A DNA stretch of 64,000 nucleotides from Apostichopus japonicus (lineage: Eukaryota > Echinodermata > Holothuroidea > Aspidochirotida > Stichopodidae). Position 1 is the stretch's first letter. Each line of letters starts with the position of its first letter. The stretch spans positions 41,670,611-41,734,610 of the forward strand of contig NC_092576.1 in assembly GCF_037975245.1 (NCBI RefSeq). Direction: 5' to 3'. This document shows positions 1 to 64,000 of the stretch, piece after piece. The notes under the pieces were generated by a model. It was not told the DNA's origin, did not search any database, and saw nothing but the letters and a program-made list of their open reading frames with translations. Made by a program: the position numbers and the translations under genes.

Positions 1-2398
1 ACCCCTTCTAGCGACGTCCCTGCACGTAAGTACTACATGAGGTTGCTGGTGTACAAAAATAATTAGTTAAAGTAATTGTTAAGTGAAAAATGGGATCCAG
101 TCCTTTCGGAATTGTTTATGTATTGATATTTTATATAGTATTTCTTATTCTTCTATCAGAGTTTACATTTTCTAATCTTTACTTAATTTGATGTTATTTC
201 GTTGCTTGCAATAGGGAGTTGTTATGGAATCTCCCTGCTTGCAATTTATATGTTGAACGACGCGTTGAGATGTTTTTACATGTCATGCGCCTCTTGAGAA
301 TATATTTACATTACATTGGTCAGAATACAAAAGACCTTAAATCTAGGCTTGGCTTGATACAATACACAGGAATGCGTACAGACTTCGCGTACAGCTGTGA
401 TTCAACAAATCGCTCAAATAACAAATATCTGAACTACATATTATGAAGAAAACCGAGTTAAGGAATTCTTGAAAGTTTCAACTCTTCAAAAAAATGCTAA
501 CTTGCAACTTGACCGAGAAATTTCCATCTAAATCGCTAGTTTACTTTCTAAAATTTGAACTTTCCTCGCTAAAGTGTAGCTTGCTAATAATGCAGGCCGC
601 GAAACGATGTACCGCGATGACGTCACAGCACTCATCGTTCTCCACGGTTAAAAATCTATTAGACTAAGTTTGGCGCGAGATTCAAAAATTCAATTCTCCT
701 GAATCATAGGATGAACAAAATCCCCGAACTAGGACTGTGGCGATGACAATATTATGGAGTCTTTTTTCATATACCCAATAGAATGCCACTAAAAAAAGTA
801 TGTATAAAAGTAAGTTGGCCTGACGTTTCGATCCTAGCAGGATCTTCTTCAAAGGCTGAATGACAAGTAACAGTAACAGAAGGGACAAAAACACGCACAG
901 AATACAGACAGGTTTATGAGCATGGTGAACACAAAGAGATATATGTAAGGGGAATGGTAGACAAGGGATGGAGAGAAGAGAGAAAGAAACAACAGGGGAA
1001 GAGGAGAGGTAGGAGATAAACAGTGGAGGGACAAAGAAAGGATTAAGGGAAAGGGGTAGGCAGAAATAGTAAGCAGAAATGTTCAATAATAAATTCAGGA
1101 TATATATATACATATATAAATATATATTTCAGAAAGGGTTACATTTGGAATTCTATCTTTTTGGCTTCTGATTAAAAAAAGTAGCACTTGTAAATACTAT
1201 AACGGAAAACAACATGATGAAGAAGAATTTCAGATGGACCAAAAGAGGACTACTCCAGTCACATCAGATAAAGCCTCCTGATATGTTCAGAACATAAATA
1301 AATAAAATAAGACAATCTTGAGAAACATGAAGGAAAGTACTCAAATGCATTGTAAACGATAAACGTTCAAGTTATGTATAAGGTCAGAAACACATTCTTC
1401 AAAGAGAAAATGAAAGAAACGTTCCCACTTGATAAAATTTGGATCGATAGCTTTAGAGCTGATGTCTGTTGAAGTATCCAGTCCTATCTCAGTACAGATA
1501 AGTGGTAAACCTCATTTAACAATGCAGTACTAACTGTTACAAACCATTACACAATATTAGTGGAATAATTCAGGACGTTAACTCCTAAGGCAATATACTT
1601 CATTCCTTTCTTTCACGGAAATAAAAGAAAAGTAACGGTAAAATAATCTTTTCGGTTTTTAAAAAAAACATAGTAAAAGTAAAAGAGAACTACAGAAAAA
1701 TTGTCTAAAAGGATAATATAAGAATACATAAATTAAATATATTTTTTTGTGACTAATATCAGCACATTTTTGGAAATACACATTGACCAAGGCTACAAAA
1801 AATGGTGAGCACTTCATTCATTGACAATGGTCCCGAAAATCATAGTAGGAAAGTGTAGCTTTCAAAACTCAGGGAACTTTGGTCAACTTCAGTAAGGATG
1901 GCTTTGGCAGGTACAGATATTCAAGATTTGATCTCTCTACTCATTGTTGGTGCATTGCCTAAGTTTCCATTGTTTGTGATGTGGAAAAAGTTCAAATTCT
2001 GCTTAAACAGAATTTTAAAATTCTTATCACTATGCAAAGAAATTACCAGTTTTAGTAATGTTGTGGGAATTATCTGCATATAAATGACCTTGGAAGATGC
2101 TGTCACAATATTGTAAATAAAATCAAGATTTGTCAGATATTTGTATTAATTTTTGAGAAACATTTTACTTTTTGACACAACACTTGTGGCAAGTACAACA
2201 CGACTGATTACACTTGCTTTGTTGGATGTAAAATTGAAGGAAGGCTGTACACATAGGCCAGTTCTAGGAACCAGATTTTGTAAAATATTGAGGCTTTATT
2301 AGGGTCCCACAGACCCACACATATAGTATTGTCCAGTATTGTTAAAGAAACTGGTGCTAAGTGTAACCCCTTACCCTAACTACATGGTAGAGTCTAAA
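1..2398. other. Non-coding stretch, no gene recognised
   Basis: No open frame here has domain-like composition or a convincing splice context. The minus-strand frame over 682-1113 is hydrophobic low-complexity sequence that overlaps a dispersed repeat motif (see 817-856). The rest is AT-rich unique-looking DNA. Confidence 0.5.
817..856 (-). repeat. Dispersed repeat fragment with hammerhead-like core
   Basis: Read on the minus strand, this 40-base motif has a TTGAAGA box, a hairpin built from GATCC and GGATC arms, then GAAACGTC. A second diverged copy lies at 46611-46655, also on the minus strand. The order box-hairpin-GAAA-C-G-TC resembles the minimal hammerhead ribozymes known from Penelope-like retroelements and retrozymes, where stem III is extremely short. 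The first conserved C of the core is T in this copy, so it is probably inactive. It is certainly a dispersed repeat; the ribozyme reading is inference. Confidence 0.45.
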
Positions 2399-2748
2399 CA
2401 ATGGCGTAGGAAAGTACTTTTGAGTGGGGGGGGGGGCTGAAGACCAATGGCCGGCCTGGGGGAGGGGTGTCCCCCTCCCCTTTGGAATTTTTTTGCATTT
2501 CCAGGTGGCCTCAGATGCAATTTGGTGCAATATAGCATACTTCAACACCCACTCCATTTTGTAAATAATTTTGCATTTTCACCTGGCCTTAGATGCAATT
2601 TGGTGCTCCAAATGAGATTTTTTTCTCATTTGGAAATGTAAAAGGGGTTTTCTGACTTGCGAAGCAGGGAGCGGAATGATACTTTCGCCCCTCCATATTT
2701 TTCACTGGGGGGCTAGCGCCCCCCAGTCCCCCGGTTCCTACGCCCTTG
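2399..2748. mobile_element. Possible MITE with short inverted ends
   Basis: The left end CAATGGCGTAGGAA and the right end TTCCTACGCCCTTG are near-perfect inverted repeats about 350 bases apart. The interior is G/C-run rich (for example GGGGGG at 2427-2437 and CCCCCAG near the right end), like the hAT-type element at 22338-22725. I could not find a matching target-site duplication at the two flanks, so the exact ends and the superfamily are open. Confidence 0.5.
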
Positions 2749-2961
2749 TGGTAGACAACATATATGTTTTGCTTTGTTGGACTGAAAGTGAATTAAAGTT
2801 GTACCCCACATAGTATTTTATAGGAACCTGTTGCTAAAGGGTAATCCTAACCCGGACTACATGGTAGGCAAAAAATCTGCATTAGCCGCTATTGGACCAC
2901 ATGTCCACAGGGATGTCCACATTAAATAAATGTCCTCATTAGGACAAGAATTAATGTCCTA

Positions 2962-3191
2962 GCAGAGAGGTACGGAACAGGAAGTAAAGGACTTGCCGGA
3001 GCTGGTGTAAAAAGGCTAAGAGCTGCTCTGTCTCAAGTCAGTCATACCTGGGCTGACCAATTCACCCCTGAAGGTCCATCAATTTGCAAAATTGGTGAAC
3101 ATATAGAGAGAGTTATGGAAGGAAATGAGTGTGCCAACCTCCAAGCAACACCAAAGTCCATACCCCAGACACCAAATAATGGTATTCTATA
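2962..3191 (+). CDS. Possible terminal exon, unknown protein
   Basis: A stretch of about 70 codons without stops reads as mixed, globular-looking protein: basic and alanine-rich at first (GSKGLAGAGVKRLRAAL), then acidic and helical around 3086-3140, ending in a TAA at 3189-3191. An acceptor-like CTAG/CAG precedes it at about 2959-2965. No upstream exon or start could be assigned and I recognise no family. It could be a real last exon of a plus-strand gene, a pseudogene scrap or chance. Strand and frame are what the sequence shows; the exon call is inference. Confidence 0.25.
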
Positions 3192-3931
3192 AGAAAATGA
3201 CTTAATCCAGAAAAGTGAAACTATTTATGAATGTTTGACCTGTATCTTAGTCTTTGAAGATAGAAATTTACGACACATACAGTACTACAGGATTCTAATT
3301 CACCATGTCAGTGTCACTTACCATGGAATGGCTATAAATTAACAAACTTATTACAAACCTGCCAATGTTGCCCCAATATTCTCTAGTCAACTTCTCATTA
3401 AGATTTAACTTTAGGCATTGGCATGAACCACTATTATAGCTCTCATTGATATTTTGAAAACGTTTTGTAATTGTGTTTGTATGTGTTGTCACTACCTTAC
3501 TTTTGTTTTCCCCATGGGCGTCCTTCTGACCAAAGACTACCATCCTACAATGACAACATCATGTCAGAGTTTCCTCTGATTTGAATTTCTCCAGTTTATA
3601 AGTACATTTTCCTGGAGGCTAATGAACCTGAACTTGTTAATGGTTGCTCATTATTGTCAAAATATTATTGTTCTTCTACTGTTATAGCATGCTCTGGACC
3701 TAGCTTGATAACATTCAGGTTATCTCCCAAATAACTCAATACATTTTCTATCACCTACATTTTAAGTATAATTTCTTACTATGAATCAATATCAGGCACT
3801 GAATACAAATGACCCCACTGCCCCCCCCCCCCAACCTCCCCAACCAATCTAAGTTAATGATCTGCAGTTTCTTGTAATCAAGCTTTGTTAAGTAGAGCCC
3901 CTCATCTATCATCTTACGTATCTCCAGTTTC

Positions 3932-5382
3932 TTAAACTGCGTGCCTTTTCTCATGTTTCTTCAACGAGTTGCTTTGATGGAATCCTTTCCCGCACACTCC
4001 ACAGACGTACGGTCTATCCTCGCCGTGAATTCTCATATGTTTCGACAGATGGGGGAGCAATTTAAATCTCTTCTTACACAGACGACATGGATAAGGTCTT
4101 TCGTTCGTGTGCACCCTAACGTGCCTCTTCAGGTTGATGTGATAAGCGAACGTCTTATCGCAGTAGGTACAGCCATAGGGCTTTTCGGTAGAGTGAGATA
4201 TTTCATGGCTTTTTAAGGTACTTCTCTGCCTGAATGTCTTCTTGCATGTTTGACACTGATAGGGTTTCTCTCCTGTGTGGACCCTCTGGTGAATGGTCAA
4301 GGTACATTGTCTCTTGAATCCTTTGTCGCATAACTCACACTGAAAGGGATTCTTACCGGTGTGGGTGACCTCGTGAGAGACACAGTGGCTCTTGAAATGG
4401 AAACTCATCTCGCAGTATTGACACCTGTACGGTTTTACATCCGTGTGTACTTTGATGTGACGTTTCAGGTTCTTCTCCTGGTTGTACGCCTTGTCACACT
4501 GCGTACATTTGTAGGGTCTCAGATGCTCGTGGCTGGCCAGGTGTAACTTCAACGCCTCGCCGCTGTCAAAGACCTTGTAACACAATTCGCAGGGGTGCGG
4601 GGTCTTGCCCGCGTGAATCTTCTCGTGCCGTTTATAGATCCCGTAGAGGTAGAATGTCTTCCCGCAGAAGCTACATTTGAAAAAGTTTTGTTGTGTGTGT
4701 GCCTTCTCGTGGATTGTGAGGTAGCTCTCCGTGGCGAAGGCCTTATCGCAATATTTGCATTGGTAAGGAAGATCGCCTTCGTGGATCTTCTCGTGGATTG
4801 CTAGGTTATGAGCCCTCACGAACAACCGACCGCAAAACTTGCAAGGAAACGGATCTTTGGGAATGTGGGTATTTTTGTGCCGTTTCAGCATACTGGAACA
4901 GTTGAAAGATTTGTCGCAGATGAGGCAAGAGTAGATCTTATCGTTCACGTGTTTCTGTTCATGGGCTTCCAATTCTTCCTTCGTCTGCCACGTTTCCCGG
5001 CAGAATTTACACTCCAGCAAACCCTCGGTCTCGTGAACTTTTAAGTGGTTCACTAGATCGTACTTTTTGTAGAATGGTTCATTGCACATGTGACATCTGA
5101 AATACTTGAGTTTCTTCTCTCCCCGATATTTAACTTTACCTTGCAGAGTTATACCATTGGTGATGCTAGAACTAGCTAATTGTGCCTTTGTGAGATTGGT
5201 CAGATGGGTACTTGAACGATTCTGGTGTAACATAGCAGGCACAGCATGAAGAAGTGGTCCATAGATTTCATCACATGCACCTTTTGAGATACCGAGGAAG
5301 GACTGAGGGAGTTTTCTCTGTTGATGAAGAGGCATCGCTGGGACAGTGCTCATCTGACTTAAATCCCCCTCGACAGGATAAA
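3932..5382 (-). CDS. C2H2 zinc-finger protein, finger-bearing last exon
   Basis: This exon encodes a probable nuclear DNA-binding transcription factor with 14 consecutive C2H2 fingers, ending shortly after the last finger at the stop (3932-3934). About 90 residues of low-complexity sequence precede finger 1. Most fingers have the C-x2-C-x12-H-x3-H spacing and several TGEKPY-type linkers occur mid-array (for example HTGEKPYQC), while fingers 1-3 have irregular linkers. An internal ATG lies at 5353, but the frame stays open up to a good acceptor (TTCTTACAG) at 5383, entered in phase 1, giving YPVEGDLSQ before that Met. The phase fits the donor at 10566 of the acidic exon upstream, so I take the two as one gene. 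Which DNA it binds cannot be told. Antisense frames over this exon are shadows. Confidence 0.9.
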
Positions 5383-5697
5383 CTGTAAGAAATAAGATGG
5401 AGATGATCTCATTAGTAAGGACATGTTAAAAGCTTTCATATTCAATAGACTTTAACAGTAGGTAGATGACACAGCACAGGCAATCCTAAACACACGCTAA
5501 GATATAAGGTTGAGGCTTAAATCCATAACACTGGTTTAATTCCATCCCCACTCCCCTCAACCCCCTTCTCCCCCACACCACCGCCCAGACCCCCTCTTCT
5601 ACTGCAGGTCCCAACCCTCCCTAACTCAGCAAACTTGACCTAAGACATATCCATATCCTGATATATTACAGACAGTACTGACAGTTGACATCTGCAT

Positions 5698-5790
5698 GCA
5701 GTACATGTCATTAGGATACAACATAAATGCATGACACATTTCCAACCCCTAAAACTACCAACCAATCCACCCCCCCCCCAAACCCTTCCT
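5698..5790. repeat. Dispersed duplicate, copy 1
   Basis: The segment running from CATGTCATTAGG through ACTACCAACCAA to a poly-C run is repeated at 9434-9520 with few changes. The two copies flank the minisatellite/SINE block, so they may be the borders of a duplication inside the intron. Confidence 0.6.
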
Positions 5791-6428
5791 TCCTCTACCA
5801 TTTACAGCCAATGGTTATGTTATCTAGACATTAAAGTCTCAGTCAGTAAACAGGTATTTAAGTGATTGCATCTTCATGTACTTGTACGTGTTGCATCTTT
5901 GATACAGCTATGAGCATTATACAGTACTTACAAGGCATTAAAACAGCTTGATAATTTTCTACACAAGAAGTTGGGAATTTCTCCATTGTACAGTATGTAG
6001 GTCCCAATTACAGTAACAGGCTTGCTGTGCCAAAAAAATTGATAGTGTGACTTCAATAGTGTACAATTACCATTGCTTTCTATTCAATGCTATTGTAACG
6101 ATACTTCACTTATCAACCATCCCCTGGCTCAACAAAGACAACTGATCCTCGAAAGAAAAAAAACAAAAAAACAATGTGGTCTTTTCTTCGATAACAAATC
6201 TATTATCCCCCGCAGGACCTCTTGCGTGGTCGATCAGGGGTAAAACTTCTTCACTACTAGTAAACAATATGGATTCATCAGCTTAGGAATCTTGTTGGCA
6301 ATCTAGCTGCAAAGATCACAGACACAAGACAAATATAGGAACATACTATACATCCCACTACTGTACCTGAGCTACCTGACATAAGGTTCATTGGAATACT
6401 GCCCTCTATGCACAAGGCACAGACAAGG

Positions 6429-6429
<1 letters not shown>

Positions 6430-6468
<39 letters not shown>
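6430..6468. repeat. (TA)n microsatellite
   Basis: Uninterrupted alternating AT at the tail of the SINE. Open frames of repeated Tyr-Ile here are artefacts. Confidence 0.95.
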
Positions 6469-6472
<4 letters not shown>

Positions 6473-6605
6473 TATAAATGAAAAACGTAATGAGTTGGAA
6501 AATCAAGAACAGTGAAAAAACTTTCAGCCTCCACCGGGATTCGAACCACGGGCCTCCCGCTCTGTACGCGGACACCCTAACCACTAGGCTATGGACGCTG
6601 ATTGT
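6433..6605 (-). mobile_element. tRNA-derived SINE, minus strand
   Basis: On the minus strand from about 6603 downward lies a tRNA-like head: A box around TAGCCTAGTGGTTAGGG, an anticodon arm with CCGC/GCGG stem and a 7-base loop, and a B box GTTCGAATCCC. An A/T-rich tail ends in (TA)n. The loop would give anticodon ACA, not a normal animal tRNA, so this is a SINE head and not a working tRNA gene. Confidence 0.65.
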
Positions 6606-6840
6606 ATGTCCAGAGGTTCGAAACCGGTAAGGAAGATCGTAATTCCACTGTAGGCGTTTGTCACCAGTATCGAACAATACTAGTTCTGTTTTTGGAGACA
6701 TATTTTGCCTTACTCTAGAGATCAAACATGATGCTAACCAACTCGAAAATCATTTGTGATTCCTAAAGCCGGATCTCGAAAGAGATACTTTGAACAGACT
6801 TTATGTTAATGCAATGGAGGTAAACGACAAAGGCAAATGA

Positions 6841-6858
6841 ATATATATAAATGAAAAT

Positions 6859-6906
<48 letters not shown>
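6841..6906. repeat. (TA)n microsatellite
   Basis: AT dinucleotide run with a few AA interruptions, preceded by the same TATATAAATGAAAA string found at the SINE tail near 6475. Confidence 0.95.
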
Positions 6907-6910
<4 letters not shown>

Positions 6911-7079
6911 TACATCCTATACCTGACCTACCTGGCATAATGTTCATTAGTATCCGGTCTTCTATGCACAAGGTCAATGCATGCATACTGTAAATCCTAA
7001 ATACTGTACCTGAGCTACCTGACAAGGTACATTGGCAAACTGTCCTCTATAAACAAGGCTAATACATGTTACTGTTGGT

Positions 7080-7447
7080 GTTGTGGTCAAGTGGTTAAGG
7101 CAGTGGACTTGTGATCTAAGGATTACAGGTTCGAGCCCTGGCCAAATCATTGCATTGTGTCCTTGGGCAAGGCACTTTATCCATTGCCTCTCTTCACCCA
7201 GGTGCATAAATGGGGACTTGCAAGGTGACTTGTAAATATAGTTGCCTGCGCCTGTTTGTGGCTGCACCCTATGAGAAGTCCCCCAGGGGACACGTGGCTG
7301 TGGTTCACTGTGGTGCCCCAGGAGAGATTGTTTGAATTGTGCACACTTTGGTGTGTACGTGTGACAAGTTACCAATGACCAGGGTTAAGTAAAGCGCGGA
7401 CTTTATTTGTGCTATATAAGAACTGAGAATTATTATTTTATTATTAC
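7080..7447 (+). mobile_element. tRNA-derived SINE, copy 1
   Basis: The head carries an A box (GTGGTCAAGTGGTTAAGG) and B box (GGTTCGAGCCCTGG), followed by the string TCCTTGGGCAAGGCACTTTA, a segment seen in many marine invertebrate SINEs, and a body ending in an ATT-rich tail (TATTATTTTATTATTA). A diverged copy is at 10208-10510. It sits inside the minisatellite array. Confidence 0.85.
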
Positions 7448-9433
7448 TGTAAATTCAATGTCTGTACTTGAGCTACTTGGCACAAGGTCATTGGTAAACT
7501 GCCCTCTATGAACAAAGAAAACAAATGTATACTGTACACCCTAACACTGTACCTGAGCTACCTGACAATAAGTTAACTGGTTTACTGTCCTCTATGAAAA
7601 AGGCATACATGTTAAAGTAAATTGTATTACTGTACCTGAGCTACCTGGCATTAGGTTCATTGGTAAACTTGTAGAGATCATAGTCTAGTTCTCTAGTTTC
7701 CACCATTCAACCCTTTCACATACAGGTGTTGCATGCCAGTACATTCCTGTCATAGTAATTAATTAGTGATATGTACAGTACTTACCTGTAACATATACAT
7801 TGCATATATATTCTAGAATAGTGTCATTGTTACTTACCTGTAGGTAAATACCTTACAGTCCTGTATGAATGCCTTAGATATTGTTTTCTTTATAGTTGTT
7901 TCTATGGTGGACCTTCCTGCATTTAAAGGACTCATATGTTTTGATTGGTTAGTAATTTTGTATTATCAGTTTGCTTGGTTGAAACACAGATGACCAGCCT
8001 CTGTCAGACTGGTCATCAGGTTCTTGTAAATAGTGTGATAGAAAATACAGGAGAGTAGCACAGAACCCCAGAGTGTGAAGTTGTCTTTTTTGTTCTTTGA
8101 GTTTTTCTACTCGGTCTCTACAAACTGTCCTATATGCACAAAGCAAACACATTTATACTGAACACCCTAACACTACCTGAGCTATCTGACATTAAGTTAA
8201 CTGGTGTACTGTCCTCTATGAAAAAGGCAAATACATGTATACTGCAAATCCTATTACTGTACCTGAGCTACCTGAAATTAGGTTCATTGGTTTACTGTCC
8301 TTTATACACAAGGTCAATACATGTATACTGCAAATCCTATTACTGTACCTGAGCTACCTGGCATTAGGTTCATTGGTTTACTATCCTCTATGCACAAGGA
8401 AAATACATGTATACTAAACACCCTAACACTGTACCTGAGCTACCTGGCATAAGATTCATTGGTTAACTGTCCTCTATACACAAAGCAAACACATGTATAC
8501 TGTACAGCATACTATGGTACCTGAGCTACCTGTCATAATGTTCCTTGGTATACTGCCCTCTATTCCAGCACGAATCAAAGTTGGGTCACTAACAGAATCA
8601 AGCACCAAAGCTGCTGTCAATTGAATAAAAAGAAAACAGTACAATTATCTTCCAACAACTGCAGAATGTTCTTACTAATAATTAATTAATGATATCAATT
8701 AATTACTTAATTATTATCCTTCCACTTCAAACACTTTTAATAGCTGCATGGTGTCACTTTTAGACTTTTTAAAAGTTGTCACTCCTCATACATTTTTCTT
8801 TAATGTTGCATAGTGGATAGTAACTGACTAATGGTGTTCATCATGGTTCTAAGTGCATGGCGTGCCCAATTAGTGTAACAGAGTATGTTTAACATAATGT
8901 ATGCTGAACATAATGTATGTCGAATATAAAGTGCAGTAATTTGAGCAGCGAACCAAACTTTGTTGTACGGAAGGCCTAACCCTATCTTAATCTTCACTCT
9001 AGCCTCAAACAAGATCTACACAGAGCGTATACTGAGGTGGCACTGAACATTTATCAAAATCAAATACACACGTAGATTGCTTCAAGTGTTAAAATTGTCT
9101 ACACGATTTAAAAAGTCTACACTTTAAATACATGTATACACTTAAGTGAGAGAAGAGGGGCTTACTGTAGTCATTGAAAGTGGAAGAGATTTGAAAAGAT
9201 GGAAATGGTTTGAGTGGAGGGTGGGGGGGGGGGTGGGGGAGGATGAAGAAGAGGAGGGGAAGGGGGAAACTAATTTAGCAAATGTTAGTTGATAGGAAAG
9301 TTGGTAAGTGGAAACAGGTCAACAGCCATGTAGTATGAGAGTATATACTGTATTCAAGAACACTGAACATGATGATTAGTGTGCAGTACTACTGTGCAGT
9401 ACTAGGTAAACTGTAAGCAACCAACTAATTTAT

Positions 9434-9520
9434 ATGCATGTATGTCATTAGGCTACAACATAAATTCATCACACACTTCCAACCTAAAACTACCAACCAA
9501 CTCACCCCCCCCCCCTGGAA
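9434..9520. repeat. Dispersed duplicate, copy 2
   Basis: Partner of 5698-5790, same orientation and same poly-C end. Local repeats of CAACCAACTAATTTATA at about 9418-9434 and 9705-9721 follow. Confidence 0.6.
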
Positions 9521-10207
9521 GATGTAGACGGTGGGATTGGGGGCATGAAGAAGAGGTGAATGTGGAAACTAATTTGATAAGGAAGTGGGTCAGCAGACAT
9601 TTAGTATGTACTGTAGTATTCAACAACACTGTTCATGATGATGAGTGTACAGTACTACTCAGCACATTGTAATCACATTGTAAGCTTACTGTGCACATTG
9701 TAAGCAACCAACTAATTTATACAATGGCTACATCAGACCTGTTGATTAGTACAAAGGTCATGTGACAGATAATCATTCTCTTCTAGAAAACTCATCTCTG
9801 AAACAGTTCTAGAGCACAATCAATATGGAATGACACACTGTCAAAGTTCTAACACTAATGTTTTAATGTGAAATTCACCTTTAACTGTACTATCAGTGAA
9901 TCCCCTTTTTTATATTGGATTAATTTCAGAATTTTGTAAAGACCTGAACAGTTTAAGTGAGGTAATGGGAGGGGAATGTTTGAAATTAAACCCCTCCTCC
10001 TAGATTTGATCTTTTGGAGGAGTGCCATGTTTACTTTGACTTTCGGAAGGTAGAATGCCATGCCAAGAATTAAAACCCTAGATCAGCTGAAATGAACCAT
10101 GTACCCTAGATCATGAGAGCTGTATTGTCTTAATGCTAATTACAAAATGCTTCTGTGCATCCTGCAGATAAATCAACTGATTTAAAGATGAAGGGCTAGG
10201 GGAAAGC

Positions 10208-10510
10208 GTTTTGGTCAAGTTGTTAAGGCAGTGGACTTGCGATCTAAGGATTACAGGTTCGAGTCCTGGCCAGATCATTGCGTTGTCCTTGGGAAAGGCG
10301 CTTTATCTCCACTGCCTCTCTTCACCCAGGTGTAAAAATGGGGACTTGCGAGGCAACTTGTAAATATAGTTGCGCGCCAGTTTGTGACTGCACCCTATGG
10401 GACGTCACCTGGGGGACACATGGCTGTGGTGTCCCAGGAGAGATTGATTGAAGTGTGCACACTTTGGTGTGACAAGTCACCAATGACCAGGGTTAAATTG
10501 TAAAGTCGTG
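10208..10510 (+). mobile_element. tRNA-derived SINE, copy 2
   Basis: Same head and body as 7080-7447 (A box, B box GGTTCGAGTCCTGG, then TCCTTGGGAAAGGCGCTTTA and the ACCAGGGTTAAA end region) with small deletions. The tail is lost or diverged. It lies directly downstream, in transcription order, of the acidic zinc-finger-gene exon. Confidence 0.85.
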
Positions 10511-10565
10511 TGAGTGGACCTTAGCCCTGAGCAAGACTGTTAACCTAACATAATAATTAACCAAC

Positions 10566-11790
10566 CTTCATGTGTAGGTCTTGCTGGGTTACTGCCCTCT
10601 CCTTTAGATGATGCCTGCATCATCCAGCCTGCTCCTCCTGGGTAAGTTGAAGTTCTCTGACCATCAGGCATAACAGCCATCTGTTTATTCTGATCTGATC
10701 TGGGTGGTACCCTGGGTCTAGTTAGCTGTGCGTACAGTAAGCTGTTACCATTGGGAATGATTCCGCTCTGCTCCAAAAGATTTTTCCTCTTTACGGCAGG
10801 ATGATGGCCCAGGAGACGACTGCCTATCAGTCGTTCTAGGTGAGCCTGTTTGTGAGCCAGAGTTTGTTGGTTACCATCCTTAACCAGCTTCTGTGTTTGA
10901 AGGTCAGGGTTCATAGCCAGCCTTACTATCTTTCCTTCTTGCTGATGCGTGTCGGAGGTTATTGCTATTGGAGAATTCTGGACATTGCTGTCCGAGCTTA
11001 TTAAATACTCAGATTCCGAACATTTCTCTTTCTCAGCAGTTTTATATCTTCTACCACCCACCCCTCTATCCTCTGAAGTGACATCGTTCTCACCGTGAGA
11101 GGATGTAACCACAGCCTCAACATTCCTCATTTGTTCTGCTCTTTCTTCAAAGTCTTCCACTATGTCTTCATTATGCTTAACCATAATCACCTCATTCGTG
11201 ACAATGCTCTGTTCTTCACTGCCATTTCCTTCACCAATATTACCATCGTTAGCCAGCAAGGCAACGTCATACCCTGGTCTAATAGATAAACCTTCTTCCA
11301 GAGTGGCTACAGGTGTAATCCATTCATTTACATATTTCCTAACTTGAGAACTCTGCTGTCCCGTGTCTTGATTTTCTTTAAATTGTTTTGGGCTCGACGA
11401 TCCTGACCCGACAATGTTATCTCTTTGGCAAGTTTCATTAACATCCAGAATATCTGTTTCCCTTCCTAGTTCAAGCTGTATGGGATTTTTCGTTTCTGAT
11501 TCACAAGCTCTATTTTGTTGGAAACAATTACCGATGCCCAGTGAATCTGTTTCTACGTATTCTTCACATTGCGTAGGTGTTGTATTTGACGGACAGATTC
11601 CTTTGGCTTGGCTCGGCATATCTACATCCTTCACTACCGTTTCTCGGCTATATTTGGGAACTGATTGAGAATCATCACTTCCTTGGCGAGTTTCCTTGAC
11701 ATCTGTTTGTTTAATCCAGATGGGATTGTGATTATCATCATTAGATTCAGCTGGTTTGTGAATTTCTTCAGAGTCCTTCTCTCCTTCCAT
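10566..11790 (-). CDS. Acidic N-terminal exon, probably of the zinc-finger gene
   Basis: An open frame of about 408 codons starts at ATG 11790, with an in-frame TGA 12 bases upstream that fixes the start, and an acceptor (GCATACAG) just before it, so the 5' untranslated region is spliced. The protein is acidic, rich in Glu, Asp, Asn, Ser and Gln, with no recognisable domain: probably disordered. A short basic block near residues 325-345 (RLIGSRLLGHHPAVKRK) stands out. The exon can end at a GAAG/GTTGGT donor at 10566 in phase 1, matching the phase-1 acceptor of the 14-finger exon at 5382. Joined, they make a protein of about 890 residues, the usual layout of a disordered regulatory N-terminus followed by fingers. 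The donor is weak, so an extra exon in between is possible. Confidence 0.6.
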
Positions 11791-12119
11791 ATTGGCACCT
11801 CAGCTGCTGTATGCAGAAAACAAGAAAAGGAAATGAACGATAAATTACGTGAAGTACAGTATGTGAGTGGATGCAGTTGCAAGAATCCAAAATAAACCAG
11901 AGAGACTGACTTATATATACGGTCATAATTTGTAGGGTACATGAATGTAAATCATGCTATTGACTACTATATGCATACTGGGTAGGTGGGAAAGCCACTG
12001 GCAATGCCTTATGATCCAGATTAACCTATTGTTAGTTATAACTATACCTATGATACTGGGTAGATATTAGAAGTCACTATGTAAGTAATACTAAGAATAG
12101 CTAAGCCTAAGTATGTATC

Positions 12120-12481
12120 CTAAGTAATAATATGTACTTACATTGTACTCTATGTGTAATCTCTTACATGCAGGAATGCCATCTGTCTCTGTACAGACTG
12201 TAAGCCTATGTAATACTAAGTATATTGTACTCAATGTGTGATCTCTACATCCAGTAATGTCGATCTGTCTCTGTGAGCCTATGTAATCCTTAGTAATACT
12301 AAGTACAGTATATTGAACTCTATGTGTAATCTCTACATGCTGGAATGTCGATCTGTCTCTGTGAGCCTACTGTATGTATTCCTAAGTAATATGATGTATA
12401 TTGTACTCTATGTGTGATCTCTATATCCAGTAATGTCGATCTGTCTCTGTGAGCCTCTGTAATCCTTAGTAATACTAAGTA
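12120..12481 (+). repeat. ~85-bp satellite array, left part
   Basis: Diverged copies of a unit with TATTGTACTCTATGTGTAAT, then CTCTACATGC, GGAATGTCGATCTGTCTC and GAGCCTATGTAATCC. The left part is cut by the element at 12482-13679 and continues at 13680. Confidence 0.9.
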
Positions 12482-13679
12482 TAGTAAGATGGGGTAAAAA
12501 AAAATCCGTTTCCTTAAAGTTTAACATAAAACTCGTTAGGTAGATGCTTAGGTAGATATTTTAGCATTGTCAGTTGACAAATGGGAATACCTTCCTAAAT
12601 AGCCATAATAAAAATTTCAATCACAATGAGTAAAGGAGAAATTCCAGAAAAGGGGTGGTTTTTTTTTACCCCGGCTGTTAGTCATTTTTGGGGTAAAAAA
12701 AAAACCCTGCTGGGGTAAAAAAAGTCCACACTGTTAAAACAACATACTACCAAAGAAAATGTGCAAAACCACCAGAAATATTTTCAGCACACTTTAGAAA
12801 AGCTTTATTTGGGCATTTTCAATCGAGTTCTGCATGAATTAACCTATTGCCAAACGATAAACTCCGGGAAACACACCTCACCTTCCGAGACTAAGCAAGA
12901 TTCTATCAAGGCTGTTTAATACCCCCTAAAACATTATTGACCATGTTCTAAGAGTTTTATTCTATATATTAGTATCACATCCAGCTGTGGGGTTGGGACT
13001 TAGGGTAGAGATTAATTTAGGACTCTAAAAATAACAAGATAACCATATACAGCAGACATATATTGTGTTAGGCTATAACACTAGGCTAACATAGCAATAA
13101 CTTAGGTTAAGAACAGGCAACAGTTAGTTATAAAAATGTAAATTATTATATTGGTAGAAATTAGAGGAGCATAGATGTACTCCCTGTGTCAATCATATAG
13201 CAATTCTAACATTCTGTGATAAATATAAACCATTTTGGGAGGAAATTAGGACTGGTCTTTTTTTTACCCCAAACGGACACTAAACCCTGGGGTAAAAAAA
13301 AACCACGTCATTCGAGAAAAATGTCAGATCGTGCAGGTAATTACAATACTGATACATGTAGGTACATCTCTTGTTATCATAACCAAGAAACAAAAACCTC
13401 TATATCAGTGCCAATATTTTTGCGGGATTAAGTTAAAGGACAGTGTTCAGAACTTAAATATTTGCTATTTTAGAGTATGGGAAAAATCGGCGCTAAAAGT
13501 ATCGGTACGCCGATGGAAAAGAATAGTAACAATCAATAAAGTATGTCCGAATTGACTTGGGCACCATGGTTTTCACATACACCATACAAAAATGTGTTTC
13601 TATTTCTCACGACTTGTAGTGGGGGTGGGTTTTTTTTTACCCCAACTACCCTGTGGTTTTTTTTTACCCCGTTTTACTA
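12482..13679. mobile_element. DNA element with TA duplication, nested in satellite
   Basis: The element begins TAGTAAGATGGGGTAAAA and ends TTTTACCCCGTTTTACTA, an imperfect terminal inverted repeat of about 24 bases. TA flanks both ends (12480-12481, 13680-13681), and removing element plus one TA restores a normal satellite unit (ACTAAGTA joined to CAGTATATTG), so insertion is shown directly. Inside, the motif GGGGTAAAAAAA recurs in both orientations near 12656, 12691, 12713, 13255, 13290, 13628 and 13652. No transposase frame is visible. A TA target suggests a Tc1/mariner-type mover, but at 1198 bases with clustered motif copies it is unusual. Confidence 0.8.
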
Positions 13680-14990
13680 TACAGTATATTGAACTCTATG
13701 TGTAATCTCTACTTGCTGGACTGTTGATCTGTCTCTGTGAGCCTATGTAATCCTAAGTAATACTAAGTATATTGTACTCTATGTGTAATCTCTACTTGCT
13801 GGACTGTTGATCTGTCTCTGTGAGCCTATGTAATCCTTAGTAATACTAAGTACAGTATATTGTACTCTATGTGTAATCTCTACATGCTGGAAAGTTGATC
13901 TGTCTCTGTGAGCCTATGTAATCCTAAGTAATACTAAGTATTTTGTACTCTATGTGTAATCTCTACTTGCTGGAATGTTGATCTGTCTTTGTAAGCCTAT
14001 GTAATCCTTAGTAATACTAAGTATATTGTACTCTATGTGTAATCTCTACTTGCTGGACTGTTGATCTGTCTCTGTGAGCCTATGTAATCCTTAGTAATAC
14101 TAAGTACAGTATATTGTACTCTATGTGTAATCTCTACATGCTGGAAAGTTGATCTGTCTCTGTGAGCCTATGTAATCCTAAGTAATACTAAGTATATTGT
14201 ACTCTATGTGTAATCTCTACTTGCTGGAATGTTGATCTGTCTTTGTAAGCCTATGTAATCCTTAGTAATACTAAGTATATTGTACTCTATGTGTAATCTC
14301 TACTTGCTGGAATGTTGATCTGTCTCTGTGAGCCTATGTAATCCTAAGTAATACTAAGTATATTGTACTCTATGTGTAATCTCTACTTGCTGGAATGTTG
14401 ATCTGTCTTTGTAAGCCTATGTAATCCTTAGTAATACTAAGTATATTGTACTCTATGTGTAATCTCTACTTGCTGGAATGTTGATCTGTCTCTGTGAGCC
14501 TATGTAATCCTAAGTAATACTAAGTATATTGTACTCTATGTGTAATCTCTACATGCTGGACTGTTGATCTGTCTCTGTGAGCCTATGTAATCCTAAGTAA
14601 TACTAAGTATATTGTACTCTATGTGTAATCTCTACTTGCTGGAATGTTGATCTGTCTTTGTAAGCCTATGTAATCCTTAGTAATACTAAGTATATTGTAC
14701 ACTATGTGTAATCTCCTACACGCAGGAATGTCAATCTGTCTCTGTAAACCTATGTAATCCTAAGCATATAATACTATGTATATTGTACTCTACAGTATGT
14801 GCAACCTATACATGCAGGAATGTCAATCTGTCTCTGTGAGCCTATGTAATCCTAAGTAATACTAAGTATATTGTACTCTATGCCTAGGAATGTCATCTGT
14901 CTCTGTAAGCCTATATCCTAAGTAATACTAAGTACATTGTACTCTATGTGTAATCTCTAACATGCAGGAATGTCAATCTGTCTGTGTGAC
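13680..14990 (+). repeat. ~85-bp satellite array, right part
   Basis: About 15 copies spaced 82-88 bases. Two subtypes tend to alternate, one with GATCTGTCTCTGTGAGCC and one with GATCTGTCTTTGTAAGCC, giving an approximate dimeric higher-order unit from about 13940 to 14690. Copies after 14690 are more diverged. The repeats are adjacent with no spacers, so this is not a CRISPR array. Confidence 0.95.
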
Positions 14991-14999
14991 AGATGAGAA

Positions 15000-17900
15000 G
15001 ATGAGAGTAATAAATCAGTAGAAATATACACTGTGAATTTGTGTTTTACTCGAGTTGTCTCTAGAAATTGATTACTGTAGCAACAAGCTGCAGTTCATCT
15101 GCAACAATAGCCTGCATATATAGTACATGTATGTTTGCATTCTGCTGAGTTGTATATTGATTCTTGTGTGTACTTAAAGTCTGAAGTGTCATCTACTTTA
15201 AGGTTCACCAAGCCTAGCTAGGAATTGGCATGACATTTAGGAGCAAAGGAAACTTCAATATGTTATCTATTAAAGGTAGTCAGTATAGGCCCCAAATTAT
15301 AGTGCCATGCTGTAATTGCTAGAAATTTTAAAAAAAACTTTCCTGGAGGTCTTTATTCCCCAAATTGTTCTCAAGCATTTTTAAGGTACACACAAGATGA
15401 TTGAATGTCCCAGTGAGGAAAATTTCCTTGAAGGTTGTAATAAAACAGATTAAGAATTTTGACAAAAGGTGACCATATTTGAATATCTAGCATACTTGAA
15501 TATCTAGCATATTTGGTGCCAATACAGCATACCTTTAAAGTGACACCAATTTTGAATTCTGCCAACGATTCTTTACCCAGCCTATAGAGCAATAAGCCAA
15601 CAGAGAGGTCAGACTACTGTACCGCAAGAGTTTCTTCCACCATACAAGCAGTTTGTTAAAGGGTTTGAAGACTCGCACAAAAAGAAACGTCTAATGCCGG
15701 TAATCTGACCTAGTTTTGAATTAGGTGTAACAAAAGTGTTAGACACCACCATCGATCCGAGAAAATACGCACACAGCTTGCTACCTTCGGGAATTAGACA
15801 CTAGTGTACAGTCGGTACATACAGGTACTGTACGGTCAATACCCACAGCACAGTGTATAAACGATACAGCGATTGACACCTCAGGTCCAGCTAAAGATAA
15901 AAAGGTATCACGTTTCATTACTGTCTGCATTTTGTAGCGACAAGCAGAAAACTTCACTTGCAAGCAACAGAAAGTTAACTTTTTTAGAGCGCGGCACACG
16001 GTTTGGGGCGAGACCTTTAATGCCTTTAATGTTTCGGTGATGTGAATTGGAATCGGTTACTCAAAGTATTGCTGCCCAGACATCTTTCATAACAACACTT
16101 TAAAGCACACGTCAAAAAGAAATTGTTTTAAATCTTATAAGGCTTTACATAATTTACCAAAGCAATGCAAACACCTATTTTACAACAGTGGCTCTCAATA
16201 GTTTTGAAATGAACATTAGGCTACTTGTTTCACAGTCTACAACAAACTAAGTCTTTCTAAGACCTTTTCTCACATTACAATTTATTCTTCCCAGACTTTC
16301 TTTAGCTTGCTATATTTGTAGATAGTATTTGCAACTCACTTGAGGTTCTCCAAGTATAATTTCAGATTATATCTTTTCCACTTTTCCTCAGGCTGCACCA
16401 TAACAAGAATGGAAACAGGGATTGGATTTACCTTAATTCCATTAAAGAAATGACACATTCTGAGATTCCAGTCATGATTAGATTTACCCTAAGTGTTTTG
16501 GTTATGAGATTTGAAGAAAGAAAAGCGTGGTACATTATTTTAACAAACCCTTTGAAAATATTGTCTGAACATTCTCAAATTACACCAGCCAGCCAAAGAT
16601 GTTGCAAAGACCACTTTTAACATTTTAATAAAATTATGCCCGACTGAAATTGTTAAATCAGTCAAACAAAATTTCTACATCCATGTAGGCCTCAACATTG
16701 TGGCTATCTGATAATAATTGGGTATGAACTTAGTTTTTGGTACTTCCACAATGGTAAGAGCATAAATGTTCTTTTAAATGCTAACAATAATGATAATCCC
16801 TGTGACTTTGCTATGTAAATTATGCCTCAATTTCATTCTTCGACTACTTGAGGCCACATAATTGTGATCAGATTACATCAGTATCAAATAGATTTACTTA
16901 TTTGGTGGTATATTGTAACAGAGTCATAGTAATGTTGGATGTAGCTGCTCTGATGGACACGGTTTCAGTGTTCGTAAGTCAAAATGCGAGCACCTTCCCA
17001 TCCGCGACATTAATCTACAAAGCGTAACTGTTAGTGTAACCATGCAAATGAAATCTACCTTCATTCCTACGTGAAATCCTATAATTGTTCTTAATGTAGG
17101 TCTAACTAACGGTACAATTATAGAATACAGGGCCATTCATTAACTCTTCCCAGCATCCGGATGCGCGGATGCGCGGTGTGTCTGTACATGTCCGTACACG
17201 TATGACTTCTATAATTACTCCTAACTAACGCTTGCTAGGCCTACAGAAGTAAACAATAACAACACAGACCTTACATACAGTACATACTCAGGTCTAGCCT
17301 AGGCTAGCGCCGCTGTAGCGTAACGTTATATTTATGCAGCTCATATACGCCATATTTACCGTTCGTTTAGGAACGACAGGTTTGAACTTAAGCTCAAACT
17401 AACTGTACAGGTTAAAAACGAGAGTGCAGTAGCTATTAATTCGTCAGTCGATGCTGAGTATCTTTGATTTACATGCTTTCCCATCAGGAGGCCTGGAGTT
17501 TTACTAAATGTTATGATCACGACGTGCCTGTACTGTGTAGGTTGTTTACTCTTTGAAGTATGGAACGCCAAAAGCTGTGTCAGCTGTGTTGTCAAATTGC
17601 TTACTCTTTGAAGTATGGAACGCCAAAATAATTTTTCCTACATTGTGAGTATGATGGATGCTTTTTTGGTAGGGTTGTGCCAAGAAAAAAAGAAAAAAAA
17701 AACGGAATTTCAGTGCATTGGCTTTGTCACAGTAGCATATACGAGTATCTGCGCGGCCGCGACACATATTCATAGAGCAAATTCCCTTACATCTGGAACA
17801 ATGAATGTAAATGGAGGAATTTCAGGAGTTTTCTTATGAATATTGGTGACTTATTTCAAAGAAAATTGAAGCCGTATAGAAAATCAACAGTGCTTATAGG

Positions 17901-18420
17901 TCTGCCGTATAGACACCAACTATAGCACGTAATCATGGACAAGTTTTTAGATTACGTAACCGACCTGCCTTGGTCGTAATATGCCCTCCTTTTACTAACT
18001 AGTCAACAACGCCTGCCACATTTTTGTTCTTGTATAAGAGTCTGAGTGAACGCTGTATGGTTAACTGCACTGTAGACACGAACATATTCTCAAACCGTTT
18101 TTAAACTTAGAGCCTAATGATGTTAAGAAGCTATGCAGGCTAAATGTGGTCGATTTACGACCTTTTCATGTCGATTACGTAATCACAAAACTTTCCTAGC
18201 TATAGCGGCGTGTTATAATTGCAGCCAATACAAACAATACAAAACACATCAGACGGCGTGATTACAATGAAACTTTTTGTTTTTTAACAGAAACATCACG
18301 GGATATTCATGTGACTCGAAAAGCATATCCACTTGTTGTTGTGAAACTCTGCAATTTACGGTCCCGCCCAGAGTGGTCATGGGGTCGTTTCCACAGATTT
18401 TAATGATGGCGGTAGGTATA
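15000..18420. other. Non-coding stretch, no gene recognised
   Basis: No frame with domain-like content or good splice context was found. A short direct duplication (TACTCTTTGAAGTATGGAACGCC) occurs at 17547-17570 and 17603-17626. Confidence 0.5.
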
Positions 18421-18428
18421 TCGTTTCA

Positions 18429-18509
<81 letters not shown>
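18429..18509. repeat. (TA)n microsatellite, ~80 bp
   Basis: Perfect alternating TA. It lies immediately upstream of the hammerhead-like motif at 18541-18596. Confidence 0.97.
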
Positions 18510-18512
<3 letters not shown>

Positions 18513-18540
18513 ATAATATACTTAACTAAACTATCATCAT

Positions 18541-18596
18541 ACTGCTACTCGGAGTTTCACGTGTGCGGCTCGCGCACCGATCATCAGGCAACTGAA
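18541..18596 (-). ncRNA. Hammerhead-ribozyme-like motif
   Basis: On the minus strand the order is a short stem I strand ending in TGC, the exact core CTGATGA, a hairpin with GTGCG/CGCAC arms (plus two further pairs and a bulge), GAAA, a tiny stem III (ACT…AGT around CCG), TA as cleavage site, then GCA closing stem I. This is the type I hammerhead order. A related motif lies at 19052-19095. Small-stem-III hammerheads of this kind are known from Penelope-like elements and retrozymes. Self-cleavage is inference; a covariance-model score would decide. Confidence 0.5.
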
Positions 18597-18911
18597 CAAC
18601 ATAGGCTATCTCGGCTTCAGGCGTGTGTGTTTACGGTTGCCATGGCGACAGTGCGATAACAGCTCGGTTCTTTTGTTGATGCATCTGTCATTCGATTGTA
18701 TTATGGCCAGCTTCTCTTCCATGCATAGATTGCATGATCCTGATTCGCGTTGGTGTGTGTCGGATTTCTTCAATATGTTCCATTCAATAGTGTAGTCTCT
18801 CCCCTTGCTTTTCAGTGCCCAGATATGCTTGGATAGTTCTGTCTCCTTTTCATATTTTTTGTTGCGAAACGACTTCGTGTGGTTGCGGTACCTAGATTTG
18901 AAGTCACCCCC

Positions 18912-19210
<299 letters not shown>

Positions 19211-20247
19211 TACGCTCTGTCCAATGGACATAGAGCACTCTGCGCCAAGATAGACGCCAACATACTCTATATATATCTATATATATATATATATATATAC
19301 ATATATTTATATATGTGTGTGTGTTAACGTCCAAATGTGCACTCTGAGGCATCTTGAGGTACTTCGTCATGTATATAATTAACAAGATCTAAACAAAAGA
19401 TTGTGCTCTTTCCCAGCCTTATAGATACACGAAAAATTCTCCCGATAGCCATACAAATTAAAATCAAAATAATTCCCATCCTCAACACAGACTGCTCGAG
19501 ATCGAGTGCCATACCCCAGGCATCTAGAGGTGTGGGTCAGTATTTGGGTGGGTCAGTCTCTTTTTCGTTGGGGGGGGGGGTAGTAGGCATTATAATAACT
19601 GCACCAATTTTGACGATTACAAGATTAGCTCTTACTTGTACACCGGTTAATTATTTTGGCAGTTAATGAGTTATTGAAAACCGACTATGTGAGCCTGTCC
19701 CCTTCTTGACTGTTGTTTTCTGCGGACGACCACGGTTACTTGTTATTAAATAACAATCATGTGACTTTATGATCGCAGAGGTTGATTTTTAGCAGATAAT
19801 CATATCTAATGTCAATATAACCAACTTCGTACTGTTATCCTGTAGTCGTTATTTCAAAATCCAATTAAGCTTTAAATGCATTGTACTTTGGCCATTTCGT
19901 GGATGCAGCGTATTAACTATACGTTTGATAAAAGTTATTAATTAAACCGTAGAAATCTTAGTACTTATGTAAACAGTATATGCAGTGTCTATAAAGCAGA
20001 AATCGAATCTTCACAGAGATTTAAGAATGGTGATCAGTCTGTCGCAACTGTTCTATCACGGTAACGCAAACTATTTGGGCTATCTTGAAGTGAAATTGGG
20101 GGATTGTTACCAACAAGGTAAAGTATTACGTCACTTTAACAATTATGTAATGTAAATATATAAAAGATCGCACAAGTGTGTACCAGAACACACAATGCTC
20201 TGTAGTTTTAGCATCTTTAGCTTACATGATAATCACTCATATGGTAT

Positions 20248-21091
20248 TGTTACGCCCTGGGTTGTTCGGGATGCGTGTACCCCGTATTTCGAACACGCCC
20301 AGGGCTACTAAGAATATGTTGTCCCGTTTTGTTTGAATAATTTACCCTGCGATTTGTTGTCCATTCATTCACCATTCCATTTACTTTTGTTTTATTATGC
20401 AGGTCTCTTTCGCTCTCCCCATCGTCTGCCATCACCAGCATTCCAGGGATTCGCTCTTTCATTACATGAGTTGTTCTGTGTACCGTTTATCTATTTACTT
20501 TCACTTGCTCTCTTAACCTTGTTTAATTAAGACGTTGTTTTTCTTATGTATTTTGTATTGTGGAAACTGAATTTATTTCGTTGAAGTTCGGGCAGAGAAC
20601 TGGAGACCAGCGGTGAGCAGCACGGCAATTACAGTAAAGTATTATTTTAAAGTCAAGGTTGATTTATTTTAGAGAGCGGGTCCGGGAGTGAAGGCTGACT
20701 ACGGGCGCAGTATTTGTTGTCTGCCGTTGGCGCCACGTGTCGGGTATTCACTCTCGTGATTCTTAAGAGCCGTGCTGCCCACGCCCTGGTATGTAGTGTA
20801 TTTATTATTTATTTAAACTGAATCTCTGCCCGTTGTTTGCTTTTATATTTGTATACGGCAGAAAGTCACTGCCTTATTTTTGTTAAGTGTATGTTTAAAG
20901 TTAATTAAGCTATTAAATTGTTGATTTGAGACCCAGTTCTCTTTAACTATATTCTTCTCTCTTTTTTTGTGTTTTGGTTCAAGCCCTGCTAGCATAAGAA
21001 TTTCCGCCCCCTTCCCCTGCCCTGACATCAGGTGGCCTCCAGCTGCCTGATTTCCCACGCTACCGCTCGGCCGGGGTACAGGGGTGTTACA
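20248..21091. mobile_element. Solo LTR with 4-bp target duplication
   Basis: The segment starts TGTTACGCCC and ends GTGTTACA, so has the TG…CA ends of a long terminal repeat, and is flanked by GTAT on both sides (20244-20247 and 21092-21095). No internal retrotransposon coding region follows, so it is the product of LTR-LTR recombination. The LTR family was not recognised; orientation is not certain. Confidence 0.75.
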
Positions 21092-21790
21092 GTATATACA
21101 TTCGAACCACTTGGGATTAATGAGTTCATATACCCAGCCAACCTCATGGACTGCGATATAAGAAATGCTTTATGATTTTTGTTTTCAGTTTTTTAGCTAT
21201 TTATGTCAGACTTCGTACTTTCTTTCGATTTTTTGTTGTTGTCATCCGAACTTAAAGGATGTGATTCAATCTTTTATCATAATATTATCCACAATTCCTC
21301 TTAATTTCTCATTCAAATGTTGCACGTTGTATCATACTTTAAAGAATACTGTGCATGTAGTTAAACAAGGTAGCATGCACGATTGCCACAAAAGTATTAA
21401 CAACTTAGCTGTTTTTTTTTTTATCAACAACAATTCTTTCTCCACCACTATATAAGACTGGCTTTCATGACGAAGTATGTTAAGTGCTTATGTGCGACGT
21501 TGTTTAGAGGATGAGGTGGAAAGGGGCTTTGGAACATCTTGTAGTTTCATAGGCAAACTGGTCATCATCCATCCTCATGACTAATTATGAGCTAATTTGC
21601 CTTAAGCCATATTTTGTTTTACGCTCACTAAGACTATCTTTCTGGACAATGTCTAATGAGTGTATGTGTGTGACATTCATTAGAGGAGGAGAAGGTGAAG
21701 GGTTAGAACGTCCTGTATTCTCATCGAAAAACTGGTCATCGTTCACGCTCATGCACATTTATGAGTTAATTTTCTTACGCCATTTTCCAG

Positions 21791-21823
21791 ATACAACATA
21801 GAACATGGCTTCATTTATGTCAG
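21791..21823 (+). CDS. Candidate first coding exon of NACHT gene
   Basis: A small exon candidate: acceptor-like CATTTTCCAG, then a short 5' leader, ATG at 21805, five more codons and one base, then donor CAG/GTATGT at 21824. Its phase-1 end joins exactly to the phase-1 acceptor of the NACHT exon at 23827, giving MASFMS-D-EKHPY. With it the whole gene model is a 657-residue frame. The evidence is only splice consensus and phase. Confidence 0.35.
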
Positions 21824-22337
21824 GTATGTATAACAGTTTAAAAAAATCGAAATAAAGTGACAAAGCATGTAACCATTACTGAATGTTTTCTGAATCACGA
21901 CAACAAGTTTCTTGTCTCCGACGTGAGTTTAACTGAAACACAAAAATAGATTTCTGTTATATGCATTTATATGCAATACCTTGAAAGTGTGAATATCGGA
22001 TTGACGAGATATTTGTAATCCGATCCAATATGCAAATATATATGAAATGTTTAGCATAAGCGTAGGAGCCTCATTTGATGGGGGGGGGGGGGGGGGCTGT
22101 AACGACTTGCCCGAAAAATATAACCAGCATTTTTCGCGCGTTAATGTTAATGTGCATATCATATAGGCATTCATCGCTTATTACATCACATGCCAATAAC
22201 ATAAAATCATTGTTCCGGTGTTATTACCCTTCCATATTGGTTATAATTATTGGGGAAGCCGTTACAACAATTATGATAATTATATTAGTTTAACTATTGA
22301 AAAACACATTGCAAATTCTTCTTCTTTCAGTAGGTGC

Positions 22338-22725
22338 CAGTGGCGGAGCTAAGTATTGGTCAGGGGGAGAGAATGGTCTGTAGGGGCGTTTTCGACACTA
22401 TCTAAGCGGAGCGCCACCACTGGTTGGCGCGGAGCGTACAAAAACAAGTTTGCAGTAAAGATACTCCTAGATCGCCGGAAATGACCCTTTCCAGGCATAG
22501 CTAATTTGCAGATAAACGAAGATTAAATAGGTGTCATCGCCATCTGTCAGAAAATTGCACCAACAAAATGTGACAAATGTCAATAGGTCTTTGAGAGCGC
22601 AATAAAAAAGTCAATAATCGCGAATAAGTAGAAAGTGGTAAAAAGCTGAAAAAGGCGCTAGCAGTCCATTTGAGTCCGACAGGGGGGCATCAGCCCCCTC
22701 TGACTGTATGGACGCTCCGCCACTG
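22338..22725. mobile_element. hAT-type MITE with 8-bp target duplication
   Basis: Ends are CAGTGGCGGAGC and GCTCCGCCACTG, a 12-base terminal inverted repeat, and the 388-base element is flanked by a perfect 8-base duplication GTAGGTGC (22330-22337 and 22726-22733). This combination is diagnostic of a non-autonomous hAT element. It lies in the inferred first intron of the NACHT gene. Confidence 0.92.
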
Positions 22726-23826
22726 GTAGGTGCCCAATGGCGTATAGGATGTTTTCCAAATTTGGGAGGGGCTTGAGAGAAGCAGAAACCTATCTTGGTT
22801 TGGCGATGTTATCCACATTACTTTTGAAAATTTTACGTAGAACTAATAAGACATTAAAATTAAAAGAAATATGCAATATTTCAAGTTATCTTAAGATCTA
22901 AACTATACTTATCTCGAAATTTCGATACTTTCGTACAAAAAGGTGAACATTCAGACGGAAAACTAGATTTGTGAATCTGATTGGACTCGTGGTCGTCTGA
23001 CATTTATGCCCATTCAAAGGATCAAATAAATGTTATCAGTCACTCTGTGCATTTTCACAGTCAAAAACTAGAACAAGCCCGTTTGTTGACGTTATGCTAA
23101 TGAATTGTAATTTGTCAACATATTTGTTAACAGATGTTAAGTCAAATATTTCGGGCAGATTTGAACAACAAAGTTGGCTATTACAGGTCTGGCGACCTTG
23201 TTGGATGCTATGACATAGTTAGCCTATAATAAATAAGAAACATAACTGTTAAAATCATGCAAACATATTTTGGTATACCATGTTTGATATAATATGTAAG
23301 TATGTTTAATACAGAGTTGAAATTTCTGACTTCACTTTTCTCTTCAAATGTCAAATGTTATGGATCAGTGTTCAGAAAGGATGCAAAATCATGAATCAAA
23401 TTGTACAATGATGTCGTATATGTCTTCAGGCTGATCAAAGTTAAGTGGCGTGCCCCGAAGGGAGGGGTGGTTTGAATCCCACCTCATCGTTATTCTGGGC
23501 AAAATGGTTCAGTTAGAGGTTTTTCTTTTCAGTTGGCGAGAGTTTACTCCCACTTCTACGTCTAAGACAGAATACACAATATGACGTCTAACTCTTTTGT
23601 CTGGAGTAACCTCAACCCCCTCCCTCCTCCCGCCTTCATTGGAGTTGGCTTTAATGACCCCATAGTATAACAGCCCCACCTCTATAAAATCCTTTACTCG
23701 TTTTTGGTCCTTTCATAAAGGTTTACGGCCCTACCTAACTCAGTCGGGGAAATAATAATTTCCCTGGCTGCATCATGTTACGATCAGCGAAAACAGTAGT
23801 CATTTGATCAGGTTTTCCTTCCTCAG

Positions 23827-25331
23827 ATGAGAAACATCCTTACCTTGCGTGCTTTTTGAAAACGAGTTATCAAATCCAGTATAAGACAATCCAGCCAGTT
23901 CCGTTGAAAGACTACCGGTATTATTCTATTGAAGAAGTCTTTGTCGATAGTAAAATAGAAATCATGGGCAGCAGAAACAACAAAGATGAGAATGAACATG
24001 ACACTACATGGCTTTCCTCTTATAAAGACCTGTTCAATACTGATGTCGTCAACTCGAACCGAATTGTAATAGAGGGCGCTCCAGGTTTTGGTAAAACCAC
24101 TTTGGCGTTAAAGATCGCTCACGACTGGTGTAGTTCTCAAGATTCATCGCCTTTGCAAAAGGAAGAAATTTTACTTCTATTGTCTTTGCGGAATGTTTTG
24201 GGATCAGTATCCATTTTTCAGGCAATAAAGACACAATTGTTGCCACCAGAATGTACTCTATCGGAAGAAGAGGTTAAGTCAACACTCTCCAAATGTCGTT
24301 GTTTAATCATTATTTTAGACAATTACGAAGCATATTTAGGTCGCGATGACAAATCTACTCAAGTCCATAAAATCTTAATCGGAAAGATGTTTGCCAATGC
24401 CAAAGTCATTTTATTGACTCAGCCGGATGTCCTTCCTTCTGATCTTGCACCTGACACTATGCTGTTGCGATTGGGTAGTTTTGATGCTAATGTGCGTCAA
24501 AGGTACCTCCAACAAATTGCTTCAAGGGAGGGAGCTGACACGGAAAAATACAAGAGACTCTCATCCCTACAGGACATTTTCAACCAGAACATCATACTAG
24601 CAGATATGTGTCAGGATCCCATGATCTGTGCGATGGTCGTCCATTTGACAAAGGACAATGAATTTGAAAGCACTAACACTATGTCATTGACAGGTTTGAT
24701 AAGGCATATAATTGATTGTTTGTACCGTCACGTGTCTAAAAGTTCTAAAAGTGAAAGAAAGAATCCAGAAGATCATACCAAATTAAATGAACTAGTGTTT
24801 AAGGAACTTTGTGAGGATAAAAAGGAACAGTTACTTTTTGAAAAAGAAACGTTGATTCAAACGACTGGAGAGTCATTGATCGATGAGTTGATAGAAGTTG
24901 GTATTCTAGTACAATCAGATAAGCCAGTAGACAATTCTAACGAGAAAGGTAAAACAGTTCTACGATTTTATCATCCCATATTTGCTGCGTGGTACGCATC
25001 GCTCTATCTTGCATACTGGCTTAGTGGTCGATGGAACAGGTGGGTCAGTTATTACATACAGATGGCAGACCCATTCCGTTTCGAATTGGTTTACCGCTTT
25101 GTATGTGGAATCAACCATGAATCTGCAGACAGGATTGTAACTTATTTGAAGAGCATCACTGGAGGGAGGCAGCTTGAAACGTTGTGCATTCTTGAAAGAA
25201 CTGAAAATCTGGATCAACTTTTCAACAACATTACCAGGGTCTGTCGTCCTCTGTATAAAATCCGAAATAGGGATGCCCAACTCGTGAGACAATCTAAAAT
25301 AAAGTTCCTTCAATTTGCATCAGATGCGGAG
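23827..25331 (+). CDS. NACHT ATPase exon of NLR-like gene 1
   Basis: This exon encodes a NACHT-type STAND ATPase, the nucleotide switch of NOD-like receptors. It enters in phase 1 after TTCCTTCCTCAG and leaves in phase 0 at GCGGAG/GTTTGT. Visible motifs: a YSIEEVFVDSKIEI lead-in typical of animal NACHT proteins; Walker A GAPGFGKTT; a hydrophobic Walker B strand LIIILDNYEAY; a sensor-like strand VILLTQPDVL in which the usual Arg is Gln; then helical and winged-helix parts (LADMCQDPMICAMVVHL, and an FYHPIFAAWYASLYLAYWL segment). No death-fold or signal peptide is visible. The second NACHT exon in this window (61863-63316) is a clear relative with identical intron phases. Known for the family: nucleotide-driven oligomerisation on sensing of danger. 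Ligand is unknown. Confidence 0.92.
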
Positions 25332-25425
25332 GTTTGTTACATACGTTAACATGTTTTGGTAATATATCAGTATGTCCTAATTAACTGTTAGCTTCCCGTT
25401 ACGAAAGAATTTATTCATTGTACAG

Positions 25426-25488
25426 GCCAATCAATGCTTGGCATTTCACAGGGCGATATGTTGGAATTTCCTGTTTAGTCTTGAAGAT
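25426..25488 (+). CDS. NACHT gene 1, short linker exon
   Basis: A 63-base, phase 0 to 0 exon between TTGTACAG and a GAT/GTATGA donor encodes a helical stretch with Trp and Phe (AFHRAICWNFLFSLED). It bridges the NACHT exon and the leucine-rich exon in frame. A nearby better donor (GTAAGT at 25500) would put a stop in frame. Moderate support only. Confidence 0.5.
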
Positions 25489-25637
25489 GTATGATGTGGT
25501 AAGTTTATGAGATCCCATCCTTTACGCACACATGTCTTGTAAGTATGAAATATAAAGTAACTCCATTATATCCCACATACGTACAAATTAAGTTAAATAT
25601 TGCTAAAGATTTCTCTACACATTATATCCGTTTACAG

Positions 25638-25846
25638 ATTCCTATTACTTGTTTGAGAATTATGGATAATTTCCAGAAAGTAAATAAATTTGGTGATAAA
25701 CTCGTTCTTCAATCTGGTGAGAGCATCCCACCATTAACCTCTCTAAAATCTCTCGAGATCTGGAAAGTAGAGAAAATCATGACTGAAGACGACTTTATGT
25801 CTGTCTTTAAGTATTCGGCGAGGTGTCCACAATTGGAATCCATAAA
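25638..25846 (+). CDS. NACHT gene 1, leucine-rich exon
   Basis: Phase 0 entry after CGTTTACAG and phase 2 exit before GTAGGT. The 69 codons contain leucine-rich-repeat-like strands (PPLTSLKSLEIWKVEKI followed by MTEDDFMSVFKY and CPQLESIK), the repeat pattern that follows NACHT in NLR proteins. Only about two repeats are present, so the sensor region would be very short. Confidence 0.75.
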
Positions 25847-25873
25847 GTAGGTATACACTCCCCAAGCACTCCC

Positions 25874-26278
25874 CACACATAAAAGCTTACTTTTTAACGT
25901 CGTTAATTATGATTTTCAAGTAAGTGGTTTAAAGCAACCTTAACAAAATAACATGTTATGCTAAAAGGAACTTAACATGGTAACCAAGTTGATTGAAATA
26001 ATCATTATAAGTGGAAAAGTTTGGGAGGAATGAAAGAATTATCAATCTGTTTCGCCTGTCTTTTATTTGGAGAAAAAATGACGGTTTGTCTACTTTCGGT
26101 CCATTTCATATCTTGTCGAAGATGTTGGTGTATCCACTTTCATTTCCACTTATTTCACTAACCGTGGTTACTATGTTTAAGTCCCTTTTAACATAACATG
26201 TTATGTTTTTAAGGTTGCTTTAAACCACTAACTTGAAACTCATAAGTAACGACGTTAAAAAGTGAGCTTTTATGTGTG
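25874..26278. mobile_element. MITE with ~105-bp inverted ends, intronic
   Basis: Left end CACACATAAAAGC… continues for about 105 bases and recurs inverted at 26174-26278 with roughly one mismatch in ten. Both arms contain AACATGTTATG and GTGGTTTAAAGCAACCTTAA. No target duplication was seen. It sits in the intron between the two leucine-rich exons of NACHT gene 1. Confidence 0.8.
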
Positions 26279-27324
26279 TTTAAAAGTAGAATCGAGCGAA
26301 CTGTGCTATTTTGCGTTTAACGATCATACTTTGCATATGAAACAATAATGTAGTAAATGTATATGAAAAATGTCGTGATAACATGAACAATATATTGCTT
26401 TACAATTATCAACTCCCAATGTATAGCTTTTGTGTTGAATTCCAATATCTTATTGTGAAAATTTTTAAATAAGGATTGATTTAAGACTTGTTTGCTTCGT
26501 ACTTTTAAGTCGTTTACTAATTGAGAAATGTGATGTAAAGATTCACGCTATCACTCTCAGGAATATGAAAGCCTAAAGCATGAAATAAATAAAAGGAAAC
26601 TGTTTTGCAACATGCTTTTTTGACTTGACGTTTGTTCAGTTATTGCAAAATGTGACGTAAAGATATCCCATGCAGGTGAAAAATGATACATTTCTAATTT
26701 ATTATCCCAATTCCTTACTTTTCGGAATCCGTTACCGGTTTATCATACTGCCATATCAATACACCAATTAATGGAATATGAAAGCTTTAAACATGGTATA
26801 ACTCTGAAGAATATGAAACATCAAGTTTGTATTATAGAGTTACCTATGTTTTATAATAACATAGAGTTGCTTTTTAAGATCTTTTCTCCGTACACTAAAA
26901 ATGTTATGTTATATTTATATTAGACGTTGTTTCTCACTACATGTTCTCTTTTCCCAACGATAGATTTACAAACTGCATGAAGTCAGACACATTCACACAC
27001 TTTTCCGATATGTCACTGCTTAAAGACAGGAAAATAAAAGGTAGAGTCAATATACGGTACATCATTTTATATTGTAATATAACGTTTTCTATTAATATAA
27101 AGCTGTCCTTTTTTTTCCCATTTGTTAATCGCCAATTATGAAAACGATCTTAGACATTGCTATAGTAAGTACTTCTACCTTTTAAAACTGCCGTCAAAAT
27201 TGGATGGCATCATATGCCAAGATAAGCATCACGTTAGTAGCATGTGATTTTACAGTTAAATTTTCAGTTCAGATTTCGCAGGCAGCAATCGAGTTGATAT
27301 TGTTATGTAATTATCCACCGATTC

Positions 27325-27560
27325 ACAATGGCTTGATCATTTTGTACTGTAAATAAGAGACAACTGTCAGACAGTCTAAACTGATATGTGTTATAACACC
27401 GTAACATAAGTTAGACCTGTCAGCAGGTGCTACTGTGTACTCAATGTGCAGGGCTCAATCAGTTTGTACTGTGAATCAGAGAAAACTGTCAATCAGTCTA
27501 ATCTGATATGTGTTATAACACCGTAACACATGTTATATCTGTCAGCAGATGCTAATGTGG
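27325..27560 (+). repeat. Tandem duplication, two ~115-bp copies
   Basis: The strings TTTGTACTGT, GTCTAA, CTGATATGTGTTATAACACC and GTCAGCAG occur in the same order in 27338-27430 and 27460-27550. Intronic to NACHT gene 1. No further copies seen. Confidence 0.7.
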
Positions 27561-29603
27561 ATAATTACTAACTAGACGAATTCACGACTCAAAGGCTGTT
27601 CATTTCTTTGACTAGGTAGGATACCCTTGTAGATGATCGTTGTAATTGCAGATTTTAGGCATTTTGCAGTAAAGTGTCATCCACTTTCTGCTAAAATATG
27701 GAGGAATTTATTGAGTAGTCTGGTTAGTCCAGTCAAAGTTCTTCTCAGTAGCAACTGGTTAGAAATGTAACACATGTTAAGGAATAAAAACCCACATCAT
27801 TATGCCACGCCCACTCATTAATATTCATGACGTTACATTTTTAAGCAATAGGGTTCATGTACAGCCCATTGGCTATCAGTTCGTTATATCATACTAGAAA
27901 AGGTACATGCCTTAAAGTAAATGTGTCTTGACGAAGTCCACACTTCTACTTCCCGAAGAGAGCCAGTAGGTTCTCGTAGACAAGTGTCTCCGGGCCCCCT
28001 CAGAAAATAGCACCAAAAAGTAGCAGCACCCTCTTGTCGGTTCAGAAACTATTATCAATGGACATAAGAAAAAAACCTCAAATACATTGCTAACTGTAAA
28101 GTCATTTAACCAGCCAAAATGGTTAAGAACTCACACCAACCACACGAGCTGTTATAGCCTAGTTGGTAAACTGATAAACAATATAAATTAGTTTGGTTCA
28201 AAGCCCATGCTAGTAAAATAATTCCTTTCCACTTCCATGTTTCTATTTTTTTTAAACATTAAGTCACAAATCTTCATGTACATTACCTCGGGGATTCCTT
28301 TATCTTTTCTTCTAGTCAACTTGACTCCTGATAGCGAAACTGACGAACTGTCATATGAACTTGATCTTGATTCTGGACGTTGGTTGGTAGGTTTTTTTTT
28401 CTCTTCATTATTATTATTTTTTGATTGCAGTCTGATTTCCAATGATTGAGGCAAAATCTAACCTTCTGTTCATTATAAACGACTATCGTGAAAGTAGTCC
28501 TGCTAATCCTTTAGGTAGTCACAAAAATGCGTTCATGCTTTTACAATTGGAGCCAAGAGATTTATATGTCAGTTATATTAGTTTCAATTATCAACAGTGT
28601 GGTTAAAGGTCATCATTATTGGCCTCCAATATACCAGATAGTCAAAAAATAGTATCCGATGCTCAGACCCTATCCGGCATTTCAATGCTACCGTCAAGGT
28701 ATTTTTGATAAACAAAAAATGTAATGTCTAATTTAGCAATTTTAGCATGCTAATATGTTGAAGACAGTAATGGTTACCTTTAATATATTCACTGCCCCAA
28801 AATTATCACAACTCTTGTGCTTTTCTGCGACGATTGATTCATTTGAGGAGTGACGGAACTCGGAACAAATGGAATTCTTTGGCTTATAGGTTTATTTGCT
28901 AGTCGCATATTTCAGATATCGAATGTTAAGTACAATACAATTTCATGAGACTCAAGTTTAATTTAGAATGGAATGAATTAATAAACCTAATTCAGTAAGA
29001 GGGTAGTTCATTTATTTACATTATTCATTCTTGATTTAAAGGTATTATGTTGCATGTTGTATTACGTCAAATATGACGTCACGTCTTATGTGTTTTTGTC
29101 TCATATATGAATAATGTCATCAGATGGTATTTTTTTTAAGTGCATTATGATGAAAATATGCATGTATATTATAGAAAAACTAGTCTATATAAGACTACCA
29201 GCCTAAATCACATTTACACTACACTCCACAGTATTATATTATATTACATACAGTACACTAGTCTACATTAGTCTGTTCCAGAAGTACGACGACGAAGTTC
29301 AATGTCATAGAATCAGTCAATGAATCCTCTACATGTTAAACCAACTATTAATAATCATATATGTAATTTGAAGTAAAAGGGATTAAAGCGTAACTACTAA
29401 GACGACATTTTACAATCAATGAGAGACAATATTGAATGACTATTTTAAAATACCTGTATTGCATCGATCGATATAGTAAGCTATTGCTTGTCTATAACTT
29501 TGTAACTGAAATAATGCAGAATAGTCCAACCTTTTACTGGTTTAATTGCCTTGACAGTTAAACCTTGAAACCATTTATCTTGCTTTAAACATTTAATTTA
29601 CAG

Positions 29604-29781
29604 ATCAACTCAAGTGGGTAAAGTCATCATCAGAAAATTCAAGATCAGCTCCTCAGAGATAGAAGCAGTCAGTGATGCTTTACCTGGTGATGTCATCGAC
29701 AGGAAATTGAGAAAAGAAGACCTGGACAATGACCGTAACAGCTACTATATATCGCGAGTTCCTGCTTGCAAGAGGATCTAA
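29604..29781 (+). CDS. NACHT gene 1, terminal leucine-rich exon
   Basis: Phase 2 entry after TTTAATTTACAG joins exactly to the exon ending at 25846. It encodes a further LRR-like strand-helix unit (KVIIRKFKISSSEIEAVSDAL) and a charged tail with a YY pair, ending in TAA at 29779-29781. With it the gene is closed: about 650 residues, far shorter than most NLR proteins. The 3.7-kb intron before it is mostly AT-rich and contains repeats. Confidence 0.75.
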
Positions 29782-32700
29782 AATACATACCTACAAATAA
29801 CTATTCAAATGTCTTTGTTCCCGCAGCAGCTACAATATACACTAGTTATTTTATTTTCCTATGATAACGAGGATAACTTGCAGAATTGTATTCGTCTCCC
29901 TGATTATGTTTTAATCAAGTTAACGGGGTAAAAGCTTTAGAAGGGAGGTATGGAGCGTGTAGACGAATTGGTGTTATTAAGTTGAACATATCGTGCGATT
30001 ACATGCCAATGTTTGTTAAATTTATAGTTTTGCGTCTGCGGGTGTAGGTAATGTGAAAGAGTGGGTGAAGTTGGATTGGGGGGGGGCGGGCGGGAGGTAC
30101 TTCCTTGAGAACCACAGAGGATATTACACTATTAGGCATATTTTTCTTTATGGAAGAAAATGGAAGAAAGTTTTAATTATATATATTAATGTTCCTCACC
30201 ACCTCCTCTTCTCTGAAAACCGAAGTTAAGCCCCCCTCCGCCCCGCTCAGTTTCTCCTCATCCGATCTCATATCATTGTTAAAGTCTTTTCTCACCCCCC
30301 CCCCCCCAGAAAAACCTAATATGTTAGTCGTTGTCACACATACAAGTACACAAGGAAATTGTAGTCTGTGTGACTTCCCCGCATAAGAAGCATTGCAGTT
30401 TGTGCGTATAGCCTAACAATTACGTTCATATAACGAATAATTGGATATACTAGTTCCATTTTACTAGGGGTAAATGACAATGTAATCATTAAATATATAT
30501 GTATAGGTACAGAGTACTTATCGTAAACACATACAATTTAATTGGGTTTTTCGATATGTACTTTTCTTTTCATATCAAATGACAGGTTATACTAATATAA
30601 TAAAAAATATGATAAGGAAATGAAAGTCTGCTGATCTATGTGTATGAAATTATCAGGATGAGTTTTACAATATGAATTGTTTATAAATATTTCTCTAGCA
30701 GCATTTAGGTGAAAGTTTATATTGAAGAAAAAAACTCTAAGAAACTTGAGTATCATTGAAACTGTACAATGAGACACGATTATAATATAAAATGTAAAAC
30801 GAAATCTGCTCTATGTTTACCCATTAATCAATACAGAGAGTTTTGATTTAACAATTTGTAAATATTTTGGAATAGAATTTAAGTAAGCCTTCATAGTGAC
30901 ATTTTACTTTCAATGTCTCAGTTCCTTAAATTCGTGCAATTGATAATCGACAGTTATGTTTCGTGTTTCAATTTGATAGGTTTATGTTCCACAGTCCAAA
31001 CAGACACCGATTTTACTAAATTTAATTAGCCTACTGGAACACTTTTTTCCTTTTTTTGAGTGAATATGGAGACTTGCTGCTCACGAAAGTAATACCAAAA
31101 ATATTTCATTTGTTTTTTAGCTTTATTGTAAGAATTAACTACTAGTATTGTGTGGTTATGCGATGTATGTTAATGTTTTGTAAAACAATGTGTGTACTCG
31201 TCTGATTCATATCAATACATAACCCCCCTTTTCCAACTCCCCCTGCGGTAAATTTATTATTGTTTAACGCTATGTAAATTATGGAGAAAATCAAGTTACT
31301 TTAATGATACAAACAAACAGCAAAAACGACCACCATCCGAAGACGCTAATGTTTGTGAAAGTTTTTGACAGAAAAATCCAACAAAAAGTCTCAAATATCC
31401 AATAACGACCTGCATTCCTAGCGTCATGGATGCATTATCAACATTTCAACAACCAGGTAATCTTTTTTTCTCACATATTCCGTTGAAATATAAGATCGAG
31501 ATATAAATATACAAACCGCTACTTGCTAGAAAATATCACATTGTCGAGATAAATTGTAAACTTCATAGATGAAATGTCAAAAGTTAAGCCGTCAAATTTT
31601 GAAATTACTCGTTAACATTTATAACAACACGTCACATTTTACAGATAACATATCGGACTTTAAGATAAAACATCAAAGGGTTACTCTAGGATAATGCAAT
31701 GTCAAGATAAAACGACGATCTTCACACACAACACGTTCAAATTTAAAAAAAAAATGAAACTTCTAAATTTCGAGATGAATCGACATAAATCTTCAAAATG
31801 TTTTGAAAAAAAAATCAAAATTGTCAGATAAGACGTCAACATTTTTGCGAAGATTGTAATCATTTTCTAATGTAACGCCTTTTTGTTCTCGACAACCGTC
31901 GCTCTGGCCAAACAGAAAAAAAAAATCCCTGGTGAAACAGAAGAAACGTTCACCATAGCTGATACCTCTTGCTATGAACCATTTTTTTTTATCATGATTT
32001 ATCTTGTTAATAAAAACGTACATAACCATAAAACAATGACAGGTAGTGTCTTACTGCATAGATTACTAATGACACCAGTTTTCCATTTTCCTGCTGATTA
32101 ACACCAAACCCACATTTATTGTATCGCTGTTAATAAATTGTTCATAATTATTCCGATTGTCCGTCATTTTCTACAATATTAAATAACTCTACATCATGTA
32201 TAAGTGTTGTTAATAAGTTGATTTCCCGTTGAAAAATTGTTTCGTCGGTTTTACGTTACTTAATGTGAAATGATGTTTTTATGCCGCCTTGAAGTAAAGT
32301 AATATTTAAATTTAGGTATTTGTTACTGATTCGCTGCGAAGTTCCGAAAATCATCCTTCAGTTTTTATTGCAGTAGTTCAAAGTTGATCTGGTTTGGGGA
32401 TTTTATCAGTAGCATGATAAAAATTAAGGCAGACAAAAAGAACAGTCAAATGAAAGTCTCATTGCGATGAAAAAATGAAAAGAAAAAAAGATAGACTTAC
32501 TGCTTTACCTTTTGTTGAACTGGGCCCACATACTTAATGACATTGCATAGGCTGACGCTTAAGTCAGTAAAACGTAAAATAAGTATATATATTTGATTTT
32601 TTGTTGTTTATGAACTGAATCTGTTAAATTTTATCTCTGTGCGTGACTAACATGATATTCACTAAAGAAGGAAATTTGGAACCTGTGATGCCAATTTTCA

Positions 32701-34056
32701 AGTATATGTATCTTAAATATGAGTTTATCAGTAATAAATATATTCTTAACAGCATTGCTTCTGGCCAATCTATTCGTATCATAACGATTTGCTTTACGGA
32801 GGGAAGTACTAAGATAAATTTGAACAAGTAACAAACCTTGCTGTAATCACAATGTAACGCTATCCCGTCCCTTACGTGAAAATAGAAATATAGAAAGCTT
32901 GTAAGGTCCTTATAATGGAATTTTTCAAGCAAACTGTCTCGCCAAAACAACAAAAGAAACGGCCTTCCCCTTTAACGGTTACTCCCAATTCCTGTCTTTG
33001 CATTTAAGCAAAATTATCAAAAGGTATTTCCTAGTTGTCTTAGTCTTTAAACAAAAGCACATTTTTCACCCATGCAAGCTGTCATTTGCATCCCTTTTCC
33101 TGATCTAAAGTCTTTACTAAATAAAGTTGATGTATATAAGGACAATAAATTGTGATGTTTGATGTCCCACGTTAATCGATTCGTAAGCTATTAATCCCCT
33201 TTTTATTATTACTCTTACATTCCATATTTTACCTGTATTTTTTTAACTCATATTTTGGTTTAAAAAGTTGTTTAAGTCCATTTTTCGTACAAAATGCTGG
33301 AAATAATGAAATCATGCCAGACAAATTTTAGAATGAGCTATGCGCTGAGATGAAGTTAATTCAACTGCTCTCCTCATATTATTTCACATTCACGTTTTAT
33401 AACTGTCAGATAAAACAACACATGTAATTGATTTTTATCATCAACATGGACGTTTTTCTTGTATAATCCCATTAAAACTAAACTAAGTAAACGTGGCTTT
33501 GCTCTGGTAACGGCTATTTTCTCTGAAGTCAGTGATGGAAATAATGTTGCTACCGTCAATGTCAGCTACATGGTTCCTGTCATACGCTTGAACAAGAACA
33601 GTGATTATTTGGACAACGTTCTTCGTCTAAGCATCACATTACTAGAATTAAACTATACTATGAATCATCATTTGTCAAAGTTAATAATGTATTCAATCAT
33701 TTGAATGATGTTCAAATTGCTTAATTTTGTTCTTTTCAAACATTCCATCATACCGTCATATTACGCGGCCATTCACAGTGTAAGGAATTTAGTCAAATGA
33801 AGCCGTATGGCAACCCAATATATACCATGTGATTTAAACCTTATAAGATATTTTTTTCTTTTAGCATTCGTAATCGTAGCTACAACGTCATTATGATGAC
33901 TTGTATATTATTATGATATTAAGTAATCATATTTTGGAAAATAAACGAGTAGTTATTTCTTTGAGATTTTCTCTTAAAAGTTACTATGATCGTTAACGAT
34001 CTTCTTGGTGAGTTGTTATAGGTTTAAGGTTTAAGTTGGTGTAAAGTGTTACTAAC
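29782..34056. other. Non-coding stretch, no gene recognised
   Basis: AT-rich sequence with G and C homopolymers near 30078-30095 and 30295-30308. Frames at 32624-32953 and 33459-33704 lack domain patterns and splice context. Confidence 0.5.
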
Positions 34057-34387
34057 CTTGAACATGCAGATGGTGCTCCACTAAAACATTCTCTAACCGT
34101 TTACATCGGTAGATACCTTCGTGGAGCACTGAGATGTTTGATATAAGTAATGTCCTGTTCTCTTCTATAGAAATAGTCTCTTCGAATGTGGTATCAACAC
34201 GAACATTACCAACGAACAATATCTTGTCCTGAAAGATCCAGTCGGCTTTCCAGTCTGTACACCCTTCCAGTGATAATGACTGAGACTGGATCACATGATG
34301 GATGAAAACATTCGTGCAAGTCACACATGGAAGGGAGAAAGTTAAAAATCCAACAACGAAAGGCAACAACGGGATGTGTTGAAACAT
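34057..34387 (-). pseudogene. Orphan signal-peptide/Ig first exon
   Basis: ATG 34387 opens a hydrophobic signal peptide (LLPFVVGFLTF) followed by a V-type Ig domain with the typical end HEGIYRC and a phase-1 donor CAAG/GTTAGT. It is a clear paralogue of the first exon of the pseudokinase receptor (53583-53916): shared are SLSLE/SVSLE, DWIFQD/DWMFED, TLLI and EGIYRC/EGVYRC. Here the first Ig cysteine is displaced by one residue (SLEGC rather than SLEC). No following Ig, transmembrane or kinase exon is visible on the minus strand below 34057. Either the start of a gene with undetected exons or a stranded duplicate; I favour a relic. Confidence 0.6.
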
Positions 34388-35524
34388 ATCTGTACCTAAC
34401 CCCTGTTACTGAGGGATAGAAGTGAGGGAACGTACTTACCTATAACTGCATCCTGTAAGAGAAATAAATTATGATATAGGCGTTGTTTACGTCATGATCT
34501 TGTTATCAAACGAATTCAAAACGGAAATTAAAATCTTTGCTTGGCTTGAATTCTGTTATGCTCTGTTGATCTTTCTGTTTCAGTTACGATCTATTTTTGT
34601 TAAGCGGTACTTACATTATGTTTATATAAATATCGCAACAAGGAAAATGATTAGGATTGTGACTTTATTAAGGTCCCTGTAGCCGTGGTGTATAAAGATA
34701 TAGATGAGAATGACAATAAGACTTCTATTGGATTATTTCATCTATTCAATCCGTGAAAACTACAAGATATATATATATATATATATAAATTATCTATTAA
34801 CGTACAAATATATCACAAAATAATAAATAAATCGCAAGAAGCACAAAACATACAAGTAGCACATAAAGACTATATAGAAAATGCAACGCAAACCTCAAAA
34901 ACGCAACTCAAATAGTTTCTACAAATTACACATTTAAAACTTCATAAACCGCAATAGTTAAAATGTACCTTTTTAGTATCCTTTACTCCTAACGCAAATC
35001 CCGTGACAATGAAAGGTCACAGAGTATTGGCATGGGTTGTACTGTCTGCCACACCCTGGCACAAGTAACATGTCTAATATGAAGTATATAGCAGAACTCC
35101 GATCACATAACTGACCCTACGCAGATCTAGAACGCCAGCGAGCTCCCTGATCTCTCCATGCCACATGAAGGAACGACCAAACAGAAGGCATGGCCTCACA
35201 CAATGAATACACACGAGACACACTCTCTTACAGTCCCTCTCCCCCGTCCCGAAGCAGCTATTTCATTCATGAACTAGATGCACAGCATCTGATATCAAAC
35301 AATACTATTATATAGAAAATTTATTACGGGCAAGTTTACAATTGTTTATTTAAGATATAGCATTCAAAGTTAAAACGAGAAGGTGTCACTATAGCTTCCT
35401 TGCTAACACCGAGACTTTGACTTCTTGTTTCGAAATTGTTGGATAAAAAGTGCTTTCATAAACAACGTCTTCATTATCATTTAACTTTTCTTACGGATGC
35501 ATTTATATATGACTTGTATGTACG

Positions 35525-35746
<222 letters not shown>

Positions 35747-36114
35747 ATCCACAAGTTAATAAGCTAAATAAGCTTAATAAGCTTAATAATAAAACTAAAT
35801 AAAGAATGAAAAAAGCAGTGCAAAACTGACCTCTTTTCATACCCTAAACTCTTTTAATTTGAAATTTAGTGACGGAAAATTCCCATATGAAAACTACTCC
35901 TTCTAATACGGTGCGATATATGCAAGCATATGTGAGTTAATCAAACAGGGGTGGAAGGTGCTGGAGACTTCATGTCATGTTTGTGTTCAAGAATCTTTGA
36001 ATGTCCCCCCTTACCAACAATGAGCAAAGCGGGTAAGCATAATTCCCCCCCCCCAAAAAAAAATAGTGCTCACGTACGCAGGCACCTCGATACCCGGGGA
36101 CATGTTATTGCAGT

Positions 36115-36188
36115 GATTGTGATGTTGGTTTACAGGCACGATCCTCGCTGTGTGTGCGCGAGTCCCGGGTTTGATTCATCGTCAACCT
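36115..36188 (+). repeat. Diverged tRNA-like element
   Basis: B box GGGTTTGATTC and anticodon-arm region TCGCTGTGTGTGCGCGA match the better copies at 36460 and 37066; the A box has degenerated. Confidence 0.45.
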
Positions 36189-36459
36189 TTTTTTTTTCCT
36201 TTTCTTGTTTTTCTTGCGTAGAAAATATGTCGATTGGCACGATTGTTAAACATGCAGCATTTGAATCTGTTGCATTGTAACTACTAAATAGGTTAAATTC
36301 GTTTTCATGTCTTCAAAAGCTATTGACGATCGGCTATAGGCAATTGCTATGATTACGTCATCTATTTCTCGTGTGGTATACCGATAGCTATTACCTATTA
36401 GCTGGAGGTCAACGTGTCGAAACTACATAGGCTGTGCTACAGTTACAGCATATGTACGA

Positions 36460-36531
36460 GCGGCCTGTTGGTGTAGAGGTACGGTATTCGCTTTGTGTGC
36501 GCAAAGTCCCGTGTTCGATTCCCCGTCAACA
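36460..36531 (+). repeat. tRNA-like element, SINE head or tRNA pseudogene
   Basis: A-box-like TTGGTGTAGAGGTACGG and B box GTGTTCGATTCCCC at tRNA spacing. The anticodon arm would have a CTTTG/CAAAG stem with an odd six-base loop, so not a normal tRNA. A poly-T/pyrimidine run follows, as after Pol III terminators. Confidence 0.55.
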
Positions 36532-37065
36532 GTTTTTTCTTTCATTGTTTTTTTTTCTTTTGCATTATAACACTCAATAGGTAAAGTTTGTTTTCATGTT
36601 TTCACGGTCAATACATAGCTATAACCGTCAGTATATAGGCAATTGCGGTGATTACGTGATCGATTCCTTATGTCGAAGCTATCTAGTCGCCGGAGAAGGT
36701 GTATTACATGAAGATGATGTCTCGAAGGTACGTGTTAGGGGTAAATGCCCCCGCCCCGTTAAACTGTTTCCCTTCAAGTCCTAGGAGGCTAGAGTGAGCA
36801 TTAATACCTGTAGATTGCGTCTATAAGGGACGACTTAGATGCTGATTTCGGTGATAATATATAAATATGTATAATGGGTTGTTAATAGATACACTAGGGT
36901 AGCCATTTCTACGGTCAAAAAATCGCTATTACCGATCTGCTATAGGCAATTGCTGTGATTACGTCATATATTTCTCGTGTGGTATAACGATAGCTGTTAC
37001 CTATAAGCTGGAGGCCAACGTGCCGAAGCTACATAGGCTATGCTACCTCAATAGCGTTTGTACAA

Positions 37066-37137
37066 GCGGCCTGTTGGTGTAGAGGTGCGGTCTTCGTTCT
37101 GTGTGCGCGAGGTCCCGGGTTCGATTTCCCGTCAAAA
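37066..37137 (+). repeat. tRNA-like element, second copy
   Basis: Near-identical to 36460-36531 (GCGGCCTGTTGGTGTAGAGG, then GGGTTCGATTTCCCG). Part of the 606-base duplication. Confidence 0.55.
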
Positions 37138-37350
37138 TGTTTTCTTTTAATTGTTTTTCCTCGCGTAGAAAATATTCCGATTTGCAAGATTGTTAAACAT
37201 GCAACATTTGTATCTATTGCATTTGAACTACTCAAATAGATCACATTTGATTTCATGTTTTCACGGTCAATACATAGCTATAACCGACAGACTATAGGCA
37301 ATTGCAGTGATTACGTGATATATTCCTCGTGTCGAAGCTATCTAGTCGTT

Positions 37351-39921
37351 TCCACAATTTGGCGTCTGGTGACTCCAAATGACCTTTGACCTCCAAAAAA
37401 ACAAACAATATGATCTTTGTACTAAAAGCGTCACAACTATATCACAAAATATGACATTCGTCCAAGCTTCCCTTCTTGAGATATCGTGTTTACATGCAAG
37501 GCGCCACACAAATACACACACACACACTCGGATACAGGCATACAAACGGAGACTTTACGTCAATTGACCCAAATTTGACTCCATCACCTTTTTTATACCC
37601 CCCCCCCTCCTCCCATTACAGACCAACTAGTACCCTTAAATTGTGTACATCATGTATTTTTATGTCGATCAGTGATTTGGTACCATATAGAGCACCATAA
37701 GCTGGTTACAATATTTCATTACATACATATAAGGTGGAGGGGTGTAGGATAATCATACATTAACAAACACCGAGATTCTAAATCGAGATGTTGATTGAAC
37801 TTTGACCATATTTAATGATAAATCAAAACGTAAGTCTTACATACACGTGACATGCAATACAAAAACACAGAATCACACCAAACCCAATGTAAACAATTAA
37901 AGAAGTATGTAAATATGCCCCCTGTCATATTTACAAGAATATAGACCCAGCATTTGTATATTGTACCCTCCATTTTAAAAGCAGTCACAGTGGAACGGCT
38001 TGGCAACTGTTTTTTGTGATCTCTAACAAAAACACTTTTCATACTGCTTTGAAGAGAATACTGTACAAAGGTAAGTACACCTTAACGTTGTTGTAACGGA
38101 TCAGCTTAATTTATTTACAATTACCATGCATATGATATGCAATGTTAAGGACTTGTTTGTTCCCAAATAGAAGAAGAAAATAAAAAAAAAATAAGTGATT
38201 AGCAGACTATCCTTTAAAAAGCTGAGGAAAGTAAGTATTGGGCACATGTTACATGATCTGTTTATGATCTCCCTACAAGCATTAATCAACATTGAATGGT
38301 AAGCAAGTATTAACTTTTCCTTTCACTTTGTTCTGGCTTTAATAACAGCGACACTGTTACTTTCGATTTATGTCATGATTAAAGCAGGAATTAGGATCAT
38401 GTTGAACCAACAGGAATTGGGGGATTTGGGTGAGTGATTGAGCAGCAGTTGGCAGTGTGCATTAAGGATTTGTTGTTGCATAAGTTTAACGCTACAAACA
38501 TTATTTTGTAATTCATTAATATCAATACTTATTAGAATTACGAGCGTTGGAAATGTGGAAAGTTGAGGGTGAGGGGAGTAGGTGGGGGGATGAAGTGAGG
38601 GGTTAGCAGGAAAAGTGTCTGCGTTTGCCTAAATATCATTGTCAATCCAACAATGACGAAACGTTTATGAATCACAATTATTTAGGCTTCCACCGTCAAC
38701 GTCAAATATGGCTTTTTTATGACAAAAAAAGTATATAATATCATGAAACAATATTTACATATAAGTGAACAACTTCAAGCAAAGCACTCTTATCTTCAGT
38801 TAAAGGAAATCTTAATAAATGAAAAGTAAACTGCTTTTCATGAGTAACTGAAGAAAAATCAAACGAAATATTTACATTTACATCCAAGCTTTCAATGAGA
38901 GCCATTATTCGTTAACTGCTATAAACGATACATGGATAAGTTACACGGTTTAAAGCACGTCGATGTAATCTTCGTAATGTTGTTGGTTTTATTTCCCAAG
39001 CAAAGATGAAAGTAGTTTCTACAAGTTGTATTGAAATGCCAATGATAATGTCAAAATAAAATACTTCAACAGTTTAGTCAATTCACACTTAACTATTAGG
39101 AAAAACAGGCATGCATTTCAAAGCGACATATGTTTATTACGTTTAACCCTTTGAGTGGCACACGTGAACACGGATGTTGATGTTACGAGGATAAGGTTAC
39201 CACTGCGTCTTCTACGTTTACTTTCATTTAACAAGCTAAGCGAAAGTAATACAAGGAATTGCATTTAAATGTCAACGTTAATGATATTCTCTTCATTCGT
39301 TGCATGATAGATTGTAGTTAATCTACGTATACGTTAAGAATGAAATTGAAAATGCGTAGATAACTACAATCAATCTTCTTGGCAATTAAAAATGAATAAA
39401 ATAAGATCTTAGCAATGCATCCATTTAACACACATCCCAATCCTCGTACCTTTCTTTATCCCCTCCACACACACCTCACACACACACACACACACCAATC
39501 GTTTTTGTTTTTAATTCCCATCTACGATATTTTAGTCTTTGGCGTTAGACCATACACTGTAATCCTTTGCCTTAAAAGCACTCAACATGTTTAGATAACT
39601 TGTTGTTCACTGCTAACTGCTGTATGAAAAAGCTAAAGTAATAGCTGCGCCATTTCCCCACTATTGTGAGATTGTAGACTATACTATATGGTACAAATAT
39701 CTTTTATATTAAAAGTAAATAAACTCTTCTGCGGTTAATACTGATTTATCTTTGGTTCCATTGTATTGCCTCGCGTCTTTAATTCCAAAGGTCAATTTGA
39801 AGATCATATCGTTTGTCCTCTATAAACCTCTTTTAACAGAACCAAGCAGTACAAAATAAACCAACAGCTTAAAGTTCGTCCAGTAATGCTGCATAGTGTT
39901 AGTGTGTGGTGCGTATTGTAA

Positions 39922-39965
<44 letters not shown>

Positions 39966-39991
39966 TTACAATTATTTATATATATATATAT

Positions 39992-40032
<41 letters not shown>

Positions 40033-40224
40033 GATAACTACAATGTAACATCACAAGTGCAGGACGCGACAATATTAAGTTAACGAGCCATAGATTGATG
40101 GACGCCTATCGTGTCAGACACTTAAGTACAAAATTATAAAATGGAGACCAATCCATTAAGCTGTTTAAATGTTCGTTATTAAATTTTGCAGCAGGATTTA
40201 ATTCCTCACTATGAGACCTATGAA
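37351..40224. other. Non-coding stretch, no gene recognised
   Basis: Lies downstream of the pseudokinase receptor stop codon; its near part must hold that gene's 3' untranslated region. Contains (CA)n near 39476-39495 and (TA)n at 39924-40030. Confidence 0.5.
39924..40030. repeat. (TA)n microsatellite with short palindrome
   Basis: Two TA runs around an inverted TGTAAATATGTATATA / TATATACATATTTACA pair, about 200 bases after the stop codon of the minus-strand receptor. Confidence 0.95.
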
Positions 40225-40344
40225 CTACACGCTTTCAGCCAATGCGTTAAGAGTTCTTTCGTATGGGTTGAGATCCTCCATTTTCTCGTAATCAGTGCCC
40301 ATCTCGCAATGTGACACTTCCGATTGGATCATCGATCCACATGT
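40225..40344 (-). CDS. Pseudokinase receptor exon 15: tail and stop
   Basis: After ATCTTTTTCAG, 39 codons and TAG (40225-40227). Acidic tail with MGTDYEKMEDLNPYERTL: two tyrosines nine residues apart, the first in YxxM context. Confidence 0.82.
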   Translation of the reverse strand, partial: TCGSMIQSEVSHCEMGTDYEKMEDLNPYERTLNALAESV

Positions 40345-43300
40345 CTGAAAAAGATTTAAAGATAAATAACAGTAAATTACTGATGTCAGTGACTCATATG
40401 AATTTAAGATTAAAAGAATAAAACAGTCACATCAGATCACATATTATGTAAATAGCGTGCGCTGCTATCTTACATAGGTTGCATCATGCATTATTTACAC
40501 TTGAAAACAAAACACACGTCAGGTTACACTGAACTTGCGTTTGCTTAACTAGCCTGAAAGAATTAATTTGTTAATTTAAGGTTTATAAAGAAATACAAAA
40601 ATGTGATATTGAGGACTTCGACTACATACTTCAATGTGTTTTTTTTCCAGTTTGAACCAGTATTGAGAAGTTTAAAAGTGTTAGACGGGATTTGCCGTTT
40701 TAAAGGACGTTACTCAGGGGTGACTTCTTTATTTTCTTGGACCGTTGAAAGCATGAATATTATTTAAGATGTACTCTATTCCACCCATGATGTGAGAAAC
40801 GTTGGGTTTGTACCCATGATGAAGATTCAGAGAAGTTAAGCTTAAACAACACATGTACTGATATATCATATGCTATGACAATATCATATATGACATTAGC
40901 GTAAAGACTATTTATTCCAAATTCTAAATAAGGGGTGTTTAACAAAATTTCGCTGGCGTCCTTCTGGGAGGGGGAATTAATAAAATCTTGTTCCGGTAAG
41001 CATGCTTATGTGTAAAATTATGCTAGAATTTCCGTCATTTTAACTTCATTACGTGCGTGTATTATACAATTTAGGCTATTTGTGGGATTATATGGAGGAG
41101 GATAGTGGAAAGTAGGAGGCACCTGTTCCCATTCTCCTAGTGGATACAGACCTCTGTATATTACATGTGATTCTAGGTATACAGAGGTATTTACTATCTC
41201 ATTACCCCATGTAGAGAAGTTGTGTGTTATATTTTAGTCGACATTCCAGTACCATACGACTCACAAAAGTTTCATTTACTGAATCAAAAGTAAATTGGGC
41301 ATAGAAATATTGCTCAGACGAAGATCTTTTGCGATTCATATCCTTCAGAAGACTTTGAAAAAAATGCTCACCTCCAAGAAAGAAGACCTGATTTTACTCA
41401 TCTTTGGTCTTGAGGAGCAGTCTGTTGTCCAACAATCGAACAAAATATCGTTCCTATAGAGAAGATATATTAGCAAAGCATTTATTACAATGGTAACGTT
41501 TACCAATGAACTGTTAATTACTTACTAGAGTAGTAGTTTCGTATGATATCAAATAATTTACCATGGGTGTGATCTTGAAATTTTGAATAGGTAATTCTTT
41601 TTATTAGCGCCCACCCCCCCCCCCCCCAAAAATAAAAACAGTTATTATAACAATGGCTACACTACAATGGAAACCTTACCGTATCTCTTCATATTTTCTG
41701 GGCCAGTTCTCAAAGACGGTCTTTTGTGTTGTTGTCGATGTAGTATTTCCAAATGCAAATGGTGATGAACCTATACAAATTCAGGAACAAAATATATGCA
41801 ATTGACAAACGATGTCCATGAAAATAATAAATATTATGACCATACATTCCATAGTCAGGACAAAGTAATTGTCCAGTCGGTGCTATATAGACTAACTGTA
41901 ACGTACTATGAAGAACTGTTTAACGAGAACAAAATTTATTCTTTACTTGCGTTATTTATTTCAATAATTTCCCTGCTAATGCAGAATGAACATTGTCCAA
42001 GTGATAGCCAGATAGTTTATATAACAATGGCTTCAGTGTAATTGTACCATGAGTGTAAACATCTCTGAACTAACCTAATTATTGCACAAGTCTTCACCAC
42101 TTCTTGTTTCTGTGTGAATTATTTACTATTCATTATGAATTTGATGTTGACTAGTTGTGGCATTGAAGTGTTGTTCAACTTGTCTTACCCGGTTGAAGTA
42201 TTTCCCAAATCACAAGAGCGGTGTACCACACGTCACTTTCACAATTGTATTCGCTACGCGTAACAACTTCCGGTGGTGCATTGTACTCCGATAACTCATT
42301 CTGATGAAAAAATAATCGCAAGTCTAAAACAGTTCTAGTGGAAGGCTGTTGTGTTAGCCTTACATAATTCTTTTTTATTTTTTCTTGTACCACATTTTCA
42401 CCCGATACACACAGAGAACACAGTTAGTTATGTAAATCTTAAAGTTTCGTACCGCAGAAAAGAACTGGATCGTACTATAAATCGGTAGCATGTGCTATTA
42501 TGATTACAGTAAGAACTTAGGATATGTGTTTTTCCGACAAGTCTAGTTGTAGGGATTTGTTGGGATTACACATATTTCAGTTCTTACTGTAAACCTAGTA
42601 GTACATGCTACCGATTTATCAGATTTGTCAGCACAATCCAGTATTTACTGTGGTACAAAACTTTAAAGATTTACATTAGTAACTGTAATCTCTGTGTGAT
42701 TCGGCTGCCATTTTAGACAGTCTTAGCTATTTTAAGGAACTTCTTAATCCATTTGAACAATCTTTTACCATTGATATCGCTCTGTACATTATTTGTAATG
42801 ACTTCTAGATCTCACCTCATTCTTTTTAGTAATGATTGTGTGCCTTGCATCTTCCTTCAGACAGAAATCATACAGTTTACAAGCTCCTTGGACCGTCACC
42901 AAAATCTTCTTTGTGGAAAGTCCCGGATGTAGGAACTTAAAAAAAGACCCAAATGTAAAGTGTATCTGATCATTAAGAATAATAAAGTAGATAGAAAATA
43001 CATGTAATCAGAAATTTCCATTAAAATAAATTTCATTAAAATTGTATTACGTAACCAGATAAAGTTCCTGTCGGAAAGGCAGTAAACTTAATACTGGGTA
43101 TTAATAAACATCAAATGAAATAAGCTTGCAGTACCCCATAGGAGTGTATCAGCTCCATGCCTTCTAGTATCTCTATTACGTACTTCGCCGTTTCTACCGT
43201 TGTCATGACAACCTTCACACGATTCTCGGGGTCATTTCCGACTGTCTTATGCAAATGTTTGTCAAGTGTGGTACAGTTTAAGTGCGTTTGGAGCAGACAT

Positions 43301-46300
43301 ATTTGACCTGTAAAGAAGAAAATAGTACCCGTCTTTTTTGATACAATTTGTGAGCAAAGAAGTCTTGCTTTTGTTAGGCTCGTTTTCAAAGGTTCTTATA
43401 ACTTACCTTATGTTGAAGTAACCAAGCAATTTCCCATATGAGGTATATTTTAAAGATGTTACAATATGATCGTGATGTTCATATGAACTTCTTGTATATA
43501 TGCAGCGGTCCTACCAAAGAGGTTCGGAAAGCATTGTAAACATTTGATTCGGGTTATTGTCATTGAATGCAAACTTATTTTGCCAGACATGATTAAATTG
43601 TGATATACTTTTTTTTTTAAATTTTAGTATTAAACTTAGAACAATATATGGAACAGATAATTTCTTTTGTAAGCAATATAGGCAGGCAAATATTACTCCA
43701 ATGCGATACAATTTTAATTGTCATTTATGCTTATAATATTTATACGATCGTGTTAGTTCGTTCCTTATTGAGCAGCACCTTTATCGACACAGATGCCCTC
43801 CACAGGTACAATACATTTGTTTTCAGGTACATCTAATATTCTCTTCACAAAGTCGTCCCAATTTCTTTCTTTGAGTTGAGAGAGCTTATCTGAAAAATAA
43901 ACACATGATTTTCTTGTTAAACCATAGCAAAACGTATTAATAGTTAAATGTTAATTTGAATACTATTGTATAATAACACTGCATCGTTGCAGACAGTTCT
44001 TGGAACAGCCTGTACGGATTCGAAACAGTATCGGCTTAAAAAAAAAAAACAGAGGTTCTTCGAGGTAACATTAGTGGTCAATGAAACGTCTGGAAGGTGA
44101 GAACATGTGTCCTGTTGTTTTATATAATCTTCTTCAAAACACCGATCGTTCAACAGTAGGCCCAACAATGAAAGATTGCATAATGTTCGAAAATTTGTGT
44201 GCAATGTCGAATGTTTGTTAATTTCTCGTGACCAAGTCGACCAACATTGTAGTATATTTAAGGAAAAAAATCCACGACATTAGCACTGCTCCAATCCTAA
44301 GTATATTGTTTAACAGTAGGAGGGACATTGTGTTAGTATGAATGAAAATTTGAAACATGAATGAAAACATTTTACCGCTTAATGTTGTAACCACGACACA
44401 TGTTTTTGCTCCCGATGAGAGATTGATTGTTCCCATCCACCTGGTATATATCACTCCTATCTTTATTTGACATATCAGCCGCAGGTCCTCAGAATTGATC
44501 ATTTTCCCTCGCATCATTGTATTTCGCACAGGTAAATCATATGTCTCTGTCAAATTATAACATAATATAGTACATGAATAATGTTCCAGGAGCTGCAGTT
44601 GACTTTTAGAGAAATCCATTGGAAGTCTGACTTGTGTCACTTAACACAGAAATACTGAAAGTGTGGTGGTCTAACTTTAAAAGCAATGTGGCCAGATTTG
44701 CATACTATGCTAGCTATCTCGCGATTTGTTGGCCACCATAAGACCAGTTTGTAAAATAAATACGATCATTTTCAACAATATTAATGCTACTTAAAGTTCA
44801 TGAAAATGAATAAAGTGCATCTGTAATTGATATCTGCGTCTGTGGAGAGTCAATATGGTTTCAACATTATGGGTGAATCGTTCAATTTCGATCATTTGTG
44901 AAGTCATAGTCTTGCTTGTAACTTTTGAAGGTTAATTACAAACTATTTGAAAGAACAAAGCGGTTTAGCAAAGAAAAGAAAGAAAGAAAGAAAAATCATC
45001 CAATCGTTGCCTAAGTTTTGTCTTAATATTCTATATCTCTTTGAACTTCTCTTCTCAAACAACTTTAACCGGGGAGTTGTAGTTCCATAACAACTCCCTG
45101 CTTTAACCATTACCAATCTGCCAACGGCATCCTGGAATAAGCTCTCTACAATTATATGATTTCGGTAAGTAGTTTAAATTTACGACATGTGGAAACTTTC
45201 CACTTTCAACTACCGCAAAGTAATTTGCAAAAGTGAACATATCATGGCTTAAAAAGTAACATACTAAGTGTTTATTCTACGTTAGGCTGCGTAAAAGACA
45301 TATTTATCTTTACGTTCAGATGGCATAAATAAGTGACCTCATGGGTTGAGGGGATAAGGCGCAGCAATTCAAAACGCGGCAATGGGCTAATAGAGTCAAT
45401 GGCGATCAAGAAGAAAACCATGGATGCATTCGGTAACTCAATCTTGCGATTCATTAGTGCTGATTCATGAAACCAGTAGGACAATCCGCTCCGGAGTCTA
45501 CTTTATACTTGCACATCGGTGAGTGCAAGACTTTTGTAAGCGTTGGTACAATATGTATTCAATATAAATAATAACGTATGAACTGCGCAAAGCATGTAGC
45601 ACACAATGGTAACATAATGTTTACACTCTCTCTTTAACAAATTTACAGGCACTTCGATAATTGATATCATAAGCAATCAAACTACTTTAAACTAGAACTT
45701 ATCTTGAAACATTTAGTTATTTATTAATTGACTACGTGCGTTTGCTGAACATTAGACCTGTTTCAACTTGTTGAACCCTTCAGCACTCGTTTCAAACCAT
45801 ATCAATATGTTACTGGTTACTATAACATTGAGTAGTTAATATTACTCTGTATTATAATTTATTTGACCTTAATGCACTATAGGAAACTGATTAATGTTCT
45901 ACAGTCCTTGTACTAGTGTATAAAATATATTAATATGATATATTAGTGTCAACAAGTACTCAATAGCCGATATGATATAGCAGTAATTACCTTCAAACTG
46001 TGAATTTCCACCTTCATCGACAGACAAATAGTTATCGTCTTTGTCATTACAAGGCACATTTGGTAGCTGTAAACTGAATGACGAATATAACTTAACGTAA
46101 GACTAGAAATTGTAACCTTCACTAAACGTCATGTTACATGTTACAGACAAACTTTTGCAAAAATAACAAAGGCGTAGTTCCATAATATATGAATATGTAC
46201 AAGCCTAGGGGTATGTATAGTAGGGTAGACCTACCACATCCCTATTTCATATTGTGTGTCACTTCGGTTAGAAGTGGACACATGTTTGGTGTTTATAAGT

Positions 46301-49300
46301 GGATACAGCCCCTCCCTTTACTATGCTTTAGCAGTTACACATTCATTCATCATCAACTTACCGATGGATACTGCGGTACCTTTCGGACATAGGCCTGCCT
46401 AAAGGAAAAGAATAACCCTTAAACTGTGACAGAAATACAGTTACAAGAAGAATTTTGCTGAAATGGTTGATCTGTTATAAAACAACCAGATACACAAGGA
46501 TTATGTTGATTTTACAATAAGATTACTTTTACTGAAAGTAGAAAATCAACCGTGGTACCTTAAGACCATTATTTTAATGATATGTAAAATAATATTTTGT
46601 AAAATTAAGTGGGCCTGACGTTTCAATCCTAGCAGGATCGTCTTCAGCAACTGAATGGAATTCAGCAGTTTGCTAACGGTTTTCGTTTAATTTTGTAAAA
46701 TAGTATGAACACATTTAACTCAAAGATACCTGTTTCAAACGACGAGTGTTGAATTCTGAAAATATGAACAGAAAATGGATTCAGCTATTACAATTTAGTT
46801 AATATGTGAGATATAGGAATGTACATTGTACTGTACTGTTATGTAAACATATGGTTGTCAAGTTTATTTTTAAACCATGTTGGACTCTGCAAGGTAAACA
46901 ATATAGTCAGTTACGGTCACACCGCCACATTTCTGATGATAAAGGATTGAAGGAGGACAGTGCAAGTTTGACAACTTATGGACTTGAAAGGAGTTGCTGT
47001 TTAGGATTATTTTCAAAGCATTACTTTCCCACGAAAGTAATTCCATGAAAACATTGGTCGAACGCAGGCTCTGGCAGATATATTGACTTGTAAATTAGGT
47101 TTTATTCTGGTGTAAACATTTTACTATAGGAATCCGATTACGCAAAGTCTTTTGACAGAGCAAGACGTCGCATGACACATTTCGTAAATACCCTTTAGTC
47201 ATTAATGTTGCTGTAAGAGGCTGTCGTGCGTCAAACAAAAGTTCCCTGTACGTGTAGACCACATTGATTCTCATTAGGCCCCCTATATGTGCCCATGCAT
47301 GCGCTTGGGTAAAATATTGAACTGATTGTTGCACGTGTAAAGAAAGGATCTCCATAGTTGCAACATATGACGTCAGAGGTATTAAAGATACTAGTTCATT
47401 GCTTAACATTTTCCATTGTATTTGTATCAGAAGAGAAAAACATTACTTTTTATTTTTGTTTCTAAAATTTCTGGTAGTCCTAAATGCGTTAATATAACCT
47501 CCAAATTATCGCAATGATATGCGATACGTTCTGCAAATGACCAAATTACCGAAATATTGCCTCCTGTTTACGAGAACCTGAGAAAAATAGGAATAAAAGA
47601 GATTAAATATTGGGCACATGCTTAGTTGAGTATGGGATATAATGAACTTGACAGATCAATATACGGCATACTTATCATTGGCATTTAAACCAATGATGTT
47701 GCTCTCTTGCAGTTCGCACAGTACTATTTGTGAAGGAAATTGGAATGGGAAATAGGGAAGACTATTAAAGTGAGAACAACAAATATAAATATTTGAAATA
47801 TGCCTGGTAGAATTATTAACAAACCCCAAAATGACATATTATCTTACATTCAAAATTATATTCTTATTGTGACGTTTCTATATAAAAGGCACACGACTAA
47901 CTGTCAAGACAAATACATATGCATACATTTAATCAATATTTATGTATAAAATAAATGTATATATAAACATTTACTTACTATAACTTTTCCAGATAAGGAG
48001 AGCAGCAAAAATTGCAACAACTGCAACTATTACACTTGTCGTGGAAACCCCGATAATTAGAGAATGATTCAACTCTGTCGAGTTTTCAGAAGATGAGACT
48101 TCTTCATTGTCTTTCCATACTCGAGTCATTGGTTCTAAATAGAACAAAAGAGTTCAAAAGAAACATGAATTTAAGCAAGGAATTGACCCGTCCATAAGAT
48201 AAAGATACATGTGGGATTCTACAGTTCGTAGAAATCCTTTTTACTGATGTTGCATAGCTTAACCAATGTCCTTGTCATGATCTCTGCCAGTGTTACAAAG
48301 TTTGGATTGTTGTTGCTTTTTATTCGAAGTGTTCATGTAGTGTTATCAGATAAATGAACTTGTCGTCAAACATATTCTTGACAATAAAAAAGGCTATAGT
48401 CTCATTAAATTGTTTCTTTCCATAAAGCAACGTAATTGCAGTATGATTACAAGCATCTCTTACCTATACATGTGAATACCAGGTGGTACTGCTAGGCCTG
48501 GGTCACAGTGTTGTTTCGAAAAAGGTAAACAAATACATTCCAGAATCGTAAGGGAAGTGAATCTTAAAAATTGCGTTACTTTGTGAGGCGAGACGAGCCA
48601 TCACTTTCAGTTCTCTTGAAATGAAAGGAAACTGCAAATTTGACGTTAAACTAGCAAATATATTTATTTTAAAATGAATATACCACCACCTTCTTTTATA
48701 ATCTCAAAAGTTGCATTGAGACGTTGATCCCGAAATCCGTTGACGACACACGTGACATTACCAACTTCTCTTTCATATCCGAATATCAATTTTGTCTTAA
48801 ATGTGTATAAATTATCTCCAATGTTGATCCGTTTTGATAAAATCTTTGCTTTGACGAGATTAGTACTCTGATTATCTACGAGCCAGGTCATGTTGAGGTC
48901 AGGTCGCGTCCCGTTGACCTGACATACTGCCAACACAGTTGCGCTTTCATTTGTGATATTCAAGTCAATTGTCAAACCGGCAACAGTAACATCTGGTGAC
49001 AAGAGATTATTAATACCTGATCATTCATATAGAGCACAAAGTAAAACCAAAATAAGGATACTAACCCTCACACTTGTAAGGTGAATTTGTGCAAAGGTTT
49101 CATACTCGTACTCATAGCAAAGTCTAATTCGGATCCTGTCCAGCTTTTCGCCGGTCGATATATTCCACTATTACGAGAGAGGTGTTTTGTATTTGTGTAG
49201 AAACCAGACAGTCATTTATTTTTCTTAAATCAGTTTGAGAAGGACACGTCACATCTCTAACCTATTTTAATTATTGAATTAATATAATTTACATTATTAT

Positions 49301-52300
49301 TAACCCCTTACCCATGCCGACTTTTTACCATTGTTAAAGTTGACGCCAATAAAATAAATACTGGTATAGTCCAAGTATAACAGACCGTCGACGAGTGGAA
49401 CTTGATCCACTTCTATCCTACTTCTATCCCATTCCTATCCTACTTCTATCCTATTTCTATCCTACTTCTATCCTACTTATATTCTATCCTACTTCTATCC
49501 TACTTCTATACTTGTAATCCATTTCCATACCATTTATACTCGTACTACAAATCTATTAAAATAAATGTAACCCAAGAACGATTTAACGAATCTAACAGTT
49601 ATAATGATGGACATTGTAAATATGACTGGGCCGACCTTAATAATGTAGTGATAAATTAAAATTATAGTTTAATTTTTTCACCTTTATTATTGACAGATTA
49701 TTGTTTAATTCTTCTCACCACAGTTCATTACCGTGACCTTGCTTGGGCAAGTTCACAACTTTGTCATGGTGTAATTGGAATTAAATCGTGAGAGTTGAGA
49801 CCCATGCCGAATCATTTATACACACTTAGCCATTATCAAGAACACATTTGGCATCACATTTATGCGATCGTCATCAATGCAATTGTCATCAATCATCAAT
49901 TGTGACTTTCAGGAGATAAATGGAAAGCATTCAGCATTTCCCTTCTGGAAAATACTAAATGATGTTTATTGTGAGTTTGAGTATTGACCCTAAACTTACA
50001 GTTTGTCCGATATTCTCTGACAATCGTCTGGTTCGGTTGTTTCTCTCCCCAAATACTATAACAACTAATGTTACCATGTGGTTTATCTGGATCAGGTCGG
50101 ATGATTATGGATGAATTGGAATCATATGTCAAGTTGTCAGCTTTGAGAAAGACATCCTCACTTATGGTTGAACTATTGGACTTTATCGATGGATTGTCAC
50201 CATTGATCAGCCACGTGAGTCTAGCTTGTGGTCTTGCGCCGCTTGCGAAGCACTGCGCGTCTATGACATCCCCAATTTCTATGTAGATAACATCTTGTGA
50301 GAAATCACCATCGATGGCCAAACCAAGCACTGGAACAACTGCAAGCAGGAAAAATTTTAAAGCAAAAAAGCTCATGAAACACATTCTGAAAAATCATTTA
50401 TTATCAATATTCCATGAGAATGTAAACACTGCATGATGAGTGTGTTTTTTTTCTTCGAGAAAGCTTTCTTTTACACCCCCAAAGCCATGTCTGCTGTGCC
50501 TCAGCTTTCAACACCTTCCGAAACAGAAAGTAAAATAGGTCTGACAATGCAACCTTTGCATCAGATGGAATTTGGTATTATCAATGTTCATTTTAGAAGA
50601 AAAACAAACCGTGAAAATCCCTTAAGAAAAAAACTTGACGTTTGTCAGTAATCTGAGTGACTTTTGAAGGTGAGAAGTGATGGACATGGGTGTCTAGCTG
50701 CTTTACTCTGCTGGAATCAAATTGTTTCTGTCAGGCACACAGATGCAGGACGGTATCATCGTACACATTAGTAGTCTTTGGACCCTTTCTTTAAACTAAT
50801 GTACTTCTCAAGGTTTTCCTCTGAACAACGAACTGTGCATACTAGGCGTTACTAGGCGGGTGTGGGCGGGCGGTGCGGGAGCCAGGTGCCTTGGCAACAG
50901 TAAGGTCTATTCACAAGCACCAAAAACAAATAAGCACTCAACTAACGATGTTGATATCGGCATGTGACGTTCATTCACTAGTAAACCATGGGATTCCCAT
51001 ATACTCTTAAAGGTCTTATAAACATCAAAGCCATATTGCATCTGCTGACGACAGTACAGTTTACAGCCATTTGAAGGTTGCTCGCGCCTTCTTAGTAAAC
51101 CCCAAAACAATGACTCACAAAAGGGTGCCGACTTTATATATAGTATCGAGGTTTCGACGAAATCCTGATCTTATTGTCAAAATATCTTTCATTTTTAAAT
51201 ATAGAACACTTTATGCACTATATTACCTCGAATTTTGTGAAAAAAAGATATACTAGTTGAAACGCATTACAACTCTCGGGTATTTAACCGCTGCTCACAA
51301 ATTGTTTTTACATTTTGATAAAAAAAAATCCTAGCGTGTTCAATTTTTTTTTACAATCTTACGTTAGGCCCTTAACTAAATACATAGGGCAAACGACCCA
51401 ACCGCGGTCTATATCTTTCCTTATGTTTACTTTGATTAGACCGAAATGTTGGGGAGGTGCCTTTAAATAAATGTTTGAGCTCCATTTGGTTTCTATGGTA
51501 CTCCCAGTTGGAAGGCCAAAGACACTTTATGGAGGGGCACCAATAGTTAAAGGAGGGGCACAATACTTATGTGATATTACTTGTAAAGCTTTTGGGTGGG
51601 GTGGATAACACAATTTCGAACGTAGAGGGGCATGTTCCCTTGGTCCAGTCTGGCTACCGGACTGTCGGGGAGCTGTTTATACTCAAATGGAGTCATATAG
51701 CCACATTAGACAAATGCTCAGTGAATGGTAAAGACTGATATACACTGCAAATCGACTTGATCATGTTGAGGTAAAACATTTTATCGAACATTTTTGAGGC
51801 AATTAAGTCTACAAAAGCTGAAGCTCAGTAAAAGATATTCGAAAATTACGGCATTTTTAAATTGAAAGGTACCCCACATTAATGAGACAATAATATGCCA
51901 TTATTGCTGTGTATAAGTTAACAGTGCAGGTGCTTGGAAATAGAACTTCCAAAAATGTATTTCTCTGCATTCTTTCTGATTGTTTTCAATGGACGCATCA
52001 GATAGTCCAAGTATACATACTTACATACTTGTAAAATAAAAGTCAACATGTAAGAAGAAATATATTGCCTCTCTCAAAATATCCAACTTCAACCCACCCC
52101 CCCCCCCCCTCTCCCCAAATGAAATGGTCATTGGCTTTCAATGAAAGGATAGGCCTACATACTTATGTTGCTTTAATACAACGATGACTTCATATTTATA
52201 CTACTTTTTAAGCAATTTCTTACAATCTGGAAAGTAAGAAGGGCATTTCATTTCCTAACTGTAATACTGTACGTAAACTCTACGTAGGTTAAAACTGTTG

Positions 52301-53916
52301 GGTGACCTGTTGATCTTCAATTTGCTGCAAGTGACAAGCAAGAAGTGGCTTCTATGTATACATTTTTGTGTCACCAGAGCCCGAAGCAAGGTTAGGCTTG
52401 GTCGTACGCGGATGTTCTACTTATTGCTAATTTCAATTGTTAAACCGGGGCACTCCTTGAAGCGGCCATGTTTCATCTCACCAGTTCCCATTGTAAAGTT
52501 ACATTGTTTTTGGTTTCATTATACTTGATATGTCTGTTAAAATATACCGGTAAACTATTGTTCTAAAAACACTGTTTGCTTTGAAAGGTCAATTATGTTA
52601 TTAAATAATGGATGAATGTGCTCTTGTGTTCGAAAAGTGCTTTACTTTCGATATAACAATATTACTATTGTTATTTCTTTGCCGTCATATTGTTTCAGTT
52701 CAATGGTATTTCATTCAACTTGGTTAAGTGTTTCAAAACTCGATAAATATTACGATCAACGGTGGTACTGTCAGGTGAACTTAAAGGGTATGATGGATTT
52801 TAAACATTGTATGCTGTTTGGGAGATCTGTAAAAATTGAACTCATTCAAACGTAGTCATGGTTTAGATTTGACTTTCTTTAAACAACATTTTGCGTCCTT
52901 TTCTATGGTTTTTCTCAACCTCACTGATTCCACGATGCCATAACGAAATACATAACTAGCTTATCTTTTCAAATCTTACTTCAAATGGTGGCATTAAAGT
53001 CGAAAAAGTTACAATTTTCAACTTTGTTTTCCTTGAAGATATTTTCCGTTGGGATCCAAATAAACCTCGCCCATCATATGAATATTTAAAAGCTTCGAAC
53101 GTCGATGGCCAATACGTTATACAACACCATGCTTGATTTGGGTAGATTGTTTATGGCAGTTGTACCAGGGAGCTGTTAGAGTCCAGCTCGCTGGTTGTAC
53201 CAAGTTACCAACTCGACGTTTTGAATCAGACTTTAGCAACGGCTCATAACTAAGCCTGCATCTTTGATTGGTTGAATTCAAACTAGTGGGTTGGGGAACT
53301 GTGTGCGATGAATATTAAATGTGTAATTTGTCGGAGGATACTTTTCTCATTATCTGCAAATGTCCTTAATTACTCGCCAATTAACGCTTTTGGAAAGAAA
53401 AAAAACTTGGATAATATCCTAGTTTGCTGTTGTGTGATTGATATATGTAAAAAACTCGATGGACTTGTCAAAAAAAGTGGAAAACGGCGACAAAACGCAA
53501 AATGCTGCTTTAAGTGAATGTGATGTTAAGTATATCATTCTTTCAACACTGTTAGGAGAGACATGTTGTAGATGTTACTAACCTTCAACTTCCAGTTGAT
53601 GTACCACCGAAACGTTTCCCGACTGTTCGCACCTGTAGACTCCTTCGTGGATGACTGATACATTTCTTATCAATAGTGTGTTCGCTACTATTTCGATCGT
53701 TTCTTTGAATTTTCCGTTCAGTGGAACATTATGATATACCACCATGTTATCTTCAAACATCCAGTCGTTATTAACATTCGAGCCGTAAGAACATTCCAGC
53801 GATACTGAATGTCCCTTAATCACAGTATGATTGAATGTTTTCATGCTCGTCACGCATGAAACGGAGACACATACTATTCCCAAACGAACTATCATCCATG
53901 AGATTAAGCCCCACAT
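40225..53916 (-). CDS. Ig-domain receptor tyrosine pseudokinase (whole gene)
   Basis: Fifteen exons, all with good splice sites and matching phases, join into one closed frame of 2253 bases (750 residues plus stop). Order: signal peptide and V-type Ig (1-111), C2-type Ig (112-224), C2-type Ig (225-327), transmembrane helix (about 353-376), juxtamembrane with NYLSV, tyrosine-kinase-like domain (about 444-710) and tail. Fold landmarks survive (EGM…LIHS, SDVW, WEIL, CW…RP) but activity residues do not: only one glycine of the glycine loop, VAVK Lys is Thr478, the helix C Glu is probably Arg498, HRD is HPG (579-581), DFG is DFC (599-601). I infer a catalytically dead receptor working as a scaffold or ligand-gated partner of an active kinase. 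Tail Tyr730 lies in YEKM, a YxxM motif of the PI3-kinase SH2-binding type. It is divergent and head to head with the Ig-NACHT gene. Confidence 0.85.
41372..41453 (-). CDS. Pseudokinase receptor exon 14: C-lobe end
   Basis: 82 bases, phase 2 to 0, after CTCTATAG. LFDCWTTDCSSRPKMSKI matches the CW…RP signature that closes tyrosine kinase domains. Confidence 0.85.
41680..41770 (-). CDS. Pseudokinase receptor exon 13
   Basis: 91 bases, phase 1 to 2, after TTTGTATAG. Encodes a Thr-rich loop (GNTTSTTTQK) and NWPRKYEEIR, the helix G region. Confidence 0.75.
42189..42300 (-). CDS. Pseudokinase receptor exon 12: APE/SDVW region
   Basis: 112 bases, phase 0 to 1, after TTTTCATCAG. NAPPEVV stands in the APE place and SDVWYTALVIWEIL keeps the structural Asp-Val-Trp of helix F. 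Confidence 0.88.
42403..42703. mobile_element. MITE with long imperfect inverted ends, intronic
   Basis: Left arm (CACACAGAGA, then GTTATGTAAATCTT, CGGTAGCATGT and TTACAGTAAGAAC) recurs inverted in the right arm up to 42703, leaving a short loop near 42545. Total about 300 bases. In the intron between exons 11 and 12 of the pseudokinase gene. Confidence 0.8.
42816..42935 (-). CDS. Pseudokinase receptor exon 11: dead catalytic loop
   Basis: 120 bases, phase 0 to 0. The catalytic loop HRDLAARN is HPGLSTKK, and DFG is DFC within KLYDFCLKED. Proton acceptor Asp and both metal-coordination contexts are altered. Confidence 0.85.
43135..43307 (-). CDS. Pseudokinase receptor exon 10: helices D and E
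   Basis: Phase 1 to 0, after CTTTACAG. Starts with a Cys/Leu-rich hinge (GQICLLQTHLNCTTLDKHL) and ends VIEILEGMELIHSYG, the helix leading to the catalytic loop. Confidence 0.82.
43779..43889 (-). CDS. Pseudokinase receptor exon 9: helix C region
   Basis: Phase 1 to 1, after TTTTTCAG. Pattern WDDFVKRILDV then CIVPVEGIC matches helix C and the strand after it in receptor tyrosine kinases; the salt-bridge Glu position appears to be Arg. Confidence 0.82.
44376..44546 (-). CDS. Pseudokinase receptor exon 8: degenerate N-lobe
   Basis: Phase 1 to 1. Holds the glycine-loop position (IKIGVIYTRWMG, one usual glycine kept) and the beta-3 strand CVVVTTL, where the ATP-binding Lys of VAVK is Thr. Confidence 0.82.
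45991..46066 (-). CDS. Pseudokinase receptor exon 7: juxtamembrane
   Basis: 76 bases, phase 0 to 1, after GTTTACAG. Acidic stretch with DDNYLSVDEGG, a possible phosphotyrosine site before the kinase-like domain. Confidence 0.75.
46362..46394 (-). CDS. Pseudokinase receptor microexon 6
   Basis: 33 bases, phase 0 to 0, between AGGCAG and GTAAGT, encoding AYVRKVPQYPS. A competing acceptor four bases upstream would shift the frame. Confidence 0.65.
46611..46655 (-). repeat. Second copy of hammerhead-like dispersed repeat
   Basis: Minus strand: CTGAAGA core intact, then GATCC…GGATT hairpin, GAAACGTC. Stem I pairing is lost. Intronic to the pseudokinase gene, between exons 5 and 6. Same family as 817-856. 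Confidence 0.5.
46730..46755 (-). CDS. Pseudokinase receptor microexon 5
   Basis: 26 bases between ATTTTCAG and GTATCT. It changes phase from 1 to 0, which the two flanking exon sets require, and encodes a basic juxtamembrane stretch (KFNTRRLKQ). Confidence 0.65.
47979..48134 (-). CDS. Pseudokinase receptor exon 4: transmembrane
   Basis: After TATTTAG, 156 bases in phase 1 encode a Ser/Glu-rich stalk with N-glycosylation sites, a hydrophobic helix of about 24 residues (IIGVSTTSVIVAVVAIFAAL) and the stop-transfer WKSY. Donor ATA/GTAAGT. Confidence 0.88.
48684..48992 (-). CDS. Pseudokinase receptor exon 3: Ig domain 3
   Basis: Phase 1 to 1. Cys in LAVCQVNG, Trp in MTWLVD and Cys in VTCVVNG mark a C2-type Ig domain, with repeated NxT/S sites. 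Three in-phase GGTG donors overlap at the end, so the last residues vary by one or two glycines. Confidence 0.85.
49410..49512. repeat. Short minisatellite, CTTCTATCCTA unit
   Basis: About nine tandem copies of an 11-base unit with small variants, in the intron between Ig exons 2 and 3 of the pseudokinase gene. Confidence 0.85.
50000..50338 (-). CDS. Pseudokinase receptor exon 2: Ig domain 2
   Basis: Acceptor TTTTTCCTGCTTGCAG; 339 bases, phase 1 to 1. Ig with Cys in AQCFASG, Trp in LTWLING and Cys in ISCYSIWG, plus several N-glycosylation sites. A Met upstream (50384) would make a fake leader out of intron sequence; the strong acceptor and the exon length, identical to that of 57471-57809, argue against it. 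Confidence 0.85.
53583..53916 (-). CDS. Pseudokinase receptor exon 1: signal peptide + Ig V
   Basis: ATG 53916, hydrophobic leader (MIVRLGIVCVSVSC), then an Ig domain with Cys in SLEC, Trp in DWMFED and the HEGVYRC end. Donor GAAG/GTTAGT, phase 1. Its paralogue is 34057-34387. Confidence 0.85.
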
Positions 53917-54871
53917 GTTTGTATCATATATCTGTTAGTTTAGCGTCGAAAGTTTGCAAACCAGATTTAGAAGTAGAAAATCTATAACTGGATGTACGGA
54001 TAACTTGAATGTTAATGTATGGATTGTTGACGAAAGGATATAATAGAACCAACTTATCAACAGAAAGTGAAAGACCTGGTTTTACCTTTGTGAACCATTA
54101 CCTCGCAGAGCTATTGATTGACTTTAAACCTCTTTTTTTCTAATCCCTGTGCATATTCTGCGGGATTTCACTATTTAGTTATCTTTCCTCCAACAATGAC
54201 ATAACCCAAGGAAATTGAATATCTTTGGTCATAAGAATTCGACTTAAACAACGGTAAAGCAGAGCTAGTGTGCACATTGTTGCTTAACATATTTGGTTTA
54301 ATAAATAACATTTTGATGGTATACACGAAATTAATGATTGCATGAAATTATTAAATATAAACTATCAAATATGCAAATTAAAAAGTGATTGAACTGCCCT
54401 CTAAATATGTTTAGAAAGATGTATATTAAAAGATATGACAAACTCAAAAAATTTACTAGTTGGATTCACCGCGTTGAGGTCACAAGAATTAAAAGAGAAA
54501 AATATCGCTGAATCCGTTTTATTGTATGATTTGAAGTTACTGCCTTTCTTTTCTTAATAAATCCACTAGCTTCCTGAAGATAATGATGGTGTATGCTTAA
54601 CTGAGTGATCAAGGATAAAAAATAACTGACCTGAGATCAATGATCAACACATTTAAGGTACCTGTACTTAAACAGAGGTGACCGGTCTTACTTTCTATGA
54701 ACAATGAGTTATTCGATGATCGCTTTATGTTAAGCTTCCTTTCAATTGTGGAGAAAGCAAATGTGAAATTGCTTTGAATCGTATAGTAAAAATAAGGGGT
54801 GTAAATCGAGATTGACCGAGTAAAGAAAATATTATGCTAATATTCTCCTATTTTTTGCATTTCAGACTATA
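53917..54871. promoter_or_regulatory. Shared divergent promoter region (inferred)
   Basis: The two receptor genes start outward from this 955-base interval: ATG 53916 on the minus strand and ATG 54872 on the plus strand. The plus-strand start is preceded by a TTTTTTGCATTTCAG acceptor-like string, so an upstream non-coding exon is likely. No TATA box or known motif was assigned with confidence. Confidence 0.45.
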
Positions 54872-54923
54872 ATGAAGTTGACGAACATTGTAGCGGTCCT
54901 GACACTGTTTGCGGTGATCCTTG
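54872..54923 (+). CDS. Ig-NACHT exon 1: signal peptide
   Basis: ATG 54872, MKLTNIVAVLTLFAVILG, phase-1 donor CTTG/GTTAGT. A lysine then a 14-residue hydrophobic core, a textbook secretory leader. Confidence 0.8.
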
Positions 54924-57900
54924 GTTAGTAATTTGATGTAGTTGTTCTTTATTCATGAACGACGTTAAGTAGTCAATGTTTATAAGATAGTTTCACTTAA
55001 TGTTACTTAATTAAGACTAATGTAATACCATACATCGTGTTGAATAGTAAACGTCATTGTCATGTCAGACAAAACAACAAATTACATTTTCAAACCAAAA
55101 TTATCAAACGAAAACTTGAACTTGGTGGATTAATATAATCATGTCATTCTGACATGTTATTTCTGATAATATCACTTATGTTTTAAAGTTTAACATAAAA
55201 TAAAACTGTTGGCAAACTGCTTATTCAATAGAGAGACTGTGTAGAAGAATGTTTTAAAGTCGTAATATTATCAACAGTAATAAGTCATAGTGTTAAAATT
55301 TCTCCCATTCACTACATTTTTGTTCACACTCACAATATGATTGTATTAACTCCGGTATTACTTAATAAATCGTCTATATTTTGAGTCAACGAAATCTGAG
55401 ATATAATTTATGGTGTTTATCGTTTAAGATAATGCTAAGTACAAGTACTGTAGAATTATAAGACAAATCGAAAGTATAATAATTATGAAGTAACAAGTAG
55501 TTACCATAACAATAAAGTAAGTCAACTAATCGTGGAACAATCCAGTCGTAATCGTAAATCTTTTTTTTTTTTCAATGTTGAAACCAGTAATCTTATTGTT
55601 TGTTTCACAGTCTCTGCGGAAACAGATAACGGATGCGAAGACCCACAGATTGTAGAAATTGGAAAATCAGCAATTCTGAATTGCACCTTTAGTAAAGGCT
55701 TCGTTGGAGTTTTCTGGTATAATTCGACAAATACAGACGACGATGCCCCGATTTTAGTTTTCCAAGACTCTGAGAAAAGTGGCAAAGGATACTCATCCGG
55801 GGAGTTTGACATTGACAATAATGGCTCATTGATTGTTAATAATGTATCGAGTACGCATGATGGTATTTTCACAGTTTCTCAGATTATCAGCTTGAAAGGA
55901 CCAATAGTGGAAATGCATTCTATAACTGTCATAACATATGGTAAGTACTGTAGGACCGTACGGTGAGGGTTGTAAAAATATTAAAACAAGAATTCGCAGA
56001 CTATTTATGGAATTAATGTGGACAACATGAACAACACAATTGAAAGAGATTATGTATAAAACAAATGAAAATGTCAATTTTACTGACATAAACCTTATTA
56101 TTCATGATAATTAATCATTGTGATTAGCTTTTGTTCCCATGAAGTTGCTGCATTTCACCGACACAGCTATGTAATAGTATATATAATCATGCGTAGCGTC
56201 ACCAGCAAATTAACCGTTTACTTCATTCTTCTGCAATAAGTATTGATGTATTCGATATTGTTTCACTTTCAAGTTTATACAAGTAAGTACGATTTCCTTT
56301 TATAGTCTGTATTTTTCTTCTCTTATGCAGTAAAGCCCTTACAACCGTATCCGTTTATTCCAGAGTGCCAAGGATATCAGCATTGTTTGCTAAGATCTAG
56401 TGAGATTTCTCCTTTGAGTTGTTACGTTAACAGTTCAAGACCAAAAGTTTCACTTGGCTGGACGGAACATTTTACCGAGGGTCGTATAAATATCACAACT
56501 GGACAAAAGGCTGACGAAAAAAGTGTTACGTTTTCTTCAATTGCTACCATATGGCACCCTCCATATCAAATATCCTATCTCTCATTGCTGACGTGCTCAG
56601 CATCTGACCCACTAATGCTACTACAAGAAGATCGATCTCTTGTTTTAATTCAAAACGAAGCTGCTGACTTCAGACACATTGAAACATCAAAGCATTATGT
56701 TGAGGTTGGAACAGTCGCAAACCTTTCTTGCTCTGGGTCTAGTTCCGGAGCAACCCTTTGGACGGTATCTCGCAATTTCGCTGAACATCAAGACATTTTG
56801 GCGTATGGAATATTCAATGTCGGTTCAGTTAACTTTACAAAAATGTATCAACATTCTGTAAGAATGCAGAGTAATGGAGCGTTGTCACTGCAAAACGTTA
56901 AGCCACGAGATGATGGATTGTACGTTTGCGTACATAGGAGTAGCAGAGACCATGATGCCCGTTTATATGATGTCAACTCTTATGGTATGAAAGAAAAGCC
57001 TTTAGTGTTTACATTTGTATTTTCCATTTATTCGGTAGTATCTGTCTGAGTAATGCGTATTGTCGATATAAATTTATAACCAACAATTCCAAAACCAGCA
57101 AAATACAAACAAAGTCAACAACAGTTATTGATGATTTGTATCCCATCAATGTCTCCATATCAAACACCTCAGCATCACATATGAGATACTATGACAATGC
57201 TTTAATATGAAACAACAGTTTACCTACAGCTTGGATCAGCGGTGTAGCCTATATCTCAAAGGCGCCCCCTTTTTGAATAATGCCTCCTTACGCCCATCTA
57301 TGAATTGATACAATTTTACTCGATATGCCTTAAATAGCATTCGCCTTAAATTGATTAGAGGTTTATTGGTTTCCATGTGAATCGTCCAGGCCCGTTTCCT
57401 TAAACATAGGAATATGTCGGTATGAATTCCTCCGTAATGTAACAATAGCTATATATTAATTTTATTTCAGTGAAGCCAAATCCACCTTATGTTGTTGTAG
57501 ATGGTTGTAATCAACCACTGTGTAAACTATATGTTAGCTACAGTGACCAGTTGACATGTAGACTGTCAGGAATCCGTCCCATCACACACCTTCAGTGGGT
57601 ATCACCTTACGAATCGCATCAACGCATGCTTCACAATCAGTCGCTGGAAGTTATTCCCAAAGGAGATACTTCAGACGTATCTGCTACGGTTAGATTTCAA
57701 ATAACCCAATCAGTAGAGGGAAACATGATGAAAATACGATGTCGAACGTCCGGTCCGAATTCTGACTTCTGGCGCATGGAAAAGGTTGTAGATCTAAAAT
57801 TTGCCAAAGGTAACTATTTAAACGATATACCAAGCTCTGGTTGTAAAATCATCCTTTGTTTCCTTGAGTTTACGACTGATTTGTGATAAACATGATATAT

Positions 57901-60900
57901 TTACACATTATGAAAACTTAACGTGCGAGTGGAAGATAATCAAGCTCTTTATCCAAAATATAAATTGATATAATTTAAGATCCTTCTTTTCCAGTTATTT
58001 TTTATGATCGTATTTTCTCTGACTACTCTTTCTCTCTTTAACTAATATAAATCTATATTTGTATATTTCCTTTTCCCCAGCAAACCCATCAATTTCAACC
58101 TATCCAACTGTATATGGTTGTGATCAGCAGTTTTGTATCTTATATGTTAAATACAAAGATCAATTGACATGCACACTTTCCGGAATCCGTCCACTACCTA
58201 ACCTGGAATGGCTAGCAAACGACCCAGTCTACCAGAGCATGTTTCTCAATCAGTCTTTAGAGGTCACTTCCAAAGGAGATACTACAGAAGTCTCAGTGAC
58301 GGTTCGGTTTTCCATAGAGCCAGAGGCTACGCACGACAGGATTACACTAACATGTCGACCTGTTGGACCTATATCAGAAGTGTGGAATATGGAAACGATC
58401 GTAGATCTCAGATTTCCCAGAGTGGATGCAATCAAAGGAGAAGATAAGTCTCCCAGTGAAAGCCAGCTCATCTTTGTGATTGTCTTTTCTTCCATCGTTG
58501 CAGTGCTTTTAGTTATTGTTGCCGCTATTATCTGTGTAAAACGTAAAAGTGAGTACTTCAGTTCCGAACTATAAATACGTGTACATAAATTGCCTAATGT
58601 AATGAAAGTAAACAAAGTAAATTAACAAAGGAAAGTAAAATAGTGTAGTATTTTAACACCCCTGTTGTTATATTCGTAAAATGAAATCCATAGTAAGAGA
58701 CTGTTTGGTCTTAATGTATTTGTAGTAGCAACCACTAATATGTAATTTTGATTTCTGTCTACGTCCCACATAAACAATCAAACTCTCTTTGGTTTGGTTA
58801 TATTCCACATCTACCATTATCTAAGCAAATTACTCACGGGACACATCGTGGGATGATCCATGCTTTATAATGGAGTGGGAGAGTAGTTGCCCTTAGGACG
58901 TTGAAACGGAGACTCGTGTAGGGGGTATGGATAGCCTTCTTACCACCCAAACAACCACTACACGAAATGTGCATTCTTACAAATATATAGGTCCTAAATG
59001 AGAGATGCAATTAGATCTAAACGTTATGTTCTGTCGAGAGCTGTATTCATTTTTCGTGCATTGAAAATAATGAGTGCACAGCCCCACCCCCCCCCCCCCC
59101 AGCCCCAAACACACACCACAAAATCAATCTGCACACTAAGTAAACTCTTATGAGGTGATTGCAACCACACGAAATGAAACCGCTGGAATGAAGACTATTC
59201 ATTCCATAAAGTTCAACAGATCCATATACCTCAGCTCGCACTCATTCTGTACCTACAAGGGTCAGGACATTGTTGTCCCCCTCCCAACCAGAATACATTC
59301 AGAGTGGCTCGGTCTCTGCCTCCCATTGGTATACAAAATATTACAAAACACTTCTTGCGCACAGTACACAAATATATAACTTGTTCGTGGAGTACAAAAG
59401 TTGAAAACTATTCACTATTGCTCCAAAACTTGCAAAATAAATCACTATTTTGCATCTTAGCACCCACAATTTCATGACACATCCTCAGCTGGACGGCATT
59501 ACACATTAACCCCAGTACAAGCATGGTAGTTACCATACAGTTCTTCAAAAGTAATATCGTTTTTCCCATTTGATACCACATATTATCAAAGTATAATCAA
59601 GGTAATGCTTTTTCCTTCTTACTTAGCTTCGAATTGTAAAAAGAAGGGTAAAGATAAACCAACTCACATCAGCGAAGGAGAAGAGGTAAAAGGAATATGA
59701 TCTCATAATCAAATTTGACATTATATATCATATGTGGGTCGTCAACTTCCAGGTATTGCTTCCAGACTAACTCTTATCACATGTTTTGTAATTCTAAATG
59801 CAGTTTTTGTTGATAAGACGGTGGTGTATTTGATTCTCAATATAAGGAATGTTGACGATACATTAAATTTCTCTGACTGGCATTGTAAATGGATTGTTAG
59901 ACATATTTGGAAGTTTGGGAAGAGTAAACAGAGATAGAAGCAATCTACCAGTAAACAGGCTCTGACTTCTGTGTTCGAATATCCAAGCCAGTGGTTTTCA
60001 AGAAATACATGAAATATTTACGTCGGTTCACTTTGTTTGTAAATATGTGTCTATTTGCGAATACTTAGTTTAATTTCCCTTTGGCTTGTTTCTCACAGCA
60101 AATGATGACATGCATTTATATAGTTAAATGTCAACAATAGAGAAACATTTTCAAAAATATATTGGACAAACGACTCTTTCGTCCATACACTTTTGGGATC
60201 CGGTGATATCACATATCACAAGATTTATATCGACAATGCACTATAATTGCGCATTCACTTATTTTAGAGTGCCGTGATGCTCCCAATAGTAGAAAGCGGT
60301 GTATCGAAGAGCAGCACTGGTAAGTATACTTCTGTAAATTATAGAAACAGAATTGTCTTAGCTTTGCTGTCTCTCAAGCTTGTCTTATCCACTTATTCTC
60401 ATTTTTAAATCTTTGGTGTTTGGTTTTAAGAAAATATGTTTATTCTCATTATTCTTTTGCGCTATGTGTATTACGTATTATTTACAAACCCCAAGAGTAG
60501 CAACAGGCTGTATTCTGATTTTTGATATTGTAATACAAACAAAATGTCAAGATCGCAGGCCAATCGATACGACTTACGCAAAATAATATGTATGGCACGT
60601 TCTTAACTGCTCTGGTAAAATTATAAAAAGAATATTTTCGTTCATTTTTTCAAGTTTTAACGGATTCATGATCGATATTGACAATTATTGTGTCACTCTA
60701 TCTGTCTCTATCTTGTAATTGTACCTTGTTAAGATCTTATGCATTCGCCTTATTACATGCTAAGTGTCACAACACAATATAATAACATTGATTAATATGA
60801 TTTCATTGTACACAGACAGGAAAAAAATGAATGCAGAGGATAGTCCTGACGGTGTGACGGTAATAACAACGCTAATTATCTGGTTAATTCCATTGCCGTA

Positions 60901-61133
60901 ATGAAAAGTATTGTTTATTAGAACATTCCACAATTTGTTCCCCATTTTCACATTCTTTTCCGTAATACAGTCCTTTAGCGATACTGATTGATTGATCAAA
61001 ACTATTGGAGCGATGTAGATCAATGCTTACAATACAGAGCAGTCATCTTCAGTGTAAACATATTACGCGACATTGTATCTTATATTACAACAGGCTGTTG
61101 TTATAATCTCGACATGCATACCAATCTCAATAG

Positions 61134-61175
<42 letters not shown>

Positions 61176-64000
61176 ATCTACTCTGCAAAGAGAGAGATGG
61201 GGGGGGGGGTGGAGAGAGGGGAGAGAGGTGAAGAGAGAGATAAAGACAGTGGGGAAAGAGATTGTTTGTAACACTCACCATGTTCTTTCCTGTATTCATT
61301 GAATATTGAATGTTGTCACGGTCCTTTAGTTAACTAGATTTATATATGTGATGTAATATGTTATCGCTGTTTTTGTTGTTGATGTTACTCTAGGAAGTTG
61401 CTATTACCGTCGATTCCAGCAGTACACCGAATAACAGCTCTGGTAAGAAACATTCAGGAAATCATAATAACAAAATTGCTTTCAGTTCGAACATTGTTTC
61501 TCTCTCCAAATATTGCAATTTGCGTTCTTCTGTTGTTACTTGTATTATAGTTTGGGGAAAAATAAGTTGGTTGCAATAAGGTAGTTTGATGTTTATGATA
61601 ATCAGAAGTTCAGTAATTCCTTCACTTATCTGCCATTTTTGTAGGGTTGTCATAACGGTGTGGTAAAAGTTTTTATTCCATTTAAATTATCAGAGTCATC
61701 ACAAACTGAACTATTGATTGTCTCTTTGTCAACCATAAACGTTTAATTTAACTCAGAGAAAGCTGGTGGATAGATTTTTGGAAAGAGTTTTGTTTCGTAA
61801 TAACGATTTATTATGAGAAATTTACCAACAACATTTTATGAGTGTGCATTATTTCTTTGAAGGTAAACTAGACCAGGTTATCGAGGATTTAAGGGAGACT
61901 GCTACTGACAAAGCAGATGATGTTAATAACGTTTATGTGGATGTTGAAATAGAGTTACTGAGGCAAACCGATGAAGGTAATAAAACTGCGTCCTCTCCGT
62001 CAGACAACGCCCGCTTAACCTCATATCGTGATATTTTTGACCCTGAGGTTGTCAAATCGAAACGCATTTTCCTTATAGCAAATCCTGGTTTTGGTAAATC
62101 GATATTATTTCTCCAAGCCACTCTTGACTGGTTAAACAAGACGCCACCTCTAAATAATGTCCAGATTTTTGCCCTACTAAAACGTAGTGATGTGACCGGA
62201 TGCGGTTCAATCTGTGAAGCAATAAGAAAACAGATGAAAGGTTCCTTTACCAGTGAAGATATCAATGATATTTTAAGCTCTCCTAATGTGAAGTCAGTGA
62301 TAGTTTTGGAAGATTTTGATCAATATGATGATAAAAAAATTAGATCTGAAGTTTTAGAAATTATAAATGGTCGCATGTTTTCCGAAGTCAGACTGATCAT
62401 TTCGTCGCGATCACTTTGTATACCAACTACTGCTGAGTATGCAAATATTGTTAGACTTCGTCTAAACGGATTTAGCGAAGAAACACAACACCGATACCTT
62501 GACAAAATCTGTCCAGGTGACAAAAGTACCGCAACAAAACTTAAAGACACAGTCAAAAAGACTATGTTATTGGACAAATTTTGTCGTATTCCACTTCTTT
62601 TTGTCAAGTACATCGACATTGCCAATGATCCGAGCAACAAGACAGTCACTGAATTTCATTCAATTACCGACCTCTTCACGTTTGTGTTAACGTGCTTCTA
62701 CAACCACTATTGGAACAAGTTCCCTGGAGGTGGAAAGAAAGAAAGCAAAACCAAGTTTTCTGAACTACACAGATTGTGTTTTGAATCCCTTTATGACACA
62801 AGTATTAGGCAAGCTTGGGAAAAGAATAATTTTCTCTCTCGAGTCGACGGAGATTGTTACAAAGAACTAATTTCTGTTGGTATTCTACGTGAAAAGGAGA
62901 GTGCCAAGACAGTACATGATCTCAATGTGTGCCAAAAGGAGATCAAATTCTGTCACCACGGCATAGTGCAATGGTATGCTTCAAAATATATATCTGCTTA
63001 TGCAGAAGACAAAACTAATTTTTCGTTGGGACCAGTAATGAAGAAAATTGATCCAGCAAAGTCTCAACTCTTCATTCGATTTTGCTGCGGACTGAGCACA
63101 ATTGCTACAGTAAAGATGTTGAAGTATTTCCAGTCTGAGGGTAAAGTGTTTCAGATATTCCGTATTCTTGAACAGGATAAGGATTTTGAGAAGTTTATCA
63201 AAGAAGCTCAAACATTTTGTGGCCCTTTGGCTATCGTGCTAAAATCAGAAGAGAAAAGATCAGCGGATTTTCAACAGTCTTTATTACTACAGCTTCTGGA
63301 TATAGTTTCAAATAGTGTAAGAAGTAATTTTTTTTTTTGAACAGTTAGTACCTCCCAATCATTATGTAAACAAATTCATGCCTGTTCTTCTTCAAATAAA
63401 AATGTTATATTGGCAACATAATTTTCGATACTCCAATTGAACTTTCATTAATCCATGAAGTTTGTAATATCGTTATGTAAACAATTTACATAGTTTCGAC
63501 TATCTAGAAATAAATGAAGGAATACACAAACAATATCGTGTTCATAACATTGTTTACAATTCTTGGTAGACACGTATGTTTAGAACATTTTGACAATATT
63601 TAGCTCTATTTTGTAAATATTTTAAGTTTACTGGTGCCAATACAGCCCCGATGTCTTAAAAACGACCAGTCATTGCAGTCTAGTTATGTAATGGTGCAAA
63701 ATTGCCGGAAATATAAAAAAAACGTCGATTGTATTACTAGCAGTTATAACGTCGTGACTCTTGGACTACAAAAGTTTATGTTTTTATAACAAACTAATTT
63801 TATGTCTTTCATTATTTTGTCGCCAGAAAATTGATCTGCGGCTGTGGCTTCGGCTTGAACACAACTTCAGTGCAATCGAAGAGAATACCTTCAAAATCAT
63901 ACTTAGATCTAATCTTCGTTTGAATATCATTAATAATCTCGAGAAACTAGAGGTGAAAGGAGATAAATCTGAGTTAACTACAGACAACTGTTCAGGCATC
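54872..64000 (+). CDS. Ig-transmembrane-NACHT receptor (whole gene, 3' cut)
   Basis: At least nine coding exons join in phase into 1135 residues before running out of the window. Order: signal peptide (1-17), V-type Ig (18-127), C2-type and V-type Ig on one exon (128-345), C2-type Ig (346-458), C2-type Ig (459 to about 570), transmembrane helix (about 588-610) with KRK stop-transfer, short lysine-rich juxtamembrane, NACHT ATPase (651-1135; Walker A NPGFGKS at 724-730), then the start of a leucine-rich region. A type I surface receptor whose cytosolic part is an NLR-type switch is, to my knowledge, not a described family. Inference: ligand binding or clustering of the Ig part drives NACHT oligomerisation at the membrane. 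Every junction keeps frame, and nothing else lies between, which argues against a chance merger; a transcript is still needed. Confidence 0.75.
55611..55940 (+). CDS. Ig-NACHT exon 2: V-type Ig domain
   Basis: After TGTTTCACAG, 330 bases in phase 1 to 1. Cys in ILNCTF, Trp in VFWYNS and the late HDGIFTV strand; the second canonical Cys is replaced (Val), so the intradomain disulphide is absent. Confidence 0.85.
56331..56984 (+). CDS. Ig-NACHT exon 3: two Ig domains on one exon
   Basis: 654 bases, phase 1 to 1. First half is C2-like (LSCYVNS, LGWTEH, LLTCSAS), second half V-like (LSCSGSSSG, LWTVS, DDGLYVCVH). Other Ig domains here sit one per exon, so an intron was lost or never gained. Confidence 0.87.
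57471..57809 (+). CDS. Ig-NACHT exon 4: C2-type Ig domain
   Basis: 339 bases, phase 1 to 1, after TTTATTTCAG. Cys in LTCRLSG, Trp in LQWVS, Cys in IRCRTSG, with an extra Cys pair (GCNQPLC). Sister of exon 5. Confidence 0.88.
58081..58548 (+). CDS. Ig-NACHT exon 5: C2-type Ig and transmembrane helix
   Basis: 468 bases, phase 1 to 1, after TTTTCCCCAG. Ig part closely resembles exon 4 (GCDQQFC, LTCTLSGIRP, LEWLAN, LTCRPVGP). Then a short stalk, a strongly hydrophobic helix (LIFVIVFSSIVAVLLVIVAA) and VKRK. Confidence 0.88.
58549..59626 (+). other. Intron of Ig-NACHT gene, no coding seen
   Basis: AT-rich with a poly-C run at 59088-59100. The frames here have no domain pattern. Confidence 0.5.
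59627..59685 (+). CDS. Ig-NACHT exon 6: juxtamembrane
   Basis: 59 bases, phase 1 to 0, between TTACTTAG and GAG/GTAAAA. Basic then acidic (CKKKGKDKPTHISEGEE), as expected just inside the membrane. Confidence 0.7.
60268..60319 (+). CDS. Ig-NACHT alternative exon 7a
   Basis: 52 bases after ATTTTAG, ending CTG/GTAAGT, phase 0 to 1 (SAVMLPIVESGVSKSST). Same phases as 7b (61394-61442). Using both would break the frame, so they can only be alternatives. Confidence 0.4.
61135..61168. repeat. (TA)n microsatellite
   Basis: Short TA run followed by a GA-rich, G-run tract (61186-61260), in the intron between the two alternative exons. Confidence 0.95.
61394..61442 (+). CDS. Ig-NACHT alternative exon 7b
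   Basis: 49 bases after GTTACTCTAG, ending CTG/GTAAGA, phase 0 to 1 (EVAITVDSSSTPNNSS). Joins exon 6 (phase 0) to the NACHT exon (phase 1). Confidence 0.5.
61863..63316 (+). CDS. Ig-NACHT exon 8: NACHT ATPase domain
   Basis: 1454 bases, phase 1 to 0, after TTTCTTTGAAG; donor AATAGT/GTAAGA. NACHT hallmarks in order: lead-in VYVDVEIELL, Walker A ANPGFGKSILF, Walker B strand VIVLEDFDQYDD, sensor strand LIISSRS with the Arg kept, and the winged-helix-like FCHHGIVQWYASKYISAY. Same length and intron phases as 23827-25331 and alike at every motif. The region before Walker A holds no death-fold. Confidence 0.92.
63827..64000 (+). CDS. Ig-NACHT exon 9, partial, leucine-rich start
   Basis: Phase 0 after TTGTCGCCAG; open to the window edge. 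LRLWLRLEHNFSAIEE and NNLEKLEVKGDKSEL resemble the leucine-rich exon of NACHT gene 1. Confidence 0.7.

Follow-up and report, generated by a model that had tools for sequence, protein, structure and literature searches.

Gene organization of the locus

The window analyzed here is a stretch of 64,000 nucleotides of the Apostichopus japonicus genome (C16:41670611-41734610), and positions given without a contig refer to it. Two plus-strand genes with a NACHT exon were located in the window, one starting at position 54872 (the 54872 gene) and one whose NACHT exon begins at 23827 (Table 1). Searches were run on the whole genome, which comprised 671,581,487 bases in 35 contigs.

Table 1. Exons of the 54872 gene and NACHT exon of the second NACHT gene in the window
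Feature	Position	Strand	Description
Exon 1	54872..54923	+	Start codon and signal peptide MKLTNIVAVLTLFAVIL, ends in phase 1; signal peptide judged by eye
Exon 2	55611..55940	+	V-set Ig domain 1; Pfam V-set 7.3e-13
Exon 3	56331..56984	+	Two Ig domains (2 and 3), the latter matching Pfam ig at 7.5e-9
Exon 4	57471..57809	+	Ig domain 4, duplicate of domain 5
Exon 5	58081..58548	+	Ig domain 5 (C2-set_2 6e-8), stalk, transmembrane helix (~588-611), KRK
Exon 6	59627..59685	+	Basic cytoplasmic tail exon, phase 1 to 0
Exon 7	60268..60319	+	Short tail exon with LPIVESG, phase 0 to 1
Exon 8	60816..60859	+	Short tail exon, phase 1 to 0; based on open frame and splice sites only
Exon 9	61394..61442	+	Short tail exon, phase 0 to 1; based on open frame and splice sites only
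Exon 10	61863..63316	+	NACHT exon: NBD, HD1 and winged-helix region; Walker A and B altered; phase-1 acceptor
Exon 11	63827..64000	+	Leucine-containing region, truncated by the window end
Second NACHT exon	23827..25346	+	Pfam NACHT 9.6e-11; phase-1 acceptor

Eleven exons of the 54872 gene lie within the window. All ten introns between them have GT-AG ends, the end phases are 1,1,1,1,1,0,1,0,1,0 exon by exon, and 1225 codons are read without a stop. The preliminary description had joined nine exons without a frame break; the open frame was upheld, but exons 7 and 8 had been missed. The joins that it proposed (58548/59627, 59685/61394 and 61442/61863) are real in-frame splice-site pairs but skip these two exons, and the frame also stays open when both are added to the chain (phase 0 to 1 to 0). 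The frame of exon 11 reaches a TGA 43 bases past the window end, unless a GT just upstream of the TGA is a donor.

The five large exons were compared with dinucleotide shuffles (n=200 each); the open length was reached in 0/200 shuffles for four of the five, and in 1/200 for exon 4. The transmembrane (TM) helix of exon 5 gave a hydropathy of 3.27, and the twelve most hydrophobic scoring windows all fell within residues 585-615. Exon chain, Pfam and hydropathy agree on a signal peptide, five Ig domains, one TM helix and a NACHT module in one frame, as had been described initially. An Rfam scan of 54000-64000 returned no family at the gathering score. On its sequence, the 54872 gene is judged to be a real gene; the expression and topology of this copy are predicted.

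Genome-wide pairing of NACHT exons with upstream modules

Three NACHT searches were merged and the second NACHT of the window was added, which gave 224 NACHT loci, and their surroundings were compared with 133 Ig-Ig rows, 95 Ig rows and 98 death-like rows. All pairing counts are lower bounds, because the search scores only the best candidates. Ig exons were present upstream, on the same strand and within 8 kb, at no fewer than 62 of the 224 loci (at least 51 with an Ig-Ig exon within that distance), and at none in the other three orientations. When the limit was widened to 14 kb, at least 66 loci were paired, and the other orientations gave one locus for Ig-Ig and one and two for Ig. At every locus with both exon types under the 14 kb limit (54/54), the Ig-Ig exon lay beyond the Ig exon.

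A death-fold-like exon was found upstream at 53 or more of the 224 NACHT loci and downstream on the same strand at one. This exon is weakly identified, with Pfam Death at 3.3e-4 in one of seven members, DED at 0.011 at best in two of seven, and a best PDB Death match of E 0.38. No locus had both an Ig and a death-like exon (0/224), and 109 had neither by these queries, although a module may still exist at those loci. No NACHT was listed within 14 kb downstream of 17 of the 70 best-matching Ig-Ig exons, or of 74 of all 133. The 224-locus count supersedes an earlier one of 166 NACHT loci that included V rows (66/123). Seven C7 loci had been counted there as Ig loci; since six of the seven rest on weak, stop-bearing hits, the 51 Ig-Ig loci are the safer count.

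The Ig-TM-NACHT family looks large in the A. japonicus genome; no genome-wide gene count for it was found in the literature searched, from which subscription papers were mostly absent. The published Ig-TM-NACHT proteins, as far as their reports could be consulted, were studied singly (PMC8699970, PMC13133943). If the family is truly large, membrane-held NLRs would rank among the main branches of immunity in sea cucumbers, and the family could be used to find out whether extracellular signals are able to drive a NACHT switch.

Paralog anatomy

The TM and tail exons were read at three loci chosen for their upstream Ig hits (L034, L035 and L036), and the TM exon alone was read at L037 and L038. 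V, Ig-Ig, Ig, TM and NACHT exons are present at each of the first three. At L034 and L035 the tail includes a basic exon (phase 1 to 0) and, after it, a short one (phase 0 to 1); each of these two tail exons shows a 6-base, in-frame length difference between the two loci; L036 has a candidate for the basic tail exon. Exon 6 of the 54872 gene agrees in position, phase and basic character with the basic exon of L034 and L035 and with the L036 candidate, and the LPIVESG exon resembles by eye the IPMLE, IPMME and VPMIES exons of L034, L035 and L002.

Both of the nearest Ig paralogs have upstream V exons with 60-62% identity to exon 2, and exon 3 is related to the L034 Ig-Ig exon, being among the 133 rows of the genome search with that exon. 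Exons 4 and 5 are 47-50% identical and correspond to a single exon at L034, L035 and L036; because of the identity between domains 4 and 5, the extra Ig exon is regarded as a duplicate. The 54872 gene is an unusual copy in its additional Ig exon, its longer tail and its altered motifs.

The nearest Ig relatives are located at C16:42.09 Mb (L037) and 42.18 Mb (L038). By Ig sequence the nearest is L038 (46-49%). Its Ig exons are accompanied by a TM exon, and a same-strand NACHT exon with 43% identity to that of the 54872 gene follows about 7 kb downstream. The L038 NACHT looks damaged, with about six residues missing before the P-loop and no clear phase-1 acceptor, and four other NACHTs give slightly better scores with it than that of the 54872 gene does, so that shared descent of both halves is unproved. 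The minus strand at C16:42065738-42065986, roughly 24 kb away from the Ig exons of L037, holds a remnant of a NACHT that shares 77% identity with the L038 NACHT and contains 3 stops. Between L034 and L035, synonymous divergence was 0.12-0.26 in the Ig exons and 0.51 in the NACHT exon, with dN/dS of 0.24-0.54; the lower silent divergence in the Ig half is a hint, from one pair, that copies may have recombined.

NACHT module and proposed leucine-rich tail

Exon 10 matched Pfam NACHT at 1.3e-5 with 25.5 bits, just below the cut-off of 26.7, and aligns with paralog NACHTs that clear this cut-off. NLRC4 is a cytosolic protein with an N-terminal CARD and C-terminal LRRs. A seven-row profile of the NACHT-exon family matched NLRC4 (PDB 8fvu) from the NBD to the winged-helix region with an E value of 1.4e-16, and the fold of the family is for this reason considered NLR-like.

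Canonical Walker A reads GxxGxGK[ST] and canonical Walker B reads hhhDGxDE. The corresponding segments of the 54872 gene are ANPGFGKS, in which the first Gly is missing, and LEDFDQ, neither of which conforms. Among the 27 aligned rows besides the 54872 gene and the 23827 NACHT, DGxDE was present in 26, the exception being L003 (DDYEE). All 19 death-type rows carried GDPGYGK together with DGxDE, and six of the seven Ig-type rows carried GEPG or GDPG together with DGxDE, the seventh being L003, with GDAG. The NACHT at 23827 also has an altered Walker B (LDNYEA), and TQ replaces its sensor arginine.

An intact Walker A and sensor arginine had been attributed to the 54872 gene. The arginine after strand 4 (SSRS) is indeed retained, but Walker A is incomplete, and since both Walker A and Walker B (EDFDQ) are altered, an intact switch is doubtful. 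Judged by these motifs, ATP hydrolysis by this NACHT is doubtful as well, and the alterations suggest that it may behave as a nucleotide-locked module or a scaffold rather than as a fully cycling ATPase. Most likely, it serves as a scaffold or weak switch in a single-pass immune or phagocytic receptor.

The proposed continuation of the protein into a leucine-rich region was not confirmed as an LRR tail, as Pfam gave no match on the terminal exon (63827 onwards) and no repeat run was seen. In the 8 kb downstream of the 54872 gene (L033), LRR-like patterns occurred in 11 plus-strand versus 3 minus-strand frames; after the other NACHT gene (25300-33000) they occurred in 11 plus-strand versus 14 minus-strand frames. 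In the pattern scan downstream of either gene, no frame read as a run of repeats.

Comparison with published proteins

The combination of Ig, TM and NACHT has already been published for sea cucumbers, and the 54872 gene is a divergent copy of this kind. According to the accessible portion of its report, AjNLRC4 of Apostichopus japonicus is an Ig-TM-NACHT receptor on coelomocyte membranes, the Ig part of which binds microbes and the NACHT part of which binds actin, with a domain map of TM 483-503, NACHT 600-757 and a second 'TM' at 776-795 (PMC8699970). A membrane-tethered NACHT, the central proposal of the preliminary description, is supported by the paralogs and by this protein, but it is not a new combination. 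By the portion of the description available, AjNLRC4 shares with the 54872 gene an Ig ectodomain, a TM helix and a cytosolic NACHT, and is said to lack LRRs; it differs in having two Ig matches and two TM calls, whereas the 54872 gene has five Ig domains and one strong TM helix, a longer tail and altered Walker motifs (PMC8699970). The two are taken to be different genes.

The gene model for L034 spans 7 exons in an open frame and, if a 17-residue signal peptide is assumed, has its TM helix at about 467-489 and Walker A at 600, close to the published AjNLRC4 map as given in the accessible text (PMC8699970), which indicates the same kind of gene. A further helix of L034, less strongly hydrophobic, follows the NBD at 768-786 (CQVPLFFVMF, hydropathy 1.29). 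The published second TM of AjNLRC4 is doubted because it falls near this helix, and it is read here as a probable helix of the NACHT module. The comparison suggests that the published second TM, and perhaps the topology claims that depend on calls of this sort, need rechecking.

A second Ig-TM-NACHT protein, AjNLR-new (PIK48001.1, 1197 aa), resembles the 54872 gene in having Ig, TM and NACHT in one chain of similar length, as far as the accessible description goes (PMC13133943). In that text its authors place two TM helices in the chain, with NACHT outside and Ig inside, the opposite of the orientation predicted for the 54872 gene (PMC13133943). The L034 helix perhaps bears also on this inverted topology. 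In another holothurian, Chiridota heheva, NLRs with a V-set domain are mentioned among the 6 of 53 NLRs 'with other domains' in the part of the report available, and thus, as in the 54872 gene, an NLR is joined to an Ig V-set domain (PMC8913654). Given the split of about 429 million years between Chiridota heheva and A. japonicus stated in the same text, the joining of Ig and NLR may be old in holothurians (PMC8913654).

Interpretation of the 54872 gene

The 54872 gene is very probably one gene for a single-pass type I Ig-TM-NACHT receptor, a divergent holothurian member of the AjNLRC4 kind. This reading is preferred because the phase-coherent open chain exceeds what shuffles produce and the same exon order recurs at many loci, because L038 has Ig, TM and NACHT in order and the tail exons of L034 and L035 keep the frame, and because the L034 model matches the AjNLRC4 domain map. 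Points counted against it included the sub-cut-off NACHT match, the long branch, the death-type nearest NACHT loci, the polyA-type signals between the TM and NACHT exons (AATAAA at 59436 and ATTAAA at 59862) and the damaged NACHTs near L037 and L038. The AATAAA signal would fit a division into two neighbouring genes, the first for an Ig membrane receptor that terminates beyond the TM exon and the second for a cytosolic NACHT protein, as would the 1.1 kb intron after the TM exon, the short tail with a stop that results from read-through past 58548, and the Ig-Ig exons elsewhere (17 of the 70 best) that have no listed NACHT nearby. Such a division is nevertheless highly improbable in view of the consistent exon orientation and order at many loci, the in-frame length differences of the tail exons between L034 and L035, and the published AjNLRC4 protein, which has both halves according to the accessible part of its description (PMC8699970). 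Decay of the copy, with loss of function, would account for the long NACHT branch, the altered Walker A and B and the damaged NACHTs around L037 and L038; it is quite unlikely for a gene that keeps 1225 codons without stop or frameshift and ten coherent splice junctions.

As a single receptor, the chain would run from a signal peptide through five extracellular Ig domains, one TM helix and a short basic tail to a cytosolic NACHT module. The Ig ectodomain would bind microbial surfaces or other receptors, ligand binding would cluster the receptor chains, and the membrane-held NACHT module would recruit cytoskeletal or signalling partners, leading to uptake. The expression, topology, ligand and partners of the product are predictions.

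Origin of the NACHT half

The NACHT exons at 61863 and 23827 were found to have the same phase-1 acceptor, as noted in the preliminary description, where exon shuffling was suggested from it. In 21 paralog rows, a phase-1 AG ranked first as acceptor of the NACHT exon in 13, second in 7 and neither in 1. Shuffling of exons at a phase-1 NACHT start would agree with N-terminal modules that exclude one another, although the 54872 NACHT itself may stem from either the Ig or the death clade. Exchange of N-terminal modules at the phase-1 NACHT boundary would be the simplest account, and the common exon boundary makes such exchange testable.

The 54872 NACHT matched loci with a death-fold-like exon at 35-36%, versus 28-34% for Ig loci, and the 20 nearest loci fetched by NACHT had a death-fold-like exon upstream and no Ig hit. 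NACHT trees were built from 29 rows and then from 19 of these after ten rows were dropped; L006 and L029 were omitted as having no motif-bearing frame, and L034 as the same locus as L005. The 54872 gene was placed on the death side with support of 79/90, on a long branch of about 2.3 changes per site, and one clade of its NACHT with the Ig-type NACHTs was not rejected (AU p 0.185). The best matches and the tree placement would both be explained by a separate swap, in which an Ig-TM module was joined to a death-fold-type NLR NACHT exon apart from the AjNLRC4-like clade, and the phase-1 acceptor common to both kinds would allow it. A swap of this sort is, however, rather unlikely, as the single clade stands by the AU test, long branches make the placement unsure, and L038, the nearest Ig paralog, is itself followed by the 43%-identical NACHT; if the two NACHTs are sisters, the swap would predate the L038 split. 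At somewhat less than even confidence, holothurian NLRs may come in two formats, a phase-1 NACHT exon joined either to a death-fold-like cytosolic module or to an Ig-TM ectodomain, with at least about 50 germline membrane NLRs per animal, Ig and NACHT halves that partly recombine between copies, and some members, the 54872 gene among them, that have lost a canonical ATPase.

Other features of the window and contig

Upstream of the 23827 NACHT exon, neither an Ig or death-like exon nor any other N-terminal module was recognised. An open frame at 25503-25850 on the plus strand, following this exon, has a leucine-rich end resembling that of the 54872 gene. Short Ig-like exons, some with weak Pfam matches only, occur on the minus strand at 34052-34405, 48664-50393 and 53578-53934, and apparently belong to other Ig receptor genes adjoining the 54872 gene. 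Many V-set exon matches, some about 1 kb apart on the plus strand, were located at C16:5.19-6.06 Mb, where no NACHT was listed; they perhaps form a separate multi-V gene cluster. A long minus-strand frame at 3932-5425 of the window has, by eye, the look of a C2H2 zinc-finger protein.
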